A stretch of DNA of 64,000 bases. Origin: Prevotellaceae bacterium MN60 (GTDB lineage: Bacteria > Bacteroidota > Bacteroidia > Bacteroidales > Bacteroidaceae). This document shows positions 1-64,000 of the stretch, piece by piece. Where the stretch lies: the NCBI GenBank assembly GCA_900199555.1, contig FZQZ01000011.1:1-64000 (forward strand), read 5' to 3'. The position numbers were made by a program, and so were the translations under genes. Under the pieces are notes generated by a model. It was not told the origin of the DNA. It did no database searches and saw only the letters and a program-made list of their open reading frames with translations. Position 1 is the stretch's first letter, and every line of letters begins with the position of its first letter.

Positions 1-2609
1 CAGCGGCATTGCTGCTGACTGCCTGTACACAGGATATTGCGCAGGAGTTTTTTGCCGGTAACGATGACAATAGTGTTACCTTTACTGCGCAGACCATTAT
101 GACAGAGGATGAAACCCGTTCAGTCTCTGCTCCGGAGGCTTTGCCGCTGACAGGTGACGGTCTGAATCTGTGGCTGATGCCCTCGGAGACTCCGATGGCT
201 GGCGATGCCACGCGTGGCACTCAGATTAATTCCGTCAGCGAGCTGAGCAGTTTTGGCGTGTCAGCCTTTAAGCATGGCGCCATTCCCTCTGGCAAGACAC
301 TGAACGAATACCTGACAGATAACCATCTGAAGCCCGACTTCTTCTATAATATGGAAGCCACGAAGGTTACGGGTACGGAGAAGTTTAAACTGACAACAAA
401 CTATTACTGGCCCGCAAGCAATGAGACGCTGTCTTTCTTTGCCTATGCTCCTTATGGTGACGGTAATGTGGGTTTGTCAGCAGAGACCGCCGAAGGTCCT
501 CAGGTGATTACCTTTAAGGTGAACACGGTAGTGAAGGATCAGGCAGACTTCATGACTGCGCAGGCCAGCAGTACTGCACATACCAGTGCCAGTGAGACTC
601 CTTCCGTCCGTCTTAACTTTACCCACCATCTCACTGGTGTCCGCTTTGTGTTGGGCGACCAGTTCCTGAAGGGCTGGGTGAAGAGCATCTCTCTGAAGGG
701 TGTCTATACCGAGGGTAAATATACCATTGGTGGCAACTGGACGCTAGATGATACTAAGAAGGGTAACTTTACCATCAGCTATAACATGGATAAGCCTGTT
801 ACAGGCACTCCCGGTGAGACGGTTACAGCTCCGAACGAGACCTTCCTGATGATTCCTCATACATTTGCCGACGATGATGCCGCAACGATTGAGGTGGTGT
901 ATAACGATGGCTATACTGACTATATCGTCAGTGCTCCATTGAAAGGTCAGACATGGAAGGCTGGTAAGACGGTTACCTATGCTATCACATCGAAGAAGCT
1001 GACAACGCTACAGATCTCTTCAATCACCTTCCCAACAACTCCGTTGGCAGCCGATGGTATGCCTGATAAAGCGAAAGCCTGGCAGGCTGGCGATAAGGTA
1101 GGTATGTATGTGGTAGGTTCTGATGGAATGAAATTGAAGCATAAGAATATCCCAGTAACTTTCGATGGTACGAAGTGGAATATAGACCACACCACAGCAG
1201 AGGGTACTATCTATAAGCTGCCTGGTGAGTCGTTCTACTTCTACTATCCTTATAGCACTGCTAGTAATAATCAGCCTTTAGGCTATCCCGAACAGTGTCC
1301 TGAGTTGAAGGCCGAGGCTCCCGTATTCTTTGAGGGCGTAATAGATTATTTCCCCATAAAGACTAATCAAAGTGTACTTGAGGATTTCATCTCCTGCGAT
1401 TTGATGGTGGCAAAAGCAGAGGATGAAGGTCATGCTTCAACGATTAAAGCCACGATGGAACGTCAAGTTGGTATCGCCGTTATTAAACTTGCAACAAAAA
1501 CGATACCAGAGACGATTACCTATTTGAATAATGTTCAGCAAAGTACGTCTGGTACATATACGATTACAGCCTCTAATAACTTCCTAAATAATATACCTAA
1601 GGTTAATGGTGGAAAGTACTATTTTTTCACCAAAGTGGGAGGCACTACGACTTTTAATAGTATAACTACCGAGAAGCATTATTGGACGAATGCGCTTGAG
1701 TTTAATTTAGGAAAGAATGCCGCATTAGAAAAAACCGCCCAGACTACGGTTGAATGGGATTGGACATTCAAGACAAAAGCTACCTATAACTACGACTATC
1801 AGAATAAGGTATATTCTCTCACAGCTCCTAGTGCTGTTAATGCATATTTAGAGGTCTGGGGAGCACAAGGTTCTGAACCTGCCACATATAATGCGGCCTT
1901 AGCTGGAAAGGGAGGATATTCTTATGGCAACAAACAATTAAGTAAAGATGCAATGCTTTATGTTTGTGTTGGAAGAAAAGGTTATGATTATGGATATGAC
2001 AATCAATATGTGAACAAGAATCTTGCATATTTCAATAGTATGAGACCATATAACGGTGGAGGATATGGACACTCTTTTGGAGGTGGTGCAACACATATTG
2101 CATCTGCACTGAGAGGAACTGGAGTACTTGCCGATTATAAGAATTACAAAGGTGAAGTCGTAATTGTGGCAGGTGGCGGCGGTGGTTGTGAAGTATCCAG
2201 TGGGCACGGAGGTGCAGGAGGAGGAACTTCTGGTGGAGACGGCAGTGGAACTTCTGGCTTTACTGGAGCAACAAACTCAAATAACGGTAAAGGTGGTACT
2301 CAAACAGCAGGTGGCGCAGCAGGTACCGCCTATTCCGGGTATGCTGCAGGTTTCGCTGGTGAGTTTGGACTCGGAGGTCACTCTATTGCACTTAACGTAT
2401 ATGAAAAAGGCTCTGGTGGTGGCGGAGGATGGTATGGCGGGGGAGGCTCCTGCTGTTATGCTATGTCAGGTGGCGGAGGCTCCGGATATATTGGTGGAGT
2501 CTCTGGAGGTAATACAATAACTGGTAATGCTAGTCAGAAGCAACCTAACGGAACTACAACAACAGGACACTCTGGTAACGGCTATGCCCGAATCACCTTG
2601 ACACACTAG
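1..2609 (+). CDS. Fimbrillin-like lipoprotein with switchable glycine-rich C-terminal domain (expressed shufflon gene, 5' partial)
   Basis: The gene is open at the left window edge; the frame runs from position 3 and shows a lipobox (Leu-Thr-Ala-Cys) within its first codons, so it is probably an exported, lipid-anchored surface protein. Two fimbrillin-type (Mfa-like) domains follow: residues about 20-330, and about 335-590 beginning with the WQAGDKVGMYVV motif typical of this family. From the recombination site at 1784 (residue about 593) to the end (274 aa) the protein is a glycine-rich domain of the ALK/LTK type (starting EVWGAQG, then VIVAGGGGG, ending GHSGNGYARITLTH). The same kind of domain is repeated in five silent cassettes downstream, so this is the expressed copy in the orientation seen here. 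Function as a surface adhesin is inferred. Compared with the other cassettes this one lacks the ATDIRL and SSFISGHSG motifs. Confidence 0.85.
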   Translation, partial: AALLLTACTQDIAQEFFAGNDDNSVTFTAQTIMTEDETRSVSAPEALPLTGDGLNLWLMPSETPMAGDATRGTQINSVSELSSFGVSAFKHGAIPSGKTLNEYLTDNHLKPDFFYNMEATKVTGTEKFKLTTNYYWPASNETLSFFAYAPYGDGNVGLSAETAEGPQVITFKVNTVVKDQADFMTAQASSTAHTSASETPSVRLNFTHHLTGVRFVLGDQFLKGWVKSISLKGVYTEGKYTIGGNWTLDDTKKGNFTISYNMDKPVTGTPGETVTAPNETFLMIPHTFADDDAATIEVVYNDGYTDYIVSAPLKGQTWKAGKTVTYAITSKKLTTLQISSITFPTTPLAADGMPDKAKAWQAGDKVGMYVVGSDGMKLKHKNIPVTFDGTKWNIDHTTAEGTIYKLPGESFYFYYPYSTASNNQPLGYPEQCPELKAEAPVFFEGVIDYFPIKTNQSVLEDFISCDLMVAKAEDEGHASTIKATMERQVGIAVIKLATKTIPETITYLNNVQQSTSGTYTITASNNFLNNIPKVNGGKYYFFTKVGGTTTFNSITTEKHYWTNALEFNLGKNAALEKTAQTTVEWDWTFKTKATYNYDYQNKVYSLTAPSAVNAYLEVWGAQGSEPATYNAALAGKGGYSYGNKQLSKDAMLYVCVGRKGYDYGYDNQYVNKNLAYFNSMRPYNGGGYGHSFGGGATHIASALRGTGVLADYKNYKGEVVIVAGGGGGCEVSSGHGGAGGGTSGGDGSGTSGFTGATNSNNGKGGTQTAGGAAGTAYSGYAAGFAGEFGLGGHSIALNVYEKGSGGGGGWYGGGGSCCYAMSGGGGSGYIGGVSGGNTITGNASQKQPNGTTTTGHSGNGYARITLTH
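1784..1809 (+). repeat. Shufflon recombination site 1 (expression site)
   Basis: A 26-bp sequence with core CTATAACTACGACTAT, located inside the lipoprotein reading frame and encoding YNYDYQNK. It is the junction between the constant fimbrillin part and the variable glycine-rich part. The same sequence occurs five more times, at the start of every silent cassette, in both orientations. The core has weak dyad symmetry (CTATAR against CTATCAG read from the other side). Confidence 0.85.
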
Positions 2610-2627
2610 CCCATCTAATTATAACAT

Positions 2628-2663
2628 ATAGCGCAGGAGGAGTCTTCCTCTTGTGCTATTTTT
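2628..2663 (+). terminator. Terminator after cassette A
   Basis: A 14-bp near-perfect stem (ATAGCGCAGGAGGA with TCCTCTTGTGCTAT), a 4-nt loop and then TTTTT, 18 nt after the stop codon. The 3' flank from the stop to about 2692 is clearly homologous to the flank of cassette F on the minus strand (about 7866-7945), so A and F share an ancestor including their terminators. Confidence 0.8.
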
Positions 2664-3390
2664 ATTGGTATATTTGGGATATTTCAGAAGAAATTATTCT
2701 TTTTAGACAATATTAGATATTAAGCGTCTTTTTCCTCAGTGAAAATAGTTTGACGGCATTTTACGGATAGTTTGGCGGCATAATTCGAGGAGTATTTACA
2801 CATAATTCTCTTTGAATTTACGCATAATTCTTGTGACAGCGATTTTTCCTACAGAGAGACATTTGCCTCCCTGACTCCTTTTACTTCTGAAAACAGTTTA
2901 TTCATAAAATCATCTAACCTTCTAACCCAATAGGGCTGAAACCATGATATACAAAGGATTTAAGCTGGGTTAGATGATGCTAGACATCTAACCCACATCT
3001 ATCCCAATAATATATATATATGAAGTGACCTGAAGTGACCGTGAAGTGACCCGAAAAGTTGGACGGGTTAATACTTATCGCAAAAGGGTTAATAGAGGGT
3101 TAGAAGTTGACAAACATCTAACCCGCGTAAGACTCAATGCAGATAGGCATTTGAAGGGCCTTGGGTTAGAAGGTTAGATGTTCTTGCAAGTTAACTCTTT
3201 TTCTGATGATATGGTAGAGGAATACTGCAGATTCAACTCTGAATACGACTGTCTTGAGGTGCAAGAATTGCTAATACGGCGTTCGGTATAGCTAATTTAG
3301 TGTTGAATGAGCTATATTCGGGGTAATCACTATCATATAAACTAATACTATTATATGAGTGACATTGTTCTTTATTAGTTAACAAACATT
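2664..3390. other. Non-coding gap between cassettes A and B with repeated hairpins
   Basis: No credible gene is visible. The stretch contains an exact 20-bp inverted repeat, two internal 10-8-10 hairpins built from GGGTTAGA and TCTAACCC, and three tandem copies of TGAAGTGACC (3021, 3031, 3042). It lies inside the segment that inverts when B replaces A. Confidence 0.6.
2911..3180. repeat. Inverted repeat pair with nested hairpins
   Basis: CATCTAACCTTCTAACCCAA at 2911-2930 is repeated as its exact reverse complement at 3161-3180. Between them are a perfect hairpin (2967-2976 with 2985-2994) and a nearly perfect one (3097-3106 with 3115-3124), both made from GGGTTAGA/TCTAACCC half-sites separated by 8 nt, plus the TGAAGTGACC triplet. 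The regular half-site geometry looks like protein binding sites or a relic of a mobile element; no function can be assigned. Confidence 0.7.
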
Positions 3391-3424
3391 AGATGGCATA
3401 GGGTACTAAACTCCTATGCCATCT
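3391..3424 (-). terminator. Hairpin downstream of cassette B
   Basis: Perfect 12-bp stem (AGATGGCATAGG with CCTATGCCATCT) around a 10-nt loop, 28 nt beyond the stop of cassette B on the minus strand. The T-tract is weak, so termination is probable rather than certain. Confidence 0.6.
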
Positions 3425-3452
3425 ATTTGAGTCCACGTAATAAATCGTTTTA

Positions 3453-4368
3453 TTAATGTGTCAATGTTATTCGGGCATAACCATTACCGGTATGACCTAT
3501 TTCGGTTCCACCTCCTGGTTTAGTCTGATTAGTTAGCCCTCCCTTAGATGTGGTCCACGAGTACCCACGTCCATCAATCATTGATGTGTTTGTAAAGGAG
3601 TAGTCCGTATTGTTATATGTAACAACACTCGCATTGCTCCCTGACTTCATTGTAACTACGTCGTAGGTTTCTGTTGTGGCGGTGGCTACATTTCTATTAT
3701 CCAGTATATTTCTAGTACTAGTGGTCGCAGATAAAATGGCTAAACATCCATTATGCCCCGCAATAAAAGATGAGCCACCTGCACTACTAAGTCTATATGT
3801 TTCACCTTGATAATTTCCAGGACAATTACTTGTAAGGCCACCCCAATAGCCACCACCTCCTCCGCTTGCAGAAGCTCCGAGGTCAGCATCCTCTCCATAA
3901 CCTAAACGATATCCACTACTTTGCGTGGCATTACCGCCGCCTTTCGAGGTGTAACTAGTTAATCCTCCTGCAGCTCCTGCAGGGTTCGTACGTTCAGCAC
4001 CAGCACCACCACCTGCGACAATAATTCTAGAAAGCAGACTATTGAAATCATTCCAATTACCAGATCTCAAACGGATATCAGTGGCTCCTCCTCCTGATGC
4101 ACATCCATCATCAGTGGCGGCACATCGTCCACCGCCATTGAAAGTTCTTGTTTCTCCATTTTTTGTTCCTGCGCCTCCAACATATACATATAAGTTCAAA
4201 TTTGATGGAAGACTAATAGTTCCCTTTACATAGCCTCCGCATCCACCTCTATAATGGGTATAAGTATTGATGATAGGCCCTCCTTCTGCTCCCCAGCACT
4301 CCATGGTGGCTATAGCAGCACAAGGCATAGTGAAGGAATGAGCCTTATTCTGATAGTCGTAGCTATAG
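3453..4368 (-). CDS. Silent glycine-rich cassette B (shufflon)
   Basis: An open frame of 304 codons running from the recombination site (4343-4368) to a stop at 3453. It has no promoter, no ATG, no ribosome binding site and no signal peptide of its own; the only upstream in-frame start is a TTG in the spacer. The product begins YSYDYQNKAHSFT, then MECWGAEGG, GGATDIRL, RIIVAGGGAG, SSFIAGHNGC and ends GHTGNGYARITLTH, the plan of an ALK/LTK-like glycine-rich domain. Its site is inverted relative to site 1, so a single inversion of 1784-4368 would join it in frame to the constant lipoprotein part and silence cassette A. Confidence 0.85.
4343..4368 (-). repeat. Shufflon recombination site 2 (cassette B)
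   Basis: Core CTATAGCTACGACTAT followed by CAGAATAAGG on the minus strand, identical to site 1 over 26 bp except A to G at position 6. Opposite orientation to site 1, so recombination with it inverts rather than deletes. Confidence 0.85.
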
Positions 4369-4439
4369 CGAATAAAAATAAACAAAACAGTAAATTTTTC
4401 TTCACATATTTACCGGCTACTAATCCCAATTCTTTTACT
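4369..4439. repeat. 71-bp spacer between back-to-back cassettes B and C (copy 1)
   Basis: This 71-bp non-coding sequence separates the divergent sites 2 and 3. It is repeated at 6423-6493 between cassettes D and E with only four substitutions. It contains AT-rich sequence with no TAnnTTTG promoter. Conservation of a non-coding spacer argues for a role in recombination or for recent duplication of the cassette pair. Confidence 0.8.
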
Positions 4440-4465
4440 CTATAACTACGACTATCAGAATAAGG
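4440..4465 (+). repeat. Shufflon recombination site 3 (cassette C)
   Basis: Identical to site 1 over all 26 bp, same orientation. Direct recombination between sites 1 and 3 would delete cassettes A and B, so the recombinase presumably disfavours direct sites or such products are lost. Confidence 0.85.
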
Positions 4466-5250
4466 CCTATACATTCACCCCTTGTACAGGTACTGCCGTT
4501 ATAGAATGTTGGGGAGCGCAAGGCAAAACTTACTATTCTGCATTTCCAGGCGGTAAAGGTGGTTACACAAAAGGAACTATCAGCTTGAATAAGACAGATA
4601 TCCTTTATGTATATGTGGGCAATAATGGTGGTTCATTTAATGGCGTTGGTAATGGTGGCGGTGCTACGGATATTCGTTTGATAGATGGTGCTTGGAATAA
4701 TTTTAATTCTCTTAAATCTCGTATTATGGTTGCTGCAGGAGGTGGTGGCCCGCAAGACTATTATGATGGTTATGACTACCGATGTCCTGGTGGGTATGCG
4801 GGTGGACTTACTGGTGGTAGCGCATCTACAAAGCATTATCCTAGCGGAACTTATATTTCATCAGGAGCGGCTCAAACGAGCGGGGGAATTTGTTCAAGTT
4901 ATCCTGCTTGGAAAGGTGGTTTTGGTTACGTAGCGGATTCCGGTCATGGACGAGGCGGTATGGGATATTATGGAGGCGGTTCTGGTCCCTATATGGATTG
5001 TTTATGTGGTGCAGGTTCTGGCGGTTCTTCATTTATTTCAGGTCATTCTGGGTGTAATGCCATTAATGAAAGCTCAACTGACAAATTTAATATGAGCCAT
5101 AGAGGTATTTCAACTCACTATTCTGGTAAGATTTTTACTAATACGCAAATGATTGCAGGTAATGCTACTCAGACAAAACCTGGTGGAGGTACAGAAACTG
5201 GACATAGTGGAAGTGGATATTGTCGCATCATTATGACCCGTTCGTTGTAA
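4440..5250 (+). CDS. Silent glycine-rich cassette C (shufflon)
   Basis: An open frame of 269 codons starting directly at the recombination site (YNYDYQNKAYTFT) and ending at 5250. No start codon lies in frame near the site; the first ATG in frame is at 4585, well inside the domain. The body shows IECWGAQG, GGYTKGTISL, YVYVGNNGG, GGGATDIRL, RIMVAAGGGG, SSFISGHSGC and QTKPGGGTETGHSGSGY, the conserved frame of the other cassettes, with variable segments between. It points in the same direction as the expressed gene, so it can reach the expression site without deletion only after an earlier inversion has flipped it. Confidence 0.83.
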
Positions 5251-5420
5251 TATAAAGAATAAGAAGGTGTGATATGATTGACGTGAATCCTAGAAACACT
5301 CTGTCCAATTTTTAGAATTCGAAGTATCTTGCTACATCCTTAATACAAACATAAGTAATTATTCATTAAAATTTGCGCCTATACCCATTGATTCCAAGAT
5401 ACCTCAATTGTAACAAGACA

Positions 5421-5450
5421 AAATCCCCTGACTTTTGTTAGGGGATTTTT
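5421..5450. terminator. Bidirectional terminator between cassettes C and D
   Basis: Stem AAATCCCCTGAC with GTTAGGGGATTT and a TTTT loop; T-runs follow on both strands. It serves the convergent 3' ends of C (stop at 5250) and D (stop at 5498). Confidence 0.75.
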
Positions 5451-5497
5451 GCCAAATCTTTTTTCATATCACAATCTACATATTGCGCATGATTTCA

Positions 5498-6422
5498 TTA
5501 GCGTACAACAGTTACACGAGCATAACCATTACCAGTATGTCCTCTTTCAGTTCCGCCTGTAGGCTTTGTTTGATTAGTCAGAGTCTTTGTCGAAGCGTTT
5601 GTCCACTTATAGCCTCGTCCATCGATAACCTCGGTAGAGCCACTATTAAATACATAACCGGAGTAGTGGTTGGGCTGACTTGTATGTTGCCTGTTTGATG
5701 CTGTGGCATTACTACCTACAGCATTAAAGCCAGGATGCCCCGAGATAAATGAAGAACCACCACCGCCGCCAGTATGTGAAGAGCCAGGATGTACGCCATG
5801 CCCACCACCATAATAGCCACCTCCACCACCTGAAGATGTCGTGGTTCCTGGTGCCAACGGATTGTTTCCATACCCTCCCATAAAGAAAGATCCTTTTGCA
5901 TTACCGAAACTAGCGCCAGAATCTATAGTTGAAGTACCTTGACCACAAGCACCGCCTGCAGTTTGAGAAGCGCCATAACCTGACCAGTGATAACCAGCAT
6001 AATACGCACAATAGCCATTGGCATCATAACCGTTGTAAGCACCTCCTTCACCAGGAGTTCTATTTGTGAATACTACTTGACTATTACCACCTCCGTCATA
6101 GAAAGCGCCTCCACCGCCAGCAGCTACCATAATACGTGATTTCCAACCATTAAAGTCTTGAGTATTAGTTAAGCGAATATCAGTAGAACCTCCTCCCGGT
6201 TGTTCACCAATAGCTCCTCCGTTGGTACCACCAGAACCGACATATACATAGAATGGTCCTTTTTTCTCATTTGTCAGTGTTAGAGTTCCTTTGGTGTAAG
6301 CACCCTTACCTGGATCTAAATGAGTTCTTCTTTCACCCTGGCTACCCCAACATTCAAAAGTGCATGTACCTAAGATAGGCGGTGTAAATGTATAGGCAAC
6401 ATTCGTATAGTCGTAGCTATAG
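5498..6422 (-). CDS. Silent glycine-rich cassette D (shufflon)
   Basis: An open frame of 307 codons from the site at 6407-6422 to a stop at 5498. It starts YSYDYTNVAYTFTPP, then FECWGSQGE, GAYTKGTLTL, YVYVGSGG, GGGSTDIRL, RIMVAAGGGG, GGGGGYYGGG, SSFISGHPGF and GHTGNGYARVTVVR. It lacks a promoter, ATG and signal peptide. Unlike the other cassettes its similarity to the recombination sequence stops after the 16-bp core (TACGAAT in place of CAGAATA). The inverted orientation makes it a one-step partner of site 1. Confidence 0.84.
6407..6422 (-). repeat. Shufflon recombination site 4 (cassette D, short form)
   Basis: CTATAGCTACGACTAT on the minus strand. Only these 16 bp match the other sites, which delimits the minimal conserved core of the recombination sequence, assuming the site is still active. 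Confidence 0.75.
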
Positions 6423-6493
6423 CGAATAAAAATAAACAAAACAGTAAATTTTTCTTCACATATTTACCAACTATTAATCCTAATTCTTTTACT
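6423..6493. repeat. 71-bp spacer between back-to-back cassettes D and E (copy 2)
   Basis: Second copy of the spacer at 4369-4439, same length and same orientation, four substitutions (all in the right half). Confidence 0.8.
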
Positions 6494-6519
6494 CTATAGC
6501 TACGACTATCAGAATAAGG
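6494..6519 (+). repeat. Shufflon recombination site 5 (cassette E)
   Basis: CTATAGCTACGACTAT plus CAGAATAAGG, identical to site 2 but in the plus orientation. Confidence 0.85.
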
Positions 6520-7421
6520 CTCATTCCTTTACTAGCCCAATAACTGGTACAGCTACCATGGAGTGTTGGGGAGCACAAGGTGGATCTTTCGGTTCTTATC
6601 GTGGCGGATATGGAGGATATACCAAAGGGAATATCTCCATACAGAAGAATGCTGTCTTCTATGTATATATAGGACAGGCTGCAAATCGCTTCAATGGTGG
6701 TCATGTAGCTGTGGGGTTTGGCGGCGGCTCTGGCGGTGGAACCGATGTTCGTTTGGTGAATGGAGATTGGGATAATGCTACTAGTCTCCGCTCAAGAGTT
6801 ATTGTAGCTGGTGCTGGTGGCGGTGCATGTCAGAGAGGCGAGGGCTATGGTGACGGAGTTGGCGGTTATGGCGGCGGCCTGACTGCAGGAACAGGACAGG
6901 TCACTAATCGTTATGGAACAAACGCAAATTATGGATACTCAACACTAACTGGTGGAACGCAGACCTCTGGCGGAACTTGCTATTGGAATGATACTGGTGC
7001 TCATGCTATTACTGCAGGCTATTGGTCTGGTCTTGCTGGAAGTTTCGGTATGTGTACTGCTTTAAACGGTCAGTCAAACCACAATGTTCAAGGATGTGGC
7101 GCAGGAGGCTGGTATGGCGGCGGTAGTGGTGGACATTCCGCTGGCGGCGGTGGATCTTCATTTATTTCAGGTCATTCTGGTTGTAACCCAGTTAATGCAA
7201 GTACTGGAGCTCATCTTGGTGTCGGGAAAACGACTACAATAAATAACGTACAGTATGTATTCTCTAGCATAAGTATGATAGATGGTGCAGGATATAACTG
7301 GCCATCCAATTCTACGGCACGCGGATCTTTATTGGCTATGCCAAAACCTGGTGGTGGCAATTATACTTCTGGTACAGGTCATACTGGCAGTGGCTATGCA
7401 CGCATCACTGTAATGCATTAG
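6494..7421 (+). CDS. Silent glycine-rich cassette E (shufflon)
   Basis: An open frame of 308 codons beginning at the recombination site (YSYDYQNKAHSFT) and ending at 7421. Conserved landmarks are MECWGAQGG, GGYTKGNISI, YVYIGQ, GGGTDVRL, RVIVAGAGGG, QTSGGTC, WYGGGSGG, SSFISGHSGC and GHTGSGYARITVMH. Its first 13 codons resemble those of cassette B, a sign of shared descent or exchange. It is in the direct orientation relative to the expressed gene and therefore needs a prior inversion to be expressed. An ATG at 6558 exists inside the domain but has no promoter or export signal. Confidence 0.84.
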
Positions 7422-7476
7422 AAAGACAACATACTAGGGCTGTGTCCTATGCAACGACAAAGAGTTTATACAAGAT

Positions 7477-7508
7477 ACAGGATGTGCCTTATGATACATC
7501 CTGTTTCT
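7477..7508 (+). terminator. Terminator after cassette E
   Basis: Stem ACAGGATGT with ACATCCTGT, 10-nt loop, followed by a short T-rich stretch; 55 nt after the stop of cassette E. Confidence 0.65.
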
Positions 7509-7551
7509 TATTATGGTCTTGTTTATATGCCAAAGCATAAAAACTATATTT

Positions 7552-7656
7552 TTACTTATCCTCTTGGAACATCTTTATTTCATTATCGAAATGAGAAATG
7601 ATGTCATCAAGATTTGGATGCTGACGTAGAACAATAATAGCAAGAAAATTCTCCAT
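7552..7656 (-). pseudogene. Possible remnant: 34-codon minus-strand reading frame
   Basis: In the 524-bp gap between cassettes E and F the minus strand holds a short frame starting MENFLAIIVLRQHP and rich in Asp/Glu at its end. It lies just downstream of another short frame (7735-7821). Together they look like pieces of one eroded small gene. No family recognised; low certainty. Confidence 0.3.
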
Positions 7657-7734
7657 ACCTTCATCTGAATGAGTTAGCCTTGGCGCGTTGGATCTCTTCT
7701 TTCATCTTTGTCAATTTTCCTCCATTCTAGCCTA

Positions 7735-7821
7735 TCACTGTTTCTTGTACTCGCGATAAGCCCTTACAGACTTTTTGAAAGTACCAACCGGGTGGTCAAA
7801 TGTAATTGCTTTTGTTTCCAT
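7735..7821 (-). pseudogene. Possible remnant: 28-codon minus-strand reading frame
   Basis: Starts METKAITFDHPVGTFKK, reads like the N-terminus of a small soluble protein, and is cut by a TGA after 28 codons. An AAAGGAAG purine stretch lies upstream. Likely the 5' part of a decayed gene within the invertible region; otherwise the E/F gap shows nothing. Confidence 0.3.
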
Positions 7822-7890
7822 ATATTTTCGTATTACTTCCTTTCTTTGTGCAAAATTACGTTTTTTGCTGAAATATCCAAATCATATCAA

Positions 7891-7927
7891 TAAAAATAGC
7901 ACAAGAGAAGTCACTCTCTTGTGCTAT
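7891..7927 (-). terminator. Terminator after cassette F
   Basis: Perfect 13-bp stem (ATAGCACAAGAGA with TCTCTTGTGCTAT), 6-nt loop, then TTTTT on the minus strand. Homologous to the terminator of cassette A. Confidence 0.8.
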
Positions 7928-7945
7928 ATCTCATGATTAGATAGT

Positions 7946-8837
7946 CTAGTGTGTCACGGTGACTCGGGCATAACCATTACCAGTATGACCTGTTTCGGTG
8001 CCACCTCCAGGCTTTGTTTGAGAGGTCTTACCATCTTTTATAACAGTCGTTCCACTAGTAAATTGATAAGAGGAATTCTGCACTGTACAACCGGAATGAC
8101 CATTAATGTATGACGAGCCGCCACCGCCACCATGCCAAAGACCGCCACCGCCGCCATAGTAGCCAGCGCCACCGCCGCCACCGCCGCCATAGTCAGTAAA
8201 ACAGTCGCCGCCTCTACCAAAAGATGCATTTCTTGTACCACCAGCAGTTTGACTTCCGCCTTGTCCAAATTCATATCCAGTATTTACTGTACTATGAGCC
8301 GCATAACCAGACGTTCCACCAGCTTCGCCACCATAGTCATAAACATTATGGCCACCGCCACCGCCACCACCTGCTGCTACCATCAGCACATTTGCTTTAC
8401 TGCAGCTAGCAAGTAGGGCATTCTGTAAGGCAACATGTGTTGCGCCTCCACCGGCTGCACCATTATGCGTTAGCCTATTTCCGCCATTCATCCATTCTTG
8501 TCCTTTACCGCCGCCATTATAACCGCCGGCAGGATTTCCATAGACGCCACTTCCACCTTTATTAGTAGTAGTTCTGGCATTAGTACCCTTACCCCCTATG
8601 CGTATATATAATTTGGTATCTTTTGCCAAGGTGAGATTACCTTTTGTATAGCCTCCCCTACCGCCAGGATTTGCAGTTGGAGCCAAATCTGCTTGCGATG
8701 GGATGTCTGGCTTTCTTGAGTCCATATAGTTAGAATATCCAGTTCCTCCTTCTGCGCCCCAACATTCTATAGAAGCGGTTCCGGATGTGGGGCAGGTAAA
8801 GGTATAACTGTTGTTATTCTGATAGTCGTAGTTATAG
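7946..8837 (-). CDS. Silent glycine-rich cassette F (shufflon)
   Basis: An open frame of 296 codons from the site at 8814-8837 to a stop at 7946. It begins YNYDYQNNNSYTFT, then IECWGAEGG, GGYTKGNLTL, LYIRIGGKG, GGYNGGG, GAAGGGATHVAL, VLMVAAGGGGGGG, GGGGGAGYYGGG, SSYINGHSGC and GHTGNGYARVTVTH. It carries the longest uninterrupted glycine runs of the set. Like cassette A it has ATH in place of the ATDIRL motif, and its 3' flank is homologous to that of A. It has no promoter, start or signal peptide. The inverted site makes it a one-step partner of site 1. It lies next to the recombinase gene. Confidence 0.85.
8814..8837 (-). repeat. Shufflon recombination site 6 (cassette F)
   Basis: CTATAACTACGACTAT followed by CAGAATAA; the match to site 1 covers 24 bp here and extends 2 bp further upstream (AC before the core). 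Minus orientation. It is the last site before the recombinase promoter region. Confidence 0.85.
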
Positions 8838-8932
8838 GTTCTAAAGAAAAAAGAAATTGTAATAAGATGTTTGAAGACGTAGTACGTTATATATATAATG
8901 TCTGGTTATAAATAACAAAAACTTAGAAAACT

Positions 8933-9736
8933 ATGGTTGAGAAATTTAAAAAGAATCTGATGCATGCCAATATGGCTCAGAACACAATTACGGCATATGT
9001 TTATGCTGTTAATGATTTTTATTCACGTTATAAAGAGTTGAATAAAAAGAATCTGTTACTCTACAAAACCCATCTTATTGAGAATTTTAAACCAAAGACG
9101 GTTAATCTGCGTATCTTGGCGTTAAATAAGTACGTGGACTTCTTGCGTAAACCCAATTTGCGAGTTAAGTCCATTAAACTGCAACAGCGTACCTATTTGG
9201 AGAATGTAATTAGTAATGCGGATTATACGTTTCTGAAAAATAGATTGAAGAAGGATGGGAAACAGGAGCTTTACTTCATCGTTCGTTTTCTGGCTGCTAC
9301 TGGGGCTCGCGTGAGCGAATTGGTGCAGCTGAAGGTGGAACATGTAGATGCTGGCTACTATGATATATATACAAAAGGTGGAAAGATACGAAGATTGTTT
9401 ATTCCAAAGAAATTGCGTGATGAGGCTTTAAAGTGGCTGAATGAGCAAGGGCGTGAGTCGGGATATCTATTCTTGAATAGACAGGGGAGGCGTATAACTA
9501 CTCGTGGCGTTGCTCAGCAATTGAAACATGCTGCGCTGGCATATGGTCTTGACACGAGGGTGGTATATCCTCATAGTTTTCGTCATCGCTATGCCAAGAA
9601 CTTCTTAGAGAAGTTTAATGATATTGCGTTGCTAGCCGATTTGATGGGGCACGAGAGTATTGAGACTACTCGCATTTATCTGCGTCGTACGGCTAGTGAA
9701 CAGCAGGCAATCGTGGATAAAGTTATTACTTGGTAA
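8933..9736 (+). CDS. Tyrosine recombinase (putative shufflon DNA invertase)
   Basis: A 267-aa phage-integrase-family protein. An N-terminal SAM-like core-binding domain (residues about 1-85) precedes the catalytic domain with the full set of active residues: Arg126 in GARVSEL, Lys151 in TKGGKIRR, His214 and Arg217 in PHSFRHRY, His240 in LMGHES and nucleophile Tyr249 in TRIYLRR. The length is that of compact Xer/invertase-type recombinases without accessory domains. It sits 95 bp beyond the last cassette site and is the only recombinase in the window, so it is the obvious candidate to act on the six sites. There is no directionality factor, transfer or phage gene nearby, which argues against an integrated mobile element. 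Substrate assignment is inferred from position. Confidence 0.88.
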   Translation: MVEKFKKNLMHANMAQNTITAYVYAVNDFYSRYKELNKKNLLLYKTHLIENFKPKTVNLRILALNKYVDFLRKPNLRVKSIKLQQRTYLENVISNADYTFLKNRLKKDGKQELYFIVRFLAATGARVSELVQLKVEHVDAGYYDIYTKGGKIRRLFIPKKLRDEALKWLNEQGRESGYLFLNRQGRRITTRGVAQQLKHAALAYGLDTRVVYPHSFRHRYAKNFLEKFNDIALLADLMGHESIETTRIYLRRTASEQQAIVDKVITW

Positions 9737-9740
9737 CGCA

Positions 9741-9823
9741 GTACAAAAGGCCTGTACTATTGGTACAAAAGCTCTGTACAGGTAGTACAAGGGGGCTGTA
9801 CGGGTAGTACAAAGGCTTTGTAC
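9741..9823. repeat. Four 17-bp palindromes at exact 22-bp spacing
   Basis: GTACAAAAGGCCTGTAC, GTACAAAAGCTCTGTAC, GTACAAGGGGGCTGTAC and GTACAAAGGCTTTGTAC start at 9741, 9763, 9785 and 9807, with 5-bp linkers. The outer GTACAA/TGTAC arms are conserved and the middle varies. The array begins 5 bp after the recombinase stop codon. Two helical turns per unit suggests cooperative protein binding on one face of DNA; no T-run follows, so it is not a terminator. Confidence 0.85.
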
Positions 9824-9890
9824 TAGTATGAAATGGGCTATTTGTGAGGCGAAAAATAATAAAAGGCTATATCGTGCGTTATATTAAGGT

Positions 9891-11006
9891 ATGCAGTGGA
9901 CTGACAGAATCAGACAGATAAAGATAATATTGGTGGTGGCTGCGGTGATGATTGCCGTGGCATCGCTATTGGTGTCTCACTTTCTGGTGCGCGACCTCTC
10001 GATAGAAGAGCGTCATCGTATGGAGGTGTGGGCGCAGGCACTGCATGCACTGAATGAGGCAGACGAGACAACTGACTTGTCGTTGGTGCTGGATGTGATA
10101 GAGGGAAACAATACGATTCCCGTTATCGTGGTGAACAGTGAGGGTGGGATAGACGACTACCGTAATATAAAGGATACAACAAGCATCCAGCAGTATGCGA
10201 AGCGTATGATACAGTCGGGTGACACCATTCGCATTGATAGACAGCTGGTATGCTACGATGAGTCGATCATGCTGAAACGACTGCAGGCATGGCCGTATGT
10301 ACAGTTGGGTATCGTGCTGATATTCGTGGTCGTGGCTATCTTTGCATTGTTGTCGTCGAAGCGTGCAGAACAGAATAAGGTATGGGTGGGCTTGTCGAAG
10401 GAAACTGCTCACCAGTTGGGTACGCCCGTGTCGAGTTTGATGGCATGGGTAGAGATGCTGAAGGAGCAATATCCAGAGGATAATCTGTTGCCAGAGATGG
10501 ATAAGGACGTGAAGCGACTGCAACTGATTACTGACCGATTCTCAAAGATTGGTTCGCTGCCGGAGCCTGTTGATGCTTCGATGAACGAGGTGTTGGCACA
10601 TGTGGTGGACTATATGGACCGACGTACGTCGAATCAGGTGCAGATGATTAGACAACTGCCTGAACATGAGGTCATCGTAAAGATGAATGCTTCGCTGTTT
10701 GAGTGGGTCATAGAAAACCTCTGCAAGAATGCTGTTGACGCGATGGAGGGCAAGGGTACTATCACGCTGACCCTCTATGACGAGCCGCAGGATGTGGTGA
10801 TAGAGGTACAGGATACGGGTAAGGGTATTAAGAAGAAAGACCTGAACAGTGTGTTTACTCCGGGCTTTACCACGAAGAAACGTGGTTGGGGACTCGGTCT
10901 GTCGCTTGCCAAGCGTATCGTAGAAGAGTATCACAAAGGACGTATCTTTGTGAAACAATCGGAAGTGGGGAAGGGTACCACGTTCCGTATAGAAATGAAA
11001 AAATAA
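9891..11006 (+). CDS. Membrane sensor histidine kinase (orphan)
   Basis: 371 aa. Two transmembrane segments (about residues 10-32 and 136-155) enclose a periplasmic domain of roughly 100 residues. The cytoplasmic part has an H-box with His174 in KETAHQLGTP, then N-box (NLCKNAVDAM), G1 (DTGKGI), F (FTPGFTTKK) and G2 (GWGLGLSLAKRI) motifs of the HATPase fold. It should autophosphorylate on His174 and signal to a response regulator, but no regulator gene is adjacent. No HAMP domain is evident. It follows the recombinase and the 22-bp array; a functional link is not shown. Confidence 0.85.
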   Translation: MQWTDRIRQIKIILVVAAVMIAVASLLVSHFLVRDLSIEERHRMEVWAQALHALNEADETTDLSLVLDVIEGNNTIPVIVVNSEGGIDDYRNIKDTTSIQQYAKRMIQSGDTIRIDRQLVCYDESIMLKRLQAWPYVQLGIVLIFVVVAIFALLSSKRAEQNKVWVGLSKETAHQLGTPVSSLMAWVEMLKEQYPEDNLLPEMDKDVKRLQLITDRFSKIGSLPEPVDASMNEVLAHVVDYMDRRTSNQVQMIRQLPEHEVIVKMNASLFEWVIENLCKNAVDAMEGKGTITLTLYDEPQDVVIEVQDTGKGIKKKDLNSVFTPGFTTKKRGWGLGLSLAKRIVEEYHKGRIFVKQSEVGKGTTFRIEMKK

Positions 11007-11014
11007 ACGAAAAT

Positions 11015-11046
11015 TTTGGCTATTAGCAAAAAAGTTCGTAACTTTG
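11015..11046 (+). promoter_or_regulatory. Promoter of the DUF177-rpmF-fabH group
   Basis: TTTG at 11015-11018 and TAACTTTG at 11039-11046 with a 20-bp spacer, the standard Bacteroidota arrangement, about 20 bp before the ATG. Confidence 0.7.
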
Positions 11047-11067
11047 CAGCCCGAAAAAAGTGTAATT

Positions 11068-11595
11068 ATGTGTAGTTTAGAGCGCTTGAAGGTTGATTTG
11101 AAAGGTATGAAGGAGGCTGTAATGACCTCTGAATATGACCTTGGAGATGAGTTCTTTGGGGCTCTGGACGGCTCACAGTTGGAACATGGAGCCTTGCATG
11201 TGTCGGTATCTATACGCAAGATGACCGGCTTTTTCGAACTCCAGTTTCATACCGAAGGTGCCGTTACTGTAAGCTGCGACCGCTGTCTTGATGACATGGA
11301 GCAGCCTATTGTTGCGGATAATACCTTAGTGGTAAAGTTGGGCGAAACATACAGCGATGAAGATGACACCGTGACGATTGACGAGAACGAAGGAATACTC
11401 GACATGTCATGGTTCATTTATGAGTTTATTATGCTGGCCATACCCATCAAGCACGTTCATGCACCTGGAAAATGCAATAGTGCGATGACGCAGAAGCTGG
11501 AAGAGCTGAGCGGCGCTGTCCGAAGCAGCGAAGAGGAGGCAAAGGAGATAGACCCACGCTGGCAAGCACTGGCAAAGTTAAAAAGTGAAGAGTGA
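11068..11595 (+). CDS. DUF177 (YceD) family protein
   Basis: 175 aa from the ATG at 11068, which fits the promoter just upstream; a longer frame from a TTG at 11044 would overlap that promoter. The family signature is visible: FELQFHTEGAVTVSCDRCLD near residue 60, with CDRC, and a later C in APGKCN. YceD proteins are conserved next to rpmF, as here, and in plants and bacteria are linked to 23S rRNA accumulation. The gene is followed by rpmF after 67 bp. Confidence 0.88.
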   Translation: MCSLERLKVDLKGMKEAVMTSEYDLGDEFFGALDGSQLEHGALHVSVSIRKMTGFFELQFHTEGAVTVSCDRCLDDMEQPIVADNTLVVKLGETYSDEDDTVTIDENEGILDMSWFIYEFIMLAIPIKHVHAPGKCNSAMTQKLEELSGAVRSSEEEAKEIDPRWQALAKLKSEE

Positions 11596-11662
11596 GAGGT
11601 GAGGAATTTGCTTCCGCTCGAAAAAAAAGTAAAAAAAGTAAAATTTAAAAAGTAATAGCATT

Positions 11663-11851
11663 ATGGCACATCCTAAAAGAAGACAATCAAACACCCGCAC
11701 CGCTAAGCGTCGTACTCATGACAAGGCAGTAGCTCCTACACTGGCAGTATGCCCTAACTGTGGAGCTTACCACATCTACCACACTGTATGCCCAACTTGT
11801 GGATACTATCGTGGTAAGATCGCTATTGTAATGGACGAAGTTGCTGAGTAA
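11663..11851 (+). CDS. rpmF: 50S ribosomal protein L32
   Basis: 62 aa, the usual length. N-terminus [21 protein letters not shown] is replaced here only in details from other L32 proteins. Two CxxC pairs (CPNCGAYH and CPTCGYY) form the zinc ribbon. Part of the large ribosomal subunit near the peptidyl transferase entrance. It sits between DUF177 and fabH, the classic yceD-rpmF-fab arrangement, with only 5 bp to fabH. Confidence 0.97.
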
Positions 11852-11856
11852 AGGTA

Positions 11857-12864
11857 ATGGATAAAATCAATGCGATAATCACCGGAATTGGTGGCTACGT
11901 GCCCGATTATGTTCTGAATAATGACGAACTGTCGCGCATGGTAGACACCAACGACGAGTGGATTATGACTCGCGTTGGTATTAAGGAACGCCGCATCCTG
12001 ACAGAGGAAGGTCTCGGCACTAGCTATATGGCGCGTAAGGCTGCCAAGCAGTTGATGCAGAAGACTGGCGTGGACCCCGATACTATCGATGCAGTTATCG
12101 TAACCACTTCTACGGCTGATTATAAGTTCCCGTCTACAGCCAGCATCGTAGTTGGCAAACTTGGATTGAAGAATGCTTTCGCATTCGATCTCTGGGGTGC
12201 ATGCTGTGGATTCCTCTACACGCTCGACGTGGCTGGCTCTATGATACAGAGCGGTCGTTACAAGAAAATCATCGTGATCGGTGCCGACAAGATGTCGTCA
12301 GTGGTTGACTATAAAGACCGCGCTACCTGTCCGCTGTTTGGTGACGGTGCTGCTGCTGTGTTAGTGGAAGCAACAGAAGAAGAGAATATCGGTGTGATGG
12401 ACTCTTACTTCCGTGCTGACGGCAAGGGCCTGCCCTTCCTTCACCTGAAGGCTGGCGGTTCTGTATGTCCTCCCTCACACTTTACGGTGGATCACCGTTT
12501 GCACTACCTCTATCAGGAGGGTCGCACCGTGTTCCGTTATGCCGTAACCAACATGAGTGAAGACAGCGCACTCATCGCTGAGCGCAACGGACTGAACAAG
12601 GACAACATCGCATGGGTTGTTCCTCATCAGGCAAATATGCGCATCATCGAGGCTGTAGCTAAGCGCTTGGAACTGCCTATGGATAAGGTGATGGTGAACA
12701 TCGAGCATTTCGGTAACACCTCTGCTGCCACTATCCCCTTGGCTCTCTGGGAGAATGAGCATCTGTTGAAGAAGGGTGATAACATGATTTTCACCGCCTT
12801 CGGTGCAGGTTTCGTTCACGGAGCAAGCTACTATAAGTGGGCCTATAATGGCAGCGAAAAGTGA
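11857..12864 (+). CDS. fabH: 3-oxoacyl-ACP synthase III
   Basis: 335 aa thiolase-fold enzyme that starts fatty acid synthesis by condensing acyl-CoA with malonyl-ACP. The catalytic triad is visible: Cys116 in LWGACCGF, His in [10 protein letters not shown] and Asn in HFGNTSAAT. An early GIKERR motif lies in the CoA-binding region. It is slightly longer than the about 317 residues of E. coli FabH. It follows rpmF at 5 bp and precedes era at 21 bp, suggesting one transcript. Confidence 0.95.
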
Positions 12865-12885
12865 AGAGTGAAGAATGACTGATTA

Positions 12886-13779
12886 ATGCATAAAGCAGGA
12901 TTCGTAAATATCGTTGGGAATCCCAATGTAGGTAAAAGTACGCTCATGAACCAATTGGTTGGTGAGCGTATTTCGATAGCGACGTTTAAGGCACAAACGA
13001 CGCGTCATCGTATTATGGGTATCGTCAATACCGACGATATGCAGATTGTATTTTCTGATACTCCAGGCGTATTGAAGCCCAACTATAAACTGCAGGAGTC
13101 AATGCTCGCTTTCTCGGAGTCTGCACTGCAAGATGCAGATGTACTGCTCTACGTAACGGATGTGGTAGAGACACCCGAGAAGAACATGGAGTTCTTGGAG
13201 AAGGTGCAGAAGATGAAAATTCCTGTCATTCTGCTCATCAACAAGATTGATGAACTGGCAGGTGATACTAGTCAAGCTAGATTAGGCGAGATTGTTGAAA
13301 AATGGCATGCATTGTTGCCCAACGCAGAGATTCTGCCAATATCGGCAAAGAATAAGTTTGGCGTGGACATGTTGCTGAAGCGCATCCAGGAACTGTTGCC
13401 CGAGAGTCCCGCATTCTTCGATAAAGACCAGTTGACGGATAAGCCTGCACGCTTCTTTGTATCGGAAATCATTCGCGAGAAGATACTACTCTATTATGAT
13501 AAGGAAATACCTTATTCAGTAGAGGTGCGCGTGGAACGCTTCAAGGAAACAGAGAAGCATATCCATATCAACGCAATCATCTATGTGGAGCGCGATTCGC
13601 AGAAGGGTATCATTATTGGTCATCAGGGTATGGCACTCAAGAAAGTAAGCACCGAAGCTCGCAAGTCGTTGGAGAAATTCTTCGCCAAACCCATCTTCTT
13701 GGAAACCTTTGTTAAGGTAGATAAAGACTGGCGTAGCTCTGAGAGAGAGCTGAATAGCTTTGGATATAATTTAGATTAA
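12886..13779 (+). CDS. era: GTPase Era
   Basis: 297 aa. GTPase domain with G1 GNPNVGKST, G3 DTPG and G4 NKID, followed by a C-terminal KH RNA-binding domain with GxxG-type loop (IIGHQGMALKKV). Era binds the 3' end of 16S rRNA and assists 30S maturation. It is followed at 70 bp by der, another ribosome-assembly GTPase. Confidence 0.96.
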   Translation: MHKAGFVNIVGNPNVGKSTLMNQLVGERISIATFKAQTTRHRIMGIVNTDDMQIVFSDTPGVLKPNYKLQESMLAFSESALQDADVLLYVTDVVETPEKNMEFLEKVQKMKIPVILLINKIDELAGDTSQARLGEIVEKWHALLPNAEILPISAKNKFGVDMLLKRIQELLPESPAFFDKDQLTDKPARFFVSEIIREKILLYYDKEIPYSVEVRVERFKETEKHIHINAIIYVERDSQKGIIIGHQGMALKKVSTEARKSLEKFFAKPIFLETFVKVDKDWRSSERELNSFGYNLD

Positions 13780-13849
13780 ATAGGAGGAACTAGGAAAACC
13801 TAGGATATCTTAGGATGACTAGTAAATCTAGCATTAAATACTAGAAATT

Positions 13850-15163
13850 ATGGGAAATTTAGTAGCGATTGTAGGACGCCCAAATGTAGGTAAGTCCACT
13901 TTGTTTAACCGATTGACGAACAGCCGTCGCGCCATTGTGAGCGATGAGGCTGGTACTACGCGTGATCGCCAGTATGGCAAATGTGAGTGGAATGGCCGTG
14001 AATTCTCCGTAGTGGATACGGGTGGATGGGTTGTAAATAGTGATGATATCTTTGAAGAGGAGATTCGCAAGCAGGTGATTGTTGCCACAGAAGAGGCCGA
14101 CCTGGTATTGTTCTTGGTGGATATCAAGAATGGACTGACGGATCTTGACGAGGATGTAGCACTGATTCTTCGTCGCTCTAAGCTGCCCGTAGTGCTGGTA
14201 GCTAATAAGGCCGATGATGGTAAAGACCTATACGGACAGTATGAGTTCTATAAGTTGGGACTGGGTGATCCGTTTTGTGTCAGTGCTGCAACAGGTAGTG
14301 GTACCGGCGACTTGCTCGACCATGTACTAGAGAAGTTGAAGACTGACGAGGTGGATGATATCGAGGACGGTACACCACGCTTTGCTGTAGTAGGTCGTCC
14401 TAATGCTGGTAAATCAAGCATTATCAATGCCTTTATCGGTGAGGACCGTAACATCGTAACAGATATCGCTGGTACTACCCGTGATAGTATCTATACCAAG
14501 TACGACAAGTTCGGCTTTGATTTCTATCTGGTTGATACTGCCGGTATCCGCAGAAAGAATAAGGTAACAGAAGATTTGGAGTTCTATAGTGTGATGCGTA
14601 GCATTCGCGCTATTGAGAATTCTGATGTCTGCATCCTGATGATTGATGCTACTCGTGGTATCGAGGCACAGGATATGAATATCTTCCAGTTGATTCAGAA
14701 GAATAACAAGTCGCTGGTAGTCGTTGTCAACAAGTGGGACTTGGTAGAGGATAAGTCGCAGGAGGCTATCAAGACCTTTGAATATGCCATTCGTAACCGT
14801 ATGGCTCCATTCGTAGATTTCCCCATCATCTTCGCCTCTGCTGTAACCAAACAGCGTATCTATAAGGTGCTGGAGACTGCCAAGCAGGTATATCTGAACC
14901 GTACGATAAAGATTGGAACCTCTAAGCTTAACGAGGTCATGCTGCCTATCATCGAGCAGACACCGCCACCATCTATCAAGGGTAAGTATATTAAGATTAA
15001 GTATGTGTCTCAGGTGCCCGATACACAGATACCCACCTTTGTGTTCTATGCTAATCTGCCCCAGTATGTCAAGGAGGCTTATCGTCGCTTCTTAGAGAAT
15101 AAAATGCGTGAGAACTGGACACTGACGGGTACACCGATTAACGTATTCATCCGACAGAAGTGA
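13850..15163 (+). CDS. der: GTPase Der (EngA)
   Basis: 437 aa with two tandem GTPase domains (G1 GRPNVGKST at residue 8; second GRPNAGKSS near residue 182; G3 DTGG and DTAG; G4 NKAD and NKWD) and a C-terminal KH-like domain. Required for 50S ribosome assembly. The 70-bp leader after era contains several CTAGG/CTAGT words of unclear meaning. The stop overlaps the GTG start of the next gene. Confidence 0.97.
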
Positions 15164-15561
15164 GCAAGAAAGCGTATCTTATAGCAGGTCTGATGGCGCT
15201 GATAGGTTTGGTGGGCTGTAGTGAAATCAGTCCTGAACAGCAAGCAGCAGAAGCCGCAAAAGCCTATTATACTCGTTTGTTGGAAGGCGCCCCTGAAGGA
15301 TTCTTATCGGGTAAGGTGGATTATGATAGTCTGCCTGCCGACTATCGTCAGCAGTTATTGAAAGCTCACGAACAGTATATGCAAGATATGCAGCAGCATC
15401 ACGAAGGCTTGTGTGCGGTAACCATCTCGCCCAATGTGGCACGTAGGGATACTACATTGCATTTGGTATATGCCTTTTTGCTTTTGTCGTATAATGATTC
15501 TACTCAGGAGGAAATTACCGTACCGATGGTAGAGGTTAATGGAGAGTGGAAAATTAAATAA
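15160..15561 (+). CDS. Small lipoprotein, DUF4878-like
   Basis: 133 aa, starting at a GTG that overlaps the der stop (GTGA), so translation is probably coupled. Lipoprotein signal with lipobox Leu-Val-Gly-Cys at residue 20. The mature part (about 110 aa) starts with a helical [15 protein letters not shown] segment and ends [10 protein letters not shown], a plan shared with NTF2-like/DUF4878 lipoproteins. Function unknown. Confidence 0.75.
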
Positions 15562-15567
15562 AAAAAT

Positions 15568-15603
15568 AAAGGATTGAATATTTCGTTATTCAATCCTTTA
15601 TTT
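15568..15603. terminator. Bidirectional terminator
   Basis: 13-bp stem AAAGGATTGAATA with TATTCAATCCTTT, loop TTTCGT, with A/T-rich tracts on both sides. It ends the plus-strand der operon and, from the other side, the small minus-strand gene at 15602-15703. Confidence 0.8.
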
Positions 15604-15703
15604 AATATGCTATTCTGTAGTTGTACATTCTTGCCATGTTAATGCAATATTCTTTGTAAGCCTTGCTTTCAATCCATTTCTTTAATAACTTTTTCATAAT
15701 CAT
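15602..15703 (-). CDS. Small basic 33-aa protein of unknown function
   Basis: A short gene with complete signals: promoter TACCTTTG (15758-15751 on the minus strand), a purine-rich AAAGAAAGGA site, ATG at 15703 (or 15697) and a stop at 15602 directly before the terminator. The product MIMKKLLKKWIESKAYKEY continues to CINMARMYNYRIAY; it is Lys/Arg-rich with amphipathic helical character. No family recognised. Occupies the gap between the der operon and the MlaE gene. Confidence 0.6.
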   Translation of the reverse strand: MIMKKLLKKWIESKAYKEYCINMARMYNYRIAY

Positions 15704-15750
15704 TTCCTTTCTTTTTCTTTAATAAATCGTCATCCTTCTTAATCTCGATG

Positions 15751-15781
15751 CAAAGGTACGTATTTTCAGGGTGTTACGCAA
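15751..15781 (-). promoter_or_regulatory. Promoter of the 33-codon gene
   Basis: TACCTTTG on the minus strand at 15758-15751, with TTG about 20 bp upstream near 15780. Confidence 0.6.
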
Positions 15782-15876
15782 GAAAAACGGAGAATTGTTT
15801 GCGTTAACAGCTGTTTTGTTGACCTGTGTCAATCCTAAAAAAGTGAAATTTCTTTTTATTTCTCTCACTTATTTCG

Positions 15877-15884
15877 TAACTTTG
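15877..15884 (+). promoter_or_regulatory. -7 element before the MlaE-type permease
   Basis: TAACTTTG; the ATG follows only 8 bp later, so the transcript has a very short leader. No clear TTTG was seen at -33. Confidence 0.6.
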
Positions 15885-15892
15885 CATCCGAT

Positions 15893-16648
15893 ATGATTAT
15901 GAGGATAATCTATAACTGGTTGACGACATTAGGTAAGTTCATGATACTCATGGGCCGTACATTCTCTATGCCAGAACGCTTCCGTATGTTTTGGAAACAG
16001 TATGTCAAGGAGATGGCTCAGCTGGGTGTGAACTCTATTGGCATTGTGCTACTTATCTCGTTTTTTATTGGTGCGGTCATCTGTATTCAGATGAAGTTGA
16101 ATATTCAGTCGCCATGGATGCCTCGTTGGGTGTCTGGTTATACCACACGTGAAATCATGCTGCTAGAGTTCTCTAGTTCAATCATGTGTCTGATATTGGC
16201 TGGTAAGGTTGGTTCTAACATCGCTTCGGAAATCGGAACGATGCGTGTGACGCAGCAGATTGATGCACTGGATATTATGGGTATCAACTCGGCATCATAC
16301 TTGATATTGCCCAAGATTCTAGGTATGCTCACCATTATGCCTTTGCTGGTTATCTTTTCTTCGGCAATGGGTATTCTGGGCGCATACGGTACTGCATATA
16401 TAGGTCATATCATTGTTCCTGATGATTTGACATTGGGTTTGCAACACGATTTTAAGTCGTGGTTTGTCTGGATGTCTATCATCAAGAGCCTGTTCTTTGC
16501 TTTCATTATTTCGGCTGTGCCATCTTATTTTGGCTATACCGTAGAAGGAGGCTCTGTGAATGTGGGAAAGGCTTCGACCGATGCAGTGGTCAGCTCTAGT
16601 GTCTTAATCTTATGTTCTGATGTGTTCTTAACGCAATTGCTGTCATGA
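15893..16648 (+). CDS. MlaE-family lipid ABC transporter permease
   Basis: 251 aa inner-membrane protein with about five to six hydrophobic segments and the family's conserved AGKVGSNIASEIGTM-type motif near residues 103-117. MlaE-type permeases move phospholipids between inner and outer membranes together with an MlaF ATPase and MCE-domain partner. Start at 15893 or the second ATG at 15899. The stop overlaps the ATG of the ATPase gene by 4 bp. No MCE gene lies in the window next to it. Confidence 0.9.
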   Translation: MIMRIIYNWLTTLGKFMILMGRTFSMPERFRMFWKQYVKEMAQLGVNSIGIVLLISFFIGAVICIQMKLNIQSPWMPRWVSGYTTREIMLLEFSSSIMCLILAGKVGSNIASEIGTMRVTQQIDALDIMGINSASYLILPKILGMLTIMPLLVIFSSAMGILGAYGTAYIGHIIVPDDLTLGLQHDFKSWFVWMSIIKSLFFAFIISAVPSYFGYTVEGGSVNVGKASTDAVVSSSVLILCSDVFLTQLLS

Positions 16649-17403
16649 TAGAAGTAAAGAACTTGTGTAAAAGTTTTGAAGGAAGAGAGGTGCTGAAAGA
16701 TATTAGTACGGTATTCGAAGACGGCAAGACCAATCTGATTATTGGACAGAGTGGTAGCGGTAAGACTGTGCTGATGAAAAACCTGGTTGGACTCTTTGAA
16801 CCGACCAGTGGACAGATACTCTATGACGGTCGTGACTTTGTGGCAATGTCAAAAACAGAGAAGGTGATGATGCGCCGTGAGATGGGCATGATTTTCCAGG
16901 CAGCAGCACTCTTTGACTCACTCACCGTATTGGAAAACGTGATGTTCCCATTGGATATGTTCTCGTCGATGAATTATCGTGAACGTAAGAAACGAGCCAT
17001 GGATTGTCTGGATCGTGTAAATCTGGTGGGCGCAGAGAAGAAATATCCTGGTGAGATATCAGGCGGTATGCAGAAACGTGTAGCTATTGCCCGTGCTATC
17101 GCGCTCAATCCTAAATATCTGTTTTGCGACGAACCCAATAGCGGATTGGATCCTAAGACATCGCTCGTGATTGACGAGCTGCTGCATTCTATCACCAGTG
17201 AGTTTAATATGACGACGATTATCAATACGCACGATATGAACTCTGTGATGGGTATTGGCGAGAATATCGTCTTTATCTATGAGGGACATAAAGAGTGGCA
17301 GGGCGTATCGGCAGAAATCATGCGTTCTACCAATAAGCGACTGACTGACTTTATCTTTGCCAGTGACCTGCTGAAAGAGATGCGTGAGGCTGTTACTCGT
17401 TAA
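16645..17403 (+). CDS. MlaF-type ABC transporter ATP-binding protein
   Basis: 252 aa ABC ATPase: Walker A GQSGSGKT, Q-loop IFQAAALFDS, signature ISGGMQKR, Walker B LFCDEPNSGLD and H-loop NTHD. The Q-loop sequence and SGGM signature are those of MlaF rather than of importers. Overlaps the permease gene (ATGA), so both are made from one message and form one complex. Followed by lptB at 27 bp. Confidence 0.92.
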   Translation: MIEVKNLCKSFEGREVLKDISTVFEDGKTNLIIGQSGSGKTVLMKNLVGLFEPTSGQILYDGRDFVAMSKTEKVMMRREMGMIFQAAALFDSLTVLENVMFPLDMFSSMNYRERKKRAMDCLDRVNLVGAEKKYPGEISGGMQKRVAIARAIALNPKYLFCDEPNSGLDPKTSLVIDELLHSITSEFNMTTIINTHDMNSVMGIGENIVFIYEGHKEWQGVSAEIMRSTNKRLTDFIFASDLLKEMREAVTR

Positions 17404-17430
17404 AAATAATAAGAGAGAATATTACCGATT

Positions 17431-18228
17431 ATGGAAGATATACAGAAAGAGCAGCTGGTGCTGCGCACTGAAGGACTCGTGAAGCGATACGGCAAGCGTA
17501 CCGTGGTAAACGATGTGTCGTTTGACGTAAAACAAGGTGAGATTGTTGGATTGCTAGGTCCCAATGGAGCAGGTAAGACGACGTCGTTTTATATGACGAC
17601 GGGTCTGATAGTGCCGAATGGTGGTCATATCTATCTGGGCAATGAAGAGGTGACCGACTATCCAGTGTATAAGCGTGCGCGTGCTGGTATCGGCTATCTG
17701 GCTCAGGAGGCCTCTGTATTCCGTAAGATGTCGGTAGAGGATAATATCCTATCAGTACTCGAGATGACAGGTAAACCCCGTGAGTATCAGCTGGAGAAGT
17801 TGGAAAGTCTGATTAAGGAGTTCCGTCTGCAGAAGGTGCGTAAGAATAAAGGTGACCAGTTGTCGGGTGGTGAGCGTCGTCGTACAGAGATTGCACGTTG
17901 CTTGGCTATTGAGCCTAAATTCATCATGCTTGACGAGCCTTTTGCTGGCGTTGACCCCATTGCTGTTGAGGATATCCAGTTTATTGTGTGGAAACTGAAA
18001 GACCGCAATATCGGTATTCTGATTACAGACCATAATGTGGAAGATACGCTTTGTATTACAGACCGTGCTTACCTGTTGTTTGAAGGACGAATCCTCTTCC
18101 ATGGTTCTCCCGAAGAATTGGCTGCAAATCCGGTGGTTCGTAAGAACTATTTGACAGAGTCATTCGTCTTGCGTCAGAAAGATTTCTCGGCTTTGGAAGA
18201 ACAACGTGCAAAGGAGGAAGATAGTTAA
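17431..18228 (+). CDS. lptB: LPS export ABC transporter ATP-binding protein LptB
   Basis: 265 aa: Walker A GPNGAGKT, signature LSGGERRR, Walker [14 protein letters not shown]-loop ITDHNV. The LSGGERRR and DEPFAGVDP sequences are characteristic of LptB, which powers lipopolysaccharide extraction from the inner membrane by LptFG. The C-terminus is about 25 residues longer than in E. coli and acidic/basic mixed. The partner lptFG genes are not in this window; an OstA/LptA-like gene lies at 28300. Confidence 0.93.
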
Positions 18229-18267
18229 TAAATCATAATTCATAAGCCGTAATTCATAAATAATGCG

Positions 18268-18275
18268 TACCTTTG
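18268..18275 (+). promoter_or_regulatory. -7 element before tig
   Basis: TACCTTTG followed by GC, 46 bp before the trigger factor ATG. Confidence 0.65.
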
Positions 18276-18321
18276 CACGCTCAAAGCGATTATATATAAT
18301 TAATAAGGTATAAGAAAGAAA

Positions 18322-19686
18322 ATGAATATTCAATTTGAAGCTCCCGACAAGGTGAATGGTCTGATGACTATCACCCTGGAGACGGCTGACTATCAGCCTG
18401 AAGTTGAGAAGACACTGAAAGACTATCGTAAGCGTGCAAACATTCCCGGATTCCGTCCTGGTCAGGCTCCTATGGGCATGATTAAGCGTCAGTTCGGTAC
18501 CAGCGTTAAGGTTGACGTTGTTAACAAGATGCTGGGTGAGAAACTTTATGAGTATGTTCGTGAGAACAAGATTCAGATGTTGGGTGAGCCTCTTCCCAGT
18601 GACCAGCAGGAACAGCTGGACTTCGAAGGTGAGCAGCCTCTGGTGTTTAAGTTTGATATCGCTGTAGCTCCTCAGTTTGAGGCTAAGATCAGCGGCAAGG
18701 ATAAGGTTGAATACTACAATATCACCGTTGATGACAAACTCATCGATCAGCAGGTTGAGATGTATCAGAGCCGTGCCGGTCACTACGAGAAGGTTGAAAA
18801 CTTCGATGGTGAGCAGCGCGATATGCTGAAGGGTGATCTTCGTGAGCTGGATGAGAAAGGTAATGTGAAGGAGGGTGGCATCGAGGTTAGCGATGCTGTA
18901 CTGATGCCTCAGTATATGAAGGTTGAGGACCAGAAGAAGCTCTTCGATGGTGCTAAGCTGGGTGATATCATCACTTGGAATCCTCGCAAGGCATATCCCG
19001 AGAGCGATGTAGAGGTTTCTAGCCTGCTGAAGATTCAGAAGGAAGAGGTAAAGAATCATGAGGGTGACTTCACCTATCAGATTACCGAGATTTCTCGCTT
19101 CACCAAGGCTGAGATTAATAAGGAACTGTTCGATCAGACCTTCGGTGAGGGTACTGTAAAGAACGAGAAGGAATTCCGTCAGAAGATTGCTGACCAGATT
19201 TCTACTCAGTTCAAGTCTGATTCAGACTATAAGTTCCTGCTCGATGTTCGTAAGCACATGGAGAAGAAGATTGGTAAGCTGGAATTCCCCGAGGCTCTGC
19301 TGAAGCGTGTAATGCTGAACAACAATAAGGATAAGGGTGCTGACTTCGTAGAGAAGAACTTCGACGCTAGCATCAAGGAGTTGGCTTGGCACCTGATTAA
19401 GGAACAGCTGGTAGCCGCTCAGGGCATCAAGATTGAGGATGCAGACCTGAAGGAGACCGCTAAGGAAGCAGCTCGCGCTCAGTTCGCTCAGTACGGTATG
19501 GCAAACGTTCCCGATGAGTATCTTGAGAACTATGCTCAGGAGATGCTGAAGAAGCGTGAGAATGTTGACGGACTGGTAGACCGTGCCGTTGACGTGAAGT
19601 TGACTGCTGCTCTGAAGAGCGTTGTTAAGCTTGATGAGAAAGCTATCTCACTGGAAGACTTCCAGAAGATGCTGCAGGAGAAGTAA
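18322..19686 (+). CDS. tig: Trigger factor-like chaperone
   Basis: 454 aa. The N-terminal ribosome-binding domain has the helix-loop-helix signature (RKRANIPGFRPGQAPMGMIKR at 43-63 in outline: GFRPGxxP). The central FKBP-like part is degenerate, as usual in Bacteroidota, and the C-terminal half is a long helical chaperone domain. Binds nascent chains at the ribosome exit. Its own promoter and a strong terminator make it monocistronic, although clpP-clpX follow directly, the standard tig-clpP-clpX order. Confidence 0.93.
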   Translation: MNIQFEAPDKVNGLMTITLETADYQPEVEKTLKDYRKRANIPGFRPGQAPMGMIKRQFGTSVKVDVVNKMLGEKLYEYVRENKIQMLGEPLPSDQQEQLDFEGEQPLVFKFDIAVAPQFEAKISGKDKVEYYNITVDDKLIDQQVEMYQSRAGHYEKVENFDGEQRDMLKGDLRELDEKGNVKEGGIEVSDAVLMPQYMKVEDQKKLFDGAKLGDIITWNPRKAYPESDVEVSSLLKIQKEEVKNHEGDFTYQITEISRFTKAEINKELFDQTFGEGTVKNEKEFRQKIADQISTQFKSDSDYKFLLDVRKHMEKKIGKLEFPEALLKRVMLNNNKDKGADFVEKNFDASIKELAWHLIKEQLVAAQGIKIEDADLKETAKEAARAQFAQYGMANVPDEYLENYAQEMLKKRENVDGLVDRAVDVKLTAALKSVVKLDEKAISLEDFQKMLQEK

Positions 19687-19741
19687 AATAAGAAAAGATA
19701 AAAAGAGATACTCTTTATATTTCTTTAACCAAAAAAAGAGC

Positions 19742-19770
19742 CGGAATGTGTTGCATTCCGACTTTTTTTT
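19742..19770 (+). terminator. Terminator after tig
   Basis: Stem CGGAATG with CATTCCG, 5-nt loop, then AC and eight T. It ends 24 bp before the clpP start, so the clpP promoter must lie within or just after it. Confidence 0.85.
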
Positions 19771-19793
19771 GTAATTTTGTATTTACTTTGTAT

Positions 19794-20465
19794 ATGATTA
19801 TGAACAACGATTTTAGAAAATATGCTACTAAGCATCTTGGAATCAATGGCCTGGTGCTTGATGAAGTAATGAGCGCACAGGCTCAGTATCTGAACCCGTA
19901 TATCTTGGAGGAACGTCAGCTGAATGTTACACAGATGGACGTGTTCTCTCGTTTGATGATGGATCGTATCATCTTCCTTGGTACGCAGATTGACGATTAT
20001 ACTGCCAATACGCTGCAGGCACAGTTGCTGTATCTGGATTCTGTAGATTCAGGTAAGGATATCAGTATTTATCTGAACTCACCTGGTGGTAGCGTAACGG
20101 CTGGTCTGGGTATCTATGATACCATGCAGTTTATCTCAAGCGACGTGGCTACCATTTGTACAGGTATGGCTGCTTCTATGGCTGCTGTATTGCTGGTGGC
20201 TGGTGCAGAGGAAAAGCGCTCTGCATTGCCTCATAGCCGCGTGATGATTCATCAGCCATTAGGCGGTGTTCAAGGACAGGCTTCAGATATCGAGATTGAA
20301 GCCAAGGAGATAATGAAGTTTAAGAAGGAACTCTATACAATCATTTCTGAACATTCACATACACCATACGATAAGGTGTGGAACGACTCTGACCGTAACT
20401 ACTGGATGACAGCAGAGGAGGCTAAAGAGTATGGAATGATTGACCAAGTATTGAAGAAGAAATAA
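19794..20465 (+). CDS. clpP: ATP-dependent Clp protease proteolytic subunit
   Basis: 223 aa from ATG 19794 (or 19800); upstream codons belong to the terminator region and are not counted. Catalytic Ser in GMAASMAAVL, His in SRVMIHQPLGG and the downstream Asp complete the serine protease triad; the oxyanion-loop GGSVTAGLGIYD is present. Forms the tetradecameric chamber that works with ClpX, encoded 3 bp downstream. Confidence 0.95.
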   Translation: MIMNNDFRKYATKHLGINGLVLDEVMSAQAQYLNPYILEERQLNVTQMDVFSRLMMDRIIFLGTQIDDYTANTLQAQLLYLDSVDSGKDISIYLNSPGGSVTAGLGIYDTMQFISSDVATICTGMAASMAAVLLVAGAEEKRSALPHSRVMIHQPLGGVQGQASDIEIEAKEIMKFKKELYTIISEHSHTPYDKVWNDSDRNYWMTAEEAKEYGMIDQVLKKK

Positions 20466-20468
20466 TAG

Positions 20469-21686
20469 ATGGCAAAAAAACAATGTAACTTCTGTGGACG
20501 TACCGAGAAAGAGGTAAAACTCCTGATAACAGGTGTGGACGGCTGTATCTGTGAAGATTGCGCCGTACAGGCTTATCAGGTGGCAATGGCTAATGGCTTT
20601 GGTCCTGATGCCGTGAAGCAGAAGACTGATTTTAAGACAAAACGAATTCCTAAACCCAAGGAGATAAAGGATCATCTGGACCAATACGTAATCGGTCAGG
20701 ATGAGGCTAAACGCTATCTCTCTGTTGCGGTATATAATCACTATAAGCGCCTTCAGCAGCCTGCTGACGATAATGGCGTGGAGATAGAGAAGTCGAATAT
20801 CATCATGGTGGGTTCTACGGGTACAGGTAAAACACTGCTTGCTCGTACTATCGCCAAGATGCTGGATGTACCTTTTACGATTGTAGATGCTACTGTGTTT
20901 ACAGAAGCAGGTTATGTGGGTGAGGATGTAGAGAGCATTCTGACACGCCTGTTGCAGGTAGCTAACTATGATGTGGAGGCTGCACAACGTGGTATCGTCT
21001 TCGTAGATGAGATAGACAAGATTGCCCGTAAGTCGGATAATCCCTCAATTACTCGTGACGTGAGTGGTGAAGGCGTGCAGCAGGGATTGCTAAAACTGTT
21101 GGAAGGTACAGTGGTGAATGTTCCTCCCAAGGGTGGACGTAAGCATCCTGACCAGGAATATATCCATCTTGATACTCACAATATCTTGTTTATCTGTGGC
21201 GGCGCTTTCGATGGCATTGAGCGTAAGATTGCACAACGAATGAATACACATGTTGTGGGATATAACTCCGTGCAGAATGTGCGCAAGATAGATAAGAACG
21301 ATTTGATGCAGTATATCCAGCCACAAGACTTGAAGTCGTTTGGCTTGATACCTGAAATTATCGGTCGTCTGCCCGTGCTGACCTATCTGAATCCATTGGA
21401 CCGTGAGGCCTTGGCACGTATCTTGATGGAACCGAAGAACTCTATCGTGAAGCAGTATATAAAGCTGTTCCAGATGGATGGTATCGAGTTGAACTTCACG
21501 CAGGAGGCCTTAGACCTGATGGTGGATAAGGCTGTGGAATATAAATTAGGTGCTCGTGGCTTGCGTTCTATCGTGGAGAATATCATGATGGATGCTATGT
21601 TTGAGGCACCTTCTAAACGAATGAAATCCTTTGAGGTGACGAAAGAGTATGCTGAACAGCAACTCGCAAAGTCACATCTACAATAA
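20469..21686 (+). CDS. clpX: ATP-dependent protease ATPase subunit ClpX
   Basis: 405 aa. N-terminal zinc finger with CNFC and CEDC pairs (residues 6-31), AAA+ core with Walker A GSTGTGKT, Walker B VFVDEIDK, sensor motifs and the IGF-equivalent loop that docks on ClpP. Unfolds tagged substrates. Adjacent to clpP and probably cotranscribed; recQ follows at 2 bp. Confidence 0.96.
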
Positions 21687-21688
21687 TA

Positions 21689-23884
21689 ATGAAAGGCAAG
21701 CCTATGGCAAAGATGCAGAATCTTACAGATGCTCTTAAGAAATATTTCGGCTTTGATAAGTTCAAAGGCGATCAGGAAGCGATAGTACAGAATGTGCTCG
21801 ACGGTAAAGACACTTTTGTGTTGATGCCAACGGGTGGTGGAAAATCTCTGTGCTATCAGTTACCGTCGCTACTGATGGATGGTACGGCTATCGTTATCTC
21901 TCCGCTGATAGCACTGATGAAAAATCAGGTGGATGTCATCAGCTCAATGAGTGAGGAGGGTACTGCTCATTACCTAAATTCATCGCTGAACAAGACGGCT
22001 ATCGACCAGGTGAAGGCTGATATCTTGGCGGGACGTACCAAACTGTTGTATGTGGCTCCGGAATCTTTGACAAAAGAAGACAATGTGGAGTTCTTGAAAC
22101 AGACAAAGATATCTTTCTATGCCATTGATGAGGCTCACTGTATTTCGGAATGGGGACATGACTTCCGTCCGGAATATCGTCGCATACGTCCTATTATTAA
22201 TGAAATAGGACTGGCGCCCATCATAGCACTGACGGCAACAGCTACAGATAAGGTGCGTACGGATATCAAAAAGAATCTGGGTATCGTGGATGCCACTGAG
22301 TTTAAGAGCTCGTTCAACCGTCCCAACCTGTATTATGAAGTACGCCCCAAGACGGTGGACGTAGATAAAGACATTATTAAGTTTATCAAACAGCATCCGG
22401 GAAAAAGTGGTATTATATACTGTTTGTCTCGTAAGAAGGTGGAAGAACTGGCAGAGATATTAAAAGCAAATGATATCAAAGCTGCTGCCTATCATGCTGG
22501 ACTGGAATCTGCGCTGCGTTCGCAGACGCAAGATGACTTCTTGATGGAAAAGATAGACGTCATTGTGGCAACCATCGCCTTTGGTATGGGTATTGACAAG
22601 CCCGATGTGCGTTTTGTAATACACTATGATATTCCTAAGTCGTTGGAGGGCTACTATCAGGAGACTGGTCGTGCTGGTCGCGATGGCGGTGAAGGTATGT
22701 GTATTACTTTCTATGCACAGAAAGACCTTCAGAAGCTGGATAAGTTTATGGAAGGAAAACCTGTGGCAGAGCAGGATATTGGTCGACAACTGTTGGCAGA
22801 GACTGCTGCATACGCTGAGACCTCTGTATGTCGTCGTAAGATGCTGCTTCACTATTTTGGTGAGGAATATACGCCAGATAATTGCCATAATTGCGATAAC
22901 TGTCTCCATCCCAAGACGAAGATTGAAGCAGAGAACCTGCTGGTTATCGTATTGAAGGCTATACAGGCATTGAAGGAGAATTTCCGTTCTGATTATGTGA
23001 TAGACTTTGTGACTGGTCACGAAACGGAAGAAATCCTGGCTCATAAACATCAGAATCATGAACTCTTTGGTGCTGGTGAAGATGAGAACGAGAAGCATTG
23101 GAATCCCGTGATTCGTCAGGCACTGATTGCTGGCTATCTGAAGAAGGATGTTGAGAACTACGGACTGTTGAAACTGACATCGGCAGGAAAGAAGTTTATC
23201 AAGAATCCACAGTCGTTTATGATTGTGGAAGACAATGAGTTTGCTGAAGACTACGAAAGCGTTTCAGACCATGAAGTAGGTGCCAGCGCATTGGATCCCA
23301 CTCTTAGCGCTATGTTGAAAGACCTGCGTAAGAAGGTTAGTAAGCAGTTGGAGCGTCCTCCCTATGTAATCTTCCAGGATGTGTCTATCGAACAGATGGC
23401 CACCGACTATCCCATTACGTTGGAGGAACTGAAGAATATTCAGGGAGTAGGAGAGGGTAAAGTGAAACAACCTTATGCTAAGGAGTTTGTTGACCTGATA
23501 AAATCCTATTGCGAAGAGAATGAAATCGTAAGGCATTCAGACCTTCGTGTGCGTACTGTTGCCAAGAAGTCAATACTTAAAGTGAAGATAATTCAGGCTA
23601 TTGACCGTCAGATTGCTCTTGATGACATTGCTGATGCTCAGGGACTGGAATTTGAAGAGTTGCTGGATGAGGTTGAGGCAATTGTCTATAGCGGTACTAA
23701 ACTGAATATTGACTATTTCTTGGAGGATGTGATGGACGATGATCGCATCGATGATATATACGATTATTTCGCTGAAAGCGAGACGGATTCGTTGGAGGCT
23801 GCCTTAGATGAATTAGGTAAAGAATGTTCAGAAGACGAGATCCGATTGGTACGTATCAAGTTTATATCTGAAATGGCTAACTAA
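21689..23884 (+). CDS. recQ: ATP-dependent DNA helicase RecQ
   Basis: 731 aa. Superfamily 2 helicase with motif I MPTGGGKSLCYQ, DEAH box (AIDEAHCISEWGHDF), motif VI (QETGRAGRDG), a zinc-binding segment (CRRKMLLHYFGE...CHNCDNC), winged helix and HRDC domain. The acidic C-terminal tail of about 90 residues is an extension relative to E. coli RecQ. The start is ATG 21689 or, with the AAAGG upstream, ATG 21704. Unwinds DNA in repair and recombination. Confidence 0.95.
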   Translation: MKGKPMAKMQNLTDALKKYFGFDKFKGDQEAIVQNVLDGKDTFVLMPTGGGKSLCYQLPSLLMDGTAIVISPLIALMKNQVDVISSMSEEGTAHYLNSSLNKTAIDQVKADILAGRTKLLYVAPESLTKEDNVEFLKQTKISFYAIDEAHCISEWGHDFRPEYRRIRPIINEIGLAPIIALTATATDKVRTDIKKNLGIVDATEFKSSFNRPNLYYEVRPKTVDVDKDIIKFIKQHPGKSGIIYCLSRKKVEELAEILKANDIKAAAYHAGLESALRSQTQDDFLMEKIDVIVATIAFGMGIDKPDVRFVIHYDIPKSLEGYYQETGRAGRDGGEGMCITFYAQKDLQKLDKFMEGKPVAEQDIGRQLLAETAAYAETSVCRRKMLLHYFGEEYTPDNCHNCDNCLHPKTKIEAENLLVIVLKAIQALKENFRSDYVIDFVTGHETEEILAHKHQNHELFGAGEDENEKHWNPVIRQALIAGYLKKDVENYGLLKLTSAGKKFIKNPQSFMIVEDNEFAEDYESVSDHEVGASALDPTLSAMLKDLRKKVSKQLERPPYVIFQDVSIEQMATDYPITLEELKNIQGVGEGKVKQPYAKEFVDLIKSYCEENEIVRHSDLRVRTVAKKSILKVKIIQAIDRQIALDDIADAQGLEFEELLDEVEAIVYSGTKLNIDYFLEDVMDDDRIDDIYDYFAESETDSLEAALDELGKECSEDEIRLVRIKFISEMAN

Positions 23885-23906
23885 TATTTCGCTTAAAACG
23901 TGTTAA

Positions 23907-25464
<1,558 letters not shown>

Positions 25465-26898
25465 ATGAAAAAACAACTATTATCTGCCGCATTCTTGCTG
25501 AACGGCATGCTGGCATTTGCACAAACTGCAAACGACCCCATTATTATGACGGTGGCTGGAACACCAGTACTCCGTTCGGAATTTGAGTATTCTTACAATA
25601 AGAATAATACCGACGGTGTTATTGATAAGAAAACCGTTGAAGAATATGTTGATCTGTTCATTAACTATAAGTTAAAGGTACAGGCAGCATTAGACGCTCG
25701 TATTGATACAACACAGGCATTCCGCTCGGAGTTTGCACAGTATCGTGACCAGCAGTTGGTGCCAAGTTTCGTAACTGATGAGGATATGTTGGTAGAGGCT
25801 CATAAAGTCTATGACGAGACCAAAAAGGATATCGGACCAGACGGCCTCATTCAACCTGCTCACATCATGCTGAGACTATCACAAAAGGCTACCGATGCCC
25901 AGCAGAAAGAAGCAAAACAACGTATTGATTCTATCTATCAGGCGTTGAAGAATGGAGCGAATTTTGAAGAGTTGGCTAGAAAACTTTCTCAAGATGCAAC
26001 TTCTGCTCGTCGCGGCGGTGTAGTTGGTTGGGTTGCCAAGAATCAGTTGGTAAAAGAATTCGAGGAAGCTGCATTCGCCTTACAACCAGGTGAGATGAGT
26101 CAGCCGGTGTTGAGTCCTTATGGATGGCATATCATCATGATGAAGGAACGCAAGGAATTTGAACCCTTCGATTTTCATAAGGAGAGCATCTTGAAATATC
26201 TGGAACAGCGTGGAATTCGTAATAGTATCTCTGATCGAAAGATTGAGGAGATGGTCAAGAATTCTAATGGTACATTAACCAAAGAGCGTGTGATGGAGTT
26301 GCGAGCAGACTCTCTGTCTGCTATCGATCCTGCAATGCGTTATCTGATTAAGGAGTATCATGACGGACTGTTGCTCTATGAAATAAGCAACAAGAATGTT
26401 TGGGATAAGGCTGCTTCAGACGACCAGGCATTAGCACGCTATTTTAAGAAGAATAAGGCTAAGTACAAGTGGGACGAACCTCGTTTCAAGGGTATGGCCT
26501 ATCATGTAAAGACTCAATCGGATGTCAAGGAAGTGGCTAACTGTGTTAAGAAATTGAAGTTTGATGAATGGAATGAAGCACTCCGTAAAACCTTCAATAA
26601 TGACTCGATTATCCGCATACGTGTGGAGAAAGGTCTCTTCAAGAAAGGTGATAATGCTTTGATTGACCGTGAAGTGTTTAAGAAGCAAGATGCCAAGGTG
26701 GATAGTGTAAAGGGTTATCCTATAGACGCTACCTATGGTAAACTTATTAAGAGTCCTCAGGACTATACTGATGTGCGTGGATTGGTAACGGCAGACTTGC
26801 AGGATGAACTGGAACACCTTTGGGTAGCAGACCTGCGTCGTAAATATGCTGTAACAGTCAATGATGAAGTACTAAAGACAGTCAATAAACATGAATAA
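25465..26898 (+). CDS. Periplasmic peptidyl-prolyl isomerase (parvulin type)
   Basis: 477 aa with a signal peptide (MKKQLLSAAFLLNGMLAFAQ). A parvulin domain is clear at about residues 130-235 (IQPAHIMLRLSQK, FEELARKLSQDATSARRGG, GWHIIMM). The C-terminal 230 residues are less typical. Predicted to assist outer membrane protein folding in the periplasm. The stop overlaps the start of the SurA-like gene by 8 bp, so the two chaperones are translationally coupled. Confidence 0.88.
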   Translation: MKKQLLSAAFLLNGMLAFAQTANDPIIMTVAGTPVLRSEFEYSYNKNNTDGVIDKKTVEEYVDLFINYKLKVQAALDARIDTTQAFRSEFAQYRDQQLVPSFVTDEDMLVEAHKVYDETKKDIGPDGLIQPAHIMLRLSQKATDAQQKEAKQRIDSIYQALKNGANFEELARKLSQDATSARRGGVVGWVAKNQLVKEFEEAAFALQPGEMSQPVLSPYGWHIIMMKERKEFEPFDFHKESILKYLEQRGIRNSISDRKIEEMVKNSNGTLTKERVMELRADSLSAIDPAMRYLIKEYHDGLLLYEISNKNVWDKAASDDQALARYFKKNKAKYKWDEPRFKGMAYHVKTQSDVKEVANCVKKLKFDEWNEALRKTFNNDSIIRIRVEKGLFKKGDNALIDREVFKKQDAKVDSVKGYPIDATYGKLIKSPQDYTDVRGLVTADLQDELEHLWVADLRRKYAVTVNDEVLKTVNKHE

Positions 26899-28297
26899 GA
26901 GAATGCAATTCTTGCTGGTGTCTTTGTTCACTATGGTGACACTGGCTCAAGCTCAGAACGACAGCCTGAATGCTATTGTAGACGAGGTAATATGGGTTGT
27001 TGGTGATGAGGCTATCCTGAAATCTGATGTAGAGGCTATGCGCCTCGAAGGCCAGCAGAATGGTTTGCGTTGGGCTGGTGATCCAGATTGCTCTATCCCC
27101 GAACAAATTGCTGTGCAGAAATTGTTTCTCAATCAGGCTATCACGGATAGTATTGAGGTGACTGAATCTGAGATTTCTCTGGGCGTAGAGCAGTATCTTG
27201 AGCAGATGATTTCTGTAATTGGATCTCGTGAGAAACTGGAGGAGTATCATAAAAAGAATATGAGTCAGATTCGTGCCGACCTGCGTGAGTCGTATCGTGA
27301 GCGCCAAATGGTGCAGGGTATGCAACAGAAGCTGACCAAAGATATCACGGTTTCACCAGCAGAAGTGCGTAGATATTTCCGTGACCTGCCACAAGATAGT
27401 CTACCTTTTGTTCCAACCGAAGTGGAGGTGCAGATTATCACTCTGATGCCGCGAGTTGAGCAAGAGGAAATAAATCGTGTTAAGGAGGAATTGCGTGACT
27501 ATACCGACCGTATCAATAAAGGTGAGTCAACATTCCAGACATTGGCACGTTTCTATTCTGAAGACCCAGAGTCTGCTCGTCGTGGTGGTGAGATGGACTA
27601 TATGGGACGTGGCGTATTGGATCCTGCCTTTGCTAATGTTGCTTTTGGTTTGACAGACCCCAAGAAGGTTTCAAAGATTGTTGAGTCAGAATTTGGCTTC
27701 CATATTATTCAGCTTATTGATAAGCGTGGCGAGAAAATCAAGGTTCGTCACATCCTTCGCAAGCCTGTCATCAGTGAGGAAGCTGTAACAAAGGCAATCA
27801 ATCGATTGGATACTATTGCTAATGATATTAAGGCTGGAACGGTGCCAGAGACTCTAAAGCCTTATTTCAAAGCTGAAACTTTCACCTTTGAGGATGCTGT
27901 ATCAATATACTCTGATGATAAAGATACACGTAATAATAATGGCTTGATGGCTAATGTTACGCAAGAAGGTCGTACCTCGCGCTTTAAGATGGCAGAGTTG
28001 CCATCAGAGGTGGCTAAGGCTATCGAACATTTGCAGATTGGTGAGATTTCAGAACCATTCCAAATGATTAATGAGCGTGGTAAGAAAGTTTGTGCTATCG
28101 TGAAATTAAAGAATCGTACCGAGGGACATAAGGCTACGATTACGGAAGATTTCCAGATTATGAAGAATGTGGTAATGGCTAAGCTTCGTGAAAAGAAATT
28201 GCACGAGTGGGTAGTAAACCGCATTAAGTCAACCTATGTACGCATTAATGATCGTTATCGCGACTGTAAGTTTGAGTATGAAGGTTGGGTGAGATAA
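26891..28297 (+). CDS. SurA-like periplasmic chaperone/isomerase
   Basis: 468 aa with signal peptide ending AQAQ. SurA N-terminal domain (VDEVIWVVGDEAILKSDVE, typical of SurA) followed by two parvulin-like domains at about 175-277 (FQTLARFYSEDPESARRGGEMDYMG is the core in outline) and 285-390. Second of two adjacent PPIase genes; precedes the OstA-like gene, giving a cluster for outer membrane biogenesis. Confidence 0.9.
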   Translation: MNKRMQFLLVSLFTMVTLAQAQNDSLNAIVDEVIWVVGDEAILKSDVEAMRLEGQQNGLRWAGDPDCSIPEQIAVQKLFLNQAITDSIEVTESEISLGVEQYLEQMISVIGSREKLEEYHKKNMSQIRADLRESYRERQMVQGMQQKLTKDITVSPAEVRRYFRDLPQDSLPFVPTEVEVQIITLMPRVEQEEINRVKEELRDYTDRINKGESTFQTLARFYSEDPESARRGGEMDYMGRGVLDPAFANVAFGLTDPKKVSKIVESEFGFHIIQLIDKRGEKIKVRHILRKPVISEEAVTKAINRLDTIANDIKAGTVPETLKPYFKAETFTFEDAVSIYSDDKDTRNNNGLMANVTQEGRTSRFKMAELPSEVAKAIEHLQIGEISEPFQMINERGKKVCAIVKLKNRTEGHKATITEDFQIMKNVVMAKLREKKLHEWVVNRIKSTYVRINDRYRDCKFEYEGWVR

Positions 28298-28299
28298 GC

Positions 28300-29922
28300 A
28301 TGAAGAAACCTCTTGTTCTCCTTTTGGCCTTAATGACTATTGTTGGTCTTTGGGCTGTGACTCCGGCTAAACGAAAGATAACTCCCCGTAAGAAGGTGGA
28401 GGATAAGAGGGTGTATCTAGTGCATTCGGATCATCTCCGTTATGATCAGTATAGAAATGGTGATGCCCAGATATTGCATGGAAATGTGCATTTCCGTCAT
28501 ATGGGTGCAGACCTTTATTGTGATAGTGCACATTTCTATGAACAAACCAACTCTTTTGAGGCTTTTGGACATGTCAAGATGAAACAGGGAGATACGCTAA
28601 GTCTTACCAGTAGATATGCATTTTATGATGGTAACGACCAATTGGCGCAAGCTCGTTATGACGTGGTATTGAAGCATCGAAAAACTACTCTGTATACTGA
28701 TTCGCTAGACTATGACCGTATGTATAGTTTTGGCAATTTCTTTGAAGGAGGCAAACTCGTGGATGGCAATTCTGTACTGACATCTGACTGGGGAGAATAT
28801 CATACGGATACCAAACAGGCGATGTTTTATTATGATGTACGCCTGAAGGATAAAAAGCTGTTTTTGACAACGGATTCGCTATTCTATGATACCAGAACCT
28901 CGCGAGCTCATATCGTAGGACCATCAAATATAACATCTGGAACCAGCCATATCTATAGTGAGAATGGCTATTATAATACGAAAACAGAACAGTCAGAATT
29001 GTTTGGACGCTCGGTTATTAAAGACCAAGGCCGTACGCTGATTGGCGATAGTGTTTATCACAATGCTAGTGATGGAACTAACTACGCTTTTCGAAATGTG
29101 ATTTATACGGATTCGGTAAACAAGAACATGATGACTGGCGATTATTGTGAGTATAATGACGCTACGGGATACGCTATGGCGACGAAGCGAGCTGTCACCA
29201 TTGATTTCTCACAGAAAGATTCGCTATATATGCATGCGGATACATTCAAAGTGTATACATATAATATTCGTACGGATTCTGTTTATCGTAAGATATACGC
29301 ATATAATAAGGTACGCGCGTATAGGAAGGATGTTCAAGCTGTATGTGATTCGTTGGTATACAATTCTCAGGATTCATGTATGACGATGTATAAGGATCCT
29401 ATTGTGTGGAATCTTGGTCAACAACTCTTCGGTGAAGAGATACGTGTCTATATGAAAGACTCTACCGTTGACCGCGCTCACGTGTTGGGACAAGCATTCT
29501 CTGCAGAGCAGATGAGTGATTCGATACACTATAATCAAGTCTCTTCAAAGGAGATGAAAGCATTCTTCCTGAAAGGCGAGATTAGTGAAACACAGGCAAT
29601 AGATAATGTTCTCGTGGTATATTATCCGATAGATGATGCTGATAGTACAATCATAGGACTGAACTATACAGAGACTCCATTGATGAAGATGTATCTGGAG
29701 AATAGAAAGATGAAGAAAATATGGATGGAGAAACCTACAGGCGTGTTATACCCAATGACACAAGTTCCTCCAGCCAAACATTTCCTTCCGCAATTTGCGT
29801 GGTTCGACTATGTTCGTCCTTTGGATAAAGATGATATCTTCAATTGGCGCCCTAAGAAGAGGGGAACTGAGTTGAAAGAAATAAAACGTCGTGAACCACC
29901 TCGAAAAACATCGAAACAATGA
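28300..29922 (+). CDS. OstA/LptA-like outer membrane biogenesis protein
   Basis: 540 aa from ATG 28300 (2 bp after the previous stop). Signal peptide, then a repetitive beta-rich OstA-like region: repeated phrases such as [22 protein letters not shown] and [15 protein letters not shown], found in LptA/LptD N-terminal jellyroll domains. A basic C-terminus ([12 protein letters not shown]) follows. Probably part of the LPS transport bridge. The stop overlaps the mutL start. Confidence 0.85.
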
Positions 29923-31718
29923 CTGATGTAATACAATTATTGCCAGATAGTGTGGCCAACCAGATTGCTGCTGGTGAAGTCATACAAAGACCAGCTTCTG
30001 TTATAAAGGAGTTGGTTGAGAATGCCGTGGATGCAGGTGCGCATACCATCAATGTCTTGGTAGTAGATGCTGGTCGTACATCTATTCAGGTGATTGACGA
30101 TGGTTGTGGTATGTCAGAAACTGATGCACGTTTGGCTTTTGAACGCCATGCTACATCCAAGATACGCAAAGCAGACGATTTGTTCTCTTTGCATACAATG
30201 GGATTTCGTGGTGAGGCATTGCCATCAATAGCTGCTGTGGCGCAGATTGAGTTGCGTACCCGTCGTGAAAGTGATGAACTTGGTACGTGTTTAACGCTCT
30301 CTGCTTCTCATATAGAAACGCAAGAGGTGTGTTCATGTGCTGTGGGTTGCTCTTTTACGGTGAGCAATCTGTTCTTCAATGTTCCTGCACGACGTAAGTT
30401 CTTAAAGACAAATGCAACAGAGCTAAACAACATTCTGACAGCTTTTGAACGTATCGTCTTGGTATATCCGAATATTTGCTTTACATTACATAGTAATGGA
30501 CAGGAACTGATGAATCTAAAGGCGGGTTCTTTGCGCCAACGTATAACGGATGTGTATGGACGTCGTTACGGACAAGACCTGCTCCCGATTAATGTAGAGA
30601 CTGCTCTGTGTAAGATTACTGGTTTTACTGCAAAACCAGAGACGGCTCGCAAGAAAGGTGCCCATGAGTGCTTCTTTGTCAACGGACGATATATGAAGCA
30701 TGCATATTTTCATAAGGCTGTTCAGCAGGCATACGATAGATTGATACCAGCAGGAACTCACGTACCTTATTTTATATACTTTGAAGTTAATCCTGCCGAT
30801 ATTGATGTTAATATCCATCCTACGAAAACAGAAATCAAATTTGAGAATGAGCAGGCTATCTGGCAGATATTATCCGCAGCTGTTAAAGATGCTATTGGTC
30901 AGTTCTGTGAAGTCCCTCAGATAAACTTTGATACAGAGGGATGCCCAGATATCCCGGCATATAATCCTGTTGCTATTCCTGTGGATATACCTCAGGTATC
31001 AAGGAATCCTCAATATAATCCATTCCGCGAGAAAGCAGCAAAGAGTTGGGAAAGCCTTTATGAGTCGCTCCCAAAGGAACCGATAGAACAGGAACAATCA
31101 TTATTCCCCAATACTGATGAGGCTGTTATTGGAGGGCAATCCGTAGAACTTACTGATGTAAGTCCTTTGCATTATCAGTATAAGGGACGATATATTATGA
31201 CTGCTGTGAAATCAGGACTCATGATTATCGACCAGTATCGTGCGGATGTGCGTATTCGTTATGAGCGCTATATGCAACAGTTGGCTAATACTCCATCTAG
31301 TAGCCAACGCCTGTTATTCCCAGAAGTATTGGAGATGGCTCCTTCTGATGCGGTCTTGATGGAAGAAATGTTGCCAGCTTTGGAGGCTGTCGGCTTTGAA
31401 TTGACTCCTCTAGGCTCAGCTAGTTATGCCGTTAATGGAGTGCCTGCAGGTATTGAGGGGCTGAATCCCTCTCGCTTATTGCAAAATATTCTTGCTTCTT
31501 CTGCGCCTGTTTCTCACGATGCATCTTCGATAAACCATGAAGTTGCCCTTGGCCTGGCTCGTCAGGCAGCTATTCCGTATGGACAACAATTGTCGAATGA
31601 AGAGATGGATATGCTTGTTAATAATCTCTTTGCATGTGAGAATGTAAACTATACTCCAGACGGCAAAGCAGTCCTTTGTATTCTGCCACAATCGGATATA
31701 GAGCATCTTTTGAAGTAA
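29919..31718 (+). CDS. mutL: DNA mismatch repair protein MutL
   Basis: 599 aa. GHKL ATPase N-terminus with [26 protein letters not shown] and [10 protein letters not shown] motifs; C-terminal dimerisation domain from about residue 400. The endonuclease motif DQHA-x2-E is altered to [12 protein letters not shown] near residue 440, and both conserved histidines of the usual Bacteroidota DQHRAH form are lost. It overlaps the OstA-like gene by 4 bp. Confidence 0.93.
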
Positions 31719-31817
31719 TAAATGATAAAAAATGTCCGTTTTTTATAGGAAAAATACCCATTTTGGGGCCGAAATTAATAAAAATGAGCGTTTTTTTGAA
31801 TTTAATTGCTAAAAAAC

Positions 31818-31848
31818 TTTGATTATTCGAAATTAATATTTACTTTTG
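31818..31848 (+). promoter_or_regulatory. Promoter of the OmpA-family gene
   Basis: TTTG at 31818-31821 and TACTTTTG at 31841-31848, spacer 19 bp. Confidence 0.7.
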
Positions 31849-31897
31849 CAGCAAATACTGAATTTGAAACAATTAGTTTAATTTTATTAGTATAGGT

Positions 31898-33064
31898 ATG
31901 AAAAAGTTATTCTTAATGCTGGCAGTTGCCAGTTTGTCTATGAGCGCAATGGCTCAGGACGATCCTACTGAGAAGTACAGTGTGTCTACCAATTCTTTCT
32001 GGAGCAATTGGTTCATTCAGACTAATGTGAACTGGAGTGCTTTCTATCGTAGCAATGACAACCTCCTCTCTAATCCCTTCTACAAGTTCCCTATGGGTAC
32101 TGCAGTAGGTGATAACGACCACAATGTTGTTACATCACTTGGTTTCTCTGTTGCTGTTGGTAAGTGGTTCACTCCTGGTTTGGGACTCCGCACAAAGGCT
32201 AACGCTCTTTGGCTGGGTAAGGCTTTTGATAGTGATGTAGATAAGTATCTTACTCTGAACGAGCAGGTACTGTTCAACCTTCACAACCTGATTGGTGGTT
32301 ATGATGAGAGCCGTGTTTGGAACTGTATTCCTTACTTCGGTGGTGGTATCGGTATCGGTCTTGACTCTAAGGACAATACTTATGTTTGGAGCGCTGGTAT
32401 CCTGAATACTTTCAAAATTAGCCGCAAGGTTGCTCTGAACCTCGAGCTCGGTTACATGAGCTATGGCCAGGAGATGTTCAACGGAAATCAGGCTGTTGGT
32501 GGTATTCACTTCGACAAGCGTGAGAATGCTTTCACTGTTGAGGTTGGTGCTACATTCAACCTTGGTAAGGGTACTTGGAACAAGACTCCAGATGTTGACG
32601 CTATCAAGGCTCTGTCACAGGGTCAGATCGACGCTCTGAACGCTCAGTTGACTGACGCTCAGGCTGAGAATGCTCGTCTGAAGGATATGCTGGCTAACCA
32701 GCCTAAGCAGACTGCTCCTGTTGAGACTAAGACTGTAACTAAGGTTGTTGCTGCTCCTGTATCAGTATTCTTCAACCTCGGTCAGGCTAAGGTTGCTTCT
32801 AAGAAGGATTTGCAGAATGTTTCTGAGTTGGCTAAGGTTGCTAAGGAGAACAACTCTAAGATTGTTGTTACTGGTTACGCTGATAGCAAGACTGGTAGTG
32901 CAAACTTCAACCAGAAGCTCTCTGAAAAGCGTGCTAACACCGTTGTTAACGAGCTGGTTAAGATGGGTGTAAACCGCGATGATATTGAAGTTGTTGCAGC
33001 TGGTGGCGTTGCTACTTTGAGCCCAATCAACTACAACCGTCGTGCTACTGTTGAGATTAAGTAA
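31898..33064 (+). CDS. OmpA-family outer membrane protein
   Basis: 388 aa with signal peptide (MKKLFLMLAVASLSMSAMAQ). The N-terminal 220 residues form an eight-stranded-barrel-like region; a short coiled linker (ALNAQLTDAQAENARLKDML) follows; the C-terminal OmpA domain has the peptidoglycan-binding NFNQKLSEKRANTVVNEL and YNRRATVEI segments. Codon use is strongly biased to a few codons, indicating high expression. Own promoter and terminator. Confidence 0.93.
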   Translation: MKKLFLMLAVASLSMSAMAQDDPTEKYSVSTNSFWSNWFIQTNVNWSAFYRSNDNLLSNPFYKFPMGTAVGDNDHNVVTSLGFSVAVGKWFTPGLGLRTKANALWLGKAFDSDVDKYLTLNEQVLFNLHNLIGGYDESRVWNCIPYFGGGIGIGLDSKDNTYVWSAGILNTFKISRKVALNLELGYMSYGQEMFNGNQAVGGIHFDKRENAFTVEVGATFNLGKGTWNKTPDVDAIKALSQGQIDALNAQLTDAQAENARLKDMLANQPKQTAPVETKTVTKVVAAPVSVFFNLGQAKVASKKDLQNVSELAKVAKENNSKIVVTGYADSKTGSANFNQKLSEKRANTVVNELVKMGVNRDDIEVVAAGGVATLSPINYNRRATVEIK

Positions 33065-33085
33065 TCTTAATAATAGATTTCTATT

Positions 33086-33120
33086 AAAGGAGTTCCGAAA
33101 TCTTCGGGACTCCTTTTTTT
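33086..33120 (+). terminator. Terminator after the OmpA-family gene
   Basis: Stem AAAGGAGTTCCGA with TCGGGACTCCTTT, one G-T pair, 3-4 nt loop, then TTTTTTT. Confidence 0.9.
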
Positions 33121-33140
33121 GTTAAATATCAAAAAAATCA
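33114..33140. repeat. 27-bp post-terminator repeat, copy 1
   Basis: A 27-bp sequence (T-run, GTTAAATATC, A-run, TCA) repeated exactly at 35202-35228. Each copy follows a terminator and is followed by CTTTCAACTTTTCT and a promoter. Confidence 0.85.
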
Positions 33141-33195
33141 ATCCGAGAACTAAAAAACTTTCTGCCTTCAACCATTATCTTTCAACTTTTCTGTG

Positions 33196-33203
33196 TATCT
33201 TTG
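33196..33203 (+). promoter_or_regulatory. -7 element before paaK
   Basis: TATCTTTG followed by CA, 45 bp before the ATG. Confidence 0.65.
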
Positions 33204-33248
33204 CAACAACACAAATTCTAACAGTAAACAACAAGAAGATTTAAAACT

Positions 33249-34547
33249 ATGATTTGGAATGAGACAGTAGAGTGTATGGATCGCGAACAGTTGCGTGATC
33301 TTCAGAGTGCTCGACTCAGAAAGATGGCAGAGTATGTCTATTATAACACGCCATTCTATCGTAAGAAGTTTCAAGAAATGGGATTGGAGCCCGGTGATAT
33401 TAAGAGTATAGATGATATCACGAAGCTACCATTTACTAATAAGCTGGATTTGCGAGATAACTATCCTTTTGGCTTGGCGGCAGTGCCGATGAGTCAGATT
33501 GTGCGTATTCATGCGTCAAGTGGTACTACTGGTAAGCCTGTTGTCGTATTGTATACTCGCAAAGACCTGGCAATGTGGTCTGAGGCTATTTCTCGTGCTT
33601 TCACTGCTTACGGTGCATCGAAAGAAGATATCTTTCAGATTGCCTATGGCTATGGCTTGTTTACAGGTGGATTAGGAGCTCATGACGGAGCTACCAATAT
33701 TGGAGCTAGCGTAATACCTATCTCTAGTGGTAATACGCAGAAGCAGATTACCCTAATGCACGACTTTGGCGCCACGGTACTCTGTTGTACGCCTTCGTAT
33801 GCGATGTTCCTTGGTGAAGCTATGCGCGACAGTGAATATGCCCGTGATTCATTTAAGTTAAAGATTGGTGCTTTTGGTGCTGAGCCTTGGACTGAGGAGA
33901 TGCGTCAGAAGTTAGAGACGCTGATGGGTATCAAGGCTTATGATATCTATGGCTTGAGTGAGATTTCCGGTCCTGGTGTTGGCTACGAGTGTGAACACCA
34001 GTGTGGAACCCATCTCAATGAAGATTACTTCTATCCTGAGATTTTGAATCCAGAAACGGGTGAGCCTATGCCTGAGGGACAACTGGGTGAATTGACCTTT
34101 ACGCATCTTACTAAGGAAGGTATGCCTCTGCTGCGCTATCGTACTCATGACCTTACGGCACTCCATTATGAAAAATGTGCTTGTGGTCGTACATTGGTAC
34201 GTATGGATCGTATCTTAGGTCGCTGTGATGATATGCTGATTATTCGCGGTGTCAACGTCTTCCCATCGCAGATAGAATCTGTTATTCTGTCGCTACCAGA
34301 GTTTGAACCACATTTCTTATTGACTGTTGACCGTGTTAATAATACCGATACCAGTGAGCTGCGTGTAGAGGTAAAAGACGAGTACTTTACTGATGATATG
34401 GCTACATTGGTAGGTCTACAGCGAAAGCTGGAGGCAGAGTTGCGAAGTGTCATTGGGTTGGGCTTTAAGGTGAAGCTGGTAGAGCCTCGTGGCATTGAAA
34501 GAAGTACGGGTAAGGCTAAGCGAGTTATTGATAATCGTAAATTGTAA
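33249..34547 (+). CDS. paaK: Phenylacetate-CoA ligase
   Basis: 432 aa ANL-superfamily adenylate-forming enzyme. AMP-binding P-loop ASSGTTGKPVVV, the YGLSEISGPGVGYEC motif and a C-terminal lid with GRCDDMLIIRGVNVFPSQIE. In anaerobic Bacteroidota this enzyme, followed by an ACT-domain protein as here, is thought to activate aryl acetates rather than to serve the aerobic paa pathway, which is absent from the window. The ACT gene follows at 25 bp. Confidence 0.92.
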   Translation: MIWNETVECMDREQLRDLQSARLRKMAEYVYYNTPFYRKKFQEMGLEPGDIKSIDDITKLPFTNKLDLRDNYPFGLAAVPMSQIVRIHASSGTTGKPVVVLYTRKDLAMWSEAISRAFTAYGASKEDIFQIAYGYGLFTGGLGAHDGATNIGASVIPISSGNTQKQITLMHDFGATVLCCTPSYAMFLGEAMRDSEYARDSFKLKIGAFGAEPWTEEMRQKLETLMGIKAYDIYGLSEISGPGVGYECEHQCGTHLNEDYFYPEILNPETGEPMPEGQLGELTFTHLTKEGMPLLRYRTHDLTALHYEKCACGRTLVRMDRILGRCDDMLIIRGVNVFPSQIESVILSLPEFEPHFLLTVDRVNNTDTSELRVEVKDEYFTDDMATLVGLQRKLEAELRSVIGLGFKVKLVEPRGIERSTGKAKRVIDNRKL

Positions 34548-34572
34548 ATGGTTAAATAGAAAGATATAAGTT

Positions 34573-34998
34573 ATGTTAGCAAAACAGTTATCAGTATTTT
34601 TGGAGAACAAGTCAGGACGTCTAACCGAAGTTACCGATGTCTTGGGGGCTGCGGGTATCAATCTTTCTGCTATGAGTATTGCCGACAATTCAGATTTTGG
34701 TATTTTGCGTTGTGTCGTTAGTGACCCAGATAAAGCTTATCAAGTATTAAAGTCTGCCCATTTTGCGGTAAAGGTTACTGATGTTATTGGTTTCACCTGC
34801 CCAAATGTTAGTGGTTCTTTGGCAAAAGTTCTAAAACATTTGTCGGATAATGGTGTTTTTATTGAGTATATGTACTCGTTTGCCAACGGTGATGTAGCCC
34901 ATGTTGTGATACGTCCTACTGATTTGGAAAGTTGTGAGCGTATTCTCTCAGAAAAGAAGGTTGACCTGCTTAAAGCCAGTGATTTGTACGAACTTTAA
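34573..34998 (+). CDS. ACT-domain protein (tandem ACT)
   Basis: 141 aa with two ACT repeats (residues about 1-70: QLSVFLENKSGRLTEVTDVL; 72-140: GFTCPNVSGSLAKVLKHLSD). Such small double-ACT proteins follow paaK in many anaerobes and probably sense an amino acid or aromatic ligand and regulate the ligase or its use. Same transcription unit as paaK. Confidence 0.88.
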   Translation: MLAKQLSVFLENKSGRLTEVTDVLGAAGINLSAMSIADNSDFGILRCVVSDPDKAYQVLKSAHFAVKVTDVIGFTCPNVSGSLAKVLKHLSDNGVFIEYMYSFANGDVAHVVIRPTDLESCERILSEKKVDLLKASDLYEL

Positions 34999-35048
34999 GG
35001 AAATATCGACTAATAACTAAAATTTTTTAGAAAAAAGTGGTGCAAAAG

Positions 35049-35080
35049 TTTGGAGGATACAAAAAAACTCCCTACCTTTG
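35049..35080 (+). promoter_or_regulatory. Promoter of tRNA-Val
   Basis: TTTG at 35049-35052 and TACCTTTG at 35073-35080, spacer 20 bp; tRNA starts 21 bp later. Confidence 0.75.
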
Positions 35081-35100
35081 CACCCGCTTACAAGAAGTAA

Positions 35101-35175
35101 GGGCGTTTAGCTCAGCTGGTTTAGAGCATCTGCCTTACAAGCAGAGGGTCGGCGGTTCGAATCCGTCAACGCCCA
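35101..35175 (+). tRNA. tRNA-Val (anticodon TAC)
   Basis: 75 nt cloverleaf: acceptor GGGCGTT pairs with AACGCCC, D-loop AGCTCAGCTGGTTTAGAGC, anticodon loop CTTACAA with TAC, T-loop GTTCGAATC. The CCA end is not encoded. Confidence 0.97.
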
Positions 35176-35178
35176 CAC

Positions 35179-35208
35179 AAAGTTCCGAATTAAATCGGAA
35201 CTTTTTTT
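35179..35208 (+). terminator. Terminator after tRNA-Val
   Basis: Stem AAAGTTCCGA with TCGGAACTTT, 6-nt loop, seven T. Confidence 0.9.
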
Positions 35209-35228
35209 GTTAAATATCAAAAAAATCA
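35202..35228. repeat. 27-bp post-terminator repeat, copy 2
   Basis: Exact second copy of 33114-33140. The shared terminator-tail and promoter-upstream blocks bracket paaK, the ACT gene and tRNA-Val. Confidence 0.85.
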
Positions 35229-35282
35229 TGCTTCATCAATAAATCTTTCAACTTTCAACTTCCATCTTTCAACTTTTCTTTG

Positions 35283-35290
35283 TACCTTTG
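35283..35290 (+). promoter_or_regulatory. -7 element before purB
   Basis: TACCTTTG, about 90 bp before the purB ATG, leaving a fairly long untranslated leader. Confidence 0.6.
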
Positions 35291-35380
35291 TACCCACATT
35301 TGAGAGAATGTTATGCCACACTTCGTTTGTGGATAAAAAGATATATAGCTATATTTTGTAATTAAGGTATTAGACACAGC

Positions 35381-36730
35381 ATGGAATTAGATGCATTGAC
35401 AGCCATTTCTCCGATTGATGGCCGCTACAGAAACAAGACAGCACAGTTGGCAGATTATTTCTCAGAGTATGCCCTTATTCGTTATCGCGTACGTGTTGAG
35501 ATAGAATACTTCATCACTCTTTGTGAACTTCCCTTGCCACAACTGGCAGATTTCAGTCACCATCTTTTTGAGCCACTTCGTGATATCTATCGCAACTTTA
35601 CAGAGGCAGATGCTGCTCGCGTAAAAGAGATAGAGAAGACAACCAACCACGATGTAAAGGCAGTAGAGTATTTTATTAAGGATAAAATTGATGCCCTTGC
35701 AGGTTTCCCTGCCGAAGCTAAAGAGTTTATCCATTTCGGTCTTACTTCTCAAGATATCAACAATACGAGTGTTCCCCTTTCTATTAAGGAAGCCTTGGAA
35801 CAGGTATACTGCCCATTGGTTGAAGAGCTGATAGAACAGCTCCATGACTATGCAGAGCAGTGGAAGCATATCCCCATGCTGGCTAAGACCCACGGACAGC
35901 CCGCTTCTCCCACACGCTTGGGTAAGGAAGTGATGGTATATGTCTATCGATTGGAGGAGCAGCTCCGTAGCTTAAAAGATACACCTATTACAGCTAAGTT
36001 CGGTGGTGCTACAGGTAATTACAATGCTCATCATGTTGCCTATCCTCAGTACGACTGGCGTGACTTCGGAAACCAGTTTGTTTCAGAGAAGTTAGGCTTG
36101 GAGCGTGAGCAGTGGACTACTCAGATTAGCAACTACGACTGGTTGGGTGCCATCTTTGATGCTATGCGTCGTATCAATACCATTATCATCGACCTTGATC
36201 GTGACTTCTGGATGTACATCTCTATGGAGTACTTTAAGCAGAAGATTAAGGCAGGTGAGGTAGGAAGTAGCGCTATGCCTCATAAGGTCAATCCTATTGA
36301 CTTCGAGAACTCAGAGGGCAATCTTGGTATTGCCAATGCTGTGCTTCAGTTCTTGGCACAGAAGTTGCCAGTAAGTCGTTTGCAGCGTGACTTGACCGAC
36401 TCTACCGTATTGCGTAATGTTGGTGTTCCTATGGGACATGTGCTGATAGCAGTACAGAGTACGCTGAAAGGTCTGCGTAAGCTGATCCTTAACGAAGAGA
36501 AGTTGCAAGAAGACTTGGATAATACCTGGGCTGTTGTAGCAGAGGCTATCCAGACGATACTGCGTCGCGAGGCATATCCTCATCCTTATGAAGCCTTGAA
36601 GGCATTGACACGTACTAATCAGAAGATGACCAAAGAAACCATTCATGCTTTCATTCAGCAGTTGGAGGTCAGTGATGAAGTAAAAGAAGAGTTGATGGCA
36701 ATTACACCGATGAACTATACCGGAATGTAG
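35381..36730 (+). CDS. purB: Adenylosuccinate lyase
   Basis: 449 aa fumarase/aspartase-superfamily enzyme. Signature loop GSSAMPHKVNPIDFENSEGN (SSxMPxKxN type), catalytic THGQPASPT histidine region and TSQDINN. Catalyses two steps of purine synthesis: release of fumarate from SAICAR and from adenylosuccinate. Length and lack of insertions match the E. coli-type enzyme. Confidence 0.97.
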   Translation: MELDALTAISPIDGRYRNKTAQLADYFSEYALIRYRVRVEIEYFITLCELPLPQLADFSHHLFEPLRDIYRNFTEADAARVKEIEKTTNHDVKAVEYFIKDKIDALAGFPAEAKEFIHFGLTSQDINNTSVPLSIKEALEQVYCPLVEELIEQLHDYAEQWKHIPMLAKTHGQPASPTRLGKEVMVYVYRLEEQLRSLKDTPITAKFGGATGNYNAHHVAYPQYDWRDFGNQFVSEKLGLEREQWTTQISNYDWLGAIFDAMRRINTIIIDLDRDFWMYISMEYFKQKIKAGEVGSSAMPHKVNPIDFENSEGNLGIANAVLQFLAQKLPVSRLQRDLTDSTVLRNVGVPMGHVLIAVQSTLKGLRKLILNEEKLQEDLDNTWAVVAEAIQTILRREAYPHPYEALKALTRTNQKMTKETIHAFIQQLEVSDEVKEELMAITPMNYTGM

Positions 36731-36841
36731 TATATACATTAAACAAGAAAGATATAACAATATAACATAAAATTATTTAGAAGAACATTATTTATCAACA
36801 CAAAGGGAGCCGTGAGGCTTTCGGCTAAAAACATTTAAATT

Positions 36842-38242
36842 ATGGAATTCGAGAACGAAAAAAGAAATGAAGAGCAGGCTGCAGAGCAGCAGAGCAGTCA
36901 AGAGAATGGTTATCAGGGCTATCGTCCCGGACGTTCACCACGTCCACGTATTCATCAGCCACGTCCCTACAACAATCAGGGTGGCTATCATCGTAATCAG
37001 AATCAAGAGGATGGCGGCTTCCGTCCTGAGGGCTTTGGCGCTGGTTTGCAGAGCAGTGCTCCTCAGCGTGGTGGCTATCGTCCCCGTAACAGTTATAACA
37101 ATGAAGGAGGTTATCGCCCTCGCAATAACTATGGTCAGCAGGGCGGATATGGCCAGCAGCCTCGCGGTGGCTATCAGCAGCGCGGCGGATATGGTCAGCA
37201 GCGTCAAGGTGGCTATGGTCAGCAGGGCGAATACGGTCAGCAGCAGCGCGGCGGCTATCAGCCTCGTGGTGGTTATGGCCAGCAGCCTCGTGGTGGTTAT
37301 CAGCAGCGCGGCGGATATGGTCAGCAGCGTCAGGGTGGTTATGGTCAGCAGCCTCGTGGTGGTTATGGTCAGCAGCCTCGTGGTGGTTATGGTCAGCAGC
37401 CTCGCGGTGGTTATGGACAGCGCCCACAGGGTGGCTATCGCCAGCATACCCCCGGCTACGATCCTAATGCAAAGTATAGCTTGAAGAAGCGTATTGAGTA
37501 TAAGGAGGAGAACTACGATCCCAATGAGCCAATCCGTCTGAACAAGTTCCTCGCCAATGCAGGTGTATGCAGTCGTCGTGAGGCTGACGAGTTCATCCAG
37601 GCAGGAGTTGTGATGGTTAATGGTGAGGTTGTTACCGAGTTGGGTACCAAGGTGCTGCGTACTGACGAGGTTAAGTTCCACGACCAGCCCGTTAGCATGG
37701 AGAAGAAGGTTTACGTATTGCTCAATAAGCCTAAGGACTATGTTACCACCAGTGACGATCCTCAGCAGCGTAAGACTGTGATGGACTTGGTGAAGAATGC
37801 TTGTCCTGAGCGCATCTATCCTGTAGGTCGTCTTGACCGTAATACCACTGGTGTACTGCTTCTCACCAATGATGGTGACTTGGCTTCTAAGCTGACTCAT
37901 CCTAAGTTCCTGAAGAAGAAGATTTATCACGTATATCTCGACAAGGCCGTTACTGCTCACGATATGCAGCAGATTGCCGAGGGTATTACCCTTGACGATG
38001 GTGACATCAAGGCAGACGCTATCGAGTATGCTAGCGATACCGACAAGAAGCAGGTAGGCATTGAAATCCACTCAGGTAAGAACCGTATTGTACGTCGTAT
38101 TTTCGAGAGCCTTGGCTACAAGGTAACTAAGCTTGACCGTGTACAGTTTGCTGGTCTTACCAAGAAGAACGTGCGTCGTGGTGACTGGCGTTATCTGACT
38201 GAGGAGGAGGTTGACCGTCTGCGCATGGGCGCTTACGAGTAA
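36842..38242 (+). CDS. RsuA/RluB-family pseudouridine synthase with Gly/Gln-rich repeat N-terminus
   Basis: 466 aa. Residues 1-220 are low complexity: about ten units of [14 protein letters not shown] type, preceded by a Gln/Glu-rich start. An S4 RNA-binding domain follows ([22 protein letters not shown], at about 228-275), then the catalytic domain with nucleophile Asp in [17 protein letters not shown]. It modifies a uridine in rRNA. N-terminal disordered RGG-like extensions are common in this family in Bacteroidota and may bind RNA. The repeats (37081-37460 in DNA) create long spurious reading frames on the other strand. Confidence 0.9.
37130..37450 (+). repeat. In-frame tandem repeats encoding GGYGQQ/RGGY units
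   Basis: Repeating 21-24 bp coding units (GGTTATGGTCAGCAGCCTCG and variants), several almost identical at DNA level, so copy number may change by slippage or recombination without breaking the frame. Confidence 0.85.
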
Positions 38243-38291
38243 AGGGAAGAATGTTGTTATGACATAACAACAAACATAACAAGAAGAAATA

Positions 38292-39731
38292 ATGAAACGA
38301 ACAAAGATAATTGACGTACTGAAAAGTACTGATTTTGGAAAAGAGGTATGTGTAAAGGGCTGGGTGCGTACGCACCGCAGCAGTAAGGCCGTAGATTTCA
38401 TTGCACTGAACGATGGCTCTACCATCAAGAATGTGCAGATTGTCGTTGACCCTGCCAAGTTCGACGAGCAGTTGTTGAAGGACATCACTACAGGTGCCTG
38501 CATTAATGCCGAGGGCGTATTGGTAGAAAGCCAAGGAGCTGGTCAGACTTCTGAGATTCAGGCCACCAAGTTGGAGGTTTATGGTCTCTGCGGTAACGAC
38601 TATCCTATGCAGAAGAAGGGCCAGTCGTTTGAGGCTATGCGTAAGAATGCCCACATGCGTCTGCGTACCAATACCTTTGGTGCAGTGATGCGCATCCGTC
38701 ACAATATGGCAATGGCTATCCACACCTATTTCCATGAGCATGGATTCTTCTATTTCCATACCCCACTGATTACTGCCAGTGACTGTGAGGGTGCTGGTAA
38801 TATGTTCCAAGTTACCACCAAGAACCTCTACGACCTGAAGAAGGACGAGCAGGGTAAGATTATCTACGACGACGACTTCTTTGGTGAGCAGACTTCACTT
38901 ACGGTGTCTGGTCAGCTGGAAGGTGAGCTGGGTGCTACTGCTCTCGGTGCCATCTATACCTTCGGTCCTACGTTCCGTGCCGAAAACTCTAATACTCCAC
39001 GCCACTTGGCAGAGTTCTGGATGGTAGAGCCTGAGGTTGCTTTCCTCGACCAAGAGGAGTTGATGGACTTGGAGGAAGACTTCATCAAGTATTGCGTAAA
39101 GTGGGCTCTTGATAATTGTAAGGACGACCTTCAGTTCTTGAATCAGATGATTGACAAGACCCTGATTCAGCGTTTGGAAGGCGTATTGAAGGAGACTTTC
39201 ATCCGTCTGCCTTACACCGAGGGTATCAACATTCTTCAGGAGGCTATCAAGAACGGTAAGAAGTTCGAGTTCCCCTGCAATTGGGGTGATGACCTTGCTT
39301 CTGAGCATGAGCGCTACCTCGTAGAGGAGCACTTCAAGAAGCCAGTTATCATGACCGACTATCCTCGTGCCTTCAAGTCGTTCTATATGAAGCAGAATCA
39401 AGACACAGCCGATGGAGGCTCTGTAGGTTATAAGGGTGCTGTAGCTCCTGGTCCTACGATGCAGGGTACCGATGTGCTTTTCCCACAGATTGGTGAGATT
39501 ATCGGTGGTTCTGTTCGTGAGGAAAGCTACGACAAGCTGATGGGCGAGATTGAGCGCCGTGAGATGGATAAGACCCACCTGTGGTGGTATATCGATACCC
39601 GCCGTTGGGGTTCATGCCCTCATGCAGGTTTCGGTCTCGGTTTCGAGCGCCTCATTCTGTTTGTTACGGGTATGCAGAACATCCGCGATGTCATCCCGTT
39701 CCCGCGCACACCAAAATCAGCAGAGTTCTAA
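38292..39731 (+). CDS. asnS: Asparaginyl-tRNA synthetase
   Basis: 479 aa class IIb synthetase. N-terminal OB-fold anticodon domain ([13 protein letters not shown]), motif 2 ([21 protein letters not shown]) and motif 3 ([15 protein letters not shown]). The [11 protein letters not shown] and absence of aspartate-specific features support Asn. Terminator at 39760-39794. Confidence 0.96.
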
Positions 39732-39759
39732 AACTCCCCTTTGCTGTTTTTCTTAAAAT

Positions 39760-39803
39760 ATGTTCCAAATTTCTCGATGAAAAGTTTGGAACATATTCTT
39801 TTT
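39760..39803 (+). terminator. Terminator after asnS
   Basis: 10-bp stem ATGTTCCAAA with TTTGGAACAT, then ATTCTTTTTTT. The right arm also carries the TTTG -33 element of the next gene. Confidence 0.8.
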
Positions 39804-39816
39804 TTACTTATCTTTG
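39785..39816 (+). promoter_or_regulatory. Promoter of the beta-barrel gene
   Basis: TTTG at 39785-39788 and TATCTTTG at 39809-39816, spacer 20 bp, overlapping the asnS terminator. Confidence 0.7.
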
Positions 39817-39856
39817 CAAACAATAAAGTATTTTTAAACAATAAAGTAATAAAACT

Positions 39857-40699
39857 ATGAAGAAATTACTATTGATATGTGCTACTGCACTATTCGGATT
39901 CAGTCAGGCACATGCTCAGTTGCAGGAAGACGACTACGAAATCCTCAACCATGTTTCTCTCGGTGTGTCGGCAGGTACCACTGGTATCGGATTTGAGGTG
40001 GCAGCACCCATCACCGATCAGTTTGCTGTACGCGCAGGCTACTCTTTCATGCCTAAGTTCAAATACTCTCAGAAGCTGACTCTTGACAAAGGCGACCTTG
40101 CTGCTTTCTATGTAAATGGTCAGTATGTTCATGAGGTAGAGCTGGAAGGTAAGCTCAATATCGGTAACTTCAGCCTGTTGTTCGACTGGTATCCTTGGAA
40201 GAATAGCTCTTTCCGCGTTACTGCTGGTGCCTATATCGGCAAGAGCGCACTGGTAACCGTTACCAACAAGGAGCCATTTATGAATCCTGAGTATGCTGGT
40301 AAGGCTGGTATCGACCTGAGTAAGACTGGTAGCAGCGTCATGGAGAAGTACACCATCGTGAGCGATGCACAAGGCAATATCGATGCCAAGGTAAAGGTTA
40401 ATGGCTTCAAGCCCTACATCGGTATTGGTTTTGGTCGTGCCGTTCCTCGCAACAGAGTAGGTGTTCAGTTTGACTTGGGTGTACAGTTCTGGGGCAAGCC
40501 CGAACTGCAGACTAACGTGATGTACTATGACGGAGAGCTTGGCGACTTTGTTACTCGCTACGAGAAGGTAGAGAAGGGTCGTATCACCCGTTCTCACGAG
40601 GACAAGGACTATAAAGACCTCCGCAACGCTCTGAAGACTGCCGAAGCTATCACAGTTTATCCAGTGATGACTGTTCGCTTTGTAGGACGTATTTTCTAA
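39857..40699 (+). CDS. Outer membrane beta-barrel protein
   Basis: 280 aa with signal peptide (MKKLLLICATALFGFSQAHAQ). The mature part alternates polar and hydrophobic residues (SLGVSAGTTGIGFEVAAPI, FAVRAGYSFMP, PYIGIGFGRAVP) and ends with aromatic VRFVGRIF, as expected for a small barrel. No specific family recognised. A lipoprotein gene follows after 37 bp. Confidence 0.8.
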   Translation: MKKLLLICATALFGFSQAHAQLQEDDYEILNHVSLGVSAGTTGIGFEVAAPITDQFAVRAGYSFMPKFKYSQKLTLDKGDLAAFYVNGQYVHEVELEGKLNIGNFSLLFDWYPWKNSSFRVTAGAYIGKSALVTVTNKEPFMNPEYAGKAGIDLSKTGSSVMEKYTIVSDAQGNIDAKVKVNGFKPYIGIGFGRAVPRNRVGVQFDLGVQFWGKPELQTNVMYYDGELGDFVTRYEKVEKGRITRSHEDKDYKDLRNALKTAEAITVYPVMTVRFVGRIF

Positions 40700-40736
40700 A
40701 ACAAACTATTAATTGATAACTAAAATTTATTGGGAA

Positions 40737-41630
40737 ATGAAAAAGACTTTTATTTTAATAGCTGTGGCAGCCTTGACTGCCCTCAGTTTTACAGCTTGTG
40801 GTTCGGATGACGCAGACTATGTACCCCCCACGTATAATGTAGAGCTCCCTCTCCCTGAGAATGCTGCCAATGCTGTAGCCTTTGAAGAGATTAAGGGCAT
40901 GACTACTGCTGGTAAGAAACTGGCTGGCATTACCTTTACAGAGGATGGAAATGCTATCGCAGAGGTAGACGGCAAGTTTGTTGCTGGTACCTACACCTAT
41001 GCCGCTGGCACTTATACACTGGCAGGTAATATTCGTGGTACTGTTAATGATGTTACCACTAAGGGTACTTCTACAGAGAATGCTAATCTCTCGATTAATA
41101 TCACCGTTACCATCGATGGCCAAACCTACACCTTCAATGGTAATGCTCAGGCCGACAGAGAGACTGCTATCGAGCTGCTCACCAATGTAGATTTGAACAA
41201 TATCTGCCGCAGCTGGACTGTAAAGAACATGTCTCTGTCACTTTCTGGTGATGTATCTATGATGAAGACCTATGAGAATGGCGACCTGTCACAGCTGGGT
41301 GTGGATGCTAACGAGAATGGTGCCAACCTGACTGCCGACGAGCTTGCAGAGCTGAACAAGACCGTGCTGTCTATTGAGTTTACCAAGAGCATGAAGCTGT
41401 TCCTCACCTATAAGGAGAATGGCAAGGAGGTTACCCAGTGCGCTTCTTGGACTTCGTCAGACTTCCAAGAGTTCCTCGTTAAGGAGATTTCTGAGGCCAA
41501 CAAGTTCATCGACCAGAACAGTACTATTCAGGTTGTTTACAACAATGCTGGTGGTTGCACCATCACGTTCTTCACCACTATTAAGGGTAGCAAGAACTAC
41601 GATGCTCAGCTCATCATCAACCTGGAATAA
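40737..41630 (+). CDS. Lipoprotein of unknown function
   Basis: 297 aa from ATG 40737. Signal peptide with lipobox Phe-Thr-Ala-Cys, then an acidic linker GSDDADYVPP. The body is rich in Thr/Asn and beta-type sequence; a C-terminal half (about 160-297) begins NNICRSWTVKNMSLSLSG, resembling the calycin-like parts of other Bacteroidota lipoproteins. Probably cotranscribed with the barrel gene upstream and therefore perhaps an outer membrane partner. No family assigned. Confidence 0.7.
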   Translation: MKKTFILIAVAALTALSFTACGSDDADYVPPTYNVELPLPENAANAVAFEEIKGMTTAGKKLAGITFTEDGNAIAEVDGKFVAGTYTYAAGTYTLAGNIRGTVNDVTTKGTSTENANLSINITVTIDGQTYTFNGNAQADRETAIELLTNVDLNNICRSWTVKNMSLSLSGDVSMMKTYENGDLSQLGVDANENGANLTADELAELNKTVLSIEFTKSMKLFLTYKENGKEVTQCASWTSSDFQEFLVKEISEANKFIDQNSTIQVVYNNAGGCTITFFTTIKGSKNYDAQLIINLE

Positions 41631-41633
41631 GAA

Positions 41634-41702
41634 GGTGCTTATTGCAACGTTGCAACGCAACACTGCAACGCCACACTCATACCTTTAGGTGTGACGCTGC
41701 AA
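41634..41702. repeat. GC-rich hairpin repeat, left copy
   Basis: Starts GGTGCTTATTGCAACGTTGC and contains GCAACGCCACACTCATACC, hairpin TCATACCTTTAGGTGTGA and GCTGCAA. A closely similar copy in the same orientation lies at 45766-45834 and a partial inverted copy at 45638-45670. The copies bound the minus-strand DUF3987 cluster. Confidence 0.8.
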
Positions 41703-41711
41703 TAAAAATAC

Positions 41712-41741
41712 AATCGCTCAAGGAGAAATCCCTGAGCGATT
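41712..41741 (-). terminator. Terminator after the DUF3987 gene
   Basis: Stem AATCGCTCA with TGAGCGATT, 12-nt centre, then TGTATTTTTATT on the minus strand, 6 nt beyond the stop. Confidence 0.75.
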
Positions 41742-41746
41742 TGTTG

Positions 41747-44110
41747 TTATGCCGAAATCTTACGATAGTGTGGACGTTTGTCTGTGCCCAGCTCGTGGTG
41801 AGGAATCTCTTCTACAAGACCTTCTGTCTTCCAGCGACAAACGATGCTGCGATAGGTAGAGTCCTGATAGTTTTCTCCTTTGGCACGACGCACATCGTCT
41901 ATGGTGAATACTTGAGGCAGGTTGTCGTAGGTAGACCTATTGCTAACGCTGTTTAACTTCACTTCGTTCTTGGCTTGTTGACTCTTCATCATCTCACTGA
42001 TTAGGTGCAACTGATTCTGTATTACGTAGTCGGCCATCATGAGCATGAAGTCTATACAGGCCTTTGACTCCTTCTTGTAGCCACTCAGCAGGTGGAAGAT
42101 GACGGCACAGCGGAAGGCGATGACGGCACTACGCTTACGCAGTTCGTCCATTGCCTCGTCCATGTTTTTCATAGCCTCCAGTCGCTTTTCCTCCAACCAC
42201 TTGGTGATGGCTTTGCGCAGTCGTGGAGTGTCAATAAAGCCTGTCGTCTCCTGCAGTTGTTTAGCGGAATTCCATATGGTTTGCTGTTGTTGGTCAGTCA
42301 GTGCCACGTATTTTGGAATGGAGCAGAAGCGCGCGTCGGGCATCTCCGACATCAGTATGCGCCCTGCCAATCCGTTCTCTACATTCTCACGATTGAAACA
42401 GCGCATGAAGGCTCCGTAGGTGCCTAGAATAGTCCAGTTATAGGCCACGTTCACTTCGCCCGATTCTGCCTGGTCGGAGTTGTAGTCTTGTCCCCATTCA
42501 CCTCTATCAAACGAGAGGCGATATACGTCGTATTTGGCCGACCAGTTGCCTGCGCCGTTAGTCTTGAGCAGTGTGTCAAGCTCTTCTCCAAACGATACCA
42601 GTGTGCGATTGGGAGCATTTTTGAAGCGACGTAGTAGGGTAGAGCAGGAAATGGTAATAGGCACCTTGCGGATGGGAATTTTTGGCACTTCCTCTGCACG
42701 TTCATTGGCCTTGCGCAACTTGTTTTTCTCCTTGATAGCTTCCTCCTGTTGGCGAGCCTCGCGCGACTCGTCGCTAATGGGTTTCATCCACGTCTCTACA
42801 GCCTCTTTGCATGACGACTTGCCACCTGCTTGTCGACCAATAACCATTGACATCAGTCCCAGATGTTGGCGCTTGTTGTCGGCATACTCCACCTCTACCT
42901 GATCGGCATAGGAGGCTGCAATGGGCATGATGGCACTGAGTACGTTCATTCGCATATTCTCGGGTGCTGCCATCACGGGTTCGCGTAGTCCTGCTGGCAA
43001 TAATTTTAGGTTGAATGTGTGGATTCTTGCTGGTGTCTCCGCCTCTTCCTGCTGCTGTTCATCGTCATCCTCCTCGTTGTCGCTGAAGACCTCTGCATGT
43101 ATCTCACGCAGTCGCTTGGTCATGGGACGGTTCATCTCGGTATAGTTGTTATAGAAGTCGCTGACGAGCTGTTGACAGTCTTCCTCCTGTGCATATTCAG
43201 GCATGCGGACTTTTATGACGGCCATCATTTGCTCCTGCGGAATCAGTCGGCACGCACCCACAGAAAAGATGCTCAGCAGCGAGTTGTGGCGTATGCCTTC
43301 CAGTTGTAAGGCGCGCTCTGTCAGTCCTGCCTCTGCCATACAAAGGTCGAAGGCGCGCAGGCTGCTAGGAGCCAGTTCTGCAGCTTTTATCTCAGGGAAT
43401 AGCTCTTTCTGTAGAGCTACGGGCGCTATTTTGCGTTCTTGTGAGCTGCATCCATTTTTGGATTCGACGTTCATTGACTGTGATTTCTGCTGACGTCCAT
43501 CGATGGTCAACCCACGTTTCAAGAAGGCTTCGCGACGCGCTTTGAGTTCCTCTTCAGGCAATACCTCGTACCAATGTTCAGAGCGGTAAATCTCCTGACT
43601 AGCATCCGTTATCAGGATGAATCGTTCGGGCGAGATGCAGCTACTGTCGTAGGGTACACCTAGCGCCTGACAGTAGGCTCGTTGCGTCTCTTCAATGGTC
43701 ATGCCTAGTGGCATGCGGATGTCGATATGCAGCTTCTTGCGTGCCGAATACTCCATGTGTAGCAGCATGTTGTGCCATAGTCCGTCCTCCTTATTATTAA
43801 GAATGTACGCGCGCGAGATGGCGCCCTCTACAGCCTCGGGTTCGTCGATGTCTACGCAGGTCTGAAAGAGGAATGCCTCTGCGTCCATGTCGGCCTGACA
43901 GCGATGGTTGTCACGAAATCGGTAGTAGTGTGAGCAGCGTATAGGCAACTCGTCCTTCAGCTGTACTTCCCCTTGATGGATACGGCTGACCATCTCTGCC
44001 AACCACGATTCGTGGGTGAGGGTGTCGTACTGGTTGAGGCTGCTTTCGTTGGCATAGCCTCGATGTGGCTTTCGTGCGCAGTTAAGCGCAATTTTGAATT
44101 TATTGCTCAT
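41747..44110 (-). CDS. BT4734-like/DUF3987 primase-helicase-type protein
   Basis: 787 aa. The N-terminal part (about 1-190) resembles the BT4734/VirE-N domain (CVDIDEPEAVEGA, then MPLGMTIEETQRAYCQALG); the C-terminal DUF3987 region (from about residue 380) has a P-loop-like VIGRQAGGKSSCKEAV and SFGEELDTLL. Proteins of this design are abundant in Bacteroidota chromosomes and mobile elements and are thought to act in DNA replication, but activity is unproven. Last gene of a minus-strand group; iterons lie 120-170 bp before its start. Confidence 0.83.
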   Translation of the reverse strand: MSNKFKIALNCARKPHRGYANESSLNQYDTLTHESWLAEMVSRIHQGEVQLKDELPIRCSHYYRFRDNHRCQADMDAEAFLFQTCVDIDEPEAVEGAISRAYILNNKEDGLWHNMLLHMEYSARKKLHIDIRMPLGMTIEETQRAYCQALGVPYDSSCISPERFILITDASQEIYRSEHWYEVLPEEELKARREAFLKRGLTIDGRQQKSQSMNVESKNGCSSQERKIAPVALQKELFPEIKAAELAPSSLRAFDLCMAEAGLTERALQLEGIRHNSLLSIFSVGACRLIPQEQMMAVIKVRMPEYAQEEDCQQLVSDFYNNYTEMNRPMTKRLREIHAEVFSDNEEDDDEQQQEEAETPARIHTFNLKLLPAGLREPVMAAPENMRMNVLSAIMPIAASYADQVEVEYADNKRQHLGLMSMVIGRQAGGKSSCKEAVETWMKPISDESREARQQEEAIKEKNKLRKANERAEEVPKIPIRKVPITISCSTLLRRFKNAPNRTLVSFGEELDTLLKTNGAGNWSAKYDVYRLSFDRGEWGQDYNSDQAESGEVNVAYNWTILGTYGAFMRCFNRENVENGLAGRILMSEMPDARFCSIPKYVALTDQQQQTIWNSAKQLQETTGFIDTPRLRKAITKWLEEKRLEAMKNMDEAMDELRKRSAVIAFRCAVIFHLLSGYKKESKACIDFMLMMADYVIQNQLHLISEMMKSQQAKNEVKLNSVSNRSTYDNLPQVFTIDDVRRAKGENYQDSTYRSIVCRWKTEGLVEEIPHHELGTDKRPHYRKISA

Positions 44111-44194
44111 GTTTTTTGCTTTTCGATGTTGATAACTATGTGCGGCGCCTGCACGTTTTTTCGAATTCGTGATGCGAAATTACAACAAAAAAAT

Positions 44195-44228
44195 AACGGC
44201 TTCTTAGAATTTCTTCTAAAAAACCGTT
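44195..44228 (-). terminator. Imperfect hairpin upstream of the DUF3987 gene
   Basis: AACGG with CCGTT and TTAGAA with TTCTAA form an interrupted stem; on the minus strand a T-rich stretch (TTATTTTTTTG) follows. May attenuate transcription into the DUF3987 gene. Confidence 0.5.
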
Positions 44229-44288
44229 GATGTCAACGAGATGTCAATCGTGCGTCAAGATGTCAACGAGATGTCAATCTGCGTGTCA
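44229..44288. repeat. TTGACATC iteron cluster
   Basis: On the minus strand TTGACATC or a close variant (TTGACGC, TTGACAC) occurs six times in 60 bp; a 21-bp unit with two of them is exactly duplicated at 44229-44249 and 44259-44279. It lies between two genes and upstream of the replication-type DUF3987 gene; the first variant overlaps the 3' end of the 201-aa gene. Confidence 0.75.
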
Positions 44289-44891
44289 ATTCTTGGGCTT
44301 TAGGAGTGGTATAAACAACTCCCAAATCTCATGGCATATTTCTGCATCTGTATCACTGATGTCGTAGTCGTAGAGGTCAACGATGTTGTAGTTGCCTATT
44401 CTTGTACGACGTATGGAGTTGGGCTTTACTTTGTTGCCCAGTATGCGCTCTATCAAGGCACCGAATACGGCCTTTGAGGTCTTGTTGTCAATGATGCCCG
44501 TACGCTTCATTACGCGCATCACATGAGGCCAAGTCCATGAGGTCTGTCGGATGTCTTCCTTGCTGGTAGCCTTGCGGCTCACTTCCAAGGGTATGTTCAT
44601 GCGGCGATGTATCTCGCGAATAATCACCACCAGTTGGTTGGCGTGGGCTGCATTCGTGCGGAAGCGTCCTAACACGCAGCCTGGCAGCACCACCGCTGGC
44701 TGTTCGTTGGCAGTATTTGTAGCAAAGTGGTCGTCGATGGCTCGCAGTGCCTCATAGCCTTCCGGTTCACAGTGGTTCTCCTGAAACCACGCCATCAGCA
44801 GCGAGCGATAGGGGCGCGCCTCGTCGTAGTCGGGCTGCCTTTGGGCTTGTCCCACTACAAATCCTACGGGTATTTCTCTCAGGTTGGGCAT
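44286..44891 (-). CDS. Protein of unknown function (201 aa)
   Basis: Soluble 201-aa protein starting MPNLREIPVGFVVGQAQRQP. The middle contains a possible winged-helix-like stretch (RQTSWTWPHVMRVMKRTGIIDNKTSKAVFG is the region) and the C-terminus is acidic. Second gene of the minus-strand group, 15 bp after the 219-aa gene. No family recognised; its position next to a DUF3987 gene suggests a DNA-related accessory role, which is inference. Confidence 0.65.
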   Translation of the reverse strand: MPNLREIPVGFVVGQAQRQPDYDEARPYRSLLMAWFQENHCEPEGYEALRAIDDHFATNTANEQPAVVLPGCVLGRFRTNAAHANQLVVIIREIHRRMNIPLEVSRKATSKEDIRQTSWTWPHVMRVMKRTGIIDNKTSKAVFGALIERILGNKVKPNSIRRTRIGNYNIVDLYDYDISDTDAEICHEIWELFIPLLKPKN

Positions 44892-44906
44892 CGGTCTTTC
44901 TCTTTC

Positions 44907-45566
44907 TTATTGTCTAGGCTCGCGCATGTCGCAGTTCATGGTCTCTATCTCCATCTCGTTTAGGCGCTTAATCACGTCTGCATAGTTGGGGTCAACACTT
45001 GTAAAGATGAGCTTGCTGCCCAGTTCTTCGGTGTCGAGGATGTTTATATAGTCCATCAGCTGAGCACTCAGTTGGTTGAATACGTCGTCCTTGTCGCCAG
45101 GCTTGTAGTACACCTCGAAGAAGAAGGCACTGGTGTCAGTAGAATGACAACAAGCATCCTCCTGAAAATCGTGGAATTCCAGCTCTATCTTGTATTCGCG
45201 TATAGCCTCTTTGTTATGAGCCCATACTGGCAACATCAGGTCGCTGCCACTCTCGCGCAGTTGGTGATACAACTCCCATGCCGTACAGGGCACCTCTTCG
45301 TGCATGCCCATCTTGACGAACTCAGCAAAGTGTTGTGGCGTAATCTTCTGACCCGCCTCACACACCATTTTTGTCTGTATACACTCGTCTGGAAATATGC
45401 TGCCATCAGCCTTGCTTAGCCCCCCAGCAACAATAGGATAGCTCTCGGCAAGCACTGTATTTTCATCGTCTACTACGAACATTGCGCCAATCTGACGGGC
45501 AATCATCCCTCCGCTATAAATCAGCTTCTTGCAGTCGGGCATTGCCATTATCTTTACATGCTTCAT
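44907..45566 (-). CDS. Protein of unknown function (219 aa)
   Basis: 219 aa from ATG 45566; a longer frame upstream would run through the promoter and repeat and is rejected. Begins MKHVKIMAMPDCKKLIYSGG; contains a Cys/His-bearing DACCHSTDTSAFFFEVYY stretch. No signal peptide or membrane segment. First gene of the group, directly behind a promoter. No family recognised. Confidence 0.65.
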   Translation of the reverse strand: MKHVKIMAMPDCKKLIYSGGMIARQIGAMFVVDDENTVLAESYPIVAGGLSKADGSIFPDECIQTKMVCEAGQKITPQHFAEFVKMGMHEEVPCTAWELYHQLRESGSDLMLPVWAHNKEAIREYKIELEFHDFQEDACCHSTDTSAFFFEVYYKPGDKDDVFNQLSAQLMDYINILDTEELGSKLIFTSVDPNYADVIKRLNEMEIETMNCDMREPRQ

Positions 45567-45590
45567 ATATCTTGTTTTTTTAAGTGAATG

Positions 45591-45598
45591 CAAAGGTA
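45591..45598 (-). promoter_or_regulatory. -7 element of the DUF3987 gene group
   Basis: TACCTTTG on the minus strand, followed by CA, 25 bp before the ATG at 45566. Confidence 0.65.
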
Positions 45599-45637
45599 CT
45601 CGTTTTTCGTGATTTTGCCAAACGTTTCGCTCTCCTT

Positions 45638-45670
45638 GTTGCAGCGTTGCGTTGCAATGTTGCAATAAGG
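45638..45670 (-). repeat. GC-rich hairpin repeat, inverted partial copy
   Basis: Read on the minus strand it gives CTTATTGCAACATTGCAACG and CAACG, a 25-bp exact match with the right copy at 45766-45834, so the two form a large inverted repeat around 45671-45765. Confidence 0.8.
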
Positions 45671-45765
45671 AGTATCATACACAAGGAATAGAAGAATAAT
45701 TAATTATTCTATTTATCATAATGTGATAAGACTACCCGTCTTCTCCCACGCTTGGGGTGGTGGAG

Positions 45766-45834
45766 GGTGCTTATTGCAACATTGCAACGCAACGCAACGC
45801 CACACTCATACCTTTAGGTATGAGAACGCTGCAA
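45766..45834. repeat. GC-rich hairpin repeat, right copy
   Basis: Same orientation as 41634-41702; includes GCAACGCCACACTCATACC and the perfect hairpin TCATACC-TTTA-GGTATGA. A shorter piece, GCAACGCCACAC, also occurs at 50807-50818 near asd. Confidence 0.8.
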
Positions 45835-45843
45835 CAAACCCTC

Positions 45844-45909
45844 CCCTTTGCCGTAATACACGCAGCCCTTTACCGTAATATATGATGCTCCTTTCCGTAA
45901 TACACGATA
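45844..45909 (+). repeat. Three 22-bp-period repeats with CCGTAATA
   Basis: CCGTAATA at 45851, 45873 and 45895, exactly 22 bp apart, each preceded by CCTTT and followed by YAYG. Confidence 0.8.
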
Positions 45910-45923
45910 ATATATGCGCAAAA

Positions 45924-46032
45924 CAGTCTGATATACCATGCATATCAGGCTAATATGCTCTCGTGTCAGGCTAGTATTCCATGTATATCAGTCTGACAAC
46001 CAATGTGTATCAGCCTCATACATGCCCGTTTA
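45924..46032 (+). repeat. Five 22-bp-period repeats with CAGNCT
   Basis: Units start at 45924, 45946, 45967, 45989 and 46011 (spacing 22, 21, 22, 22). The consensus is CAG-N-CT-N-ATAT then CCATG-TATAT, with the beginning of each unit best conserved. Adjacent to the CCGTAATA array and of the same period. Confidence 0.8.
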
Positions 46033-46084
46033 AGCGTGATGAGTAGAAATTATATCGTTTTTCGATAAAAATGTTTCGTTTTTC

Positions 46085-46115
46085 TTTGGTGTTTCAAAAA
46101 TAATATTTATCTTTG
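46085..46115 (+). promoter_or_regulatory. Promoter of the DUF2975-XRE pair with TTATCGA sites
   Basis: TTTG at 46085-46088 and TATCTTTG at 46108-46115, spacer 19 bp. TTATCGA occurs at 46128-46134 and 46149-46155 and inverted at 46062-46068, around the promoter; these are candidate operators for the XRE protein encoded by the pair. Confidence 0.6.
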
Positions 46116-46199
46116 CGCCGAAATTATTTATCGAATAACAATAAAACATTATCGAAATCTAATAAACATAATCAATTGTCAACAAAAACATTATCAGTT

Positions 46200-46958
46200 A
46201 TGAAGAAAATTCAATCTATTCTGAAGAATAAGCTGAAATTCTACAGTGTCCTGACGGCCATCGTACTGGTCGGAACAGTGCTCTCGCTCACGTTCAATTT
46301 CGAGAATTACTCATGTGAGCAAGGCGATGGCGAGGTGCTCACCCTGGATTCCTTAAAGGAAGATTTTGCAAAAATCGACAGGCAGACCACCATCAATGTG
46401 GACACCACTAACGGCAGGCGCGACACCAGCACCTTCTCGTCATGGACTGTGCACTTCAAGCCGACATTCGAGGTGACCATCCCCGTCAGACCCATCCGTG
46501 GCGCCAACGACAAATTCCTCTATAGCAGCATCAAGGGCGAGCCCTGCATGGTGGAGATGCAGAAGGTGAAGCTGAAGATGCCTTTCGAGAAGGCATCGCC
46601 CGATTTCATGTTGACGCAGACGCTGCTGTCGTGTGCTGAACTGCCTCTGTTCATATGGCTGCTGGTCATCGTCCTGATGGTGATACGTTCTGTCTACAAA
46701 GGCGAAATCTTCGTGTCGCAGATTGCCAAAAGGCTGGAGACATCAGGCTGGCTGCTCGTTGCCATCTGGCTCGTGGTTAATGTGACGAGCTACATCCAGA
46801 TACAAATGCTCCGCGAGCAGGTCTTGATGGCTTACTACGACATCTATTGGCATCCCGCCAGCGGCTACATCATCGTCTTCGGCTTGGTACTGATGATTCT
46901 CTCGCAGATCATCCTAAAGGGTAAGGATTTGAAGGACGAACAGGAACTGACCATCTAA
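46200..46958 (+). CDS. DUF2975 membrane protein
   Basis: 252 aa from ATG 46200. Four transmembrane segments (about residues 16-36, 140-165, 180-200 and 220-240) with a periplasmic loop between the first and second. DUF2975 proteins are regularly encoded next to a small XRE regulator, as here (12 bp gap); the pair probably controls its own expression, but its physiological role is not known. Confidence 0.8.
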   Translation: MKKIQSILKNKLKFYSVLTAIVLVGTVLSLTFNFENYSCEQGDGEVLTLDSLKEDFAKIDRQTTINVDTTNGRRDTSTFSSWTVHFKPTFEVTIPVRPIRGANDKFLYSSIKGEPCMVEMQKVKLKMPFEKASPDFMLTQTLLSCAELPLFIWLLVIVLMVIRSVYKGEIFVSQIAKRLETSGWLLVAIWLVVNVTSYIQIQMLREQVLMAYYDIYWHPASGYIIVFGLVLMILSQIILKGKDLKDEQELTI

Positions 46959-46970
46959 ACCGTTGACACT

Positions 46971-47174
46971 ATGAGTATTATCGTAAATGTAGACGTGATG
47001 ATGGCCAAGCGCAAGATGTCGTCACAAGAACTGGCCGAGAAGATTGGTATCACGCAAGCGAACCTCTCCATCCTGAAGACGGGCAAGGCCAAGGCCATCC
47101 GCTTCTCCACACTGGAGGCTATCTGTAAGGCGTTGGACTGTCAGCCAGGGGATATTTTGGAGTATACGGAGTAA
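46971..47174 (+). CDS. Small XRE/Cro-type transcriptional regulator
   Basis: 67 aa, a single helix-turn-helix domain (MSSQELAEKIGITQANLSIL as HTH core, then ALDCQPGDILEY), the short YozG-like form that accompanies DUF2975 genes. Expected to bind DNA as a dimer. Convergent with the CvfB-like gene, whose stop is 4 bp away. Confidence 0.88.
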   Translation: MSIIVNVDVMMAKRKMSSQELAEKIGITQANLSILKTGKAKAIRFSTLEAICKALDCQPGDILEYTE

Positions 47175-47178
47175 TCTC

Positions 47179-47802
47179 TCAGGCTAGGCGGATGCCATCG
47201 TCGCTGATAGTGATGAGGTGGCGCTTGTAGAGGTCGCCAATGGCCTTCTTATATACCTTTTTGCTTACACCAAAGCGGGCGGCAATGGCTTCTGAGGGGC
47301 TCTTGTCGCCTAGCTCGCAATAGCCATCGTGCTCTTGGAGGTGGCGCAGCAGTTCTTCGGCAAAGTCGAGGCTCAGCTCGTAGCCCGTCTTCTGCTGATA
47401 GCGCTCCACCTTAGCAGTGGCCATCAGGCGGTGGGTCTTCTCATCTTCCATCACATATACGTAGTAGCGCTGTCCGCGCACCATGCGTGTTTTCTGCTCG
47501 CGGAAGGGGCAGAACAGGTCTTTCATCAAGCCCCAGTTGAGGAAGGCGCCATACTCGTTGGTCCATGCACACTCCATCCATGCAAATTCGCCCACCTTGG
47601 CAATGGGGTGCTCGGTGGTGGCCACGATGCGCTCGTCTTGGTCGAGGTAGAGGAACACCTCTATCTCTTCGCCAAAGGTATAGTGCTCAGGTACATAACG
47701 ATTAGGCAGCAGGATGTTGCCTTCTTCTCCGCCATCGAGGTAGAGGCCGTAATCAGTGCGCTTTTTGATGCGCAGGGTATTGTAATCGCCGAGTTTTATC
47801 AT
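47179..47802 (-). CDS. CvfB-like S1-domain RNA-binding protein (short form)
   Basis: 207 aa. S1-like domain at the start ([29 protein letters not shown] in outline), a second S1-like part ([21 protein letters not shown]) and a C-terminal winged helix ([25 protein letters not shown]). Typical CvfB/YitL proteins are about 280 aa with one more S1 domain, so this is a shortened version. The ATG overlaps the stop of the ABC gene. Confidence 0.8.
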
Positions 47803-48536
47803 AGGGCAGAGGGGGTATTTATGTCAGCGACAGAATCGCTGACCACAGTATTATTGTTGAGCACAGTATTATTGCTGGGCGCGGGGGAGGCTAGGATGCC
47901 GTCGCGCATGTGGATGGTGCGGTCGGTGATGGAGGCGAGGCCCTCATCGTGGGTAACGATGACGAAGGTCTGGCCGAACTTGTCGCGGAGGTCGAAGAAG
48001 AGCTGGTGCAGTTCTTCTTTATTCTTAGTGTCGAGAGAGCCTGAGGGCTCGTCGGCAAGGATGACGGCGGGATTGTTGACCAGTGCGCGAGCCACGGCTA
48101 TGCGCTGCTTCTCGCCACCAGAGAGCTCGGAGGGTTTGTGGTGGGCACGGTCGCTGAGTCCCATAAAGCTGAGCAACTCTTGGGCGCGCTCCTTGGCTGC
48201 CTTCTGCGAGGTGCCCGCAATATAGGCGGGAATCATGATGTTCTCCAAGGCGGTGAACTCGGGCAGCAACTGGTGGAACTGGAAGACAAAGCCGATGTGG
48301 CGATTGCGGAAGTCGGCGAGCTTCTTTTGACTAAGTTGGGTAGTGTTGATGTCATCAACACATACGGTGCCGGTGTCGGGTCGGTCGAGGGTGCCGAGGA
48401 TTTGGAGTAGGGTGGTTTTGCCTGCTCCACTGGGGCCCACGATGCTGACTACCTCGCCACGATCAATGTGGAGGTCTATACCTTTTAGTACTTGTAGGGA
48501 GCCGAAGCTCTTGGTGATATTCTTGATGTCAATCAT
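47799..48536 (-). CDS. LolD-like ABC transporter ATP-binding protein
   Basis: 245 aa. Walker [10 protein letters not shown]-loop [16 protein letters not shown], signature LSGGEKQR, Walker [14 protein letters not shown]-loop THD. The [15 protein letters not shown] sequence is typical of LolD, which drives release of lipoproteins to LolA; MacB-type roles are also possible. The last about 30 residues (after MRDGILAS) are extra and are encoded by a REP-like palindrome that also occurs just upstream of the gene. Overlaps the CvfB-like gene (ATGA). Confidence 0.87.
47816..47847. repeat. REP-like palindrome inside the 3' end of the LolD-like gene
   Basis: TATTTATGTCAGCG, 7-nt loop, CGCTGACCACA. The same 14- and 11-nt arms with a different 7-nt loop lie at 48545-48576. 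Here the element is translated as the C-terminal tail of the ATPase. Confidence 0.8.
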
Positions 48537-48544
48537 TGTCTATA

Positions 48545-48618
48545 TATTTATGTCAGCGGGGAAACCGCTGACCACACTAAGCCGTAATGACCGGGGCGCT
48601 GACCACACTAAGCCGTAA
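48545..48618. repeat. REP-like palindrome and duplicated half upstream of the LolD-like gene
   Basis: Palindrome as at 47816-47847 (48545-48576), with GCTGACCACACTAAGCC followed by GTAA present at 48567-48587 and again at 48598-48618 (31-bp period). Confidence 0.8.
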
Positions 48619-48634
48619 CATATAGATGGCGGCA

Positions 48635-50767
48635 TTAGTGCTTAGCGCGATAGTTGTTTATCCAGCGCTGGATGGTATCGTAGATACTGCTTTCCTCCTG
48701 GTGCTGGGCTGCGGTGAAGGTCATCGACTCTTCCTTCTGCGTGCCATGCTGGTCGGGGAATAGTATCATGAGGTTCTTGCCCGAGAAGTGCTGCATCAGC
48801 TCGTTGGGCAGTCGCTCCAGTGCGTTCTTATACGAGATGGTCCCCTTACGGGCGGTGATGACTACAAACATGTGGTCTTCGCGAATGTTCTCAGCCAGTC
48901 TCGGCAGCTCATTCCAGTGGGCCATATAGGTGTATTCGGCGCGTACGCTGGGATGATGGTTGTTGATGTATTCGCGTATCAGCTCCATCGATTCGTTGCG
49001 CCCGTGGAACTGGATGCGGCAGTCCAGATTGCCTGCCATGCGCGCCAGTCGCTCCAGCCAGCGCTGGAAACCGGGCTCAAACTCTGCTCTGGAGGGCACT
49101 ACTACCTGTATGCGTCGCAGCGTGTTTAGGGGTTGTACAAAGCGTGTGAGCACAATCTGTCGGTTAAGACCATTGTACAGGCTCTGCAGGAATTCTCCCC
49201 AGAACTTAGGGTTCACATCTGTGTGGACGTGCATGCCCATGATAATCTCCGAACAGCCGAATTCGCGGAAGGCATGCTTGATGCCGTTGGCAATGTTGGT
49301 GGCCAGTCGCACTTGTGTCTGCATCTGCAGGTCGGCAGCAGAGGCACGCTGTTGCAGTCGCTCCAGCAGTCTGAGTCCCTCTTCGCGATGCTCGCTGGCA
49401 TTGTCGTCGTCATACACCACGTTGAGTGCCACCAAGTCGCGGCTCAGCTTCTGGTTGCGCATCATGAGCGCCAGTTCCAGCAGTTGTGGGGCTATCTCGG
49501 GATATTTTACGCAGAGCAGTATCTTCTCGTCGTCCTTCTTATGACGATGGGCTATGGGTAGCATCTTGCCGTGAAGGATAATCTCTTGCGATGCCTTCTC
49601 GGTCATCATCGTGGAGATGATACAGGTGAAGAGAATCATGATGACCACACCATTCAGTATCTCATTGTTGACGAGGAATACGCCCGGCGATACCTCTAGT
49701 CGCATGCCCACCATCACCATGGCGATGGCTCCCGCAGCGTGCGCACAGGTCAGTCCGAACATTATGTGCCCCTCGGCCTTGCTCATACGGAACAACAGGC
49801 TGGAGACATACGCTGCCAGCGCCTTGCCAAAGGTGCCGAAGAAGACGATGAGCGCCACCACACCCAGCATGCGCCAGCCCTCGAAGAGCGACGATACATT
49901 GATGAGCATACCCACACCTATCAGGAAGTAGGGGATGAAGATGGCATTACCCGTAAACTCGATGCGGTTCATCAGGGGAGACACGTGAGGGATATACCTA
50001 TTTAATATGAGACCAGCAATGAAGGCGCCCACGATGCCCTCTACACCAATGGCTTCGGACAGGGCTGCCGATAGGAACATCACTGCTAGCACAAAGATAA
50101 ACTGCATGACGGCATCCGAATAGCGACGCAGGAAGTAGCGCGCCATTCTCGGGATGAATACAATGCAGGCTGCACAAAACAGGATGAATTTCAGTAAGAA
50201 TAATAGCCAGAAGCCTATGCCCGTATCTTCGCCATACGATGCCGACAAACCCGCCAACATCATCAGTGCCAAGAAGATAGACAGCATAGATCCTCCCACG
50301 CTCAGCATCACACTGGAGTGGCGCTGCAGGCCATAGCGCGAGATGATGGGGTAGGCTATCAGCGTGTTAGACGCCATGATACAGCCTAAGAGGAAGGATG
50401 CTGTGTACGAATAGCCCAAGAGCCACGACGACATAAAGAAGGTGAGTATCAAGGGTATCAGCCAAGTGAGCATACCAAAGAGCAGTATGCGCTTGGAGTT
50501 CTTCTTGACGCTCTCCATATCCATCTCTAAACCAGCCAGAAACATGATGTATAGCAGTCCCACCTTGCCAAAGAGCTCAAACGAATGGTCGCGCTCCAAG
50601 ATGTTCAGACCGTGCTCACCAATCAGCACTCCTGCCAGCACCATACCGATGATATGGGGAATACGCAACTTACCCATAATGATAGGTGCCAACAAAATAA
50701 TGAGTAGCACGACAAAGAATATCAGTGTCGGGCTTGTGATGGGAAAATATGACGTCAAATTCAGCAT
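48635..50767 (-). CDS. CPA2-family cation:proton antiporter with C-terminal stress-protein-like domain
   Basis: 710 aa from ATG 50767, which directly follows its promoter. The N-terminal about 400 residues contain 12-13 transmembrane segments of the Na+/H+ exchanger fold (ILLAPIIMGKLRIPHIIGM; AGLEMDMESV; GVEGIVGAFIAGLILNR). The C-terminal about 290 residues are soluble with two nucleotide-binding-like (UspA-like) modules. Probably pH or sodium homeostasis. Confidence 0.87.
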   Translation of the reverse strand: MLNLTSYFPITSPTLIFFVVLLIILLAPIIMGKLRIPHIIGMVLAGVLIGEHGLNILERDHSFELFGKVGLLYIMFLAGLEMDMESVKKNSKRILLFGMLTWLIPLILTFFMSSWLLGYSYTASFLLGCIMASNTLIAYPIISRYGLQRHSSVMLSVGGSMLSIFLALMMLAGLSASYGEDTGIGFWLLFLLKFILFCAACIVFIPRMARYFLRRYSDAVMQFIFVLAVMFLSAALSEAIGVEGIVGAFIAGLILNRYIPHVSPLMNRIEFTGNAIFIPYFLIGVGMLINVSSLFEGWRMLGVVALIVFFGTFGKALAAYVSSLLFRMSKAEGHIMFGLTCAHAAGAIAMVMVGMRLEVSPGVFLVNNEILNGVVIMILFTCIISTMMTEKASQEIILHGKMLPIAHRHKKDDEKILLCVKYPEIAPQLLELALMMRNQKLSRDLVALNVVYDDDNASEHREEGLRLLERLQQRASAADLQMQTQVRLATNIANGIKHAFREFGCSEIIMGMHVHTDVNPKFWGEFLQSLYNGLNRQIVLTRFVQPLNTLRRIQVVVPSRAEFEPGFQRWLERLARMAGNLDCRIQFHGRNESMELIREYINNHHPSVRAEYTYMAHWNELPRLAENIREDHMFVVITARKGTISYKNALERLPNELMQHFSGKNLMILFPDQHGTQKEESMTFTAAQHQEESSIYDTIQRWINNYRAKH

Positions 50768-50775
50768 TTCGTTTG

Positions 50776-50783
50776 CAAAGATA
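50776..50783 (-). promoter_or_regulatory. -7 element of the antiporter gene
   Basis: TATCTTTG on the minus strand; the ATG follows after 8 bp, so the leader is nearly absent. Confidence 0.6.
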
Positions 50784-50857
50784 AAAAATAATTGTGAATT
50801 ATGAATGCAACGCCACACTTTTCTTTGGAAAAGAATTATGAATTATGAATTATTTTG

Positions 50858-50865
50858 TACCTTTG
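50858..50865 (+). promoter_or_regulatory. -7 element of asd
   Basis: TACCTTTG followed by CAG, 36 bp before the ATG. Upstream are repeated GAATTATGAATTATGAATTAT words. Confidence 0.65.
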
Positions 50866-50901
50866 CAGACGGAATTTGAACCAACGTAAAAGAGAAGACT
50901 T

Positions 50902-51915
50902 ATGAAAGTAGCAATTGTGGGCGCCTCAGGTGCCGTAGGTCAGGAGTTCTTACGTCTCCTTGATGAGAGAAATTTCCCGATGGATGAGTTAGTGTTATTT
51001 GGTTCCGAGCGTTCGGCAGGAACTAAATACAATTTTCGTGGCAAGGAGTTGACAGTCAAGTTGCTCCAGCATAACGATGATTTCAAGGATATCGATATCG
51101 CATTTACTAGTGCAGGTGCAGGAACATCAAAAGAGTTTGCAGCCGATATTACTAAATACGGTTGTGTGATGATTGACAACTCTAGCGCATTCCGCATGGA
51201 CGACGATGTGCCCTTGGTAGTGCCCGAGTGTAATGCCGAAGACGCCCTGAAGCGTCCACGTGGCATCATCGCCAACCCTAACTGCACCACGATTATGATG
51301 GTGGTAGTGCTCCAGCCACTGGAGAACATCAGTCACATCAAGCGCATCCACGTTTCCAGCTATCAGAGCGCCTCAGGTGCTGGTGCTGCTGCTATGGCCG
51401 AGTTGCAACAGCAGTATAAGGAAATGGTAGAGACTGGCGAGGTGAAGACTATCAAGAAGTTTGCCCACCAGTTGGCATACAACGTGATTCCTCAGATTGA
51501 CGTCTTCCAACCTAATGGCTATACCAAGGAAGAGATGAAGATGTATAACGAGACGCAGAAGATTATGCATACCGACGCCAAGTGCTCAGCCACCTGTGTT
51601 CGCGTAAGCTCACTGCGTAGCCACTCTGAGAGCGTGTGGATTGAAACCGAGAAACCTATCAGCGTAGAAGAGGCTCAGAAGGCCATCGCTGCTGCTCCCG
51701 GTTGTACGCTCGTCGACGACCCTGCCAACCTCGTTTATCCGATGCCACTGGAGACTGCTGGCAAGGACGACGTATTTGTAGGTCGTGTGCGCAAAGATAT
51801 CTCTGACGAGAACGGACTTACCCTCTGGCTCTCTGGTGACCAGATTCGTAAGGGCGCCGCACTGAATGCCGTACAAATTGGTGAGTATCTCATCAAGGTG
51901 GGCAGCGTAAAATAA
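50902..51915 (+). CDS. asd: Aspartate-semialdehyde dehydrogenase
   Basis: 337 aa. Rossmann start [15 protein letters not shown], catalytic Cys in [10 protein letters not shown], and the downstream SYQSASGAG and [11 protein letters not shown] motifs with the active-site His. Reduces aspartyl phosphate to the semialdehyde in the path to lysine/diaminopimelate, threonine and methionine. Monocistronic. Confidence 0.97.
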
Positions 51916-51951
51916 CAAAAATTAGGTATTGCCTGACAATTATATAATGTG

Positions 51952-51959
51952 TACCTTTG
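51952..51959 (+). promoter_or_regulatory. -7 element of the secreted DUF4876-like gene
   Basis: TACCTTTG followed by CAG, about 50 bp before the start. Confidence 0.65.
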
Positions 51960-52009
51960 CAGCCGCTAAAAGGTACACATTATTATTATTAGAATAAATA
52001 TAGATGCTT

Positions 52010-53623
52010 ATGAAAAGAATTTCTACCCTAATTTTATCACTTGTAGCACTGCTGATGCTCTCACAGACAGCTGGTGCGCAGGATTTGCAAGGCAAGTTGG
52101 TGATTGGTAAGGTATTCTATTCAGGCAGTACTCGTCTGAATGGTGCTACTCCCAAAAACTACCTGTGCCACTTGTATATCGAACTCTACAACAACTCTGC
52201 AGAGAACATTGACGTTGCTGGTACCTATGTGGCTATGGCCAATAGTGATGCTGCTGCCACTGCGTGGACTGCTGCAGATATGACAGGCGACAAGGAGGGA
52301 ATGGCTGTATTCAAGCAGGTATTCCAGATTCCCGCAGGTAGCCCCGTAATCATGGAGCCCGGCAAGAGCCTCGTCATCGCCAATTGCGCTATCGACCATA
52401 GCGAGATTGCTGAAGGTAAGGTAGACCTGAGCACTGCCGATTTCGAACTGAAGAGCACCAATAACGCCTTCAACTTCCATAGCGAGACGGTGCCTGCTAT
52501 GACCCTCGTTTATTCTCCTACTGCAGCAATGGACTATATCAACTTTATGAATCCTGGTCCTGTTGGCATCGCCCTGTTCAAGGCTGATACCGACATCGCT
52601 AACTGCGCCAAGACCTATCTCAAAGGTAAGGAGACTGGCAATCAGTATCTCATCATTCCAATGGCCAACAGCATCGACGCTGTAGATATCGTAAAGCAGA
52701 AGACACCATCAGCTGCCGACAAGCGCTTTACCGATGACTACGATGCAGGCTTCACTTATACCAATAGCCCCGAGATTTTCGCTTGTCAGGCTGTTGCACG
52801 TAAGGTGGTAAGCACCGATGGTGAGCGTAAGATTCTGAAGGATACAAACAACTCTTCTGACGACTTCGAGAGCTTGTGGAATGTACAGCCCCGCGTATAT
52901 GACGTGAAAGAGGCTGCTACCATCGCCGAGTTTAATGCTGTAGAAGATGGCAAGGTAGTCAAACTGAACCTGACCGATGCTCGCGTCAATGCTTTCAACG
53001 ACCTCGATAGAACCTACTATGTGGAGGATGCTTCAGGTGCTACCGTTATTAAGGGTGTCAACCTGACTAAGGCCACCAAACTCAATGGCTATCTGGTGGG
53101 TAAGAAAGACTCTAAGGATGTTGACTATGTCAACGACCCCTCTCAGGGTTACGAATACTCACTGACCGTAGATGATTCATGGTCTGAAATCGAGACTACT
53201 ACCATTGAGTTGGAAGGCACAGAGATGACTATCGCTGAGGCTGCTACACAGGCTAACTATGGTCGATTGGTAACATTGAAGGATGTGGAGATTCAGTCTA
53301 TCGGCAATGGTTTGAACAAGTTGCTGACTGATGGCGAGAATAACACGATTAAGGCTCGCGACCTCTTTGGTATTCTGCCCGAGAACTACCAGTGGCCTGA
53401 AAAAGCCAGTTCGATTACTGGTGTTGTGTTATACTACATGACTGGTTGGTTCCTCATGCCTATCTCTGAGGATGCTATCGTTGCTGCTTCTGGTACAGGC
53501 ATCGAAACCGTCAATGCAGCAAATGCTGACAACGTGAATATCTACAACCTGCAGGGTGTTCGCCTCAATCAGTTGCAGCGTGGCTTGAACATTGTCAATG
53601 GTCGTAAGGTAATGATGAAGTAA
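52010..53623 (+). CDS. Secreted DUF4876-like protein
   Basis: 537 aa from ATG 52010 (an ATG at 52004 is possible). Signal peptide ends TAGAQ. Residues about 25-290 match the plan of the DUF4876 lipoprotein at 55825: an early CHLYIELYNNSAENIDVAG segment and a closing KDTNNSSDDFE. An OB-like or lamin-like beta part follows (300-490). The C-terminal VNIYNLQGVRLNQLQRGLN stretch is a tail common on exported Prevotella/Bacteroides proteins. Function unknown. Confidence 0.75.
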   Translation: MKRISTLILSLVALLMLSQTAGAQDLQGKLVIGKVFYSGSTRLNGATPKNYLCHLYIELYNNSAENIDVAGTYVAMANSDAAATAWTAADMTGDKEGMAVFKQVFQIPAGSPVIMEPGKSLVIANCAIDHSEIAEGKVDLSTADFELKSTNNAFNFHSETVPAMTLVYSPTAAMDYINFMNPGPVGIALFKADTDIANCAKTYLKGKETGNQYLIIPMANSIDAVDIVKQKTPSAADKRFTDDYDAGFTYTNSPEIFACQAVARKVVSTDGERKILKDTNNSSDDFESLWNVQPRVYDVKEAATIAEFNAVEDGKVVKLNLTDARVNAFNDLDRTYYVEDASGATVIKGVNLTKATKLNGYLVGKKDSKDVDYVNDPSQGYEYSLTVDDSWSEIETTTIELEGTEMTIAEAATQANYGRLVTLKDVEIQSIGNGLNKLLTDGENNTIKARDLFGILPENYQWPEKASSITGVVLYYMTGWFLMPISEDAIVAASGTGIETVNAANADNVNIYNLQGVRLNQLQRGLNIVNGRKVMMK

Positions 53624-53646
53624 AATACACTATCTATCATACAAGA

Positions 53647-53683
53647 AGTCCTGCAAGGTTGACGCTTTGCAGGACTCTTTTTT
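53647..53683 (+). terminator. Terminator between convergent genes
   Basis: Stem AGTCCTGCAA with TTTGCAGGACT, short loop, then CTTTTTTT. Confidence 0.85.
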
Positions 53684-53707
53684 TATGATATAAAGATACC
53701 GTATTCT

Positions 53708-54157
53708 TTATAATGCTGTTAAGCCTACGATAAACATTCCGAAGAAGATAAGTACATAGATGACTATGCAGACGATGGCCAAAATACCCATGAATCTTAA
53801 AAGGTCGCGCAGACCAGCAAAACCACGAGCCAGTTCATATTCGTTGTCCGTGAGGCAAGCAGCCTTCGTGCCATTGGCAAACTGGAATCCCTTGATGATG
53901 GGATAGATGTAGAAGACGGCAACAACCAAGTAGAGAATACCTAAGAATACTCCTCCCGTTTCCATTCCTGAGAATATTCTTCCTGCGAAATTGCCCAAAG
54001 CAAACATGAGAATAGCAATTAATACCATGAAACCAATTCCAATGCAACCTAAGACACAGAGGAAATAAGTCCATCTTGCTGCAGTAAACAAATCAGCCTT
54101 CATACTCTCGTTTACGGTCATTCCGTTAGTTCCAGAATTCAAAAGTTCTTCATTCAT
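53708..54157 (-). CDS. Small four-helix membrane protein, DUF5362-like
   Basis: 149 aa. Begins with a polar segment, then transmembrane helices at about 29-50, 68-90 and 120-147, with SMKADLFTAARWTYFL leading into the first. The pattern resembles DUF5362 membrane proteins. Preceded by a TATATTTG promoter element at 54186-54179 on the minus strand. Function unknown. Confidence 0.7.
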   Translation of the reverse strand: MNEELLNSGTNGMTVNESMKADLFTAARWTYFLCVLGCIGIGFMVLIAILMFALGNFAGRIFSGMETGGVFLGILYLVVAVFYIYPIIKGFQFANGTKAACLTDNEYELARGFAGLRDLLRFMGILAIVCIVIYVLIFFGMFIVGLTAL

Positions 54158-54202
54158 AGTTTTTTTAATTTAGTGAAACAAATATAGTTAGTTAGTTTTT
54201 TC

Positions 54203-55843
54203 TTAGAAGGTGCAACCAAGGGCAAGAGTCAGCGTGGTGCGAGAGTCTGTGGCCTTGCGATAGTCAAAGGCTGCGCGGATATGGGTACGCAACAGGGTAG
54301 AGGGGAAGATGAAAGCGTATTTTGCTTGCAGTCCCAAAGCATATTGCGAAGCTGTCAGATACTCATAGTCGCGATTGAGCAGAGCAGGCATAGTGGCTGG
54401 CTCTGGCTGCTTACTGCTAGGTGTGACGAAGGTGCCGTCTTTATAAGGCTTACCACTACCTTGCTGATAACCACCTCGGGCAGTGATTGACAGAATGCTA
54501 TTATCAAATAAAAGGTTGCGCGTAATGCTGCCACTCCACTCGTTGATACGTAGCTGTTGCTGGCGATAGTAGGGATAGAGATAGGCTGTGATGTCGCGTT
54601 GTTGCCAGTGATAGCCTGCCGTGATAGTCCATAGGGGTTGCTCACCAATAGGTCTGAGGTGCAGGGTATAGTCTATCTGTAGATTCCGCCAGTGTTTCTT
54701 GCCCGTCTCGGCAGCATCGTAGTATTCATAATAAGAAGAACCATTCTCGTTGATGAGGCTACGGAAGGTGTTGGCACGATTCTTCAGGCGCTCGTTGGAG
54801 TAGGTGAGGTCGAGGTGACTCCTAGAAGCATGCGATGACGGATAATACAAGAGGCGAAGCGAGGCTTCGGTGATGTCGCGATCGTGGTCGGTATAGGTGA
54901 TGCTATATGGTGAACGGCGACCATAATAACCCGTAGCATGACTATAAGAAATGGAGGTGAAGAGAGAGAACCCTTCGTTATATTTACGGGCGCTAGTGCT
55001 GGGTAGCAGTTCCAGTTGCAGTCCTACACCATGAGCATCCTCAAAGAGTGGCATCTCGTTGCTCTTATCAGTATAACCCTCATTGCCAAATTGCTCTACC
55101 AATCCCATCAAGGCACCATAGTCGATGAGCGACTTATATACCTTTTCGCTCTTGCCATTAGTGCTAAACTCTACGCTCTCCGTCTTTCGGTGGTAGGTGT
55201 AGTTGGCACCCATGTTAAGCCAAGAGAGAGAGGTGGTCATAAGGCCCGCAGTAAATTGCAGGTCCATCAGCTTGTTCTTATGGCGCAGGTCCTTATACTT
55301 GGCATAGTTGCCTGAGGTGTAATCCATGCGCATACCCACCGAAAGACCATCGGTTAACTGATAGCCGAAAGCTCCCACGAGATGGTAGGTGTCACGATGC
55401 TTGCGTCCCGCATTGGTTAGTGAGTCGTCAACAATATCAAAGGGATAGTGGCCTTCGGGCTGCATGAATACAGAGCCTACCATGTCGTCTCCGCTCCAGT
55501 TGTCATAGCTGAGGCTACCATATACCACCGTGCGGCTATTGATGCGATAGTAGGCCTCAACGATTGCGTTGGCATCAAGGACGGATGGTGAACCATTGGC
55601 AGGAATGAGATGACCAGAACTGCGCCCCAAGGATACTTCTGCCTGTGCCACACTCTTGCCATAGCCCAATAAGGTCAGTCCAGCAGCATTACGCTGGGTG
55701 AGCCAGGGACTTGACTGCTCGATATAGCGATAATCGCGCAAGAGCAGCTTATCGTTCTGAAGTAGGCTGTCTTGAGCGCTCAGTGTGTTTGCGTGGCATG
55801 CAAACGTACACAGCAATAGGGTGGTTATTTTCTTAATGAGCAT
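54203..55843 (-). CDS. DUF6850-type outer membrane beta-barrel protein
   Basis: 546 aa with signal peptide ending TLSAQ. The sequence is a series of amphipathic strands with aromatic belts and ends LTLALGCTF, as expected for a barrel of about 16 strands. Last gene of the TonB operon; its start overlaps the DUF4876 gene by 19 bp. Confidence 0.78.
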   Translation of the reverse strand: MLIKKITTLLLCTFACHANTLSAQDSLLQNDKLLLRDYRYIEQSSPWLTQRNAAGLTLLGYGKSVAQAEVSLGRSSGHLIPANGSPSVLDANAIVEAYYRINSRTVVYGSLSYDNWSGDDMVGSVFMQPEGHYPFDIVDDSLTNAGRKHRDTYHLVGAFGYQLTDGLSVGMRMDYTSGNYAKYKDLRHKNKLMDLQFTAGLMTTSLSWLNMGANYTYHRKTESVEFSTNGKSEKVYKSLIDYGALMGLVEQFGNEGYTDKSNEMPLFEDAHGVGLQLELLPSTSARKYNEGFSLFTSISYSHATGYYGRRSPYSITYTDHDRDITEASLRLLYYPSSHASRSHLDLTYSNERLKNRANTFRSLINENGSSYYEYYDAAETGKKHWRNLQIDYTLHLRPIGEQPLWTITAGYHWQQRDITAYLYPYYRQQQLRINEWSGSITRNLLFDNSILSITARGGYQQGSGKPYKDGTFVTPSSKQPEPATMPALLNRDYEYLTASQYALGLQAKYAFIFPSTLLRTHIRAAFDYRKATDSRTTLTLALGCTF

Positions 55844-57156
55844 AGCTGTCGTTCGTGGAAATCGTTAGTGGCATTGTTGGTATCTTGGTAGATGATGTGG
55901 GCACCGCGCTGGCGACTGGCTTCGGCATCGATACCGCTTGGGTCGGTGCTGTCGTCTACACCGAGGACGTAGTTATATACGAGTAAATCCTTATTCTCAA
56001 CGAGTCCCTCCGTGGCCTCCTGATCTACATTGCGATAGATAGAATGGCCTTTGTAGTTGGTCATAAACACGTAGCCCGCATCTACATCGGCAGTCAGTCG
56101 CTTAACGCAACTGCTCTGGTAGTCTTTAGAATAGACTTCGATGGCATCAACAATCCATTCGTTGGGCACCTTGACACAGCGCTTAACACTATTCGAACCT
56201 CCACCGTCATACCAGTAGTTGTTGACATTCTGTGCATACTCTGCAGGAGTTACATCCTTTGTCTGGAAAACAACCAACGCTGGCGAGCTGACACTGAATG
56301 GCCATGCATTGGCAACGCCTACCTCTACAGCCTTAAGATAGTGGTTGGTAGGTATCCACTCAGAGGGAGTAGGATAGTATGACGAGTTGTTATAGCCACT
56401 TTCCGGGTCGAACATGCAATAGTACTCGCTGTTGCCATAGTCGATAGACTGTGAATAGGTGAGGGTATTGTTGATAGCACCATGAATATTGATAACTACC
56501 TGACTGTAGGGCGCAATGGTGAGCGTCTCAGGAAAATACCAGATACCATTCCATACAGGGATAAATCCTTCACCCTCATAGGTCAGATGGCCATCGGCAG
56601 TATAGTTGTTATTATTTGCCTGAGCATTAGCTGGTGCTGCTATACCGAAGCAGAGATTACTTAGTGATGCTGGCTCGCTACTATTATTGTAGAGGATAAC
56701 ACACTTGTCGTATTGGAACTTGTCAACACCATTGTCGCTCATGCAACCACCACAGTAGAGTTCTTTGATAACAACTTGGCTGGTTGTGGCACAGCGCATC
56801 TGGATAGTCGTTGTTGCTTGTTGTCCCTTCTGAACAACCACCTGTCCGCTGGTACCATTATAGATGTAGGTGATACCTTCACTATTACGCGAAGCACTGA
56901 CAGCAGCCTCATAGATACCTGGTGTGACACGGAATGTTGCCACTCCCTGCTGATTGGTTCGCTCGATGAATACGCTATTTGTTGTAATATTGCGCAACTG
57001 TACATTCATATCAGAAAGGTCTTCGTCAAGACCTGACAACTGAATCATAACCTCGCCTAGAGTGATAGAGGGCTGAGCCTCTTCACTACAAGAGGAGAAG
57101 ATGCTGACAACGCCACAATATACGAGGCATAGAAGGATATATCGTATCTTTTTCAT
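55825..57156 (-). CDS. DUF4876 lipoprotein with carboxypeptidase-like regulatory domain
   Basis: 443 aa. Lipoprotein signal (lipobox-like FSSC at residue 23). An Ig-like regulatory domain at about 30-125 (GVATFRVTPGIYEAAVSASRN is its core) is followed by the DUF4876 region (VVIKELYCGGCMSDNG, then CVILYNNSSEPASL, closing QDTNNATNDFHER). Overlaps the TonB receptor gene (4 bp) and the barrel gene (19 bp). Surface partner of the receptor is the likely role; ligand unknown. Confidence 0.82.
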   Translation of the reverse strand: MKKIRYILLCLVYCGVVSIFSSCSEEAQPSITLGEVMIQLSGLDEDLSDMNVQLRNITTNSVFIERTNQQGVATFRVTPGIYEAAVSASRNSEGITYIYNGTSGQVVVQKGQQATTTIQMRCATTSQVVIKELYCGGCMSDNGVDKFQYDKCVILYNNSSEPASLSNLCFGIAAPANAQANNNNYTADGHLTYEGEGFIPVWNGIWYFPETLTIAPYSQVVINIHGAINNTLTYSQSIDYGNSEYYCMFDPESGYNNSSYYPTPSEWIPTNHYLKAVEVGVANAWPFSVSSPALVVFQTKDVTPAEYAQNVNNYWYDGGGSNSVKRCVKVPNEWIVDAIEVYSKDYQSSCVKRLTADVDAGYVFMTNYKGHSIYRNVDQEATEGLVENKDLLVYNYVLGVDDSTDPSGIDAEASRQRGAHIIYQDTNNATNDFHERQLCSLRK

Positions 57157-60134
57157 AACTTGAGTCTAAGTGATAGTCCGTAATAGTAGGTGGGGATATA
57201 GGCACTACTGAAGAGTGATGTGTCTTGCCCAGTCTGTGACGAGTGCACCGTCTTCATATTGTTGAAGAAGTTGTTGGCATAGAACGATAGGCTCACATGG
57301 TCGCCAATCTCCTTGGTAACGCTGAGGTTGGCAGAGTAGAAGGCACTGATGCGATTAGGATTCATCGCATAGGCGTTGTTCGTCTTCACCACCAGATTAC
57401 AAAGGTCGTTGTAAAGCGTCTGGTCGTTGTCCTTCGCCCAGAGGAAAGTCTCTTGGAAAGGTATCTTCTGGTCGGGATTGTCCCATGTAGAATAATACTC
57501 TGGATAGATGGCTAACCATTGGTTGTTACCCGTTCCATCGTAAGGTTTCCCCGTATAGTCGGCCTTGTCTGTGAGTACGATACCACGAACACCATCACTG
57601 TATTCGCTGAGTGCGCGACGATAGTTGTAGAGCGTGGCCTCTATGCGTAGGGCTACGATGAGACGAATCTTGGGAATATGTGTCGTGATGGTCGTATTCA
57701 GATTCAGTTGCTTCGACAGACTACCATTTGCCACAGAAGCATTTGCCACAGACGAGGTGGCATCCGTACCACGATACCAACCCACATACTGATAAGGCTC
57801 ATTGGTGCCCGTCATCTTGATGTTAGAGTTGGGGATATAGGCAAAGCAAAGGTTGTCTAAACCTTTATAATAATAGTAGTTACCATCAAAGCGTACACTA
57901 GTGTTTAATGCCTTGATAGGGCTGAAGTCTATCATCCACTCCAAACCATAGCGATCTATCGATGAACCATTGGTATAGGTGGTATTGGGATAATAGGTCT
58001 TGCGATTGTGACTGTTGACTGGTACCGATAGGCTGCCATCAGTATTACGTACGGTAACGAGACCTGTAGTGCGGTCGATGGTATAGATACGGTCGGCACT
58101 ATTGATAGGAGTAGTAGCCATTGCCGAGTTCAAATCGTCAACAGTGGTGTACTGATAACTGATAGGCTGATAAGTATTGGTGGCAATGTATGGATTGACG
58201 GTGTGATGATGGAAGGCCGACAATGAGATACGTGTACCTTTGATAGTCATCTCCATACCGATATCCGTCTGATTGGTATATTGCCATTGGAGGTCTTTAT
58301 TATAGAGTGCTTTCAGTGGTTGTGTGTAGTATCCGCTGATGGTAGTGTTGTCTGCCGTAGAGGGCGATTTGAACACCTCGATATCGTAGTAGCGTGGGTC
58401 GGGATAGAGAATCTGGAAAGAAGGTAGCTTGACGCTCTTACCCCATCCAGCGTGAATCGAGAAGTCGCTGATAGTACGCTTACGACGATTCTGCCAGAAG
58501 ATATAGCGACTATTGATACGTGGCGACAAGCTGCTGACAGTACCATAGTCAGAACCACTGATAAGTGTGAGGTCATCGCGCAGACCTGCAGTCACCTCTA
58601 GTGTCGAACGCTTGGTGGTGGGCAGGCTAATCTTCTCCTCTGCATAGAAGGCCAGATTGTTTAGTGTGGGTAGTTCGTCGTAACGATATTCGCGCCATCC
58701 GTTTTCTGCATAGCGCAGATTCTCATAGTATTTTCCTTGACCATTGTTTCTGCTTCCCGTATATTCAGCACCAGCCATCAGTCTGCTCATAACCTGTCCG
58801 AAGCGGTGAGTCCAATCACCTTTCAGGCGGAGCGACCAGTTCATAGGCTTGGAGTCGTGATAGCTTCTTATATTCCAATAACCTGTAGGACTCAGAAGAA
58901 TAGGAGCTGCGGGGTCGTCGTCATAATTGGTAGCTAGGAAGTATCCCTGCTCGCGACTATGATTATAGGCTAGTGTGGTGGCACTACTAGCATGCTTATA
59001 GTCTTCGGTGGTATGGTTGGAGGTAGAGAAGCTTCCACGTAATGACAGGTTGGTAATCCACGACTTGTTGAGCAACCAGTTGAGCTCGGCATGAGCACGT
59101 AGAGTGTTGTCCTTAACCTTTGTGTAATCATCCAACTCTTGGTCGGGGTCCTGCTCACTATTATATCCACCAAGGTTGCCACTCAGACCGACATTCAGCG
59201 TGAGTGGTGTTGTCTCGTGCAGGAATACATTCATGTAGTGAAGCGACAAGATGTTGCGCTGATAACTCGTGTAGGGTGATGCTGCATTGCTGAAAGAGCG
59301 AGCATGCTCGATAGAGGCATTCAGTATTCCTCGATTGTGGCCTAGGTCGAAACCTTTGTTCAACGCAATCTGACGAGTGTGCTGGTTGAGCTTGCCTTCA
59401 ATGATAAAGGGTGACTTACCTTTGCGTGTATTCACCTTCACCACACCATTCGACAGGTCACCATATTCTACCGAAGGAATACCCGTAACCACCTCAATAG
59501 ATTCTATGTTGGAAGTGCTGAGTGTGCGCGTTGAGGCTCCAGCAGTCTCACCGATAGTAGCATTGTTGTCTAGTCGCATGCCATCCATCTCGATTGCTGT
59601 ACCAAACGAGGCATTACCTTTCTCCTGACTACCACTGCGCAATGCCATACGACTATCACTCATCAGGGTGGCGTTGGCAGTCTTTCCACCAGGCAATAAG
59701 GTGCTGATGTCGCCAACATTCAATATCTGCTGGTTGTCTAATGCTGTACGGTCGATAGTATAGCTACTGGTGGCTTCGTCCTTTTTACGTTTAGCCGTAA
59801 CAGTAACCTCGTCGAGCTTCAAACTTTCTTGCTTCAGTGTAATACGAAGATGGGGAATGTCTTTATTGATGTTGAGCGTAATCTGACGGGTGGCATAACC
59901 CAAGCACTGAACAGTCAGTGTGGCCTTACCTGTAGGGACACCCTTGATGCGGAATGTACCATCAGTTCCAGTGATTGACCAATAGCCGTTTTCCTTCATC
60001 AAAACGGAGGCGAACTCAATGGGCTTCTTGCTGTCGTCATCGGTGATGCGACCTGCTATCGTTACTTGTTGAGCCAATGCTGTGGCCAACCCACATACTA
60101 TCAGGAGGAAAAAAAGAAAAATCCTTTTGTGCAT
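57153..60134 (-). CDS. TonB-dependent outer membrane receptor
   Basis: 993 aa. Signal peptide, CarboxypepD-reg-like N-terminal domain (VTIAGRITDDDSKKPIEFAS), plug domain (SNIESIEVVTGIPSVEYGDLSNGVVKVNTR is its end), and a 22-stranded barrel ending TYYYGLSLRLKL. No SusD partner follows, so this is not a glycan SusCD pair; the DUF4876 and DUF6850 genes take that position. First gene of a three-gene overlapping operon with promoter TAATTTTG at 60161-60154. Confidence 0.9.
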   Translation of the reverse strand: MHKRIFLFFLLIVCGLATALAQQVTIAGRITDDDSKKPIEFASVLMKENGYWSITGTDGTFRIKGVPTGKATLTVQCLGYATRQITLNINKDIPHLRITLKQESLKLDEVTVTAKRKKDEATSSYTIDRTALDNQQILNVGDISTLLPGGKTANATLMSDSRMALRSGSQEKGNASFGTAIEMDGMRLDNNATIGETAGASTRTLSTSNIESIEVVTGIPSVEYGDLSNGVVKVNTRKGKSPFIIEGKLNQHTRQIALNKGFDLGHNRGILNASIEHARSFSNAASPYTSYQRNILSLHYMNVFLHETTPLTLNVGLSGNLGGYNSEQDPDQELDDYTKVKDNTLRAHAELNWLLNKSWITNLSLRGSFSTSNHTTEDYKHASSATTLAYNHSREQGYFLATNYDDDPAAPILLSPTGYWNIRSYHDSKPMNWSLRLKGDWTHRFGQVMSRLMAGAEYTGSRNNGQGKYYENLRYAENGWREYRYDELPTLNNLAFYAEEKISLPTTKRSTLEVTAGLRDDLTLISGSDYGTVSSLSPRINSRYIFWQNRRKRTISDFSIHAGWGKSVKLPSFQILYPDPRYYDIEVFKSPSTADNTTISGYYTQPLKALYNKDLQWQYTNQTDIGMEMTIKGTRISLSAFHHHTVNPYIATNTYQPISYQYTTVDDLNSAMATTPINSADRIYTIDRTTGLVTVRNTDGSLSVPVNSHNRKTYYPNTTYTNGSSIDRYGLEWMIDFSPIKALNTSVRFDGNYYYYKGLDNLCFAYIPNSNIKMTGTNEPYQYVGWYRGTDATSSVANASVANGSLSKQLNLNTTITTHIPKIRLIVALRIEATLYNYRRALSEYSDGVRGIVLTDKADYTGKPYDGTGNNQWLAIYPEYYSTWDNPDQKIPFQETFLWAKDNDQTLYNDLCNLVVKTNNAYAMNPNRISAFYSANLSVTKEIGDHVSLSFYANNFFNNMKTVHSSQTGQDTSLFSSAYIPTYYYGLSLRLKL

Positions 60135-60153
60135 ATTGTATCTCTATTGGCTG

Positions 60154-60184
60154 CAAAATTACGAAGTTTTTGTTAAATTTACAA
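60154..60184 (-). promoter_or_regulatory. Promoter of the TonB operon
   Basis: TAATTTTG on the minus strand at 60161-60154, with TTG about 20 bp upstream. Confidence 0.6.
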
Positions 60185-60249
60185 TACCTAACATTAGGTA
60201 TGTATGCAAATAATTCTTAATTCATAGTTGGTTATTGCATAGTATTTTG

Positions 60250-60257
60250 TACCTTTG
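60250..60257 (+). promoter_or_regulatory. -7 element of the M16 peptidase gene
   Basis: TACCTTTG, 23 bp before the ATG. Confidence 0.65.
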
Positions 60258-60280
60258 CCCAGAATATCACGTTTATAAAT

Positions 60281-63088
60281 ATGAGAAAATTAGTAACATT
60301 AGCAATGCTATTTATGACGACTGTGACTTTGTTTGCACAGCCGTTAAAAAAAGATCCAGCTTTCAGGACAGGAAAATTAAAGAACGGACTGACTTATTAT
60401 CTCCGTCATAATGCCAAAGAGCCAAAGATGGCAGACTTCTATATTGCTCAGCGCGTAGGTTCTATTCAAGAGGAACCTCGTCAGCGTGGATTGGCTCACT
60501 TCTTGGAACACATGGCCTTTAATGGTACAAAACATTTTCCCGGAAAGGGAAAACAATTGGGTATCGTACCCTGGTGTGAGAGTATTGGTGTTAAGTTTGG
60601 TGCCAACCTCAACGCCTATACCTCTGTAGAACAGACTGTATATAATATCTCGGCAGTGCCCTTGAAGCGTGAGGGTATCATCGACTCTTGTCTGCTGATT
60701 CTCAACGACTGGAGTCATTACCTGTTGTTGGAGGATAAGGAGATAGACAAGGAGCGTGGTGTTATTCATGAAGAGTGGCGTACTCGTCGTGCAGGTAAAG
60801 CTGTTAGTCGACTGATGGAACAGGCTATGCCGAAGGTGTATAAGGGAACAAAGTATGAAGACTGTATGCCTATCGGTTCGATGGATATCGTTGACAACTT
60901 CCCCTATCAAGACCTACGCGATTACTATCACAAGTGGTATCGTCCCGACCTGCAGGCCATCATCATCGTGGGTGACATTGATGTGGATAAGATGGAGAAG
61001 AAGATTAAGAAACTCTTCTCAAAGATTCCTATGCCCAAGAATGCTGCTAAGCGCGAGAACTATCCTGTTTACGATAATGAGAAGATGATTGTAGATATCG
61101 AGAAGGATGCAGAGCAGCCTATCGTATTGTGTCATCTCTATCAGAAGCGTGATGCTACTCCTGATAACCAGAAAAACGATGCAAAGTATCTGCGTGGCAG
61201 TTATATCGACGATTTGATTGGTAATATGCTCAACGACCGTTTGGCTGAGGTGCGTATGCAGGCTAATCCTCCTTATCAGAGTGCTACAGGTCGTGCATCC
61301 GATTTCTTCTTGAGTCGCACGAAGGAGGCTTTCACAATGGCTGTTAGTTGTGCTGAGAATAATGTGCTCGGTGGATTGATAGCTGCCGTAGGAGTGGCAG
61401 AACGCGCTCGCCAGCATGGCTTTACAGCAGTAGAGTTGCAGCGTGCTAAGAGCTTGAAGCTGAATCACGACGAGCGTAAATATCGTGAGCGTGATGACCG
61501 TAAGAATTCTAAGTTTGTCACAGCTTGTGTACAGAACTTTCTAAATGGTGAGCCCATGATTTCTATCGAAGACCAGTTGGAGCTGACTCGTCGTTTCGAT
61601 AAGGAGGTGACTCTTGAGGAGGTTAATCAGGCTGTTCGCGAGTTGATTACTGATAAGAATCAGGTTGCCATTATCTATGCTCCAGATAAGGAAGGCTTGG
61701 TATTGCCAACAGAGAAGCAGATTGAAAATGTAATCACTACTGCTCAGCAATTGCCTTATGCTCCTTATCCAGAGTTGAAGCTGGCTGACCATCTGATAGA
61801 ACAACTGCCTAAGGCTGGTTCTATTGTAAGTGAGAAAGCCTATAAGCACGATTTCAAGGAGTGGACGCTTTCTAACGGTATGAAGGTCTATGTGAAGAAG
61901 ACTAACTATAGTGCTGATGCTATTTCATTGCGTATGTCTGCCGATGGTGGTACTTCAGTATTTGGTGATGAGGATATTCCTAACTTCTCATTCATCAATA
62001 GTGCTGTTACGGATGCTGGTGTGGCACAGTTTGATGCTACCACTTTGCGTCGTATGCTCTCAGGAAAGTCTGTACGTGTACAGCCTTCTATTGGTTCTCG
62101 TAGCCAGAGCATTAGCGGTGGTGTGTCACAGAAGGATATGCCTACCATGTTTGAGTTGGCTTATCTTTACTTCACTCAGCCTCGTCGCGATACCGCAGTA
62201 TTTGCTAGTCTGTTGAATCGTAGTCGTGGTATCTTGGTCAATCGTAATGCTTCTCCTAAGGTAGATTATAACGACTCTATCCGTTCCGTACTCTATGGAC
62301 ATCATCCTCGTTTGGAACCAACCAAGTTGGAAACGCTCGAGAAGGTAAACTATGACCGCATACTGGAACTCTATCGCCATTGCTTCTCAGATGCATCAAA
62401 CTTCAAGACTGTCATCATTGGTAACTATGATGAGCAGCAGTTACGTCAAATGGTATGCCAGTATTTGGCAACATTACCCTCTACCCACAAGCAGGAGCAG
62501 GTCGTAAAGGAGCATGTTCCACAGATTGTTGATGGCTCTACCGTATGCCGTTTCAGCAAGAAAATGGCTACTCCATTGGCAAATGTGAGCATTTATTACA
62601 CTGCCGATGTTCCATTCTCTCCACAGAGTGACTTGGAACTCGACTTCCTGAAGCGTTGCCTTTCTATTGCCTACACAGACTCAGTACGTGAGGAGAAGGG
62701 TGGCACCTATGGTGTTAGTGTAGACTTCGACCTCACCAAGGAAGATACCCCCAATGCCTTCCTGCGCATCTCATACAATGCCGATCCTAATCGTTATGAA
62801 GAGTTGAATCCTATTATCTATCAGCAGTTGCGCAATATTGCAGAATACGGTCCTGCTGCTAGTAGTATGGATAAGGTGAAGAAATATCTCGTCAAGCAAT
62901 ATCAACAGGCTGCTATCACCAACGACTATTGGAGCTATATCATCTGGCATGAGTTGGACGATGATGCAGACTTTGATAAGGACTATTGCAAGATGGTTGA
63001 AGATATGAAGGCTACTGATGTGCAGCGTATGGCGCAGCGATTGTTAGAAGCAAAGCGCTGTATTGAGGTGACCATGTTGTCAGAATAA
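60281..63088 (+). CDS. M16-family zinc metallopeptidase
   Basis: 935 aa with signal peptide (ending LFAQ). Zinc motif HFLEH at residues 73-77 and a downstream glutamate region (TVYNISAVPL... E in the usual place) in the first M16 domain; a second, inactive M16 repeat lies in the C-terminal half (from about 530). Predicted periplasmic protease of the pitrilysin family. A lipoprotein gene follows 18 bp later. Confidence 0.93.
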   Translation: MRKLVTLAMLFMTTVTLFAQPLKKDPAFRTGKLKNGLTYYLRHNAKEPKMADFYIAQRVGSIQEEPRQRGLAHFLEHMAFNGTKHFPGKGKQLGIVPWCESIGVKFGANLNAYTSVEQTVYNISAVPLKREGIIDSCLLILNDWSHYLLLEDKEIDKERGVIHEEWRTRRAGKAVSRLMEQAMPKVYKGTKYEDCMPIGSMDIVDNFPYQDLRDYYHKWYRPDLQAIIIVGDIDVDKMEKKIKKLFSKIPMPKNAAKRENYPVYDNEKMIVDIEKDAEQPIVLCHLYQKRDATPDNQKNDAKYLRGSYIDDLIGNMLNDRLAEVRMQANPPYQSATGRASDFFLSRTKEAFTMAVSCAENNVLGGLIAAVGVAERARQHGFTAVELQRAKSLKLNHDERKYRERDDRKNSKFVTACVQNFLNGEPMISIEDQLELTRRFDKEVTLEEVNQAVRELITDKNQVAIIYAPDKEGLVLPTEKQIENVITTAQQLPYAPYPELKLADHLIEQLPKAGSIVSEKAYKHDFKEWTLSNGMKVYVKKTNYSADAISLRMSADGGTSVFGDEDIPNFSFINSAVTDAGVAQFDATTLRRMLSGKSVRVQPSIGSRSQSISGGVSQKDMPTMFELAYLYFTQPRRDTAVFASLLNRSRGILVNRNASPKVDYNDSIRSVLYGHHPRLEPTKLETLEKVNYDRILELYRHCFSDASNFKTVIIGNYDEQQLRQMVCQYLATLPSTHKQEQVVKEHVPQIVDGSTVCRFSKKMATPLANVSIYYTADVPFSPQSDLELDFLKRCLSIAYTDSVREEKGGTYGVSVDFDLTKEDTPNAFLRISYNADPNRYEELNPIIYQQLRNIAEYGPAASSMDKVKKYLVKQYQQAAITNDYWSYIIWHELDDDADFDKDYCKMVEDMKATDVQRMAQRLLEAKRCIEVTMLSE

Positions 63089-63106
63089 CCTAAACAAATA
63101 ACTGAT

Positions 63107-63580
63107 ATGAAAAAACTTGTTTTATCCCTCATGGCCGTTATGGCTTTGTGCGCTTGTCAGAAGACAGAGCGTGCACCATTCAATTATCGTGGATTGGCAT
63201 TCGACTTGCCAGTTGACCAGTTTGTAGACTCTATGCAGGCTCGTGGCTTTGCTGTCGACTCTGCTGCATCGGATAGTGGCAGAACTGTGGTCCTCGCTAG
63301 TCCTGACGTACACTATCGCGTGTTGGCTGCTTTTAACGAACAGCAGTTGCAGGTGGTTCAGGAGACCTATACGCTCTCTACTAATGACAGTACTCGTCAG
63401 ATGTGGCAGGAACTGCGCGATGGACTGGAGAAGGAACTGGAGGCATGGCCTGATTGTCCTATCCTGAAAGACGACCATAAGGAAGCGAACTTCGATACGG
63501 GTGATGGTTTCATCTCTCTCTTGTTGGAGAATACCTACAAGCCTACGCTCACCGTTCGCTATACCAAGAAGAACAAGTAG
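63107..63580 (+). CDS. Small lipoprotein of unknown function
   Basis: 157 aa. Lipobox Leu-Cys-Ala-Cys at residue 18, then KTERAPFNYRGLAFDLPVDQFVDSM. Cotranscribed with the M16 peptidase. No family recognised. Confidence 0.75.
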   Translation: MKKLVLSLMAVMALCACQKTERAPFNYRGLAFDLPVDQFVDSMQARGFAVDSAASDSGRTVVLASPDVHYRVLAAFNEQQLQVVQETYTLSTNDSTRQMWQELRDGLEKELEAWPDCPILKDDHKEANFDTGDGFISLLLENTYKPTLTVRYTKKNK

Positions 63581-63595
63581 TAATAAAAACAAAGA

Positions 63596-63627
63596 AAAGC
63601 GGCCTTGATGGTCGCTTTTTCTTTTCC
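63596..63627 (+). terminator. Terminator of the M16 operon
   Basis: Stem AAAGCGGCC with GGTCGCTTT (one mismatch), loop TTGAT, then TTCTTTTCCCC. Confidence 0.75.
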
Positions 63628-63646
63628 CCTTTTCCTTTTGATGTTG

Positions 63647-63728
63647 TGCGCCTGACAGGACTCGAACCTGCACGTCGCGAGACACTAGATCCTAAGTCTA
63701 GCGCGTCTACCAATTCCGCCACAGGCGC
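63647..63728 (-). tRNA. tRNA-Leu (anticodon TAG)
   Basis: 82 nt on the minus strand: acceptor GCGCCTG pairs with CAGGCGC, anticodon loop CTTAGGA with TAG, long variable arm (TGTCTCGCGACGT) typical of class II tRNA, T-loop GTTCGAGTC. CCA not encoded. Confidence 0.96.
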
Positions 63729-63820
63729 AAAGGTTTTCGCCTTTGAATACAATTGACAGTTTGCAATTGCGGGTGCAAAGGTACAAATAAAAATTAGAAA
63801 TTAAAAATAAATACCAAAAA

Positions 63821-64000
63821 TTATTTCTCTGCAATGATTTTTCTCGCAGCTTCTATGATGTCGTCTTTGTTTTCAGCCATAGAAGTATTGCTAAGAGCTA
63901 CTGCAATATCGGGCTCAATACCAAACTCAGTCTGTTGTTGATGATTGTCATACATCGGACAAGCAGAGAAGCGTACACTCCAGCCATTAGGCAGACTATT
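63821..64000 (-). CDS. S41-family peptidase, C-terminal fragment (continues beyond the window)
   Basis: 60 codons to the window edge on the minus strand, ending at a TAA at 63821. The visible part reads SLPNGWSVRFSACPMYDN, then FGIEPDIAVAL and a helical tail AARKIIAEK. The LPNG...GIEPDI arrangement is that of the C-terminal part of tail-specific (S41) proteases. The catalytic region lies outside the window. Confidence 0.65.
   Translation of the reverse strand, partial: NSLPNGWSVRFSACPMYDNHQQQTEFGIEPDIAVALSNTSMAENKDDIIEAARKIIAEK

Follow-up and report, generated by a model that had tools for sequence, protein, structure and literature searches.

In the R64 shufflon, multiple recombination sites lie between DNA segments, and the C-terminus of a pilus adhesin is exchanged by a dedicated tyrosine recombinase encoded alongside; the sites have one conserved and one variable side, an asymmetry proposed to restrict the recombinase, Rci, to inversion (as summarized in PMC11852207). 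In S. pneumoniae, PsrA acts at short inverted repeats to invert hsdS (as outlined in PMC7096588), and in the B. fragilis SusC/SusD intergenic shufflon (Tsr0667; Region EE) surface proteins are varied by multiple inversions (as outlined in PMC11852207 and PMC5729914). No description of a locus such as the one presented here was found in the literature searched, which did not cover the catalogue in which it would most likely appear (Milman et al., 2023, as cited in PMC10939037 and PMC11892184), and priority is not proven.

The 64,000-nucleotide stretch of Prevotellaceae bacterium MN60 that was analyzed (the window) begins with the first base of chromosomal contig C19 and carries, at positions 1–9736, a fimbrillin-like lipoprotein body, six ALK/LTK-type glycine-rich domains (GRDs) and one tyrosine recombinase (Table 1). 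A preliminary description had read this locus as a shufflon that swaps the C-terminus of a surface lipoprotein, and the present analysis supports that reading: the locus is very probably (probability about 0.88) a shufflon that would use inversion to fuse any of six GRDs in frame to a constant fimbrillin-like body. It has the full anatomy required, namely at least three sites in both orientations, in-frame alternative C-termini and an adjacent recombinase of predicted activity. The reading is further supported because the site is similar to those of related recombinases, because natural relatives appear to have exchanged C-termini near the site position and because the modeled domain border falls on the site.

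Table 1. Features of the candidate shufflon at the start of the window; site ranks refer to the motif derived from related recombinase loci.
Feature	Position	Strand	Evidence or remark
Constant lipoprotein body: signal-peptide end, then two fimbrillin-type domains	3..1784	+	First ~11 codons outside contig
Recombination site 1 (expression junction)	1784..1805	+	Motif rank 4 of 127,960
Cassette c1, GRD presently joined to body	1785..2609	+	PF12810
Terminator-like hairpin 3' of c1	2628..2659	+	Hairpin scan
Hairpin downstream of c2	3391..3424		By eye; absent from scan list
Cassette c2, GRD, presumably silent	3453..4367	-	PF12810, E 1.1e-39
Recombination site 2	4347..4368	-	Motif rank 12
71-bp head-to-head spacer	4369..4439		67/71 bases same as 6423–6493
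Recombination site 3	4440..4461	+	Motif rank 3
Cassette c3, GRD, presumably silent	4441..5250	+	PF12810, E 6.9e-36
Hairpin separating c3 and c4 tails	5421..5450		By eye
Cassette c4, GRD, presumably silent	5498..6421	-	PF12810, E 8.7e-30
Recombination site 4 (two-base variant)	6401..6422	-	Motif rank 37
Second 71-bp head-to-head spacer	6423..6493		Sequence comparison with 4369–4439
Recombination site 5	6494..6515	+	Motif rank 11
Cassette c5, GRD, presumably silent	6495..7421	+	PF12810, E 6.4e-32
Terminator-like hairpin 3' of c5	7477..7504	+	Hairpin scan
Terminator-like hairpin 3' of c6	7896..7927	-	Hairpin scan
Cassette c6, GRD, presumably silent	7946..8836	-	PF12810, E 1.7e-33
Recombination site 6	8816..8837	-	Motif rank 2
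Tyrosine recombinase, 267 aa	8933..9736	+	PF00589, E 2.6e-27

The likeness to R64 drawn in the preliminary description holds for the anatomy: multi-site segments, alternative C-termini for an adhesin (a predicted one in MN60) and an adjacent tyrosine recombinase are common to both, and one-sided conservation of the sites may be, as R64 is summarized in PMC11852207. It does not extend to the recombinase, which is nearest to hsdS-adjacent relatives and, at 267 aa, is without the extra C-terminal domain by which Rci is described. Unlike R64, the MN60 locus lies on a chromosomal contig of what is likely a Bacteroidales genome, a fimbrillin lipoprotein takes the place of the type IV pilus protein, the cassettes are whole ALK-type domains and the site is different. 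With the hsdS shufflons (S. pneumoniae PsrA, compared by its published description, and Bacteroides restriction-modification loci) it shares a recombinase family, 59–82% identical, and a related in-coding site motif, whereas their product is a DNA-recognition subunit and that of MN60 a surface-protein tip. The B. fragilis shufflon likewise concerns Bacteroidales surface proteins and multiple inversions; as outlined in its sources, however, it moves whole genes behind a promoter, with sites by the start codon, whereas the MN60 locus would exchange a C-terminal domain within the coding sequence.

A search for the 22-bp site CTATARCTACGACTATNNGAAT found it exactly six times in the 2.74-Mb genome, always in the window, with three plus-strand and three minus-strand copies (Table 1) in the strict alternation that the preliminary description had noted; the reversed pattern, searched as a control, had 0 matches in the whole genome. 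Site 4 departs from the others at two bases (AC for CA) and may be a weaker site. The same in-frame sequence (TAT AAC/AGC TAC GAC TAT) opens all six domains, including the body-fused c1, whose start at site 1 had also been recognized, and the frames stay free of stops for 274, 304, 269, 307, 308 and 296 codons from the site in c1–c6. All six cassettes match PF12810 (83.8–137.4 bits; cut-off 24.5). The other five have no fimbrillin body, in agreement with the preliminary description, and their stop-to-stop frames extend only 14–24 codons upstream of the GRD match. A scan for sigma-70-like promoters, the one type covered, gave 22 matches in positions 1–10000, which is chance level (24.1 ± 4.7 in shuffles); the lack of promoters that the preliminary description had read is presumptive. 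DNA identity among the cassettes is just 46–60%, and the left flanks of c2 and c4 are identical at 35/35 bases, compared with 51.8% between the cassettes themselves. The sites are conserved over 22 bp, with left flanks that differ among c1, c3/c5, c2/c4 and c6; inspection by eye found no convincing palindromic arms at the window site. A 16-base site core matched 10 of 398 genomes of the genus (drawn from a larger group), the nine others having one or two copies each, none in an array, and its reversed control matched four of the 398 once each.

The open reading frame at 3–2609 (+) encodes the body and c1. The preliminary description had called this a complete lipoprotein gene: body and c1 do form one gene, but its start is not visible because the window begins at the contig's first base. 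Eleven further N-terminal residues (MRYDHSIYAVA) are present in the homologue P0002 and in a paralogue that lies at the contig end of C9. The sequence LTAC, which we take to be a lipobox-like motif, lies near the end of the signal peptide. The body has an Mfa-like domain and fold and belongs with the fimbrillin/type V pilus subunits (PF13149); in another genome (G055), a related gene follows five consecutive ORFs, of which four match PF13149. In a confident alignment-based model, which superseded a discarded single-sequence AlphaFold model of c1 (pLDDT 29.8), the border between fimbrial domain and GRD coincides with the site, and the modeled GRD fold matches the ligand-binding domain of human ALK, so that the ALK/LTK assignment has both this fold and the PF12810 scores behind it. 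The likeness to ALK is one of fold and Pfam family; a six-cassette profile had no sequence match among PDB chains at E ≤ 0.1.

In the proposed mechanism, the recombinase would flip DNA between the six alternating site copies. As a correction to the preliminary description, what inverts would be a set of three double-ended segments (c1|c2, c3|c4 and c5|c6) with a tip at each end, together with the two 71-bp spacers that join them, each itself flanked by sites. An inversion that pairs the expression site (1784) with any of the minus-strand sites would replace the C-terminus, such that c2, c4 or c6 could be reached in one inversion and c3 or c5 in two; simulated inversions gave 384 arrangements with all six tips reachable. 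The GRD would be the ligand-binding tip that a type-V-pilus-like fimbrillin exposes, and its replacement may affect how cells adhere or how they evade phages or antibodies, with a single promoter and a single body retained.

The single tyrosine recombinase noted at the end of the array is confirmed; its integrase domain spans residues 108–254. R126, H214, R217, H240 and Y249 presumably form the usual catalytic set, with Y249 18 residues from the C-terminal end. In an NCBIfam search of the locus, the recombinase alone was named, by XerA and integron-integrase models, every match being below cut-off. Its next-best relative within the genome is 35% identical. The closer relatives, at 80 retained loci (of 118), were surveyed with phmmer: at 61 of the 80 an hsdS-like ORF lies no more than about 6 kb away, 64 have hsdS or an Eco57I-like gene nearby and 0 have a GRD within about 6 kb. 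Pfam assigned 10 hand-chosen neighbors to Methylase_S (8) and Eco57I (2). Neither hsdS nor Eco57I was found at 16 loci (two inspections took in eight and six), and some related recombinases, in six loci inspected, adjoin ordinary genes (lyases, uvrA-like, clpX-like). By sequence the MN60 enzyme is kin to the hsdS-associated invertases; hsdS is not its apparent target, the sites being found only in the six GRD cassettes. It may have been recruited from a family that adjoins, and presumably shuffles, hsdS specificity genes. A family motif derived from inverted repeats with arms no longer than 60 nt (616 arms at 53 loci, of which 45 contributed) ranks the six sites 2, 3, 4, 11, 12 and 37 of 127,960 window positions, the top position and seven of the top 12 being non-site positions; an earlier, stricter fixed-seed motif ranked them 15, 21, 93, 104, 108 and 114 of 127,948. 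The sites of related recombinases carry a kindred in-coding motif in the same codon phase as the window site.

Comparison of natural relatives at the protein level supports an exchange of C-termini at about the site position. In 12 pairs with bodies 95–100% identical, mostly from other lineages, pooled identity drops from 93 to 39% within the ~20 residues that precede this position. These are 12 of 13 pairs at ≥95% (rounded) body identity, P0034/P0035 being omitted for want of precomputed PF12810; they draw on 60 of 120 listed homologues, three of the 12 pairs have proteins in common (P0012, P0023, P0032), and clustering of the database at 90% hides pairs similar in both halves. The difference within P0001/P0002 also takes in the final 100 body residues, and in P0014/P0017 identity remains high for ~30 residues beyond the site. 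P0002, the nearest relative (96% body identity), has a C-terminus close to none of c1–c6; on protein comparison it exemplifies tip diversity within the lineage rather than an inversion of the MN60 array. Of 157 lipoprotein homologues, the 120 listed included none in which c2–c6 were fused to a body (identity at best 49%). With c2 as the query, a relative at 85% (P0122) and a protein that has half of c2 in common at 99% (P0124) were found, neither body-fused. Four weak GRD matches in viral contigs were among the matches listed.

The spare cassettes, as bodiless paralogues of the expressed tip, might instead serve as silent donors for RecA-dependent conversion of the expressed gene by homologous recombination, as in silent-pilin systems, the recombinase being a bystander; the mosaic C-termini of natural relatives, with a break that is not sharp in some pairs, would fit such copying. 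However, at the identity seen among cassettes there is little well-shared DNA beyond the 22-bp site, and neither the strict alternation nor an adjacent recombinase whose family sites are like the window site is explained, which leaves gene conversion highly improbable. We give somewhat less credence to a static or dead array, in which GRD fragments were duplicated next to an unrelated or inactive recombinase. Rearrangement is deduced here rather than directly seen, and ordinary genes do adjoin some relatives of the enzyme, but the five bodiless ORFs (269–308 codons) are still open and in register with the site, the catalytic residues are retained, and sites and left flanks stayed conserved (c2/c4) while the cassettes diverged.

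Least probable of all is an integron-like system, with a recombinase that chiefly inserts and excises cassettes and inverts secondarily. The tip of P0002 that is absent from c1–c6, the sub-threshold integrase matches and a second array of the genus with several adjacent co-oriented sites (G378, below) would suit capture and loss; on the other hand, all neighboring site pairs in the window are inverted and none direct, the double-ended segments suit inversion, and the variable left flank would be the kind of asymmetry proposed, in the R64 summary, to limit Rci to inversion (PMC11852207). A phase-variable promoter was also considered and set aside.

If the shufflon reading is true, the locus is a Bacteroidales C-terminus-swapping shufflon with complete ALK-fold domains as cassettes, and it offers a direct test of the ligands of bacterial ALK-type GRDs. 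A single recombinase family and a single in-frame site motif would then connect inversion of restriction specificity with that of surface specificity, a link that could make enzyme–site pairs predictable from sequence. At roughly even odds, a restriction-reprogramming invertase and its site motif were captured for a combinatorial surface ligand-binding repertoire, the same tip family being shuffled at least twice more in the genus and ALK-type domains serving there as a general switchable receptor. Other genome-set searches covered 398, 299 and 399 genomes from larger groups, with at most three candidates per genome scored in the sets of 398 and 399. In a second genome of the genus (G378) there are 12 cassettes in an array whose site is different, with several adjacent sites co-oriented; three more (G024, G250 and G381) carry entire GRD-lipoprotein genes in arrays, where palindromic sites precede the genes and the tyrosine recombinase is a different one.

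The genome of MN60 comprises 2.74 Mb in 24 contigs, and the window covers the initial 64 kb of one of them, C19. In Pfam, the lipoprotein body matches Mfa_like_1 (PF13149; E 8.6e-26) and its C-terminus, cassette c1, matches ALK_LTK_GRD (PF12810; E 2.5e-23); the five bodiless cassettes, c2–c6, match the same glycine-rich domain (GRD) with E-values of 8.7e-30 to 1.1e-39 and are 39–46% identical to c1. PF12810 matches at E ≤ 0.001 number seven genome-wide: c1–c6 and a paralogue on contig C9. The lipoprotein gene is judged to lack its first 11 residues because both this paralogue and the database homologue P0002 have them. Since contigs C9 and C19 both terminate where these genes begin, their 5′ region is likely a repeat at which the assembly was interrupted. 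The paralogue (L123, 14865–17738, right end of C9) has a body 86% identical, its own GRD and no site. Beyond the recombinase, same-strand genes include a histidine kinase, 3-oxoacyl-ACP synthase III and two ribosome-binding GTPases; the locus therefore borders ordinary chromosome on that side. GTAC-rich imperfect repeats were seen by eye immediately 3′ of the recombinase gene (9738–9826), and within the gap between c1 and c2 lies a non-coding stretch (2890–3201) with repeated GGTTAGA...TCTAACCC units plus GAAGTGACC units.

Coordinates of the cassette locus and of related GRD arrays in the genus
Feature	Position	Strand	Remark
Lipoprotein with c1 tip	3-2609	+	single open frame, start truncated by contig end
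c2, PF12810 domain	3453-4367	-	Pfam
c3, PF12810 domain	4441-5250	+	Pfam
c4, PF12810 domain	5498-6421	-	Pfam
c5, PF12810 domain	6495-7421	+	Pfam
c6, PF12810 domain	7946-8836	-	Pfam
Tyrosine recombinase, 267 aa	8933-9736	+	last gene of locus
G378 array	L131 (G378:C25:3000-22000) 7363-18999; L151 4705-5439	mixed	
Whole-gene GRD runs	L132, L133 (G024); L134, L130 (G381); L135, L136 (G250)		

Genome-wide, the site pattern CTATARCTACGACTATNNGAAT has six copies, three per strand and every one inside this locus; its reversed-pattern control has no match in the genome. All six cassettes are open and in frame from the site, which translates as Y-N/S-Y-D-Y-Q/T-N throughout, with one additional N in c6. 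The array consists of three tail-to-tail segments (c1|c2, c3|c4, c5|c6), and its head-to-head cassettes are parted by two 71-bp spacers alike at 67/71 bases. The flanks immediately outside the site are identical at 35/35 bases between c2 and c4 and at 31/35 between c3 and c5, in contrast to a DNA identity of 46–60% among the cassettes themselves. Terminator-like hairpins were found downstream of c1, c5 and c6 by a scan of positions 1–10000 that yielded 13 such sites against 7.8 ± 2.5 in shuffles; further hairpins were seen by eye past c2 and in the c3|c4 gap. When inversions between opposite sites were simulated (breadth-first search), 384 arrangements and 48 cassette orders were reachable, no cassette needed more than two steps to reach the putative expression site, and the alternating site pattern was preserved throughout. 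For an artificial 5-module shufflon, a passage of PMC11852207 gives a maximum of 384.

Relatives of the recombinase were sought in one genome per species, which gave 118 loci, and the best 80 of these were analyzed. Within ~6 kb of the recombinase, phmmer placed an hsdS-like ORF (type I restriction specificity) in 61 of these 80 loci, an hsdS or Eco57I-like neighbor in 64, and a GRD in none; in many of the other 16 the recombinase lies at the locus edge. Ten selected neighbors were assigned by Pfam to Methylase_S (eight) and Eco57I (two). In six further loci of the 16 without hsdS or Eco57I (L037, L049, L067, L075, L086, and L090) close relatives of the recombinase adjoin ordinary enzyme or repair genes (Pfam), with neither hsdS nor GRD found within ~6 kb. 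The genome of MN60 holds no second close copy of the recombinase, the next relative being 35% identical.

Inverted repeats of at least 14 nt lie close to the recombinase in 53/80 loci, and the commonest words shared among them are TATGAGAAG (34 loci) and TATTATGAG (26 loci). The motif learned from the repeat arms, GATAACTCGTATTATGAGAAG, was trained on 45 loci with the window left out; in a scan of both window strands, the six sites take ranks 2, 3, 4, 11, 12, and 37 of 127,960 positions (15 to 114 with an earlier fixed-seed motif), and shuffled controls made from three sites plus flanks attain the site score 8, 6, and 24 times in 20,000. Ranks 1 and 5–10 are non-site positions, thus the motif by itself would not single out the sites. 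A TATTATGAG-like word is read as D-N-x-Y-Y-E or S-S-Y-Y-E in seven of eight Pfam-confirmed hsdS ORFs. This phase matches that of the window site, which translates as Y-N-Y-D-Y-Q; L026, the one exception, carries the word out of phase, and L043 combines an in-phase copy with an out-of-phase one. At the level of sequence, motif and phase data from outside the window tie the recombinase to the six putative recombination sites.

Natural exchange of tips was assessed in 60 lipoprotein homologues, among which the bodies reach 95% identity or more in 13 pairs; 12 of these pairs have a GRD, and their C-termini are only 33–53% identical. Pooled over these 12 pairs, three of which have proteins in common, identity steps down through 98, 98, 93, 87 and 69% to 39% over the ten residues beginning at the site; the drop therefore starts up to 20 residues ahead of it. 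In P0014/P0017 similarity persists ~30 residues beyond the site, and in P0001/P0002 the last 100 body residues have already diverged. P0002, the nearest relative, has 96% of the body in common and a tip matching none of c1–c6. By these alignments, the pairs show past exchange of tips near the site position; the database was clustered at 90%, so they tell of that position and not of rate or responsible enzyme. P0124, a database protein from a 2.1-kb contig, is 99% identical to c2 in its first half and unrelated in its second, and is either a chimeric assembly or a real break within a cassette.

By analogy, the locus would work like the R64 shufflon. The R64 recombinase Rci has, by description, an extra C-terminal domain that the window recombinase lacks; the latter groups with hsdS-associated recombinases, a setting in which PsrA is treated in part of PMC7096588. 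Sections of PMC11892184 place fimbrillin genes near inverton groups and hsdS in inverton group 145, and a section of PMC5729914 reports SusC/D and R-M shufflons in B. fragilis. The available parts of PMC10939037, PMC11892184, PMC5729914, PMC5903667, PMC7096588, and PMC11852207 describe no GRD cassette array; a literature word search returned nothing joining shufflon with fimbrillin or with glycine-rich, and shufflon plus Prevotella led to a CRISPR paper.

Own genome included, body relatives occur in 9/398 genomes of the genus (E ≤ 1e-40, with scoring limited to three candidates in each genome) and PF12810 matches of any kind in 7/299. The array in genome G378 has a fimbrillin-like body followed by 12 GRD-matching ORFs of mixed orientation, one pair identical and another nearly so over the compared part. 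Its site, which differs from that of the window, is ACACGGGAAGTGTGCA, mostly in the form YKHTGSVQTFTAP (dyad CACAC-GGGAA-GTGTG), and has 12 copies counting the body's own; unlike in the window, adjacent same-orientation sites are present. A 15-base N gap directly past the body's site looks as though mixed arrangements broke the assembly. The array contig, which ends within the array, yielded no relative of the window recombinase. In genomes G024, G250, and G381, entire GRD-lipoprotein genes are arranged in long runs, most of the genes having the palindrome TCTCTTCTCTCGCGGAGAGAAGAGA just upstream; in G024 a 20-bp inverted copy precedes one gene of opposite orientation. A tyrosine recombinase of 338–351 aa, of another subfamily than the window's (PF00589 with PF13102), adjoins a GRD lipoprotein in all three genomes, on a different contig from the run in G381. 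From their sequences, these runs are probably a whole-gene shufflon of another kind. On G055:C8 (L152, L125), five same-strand ORFs, four matching PF13149, precede a lipoprotein whose body is 85% identical; this gene run may be a type V pilus operon.
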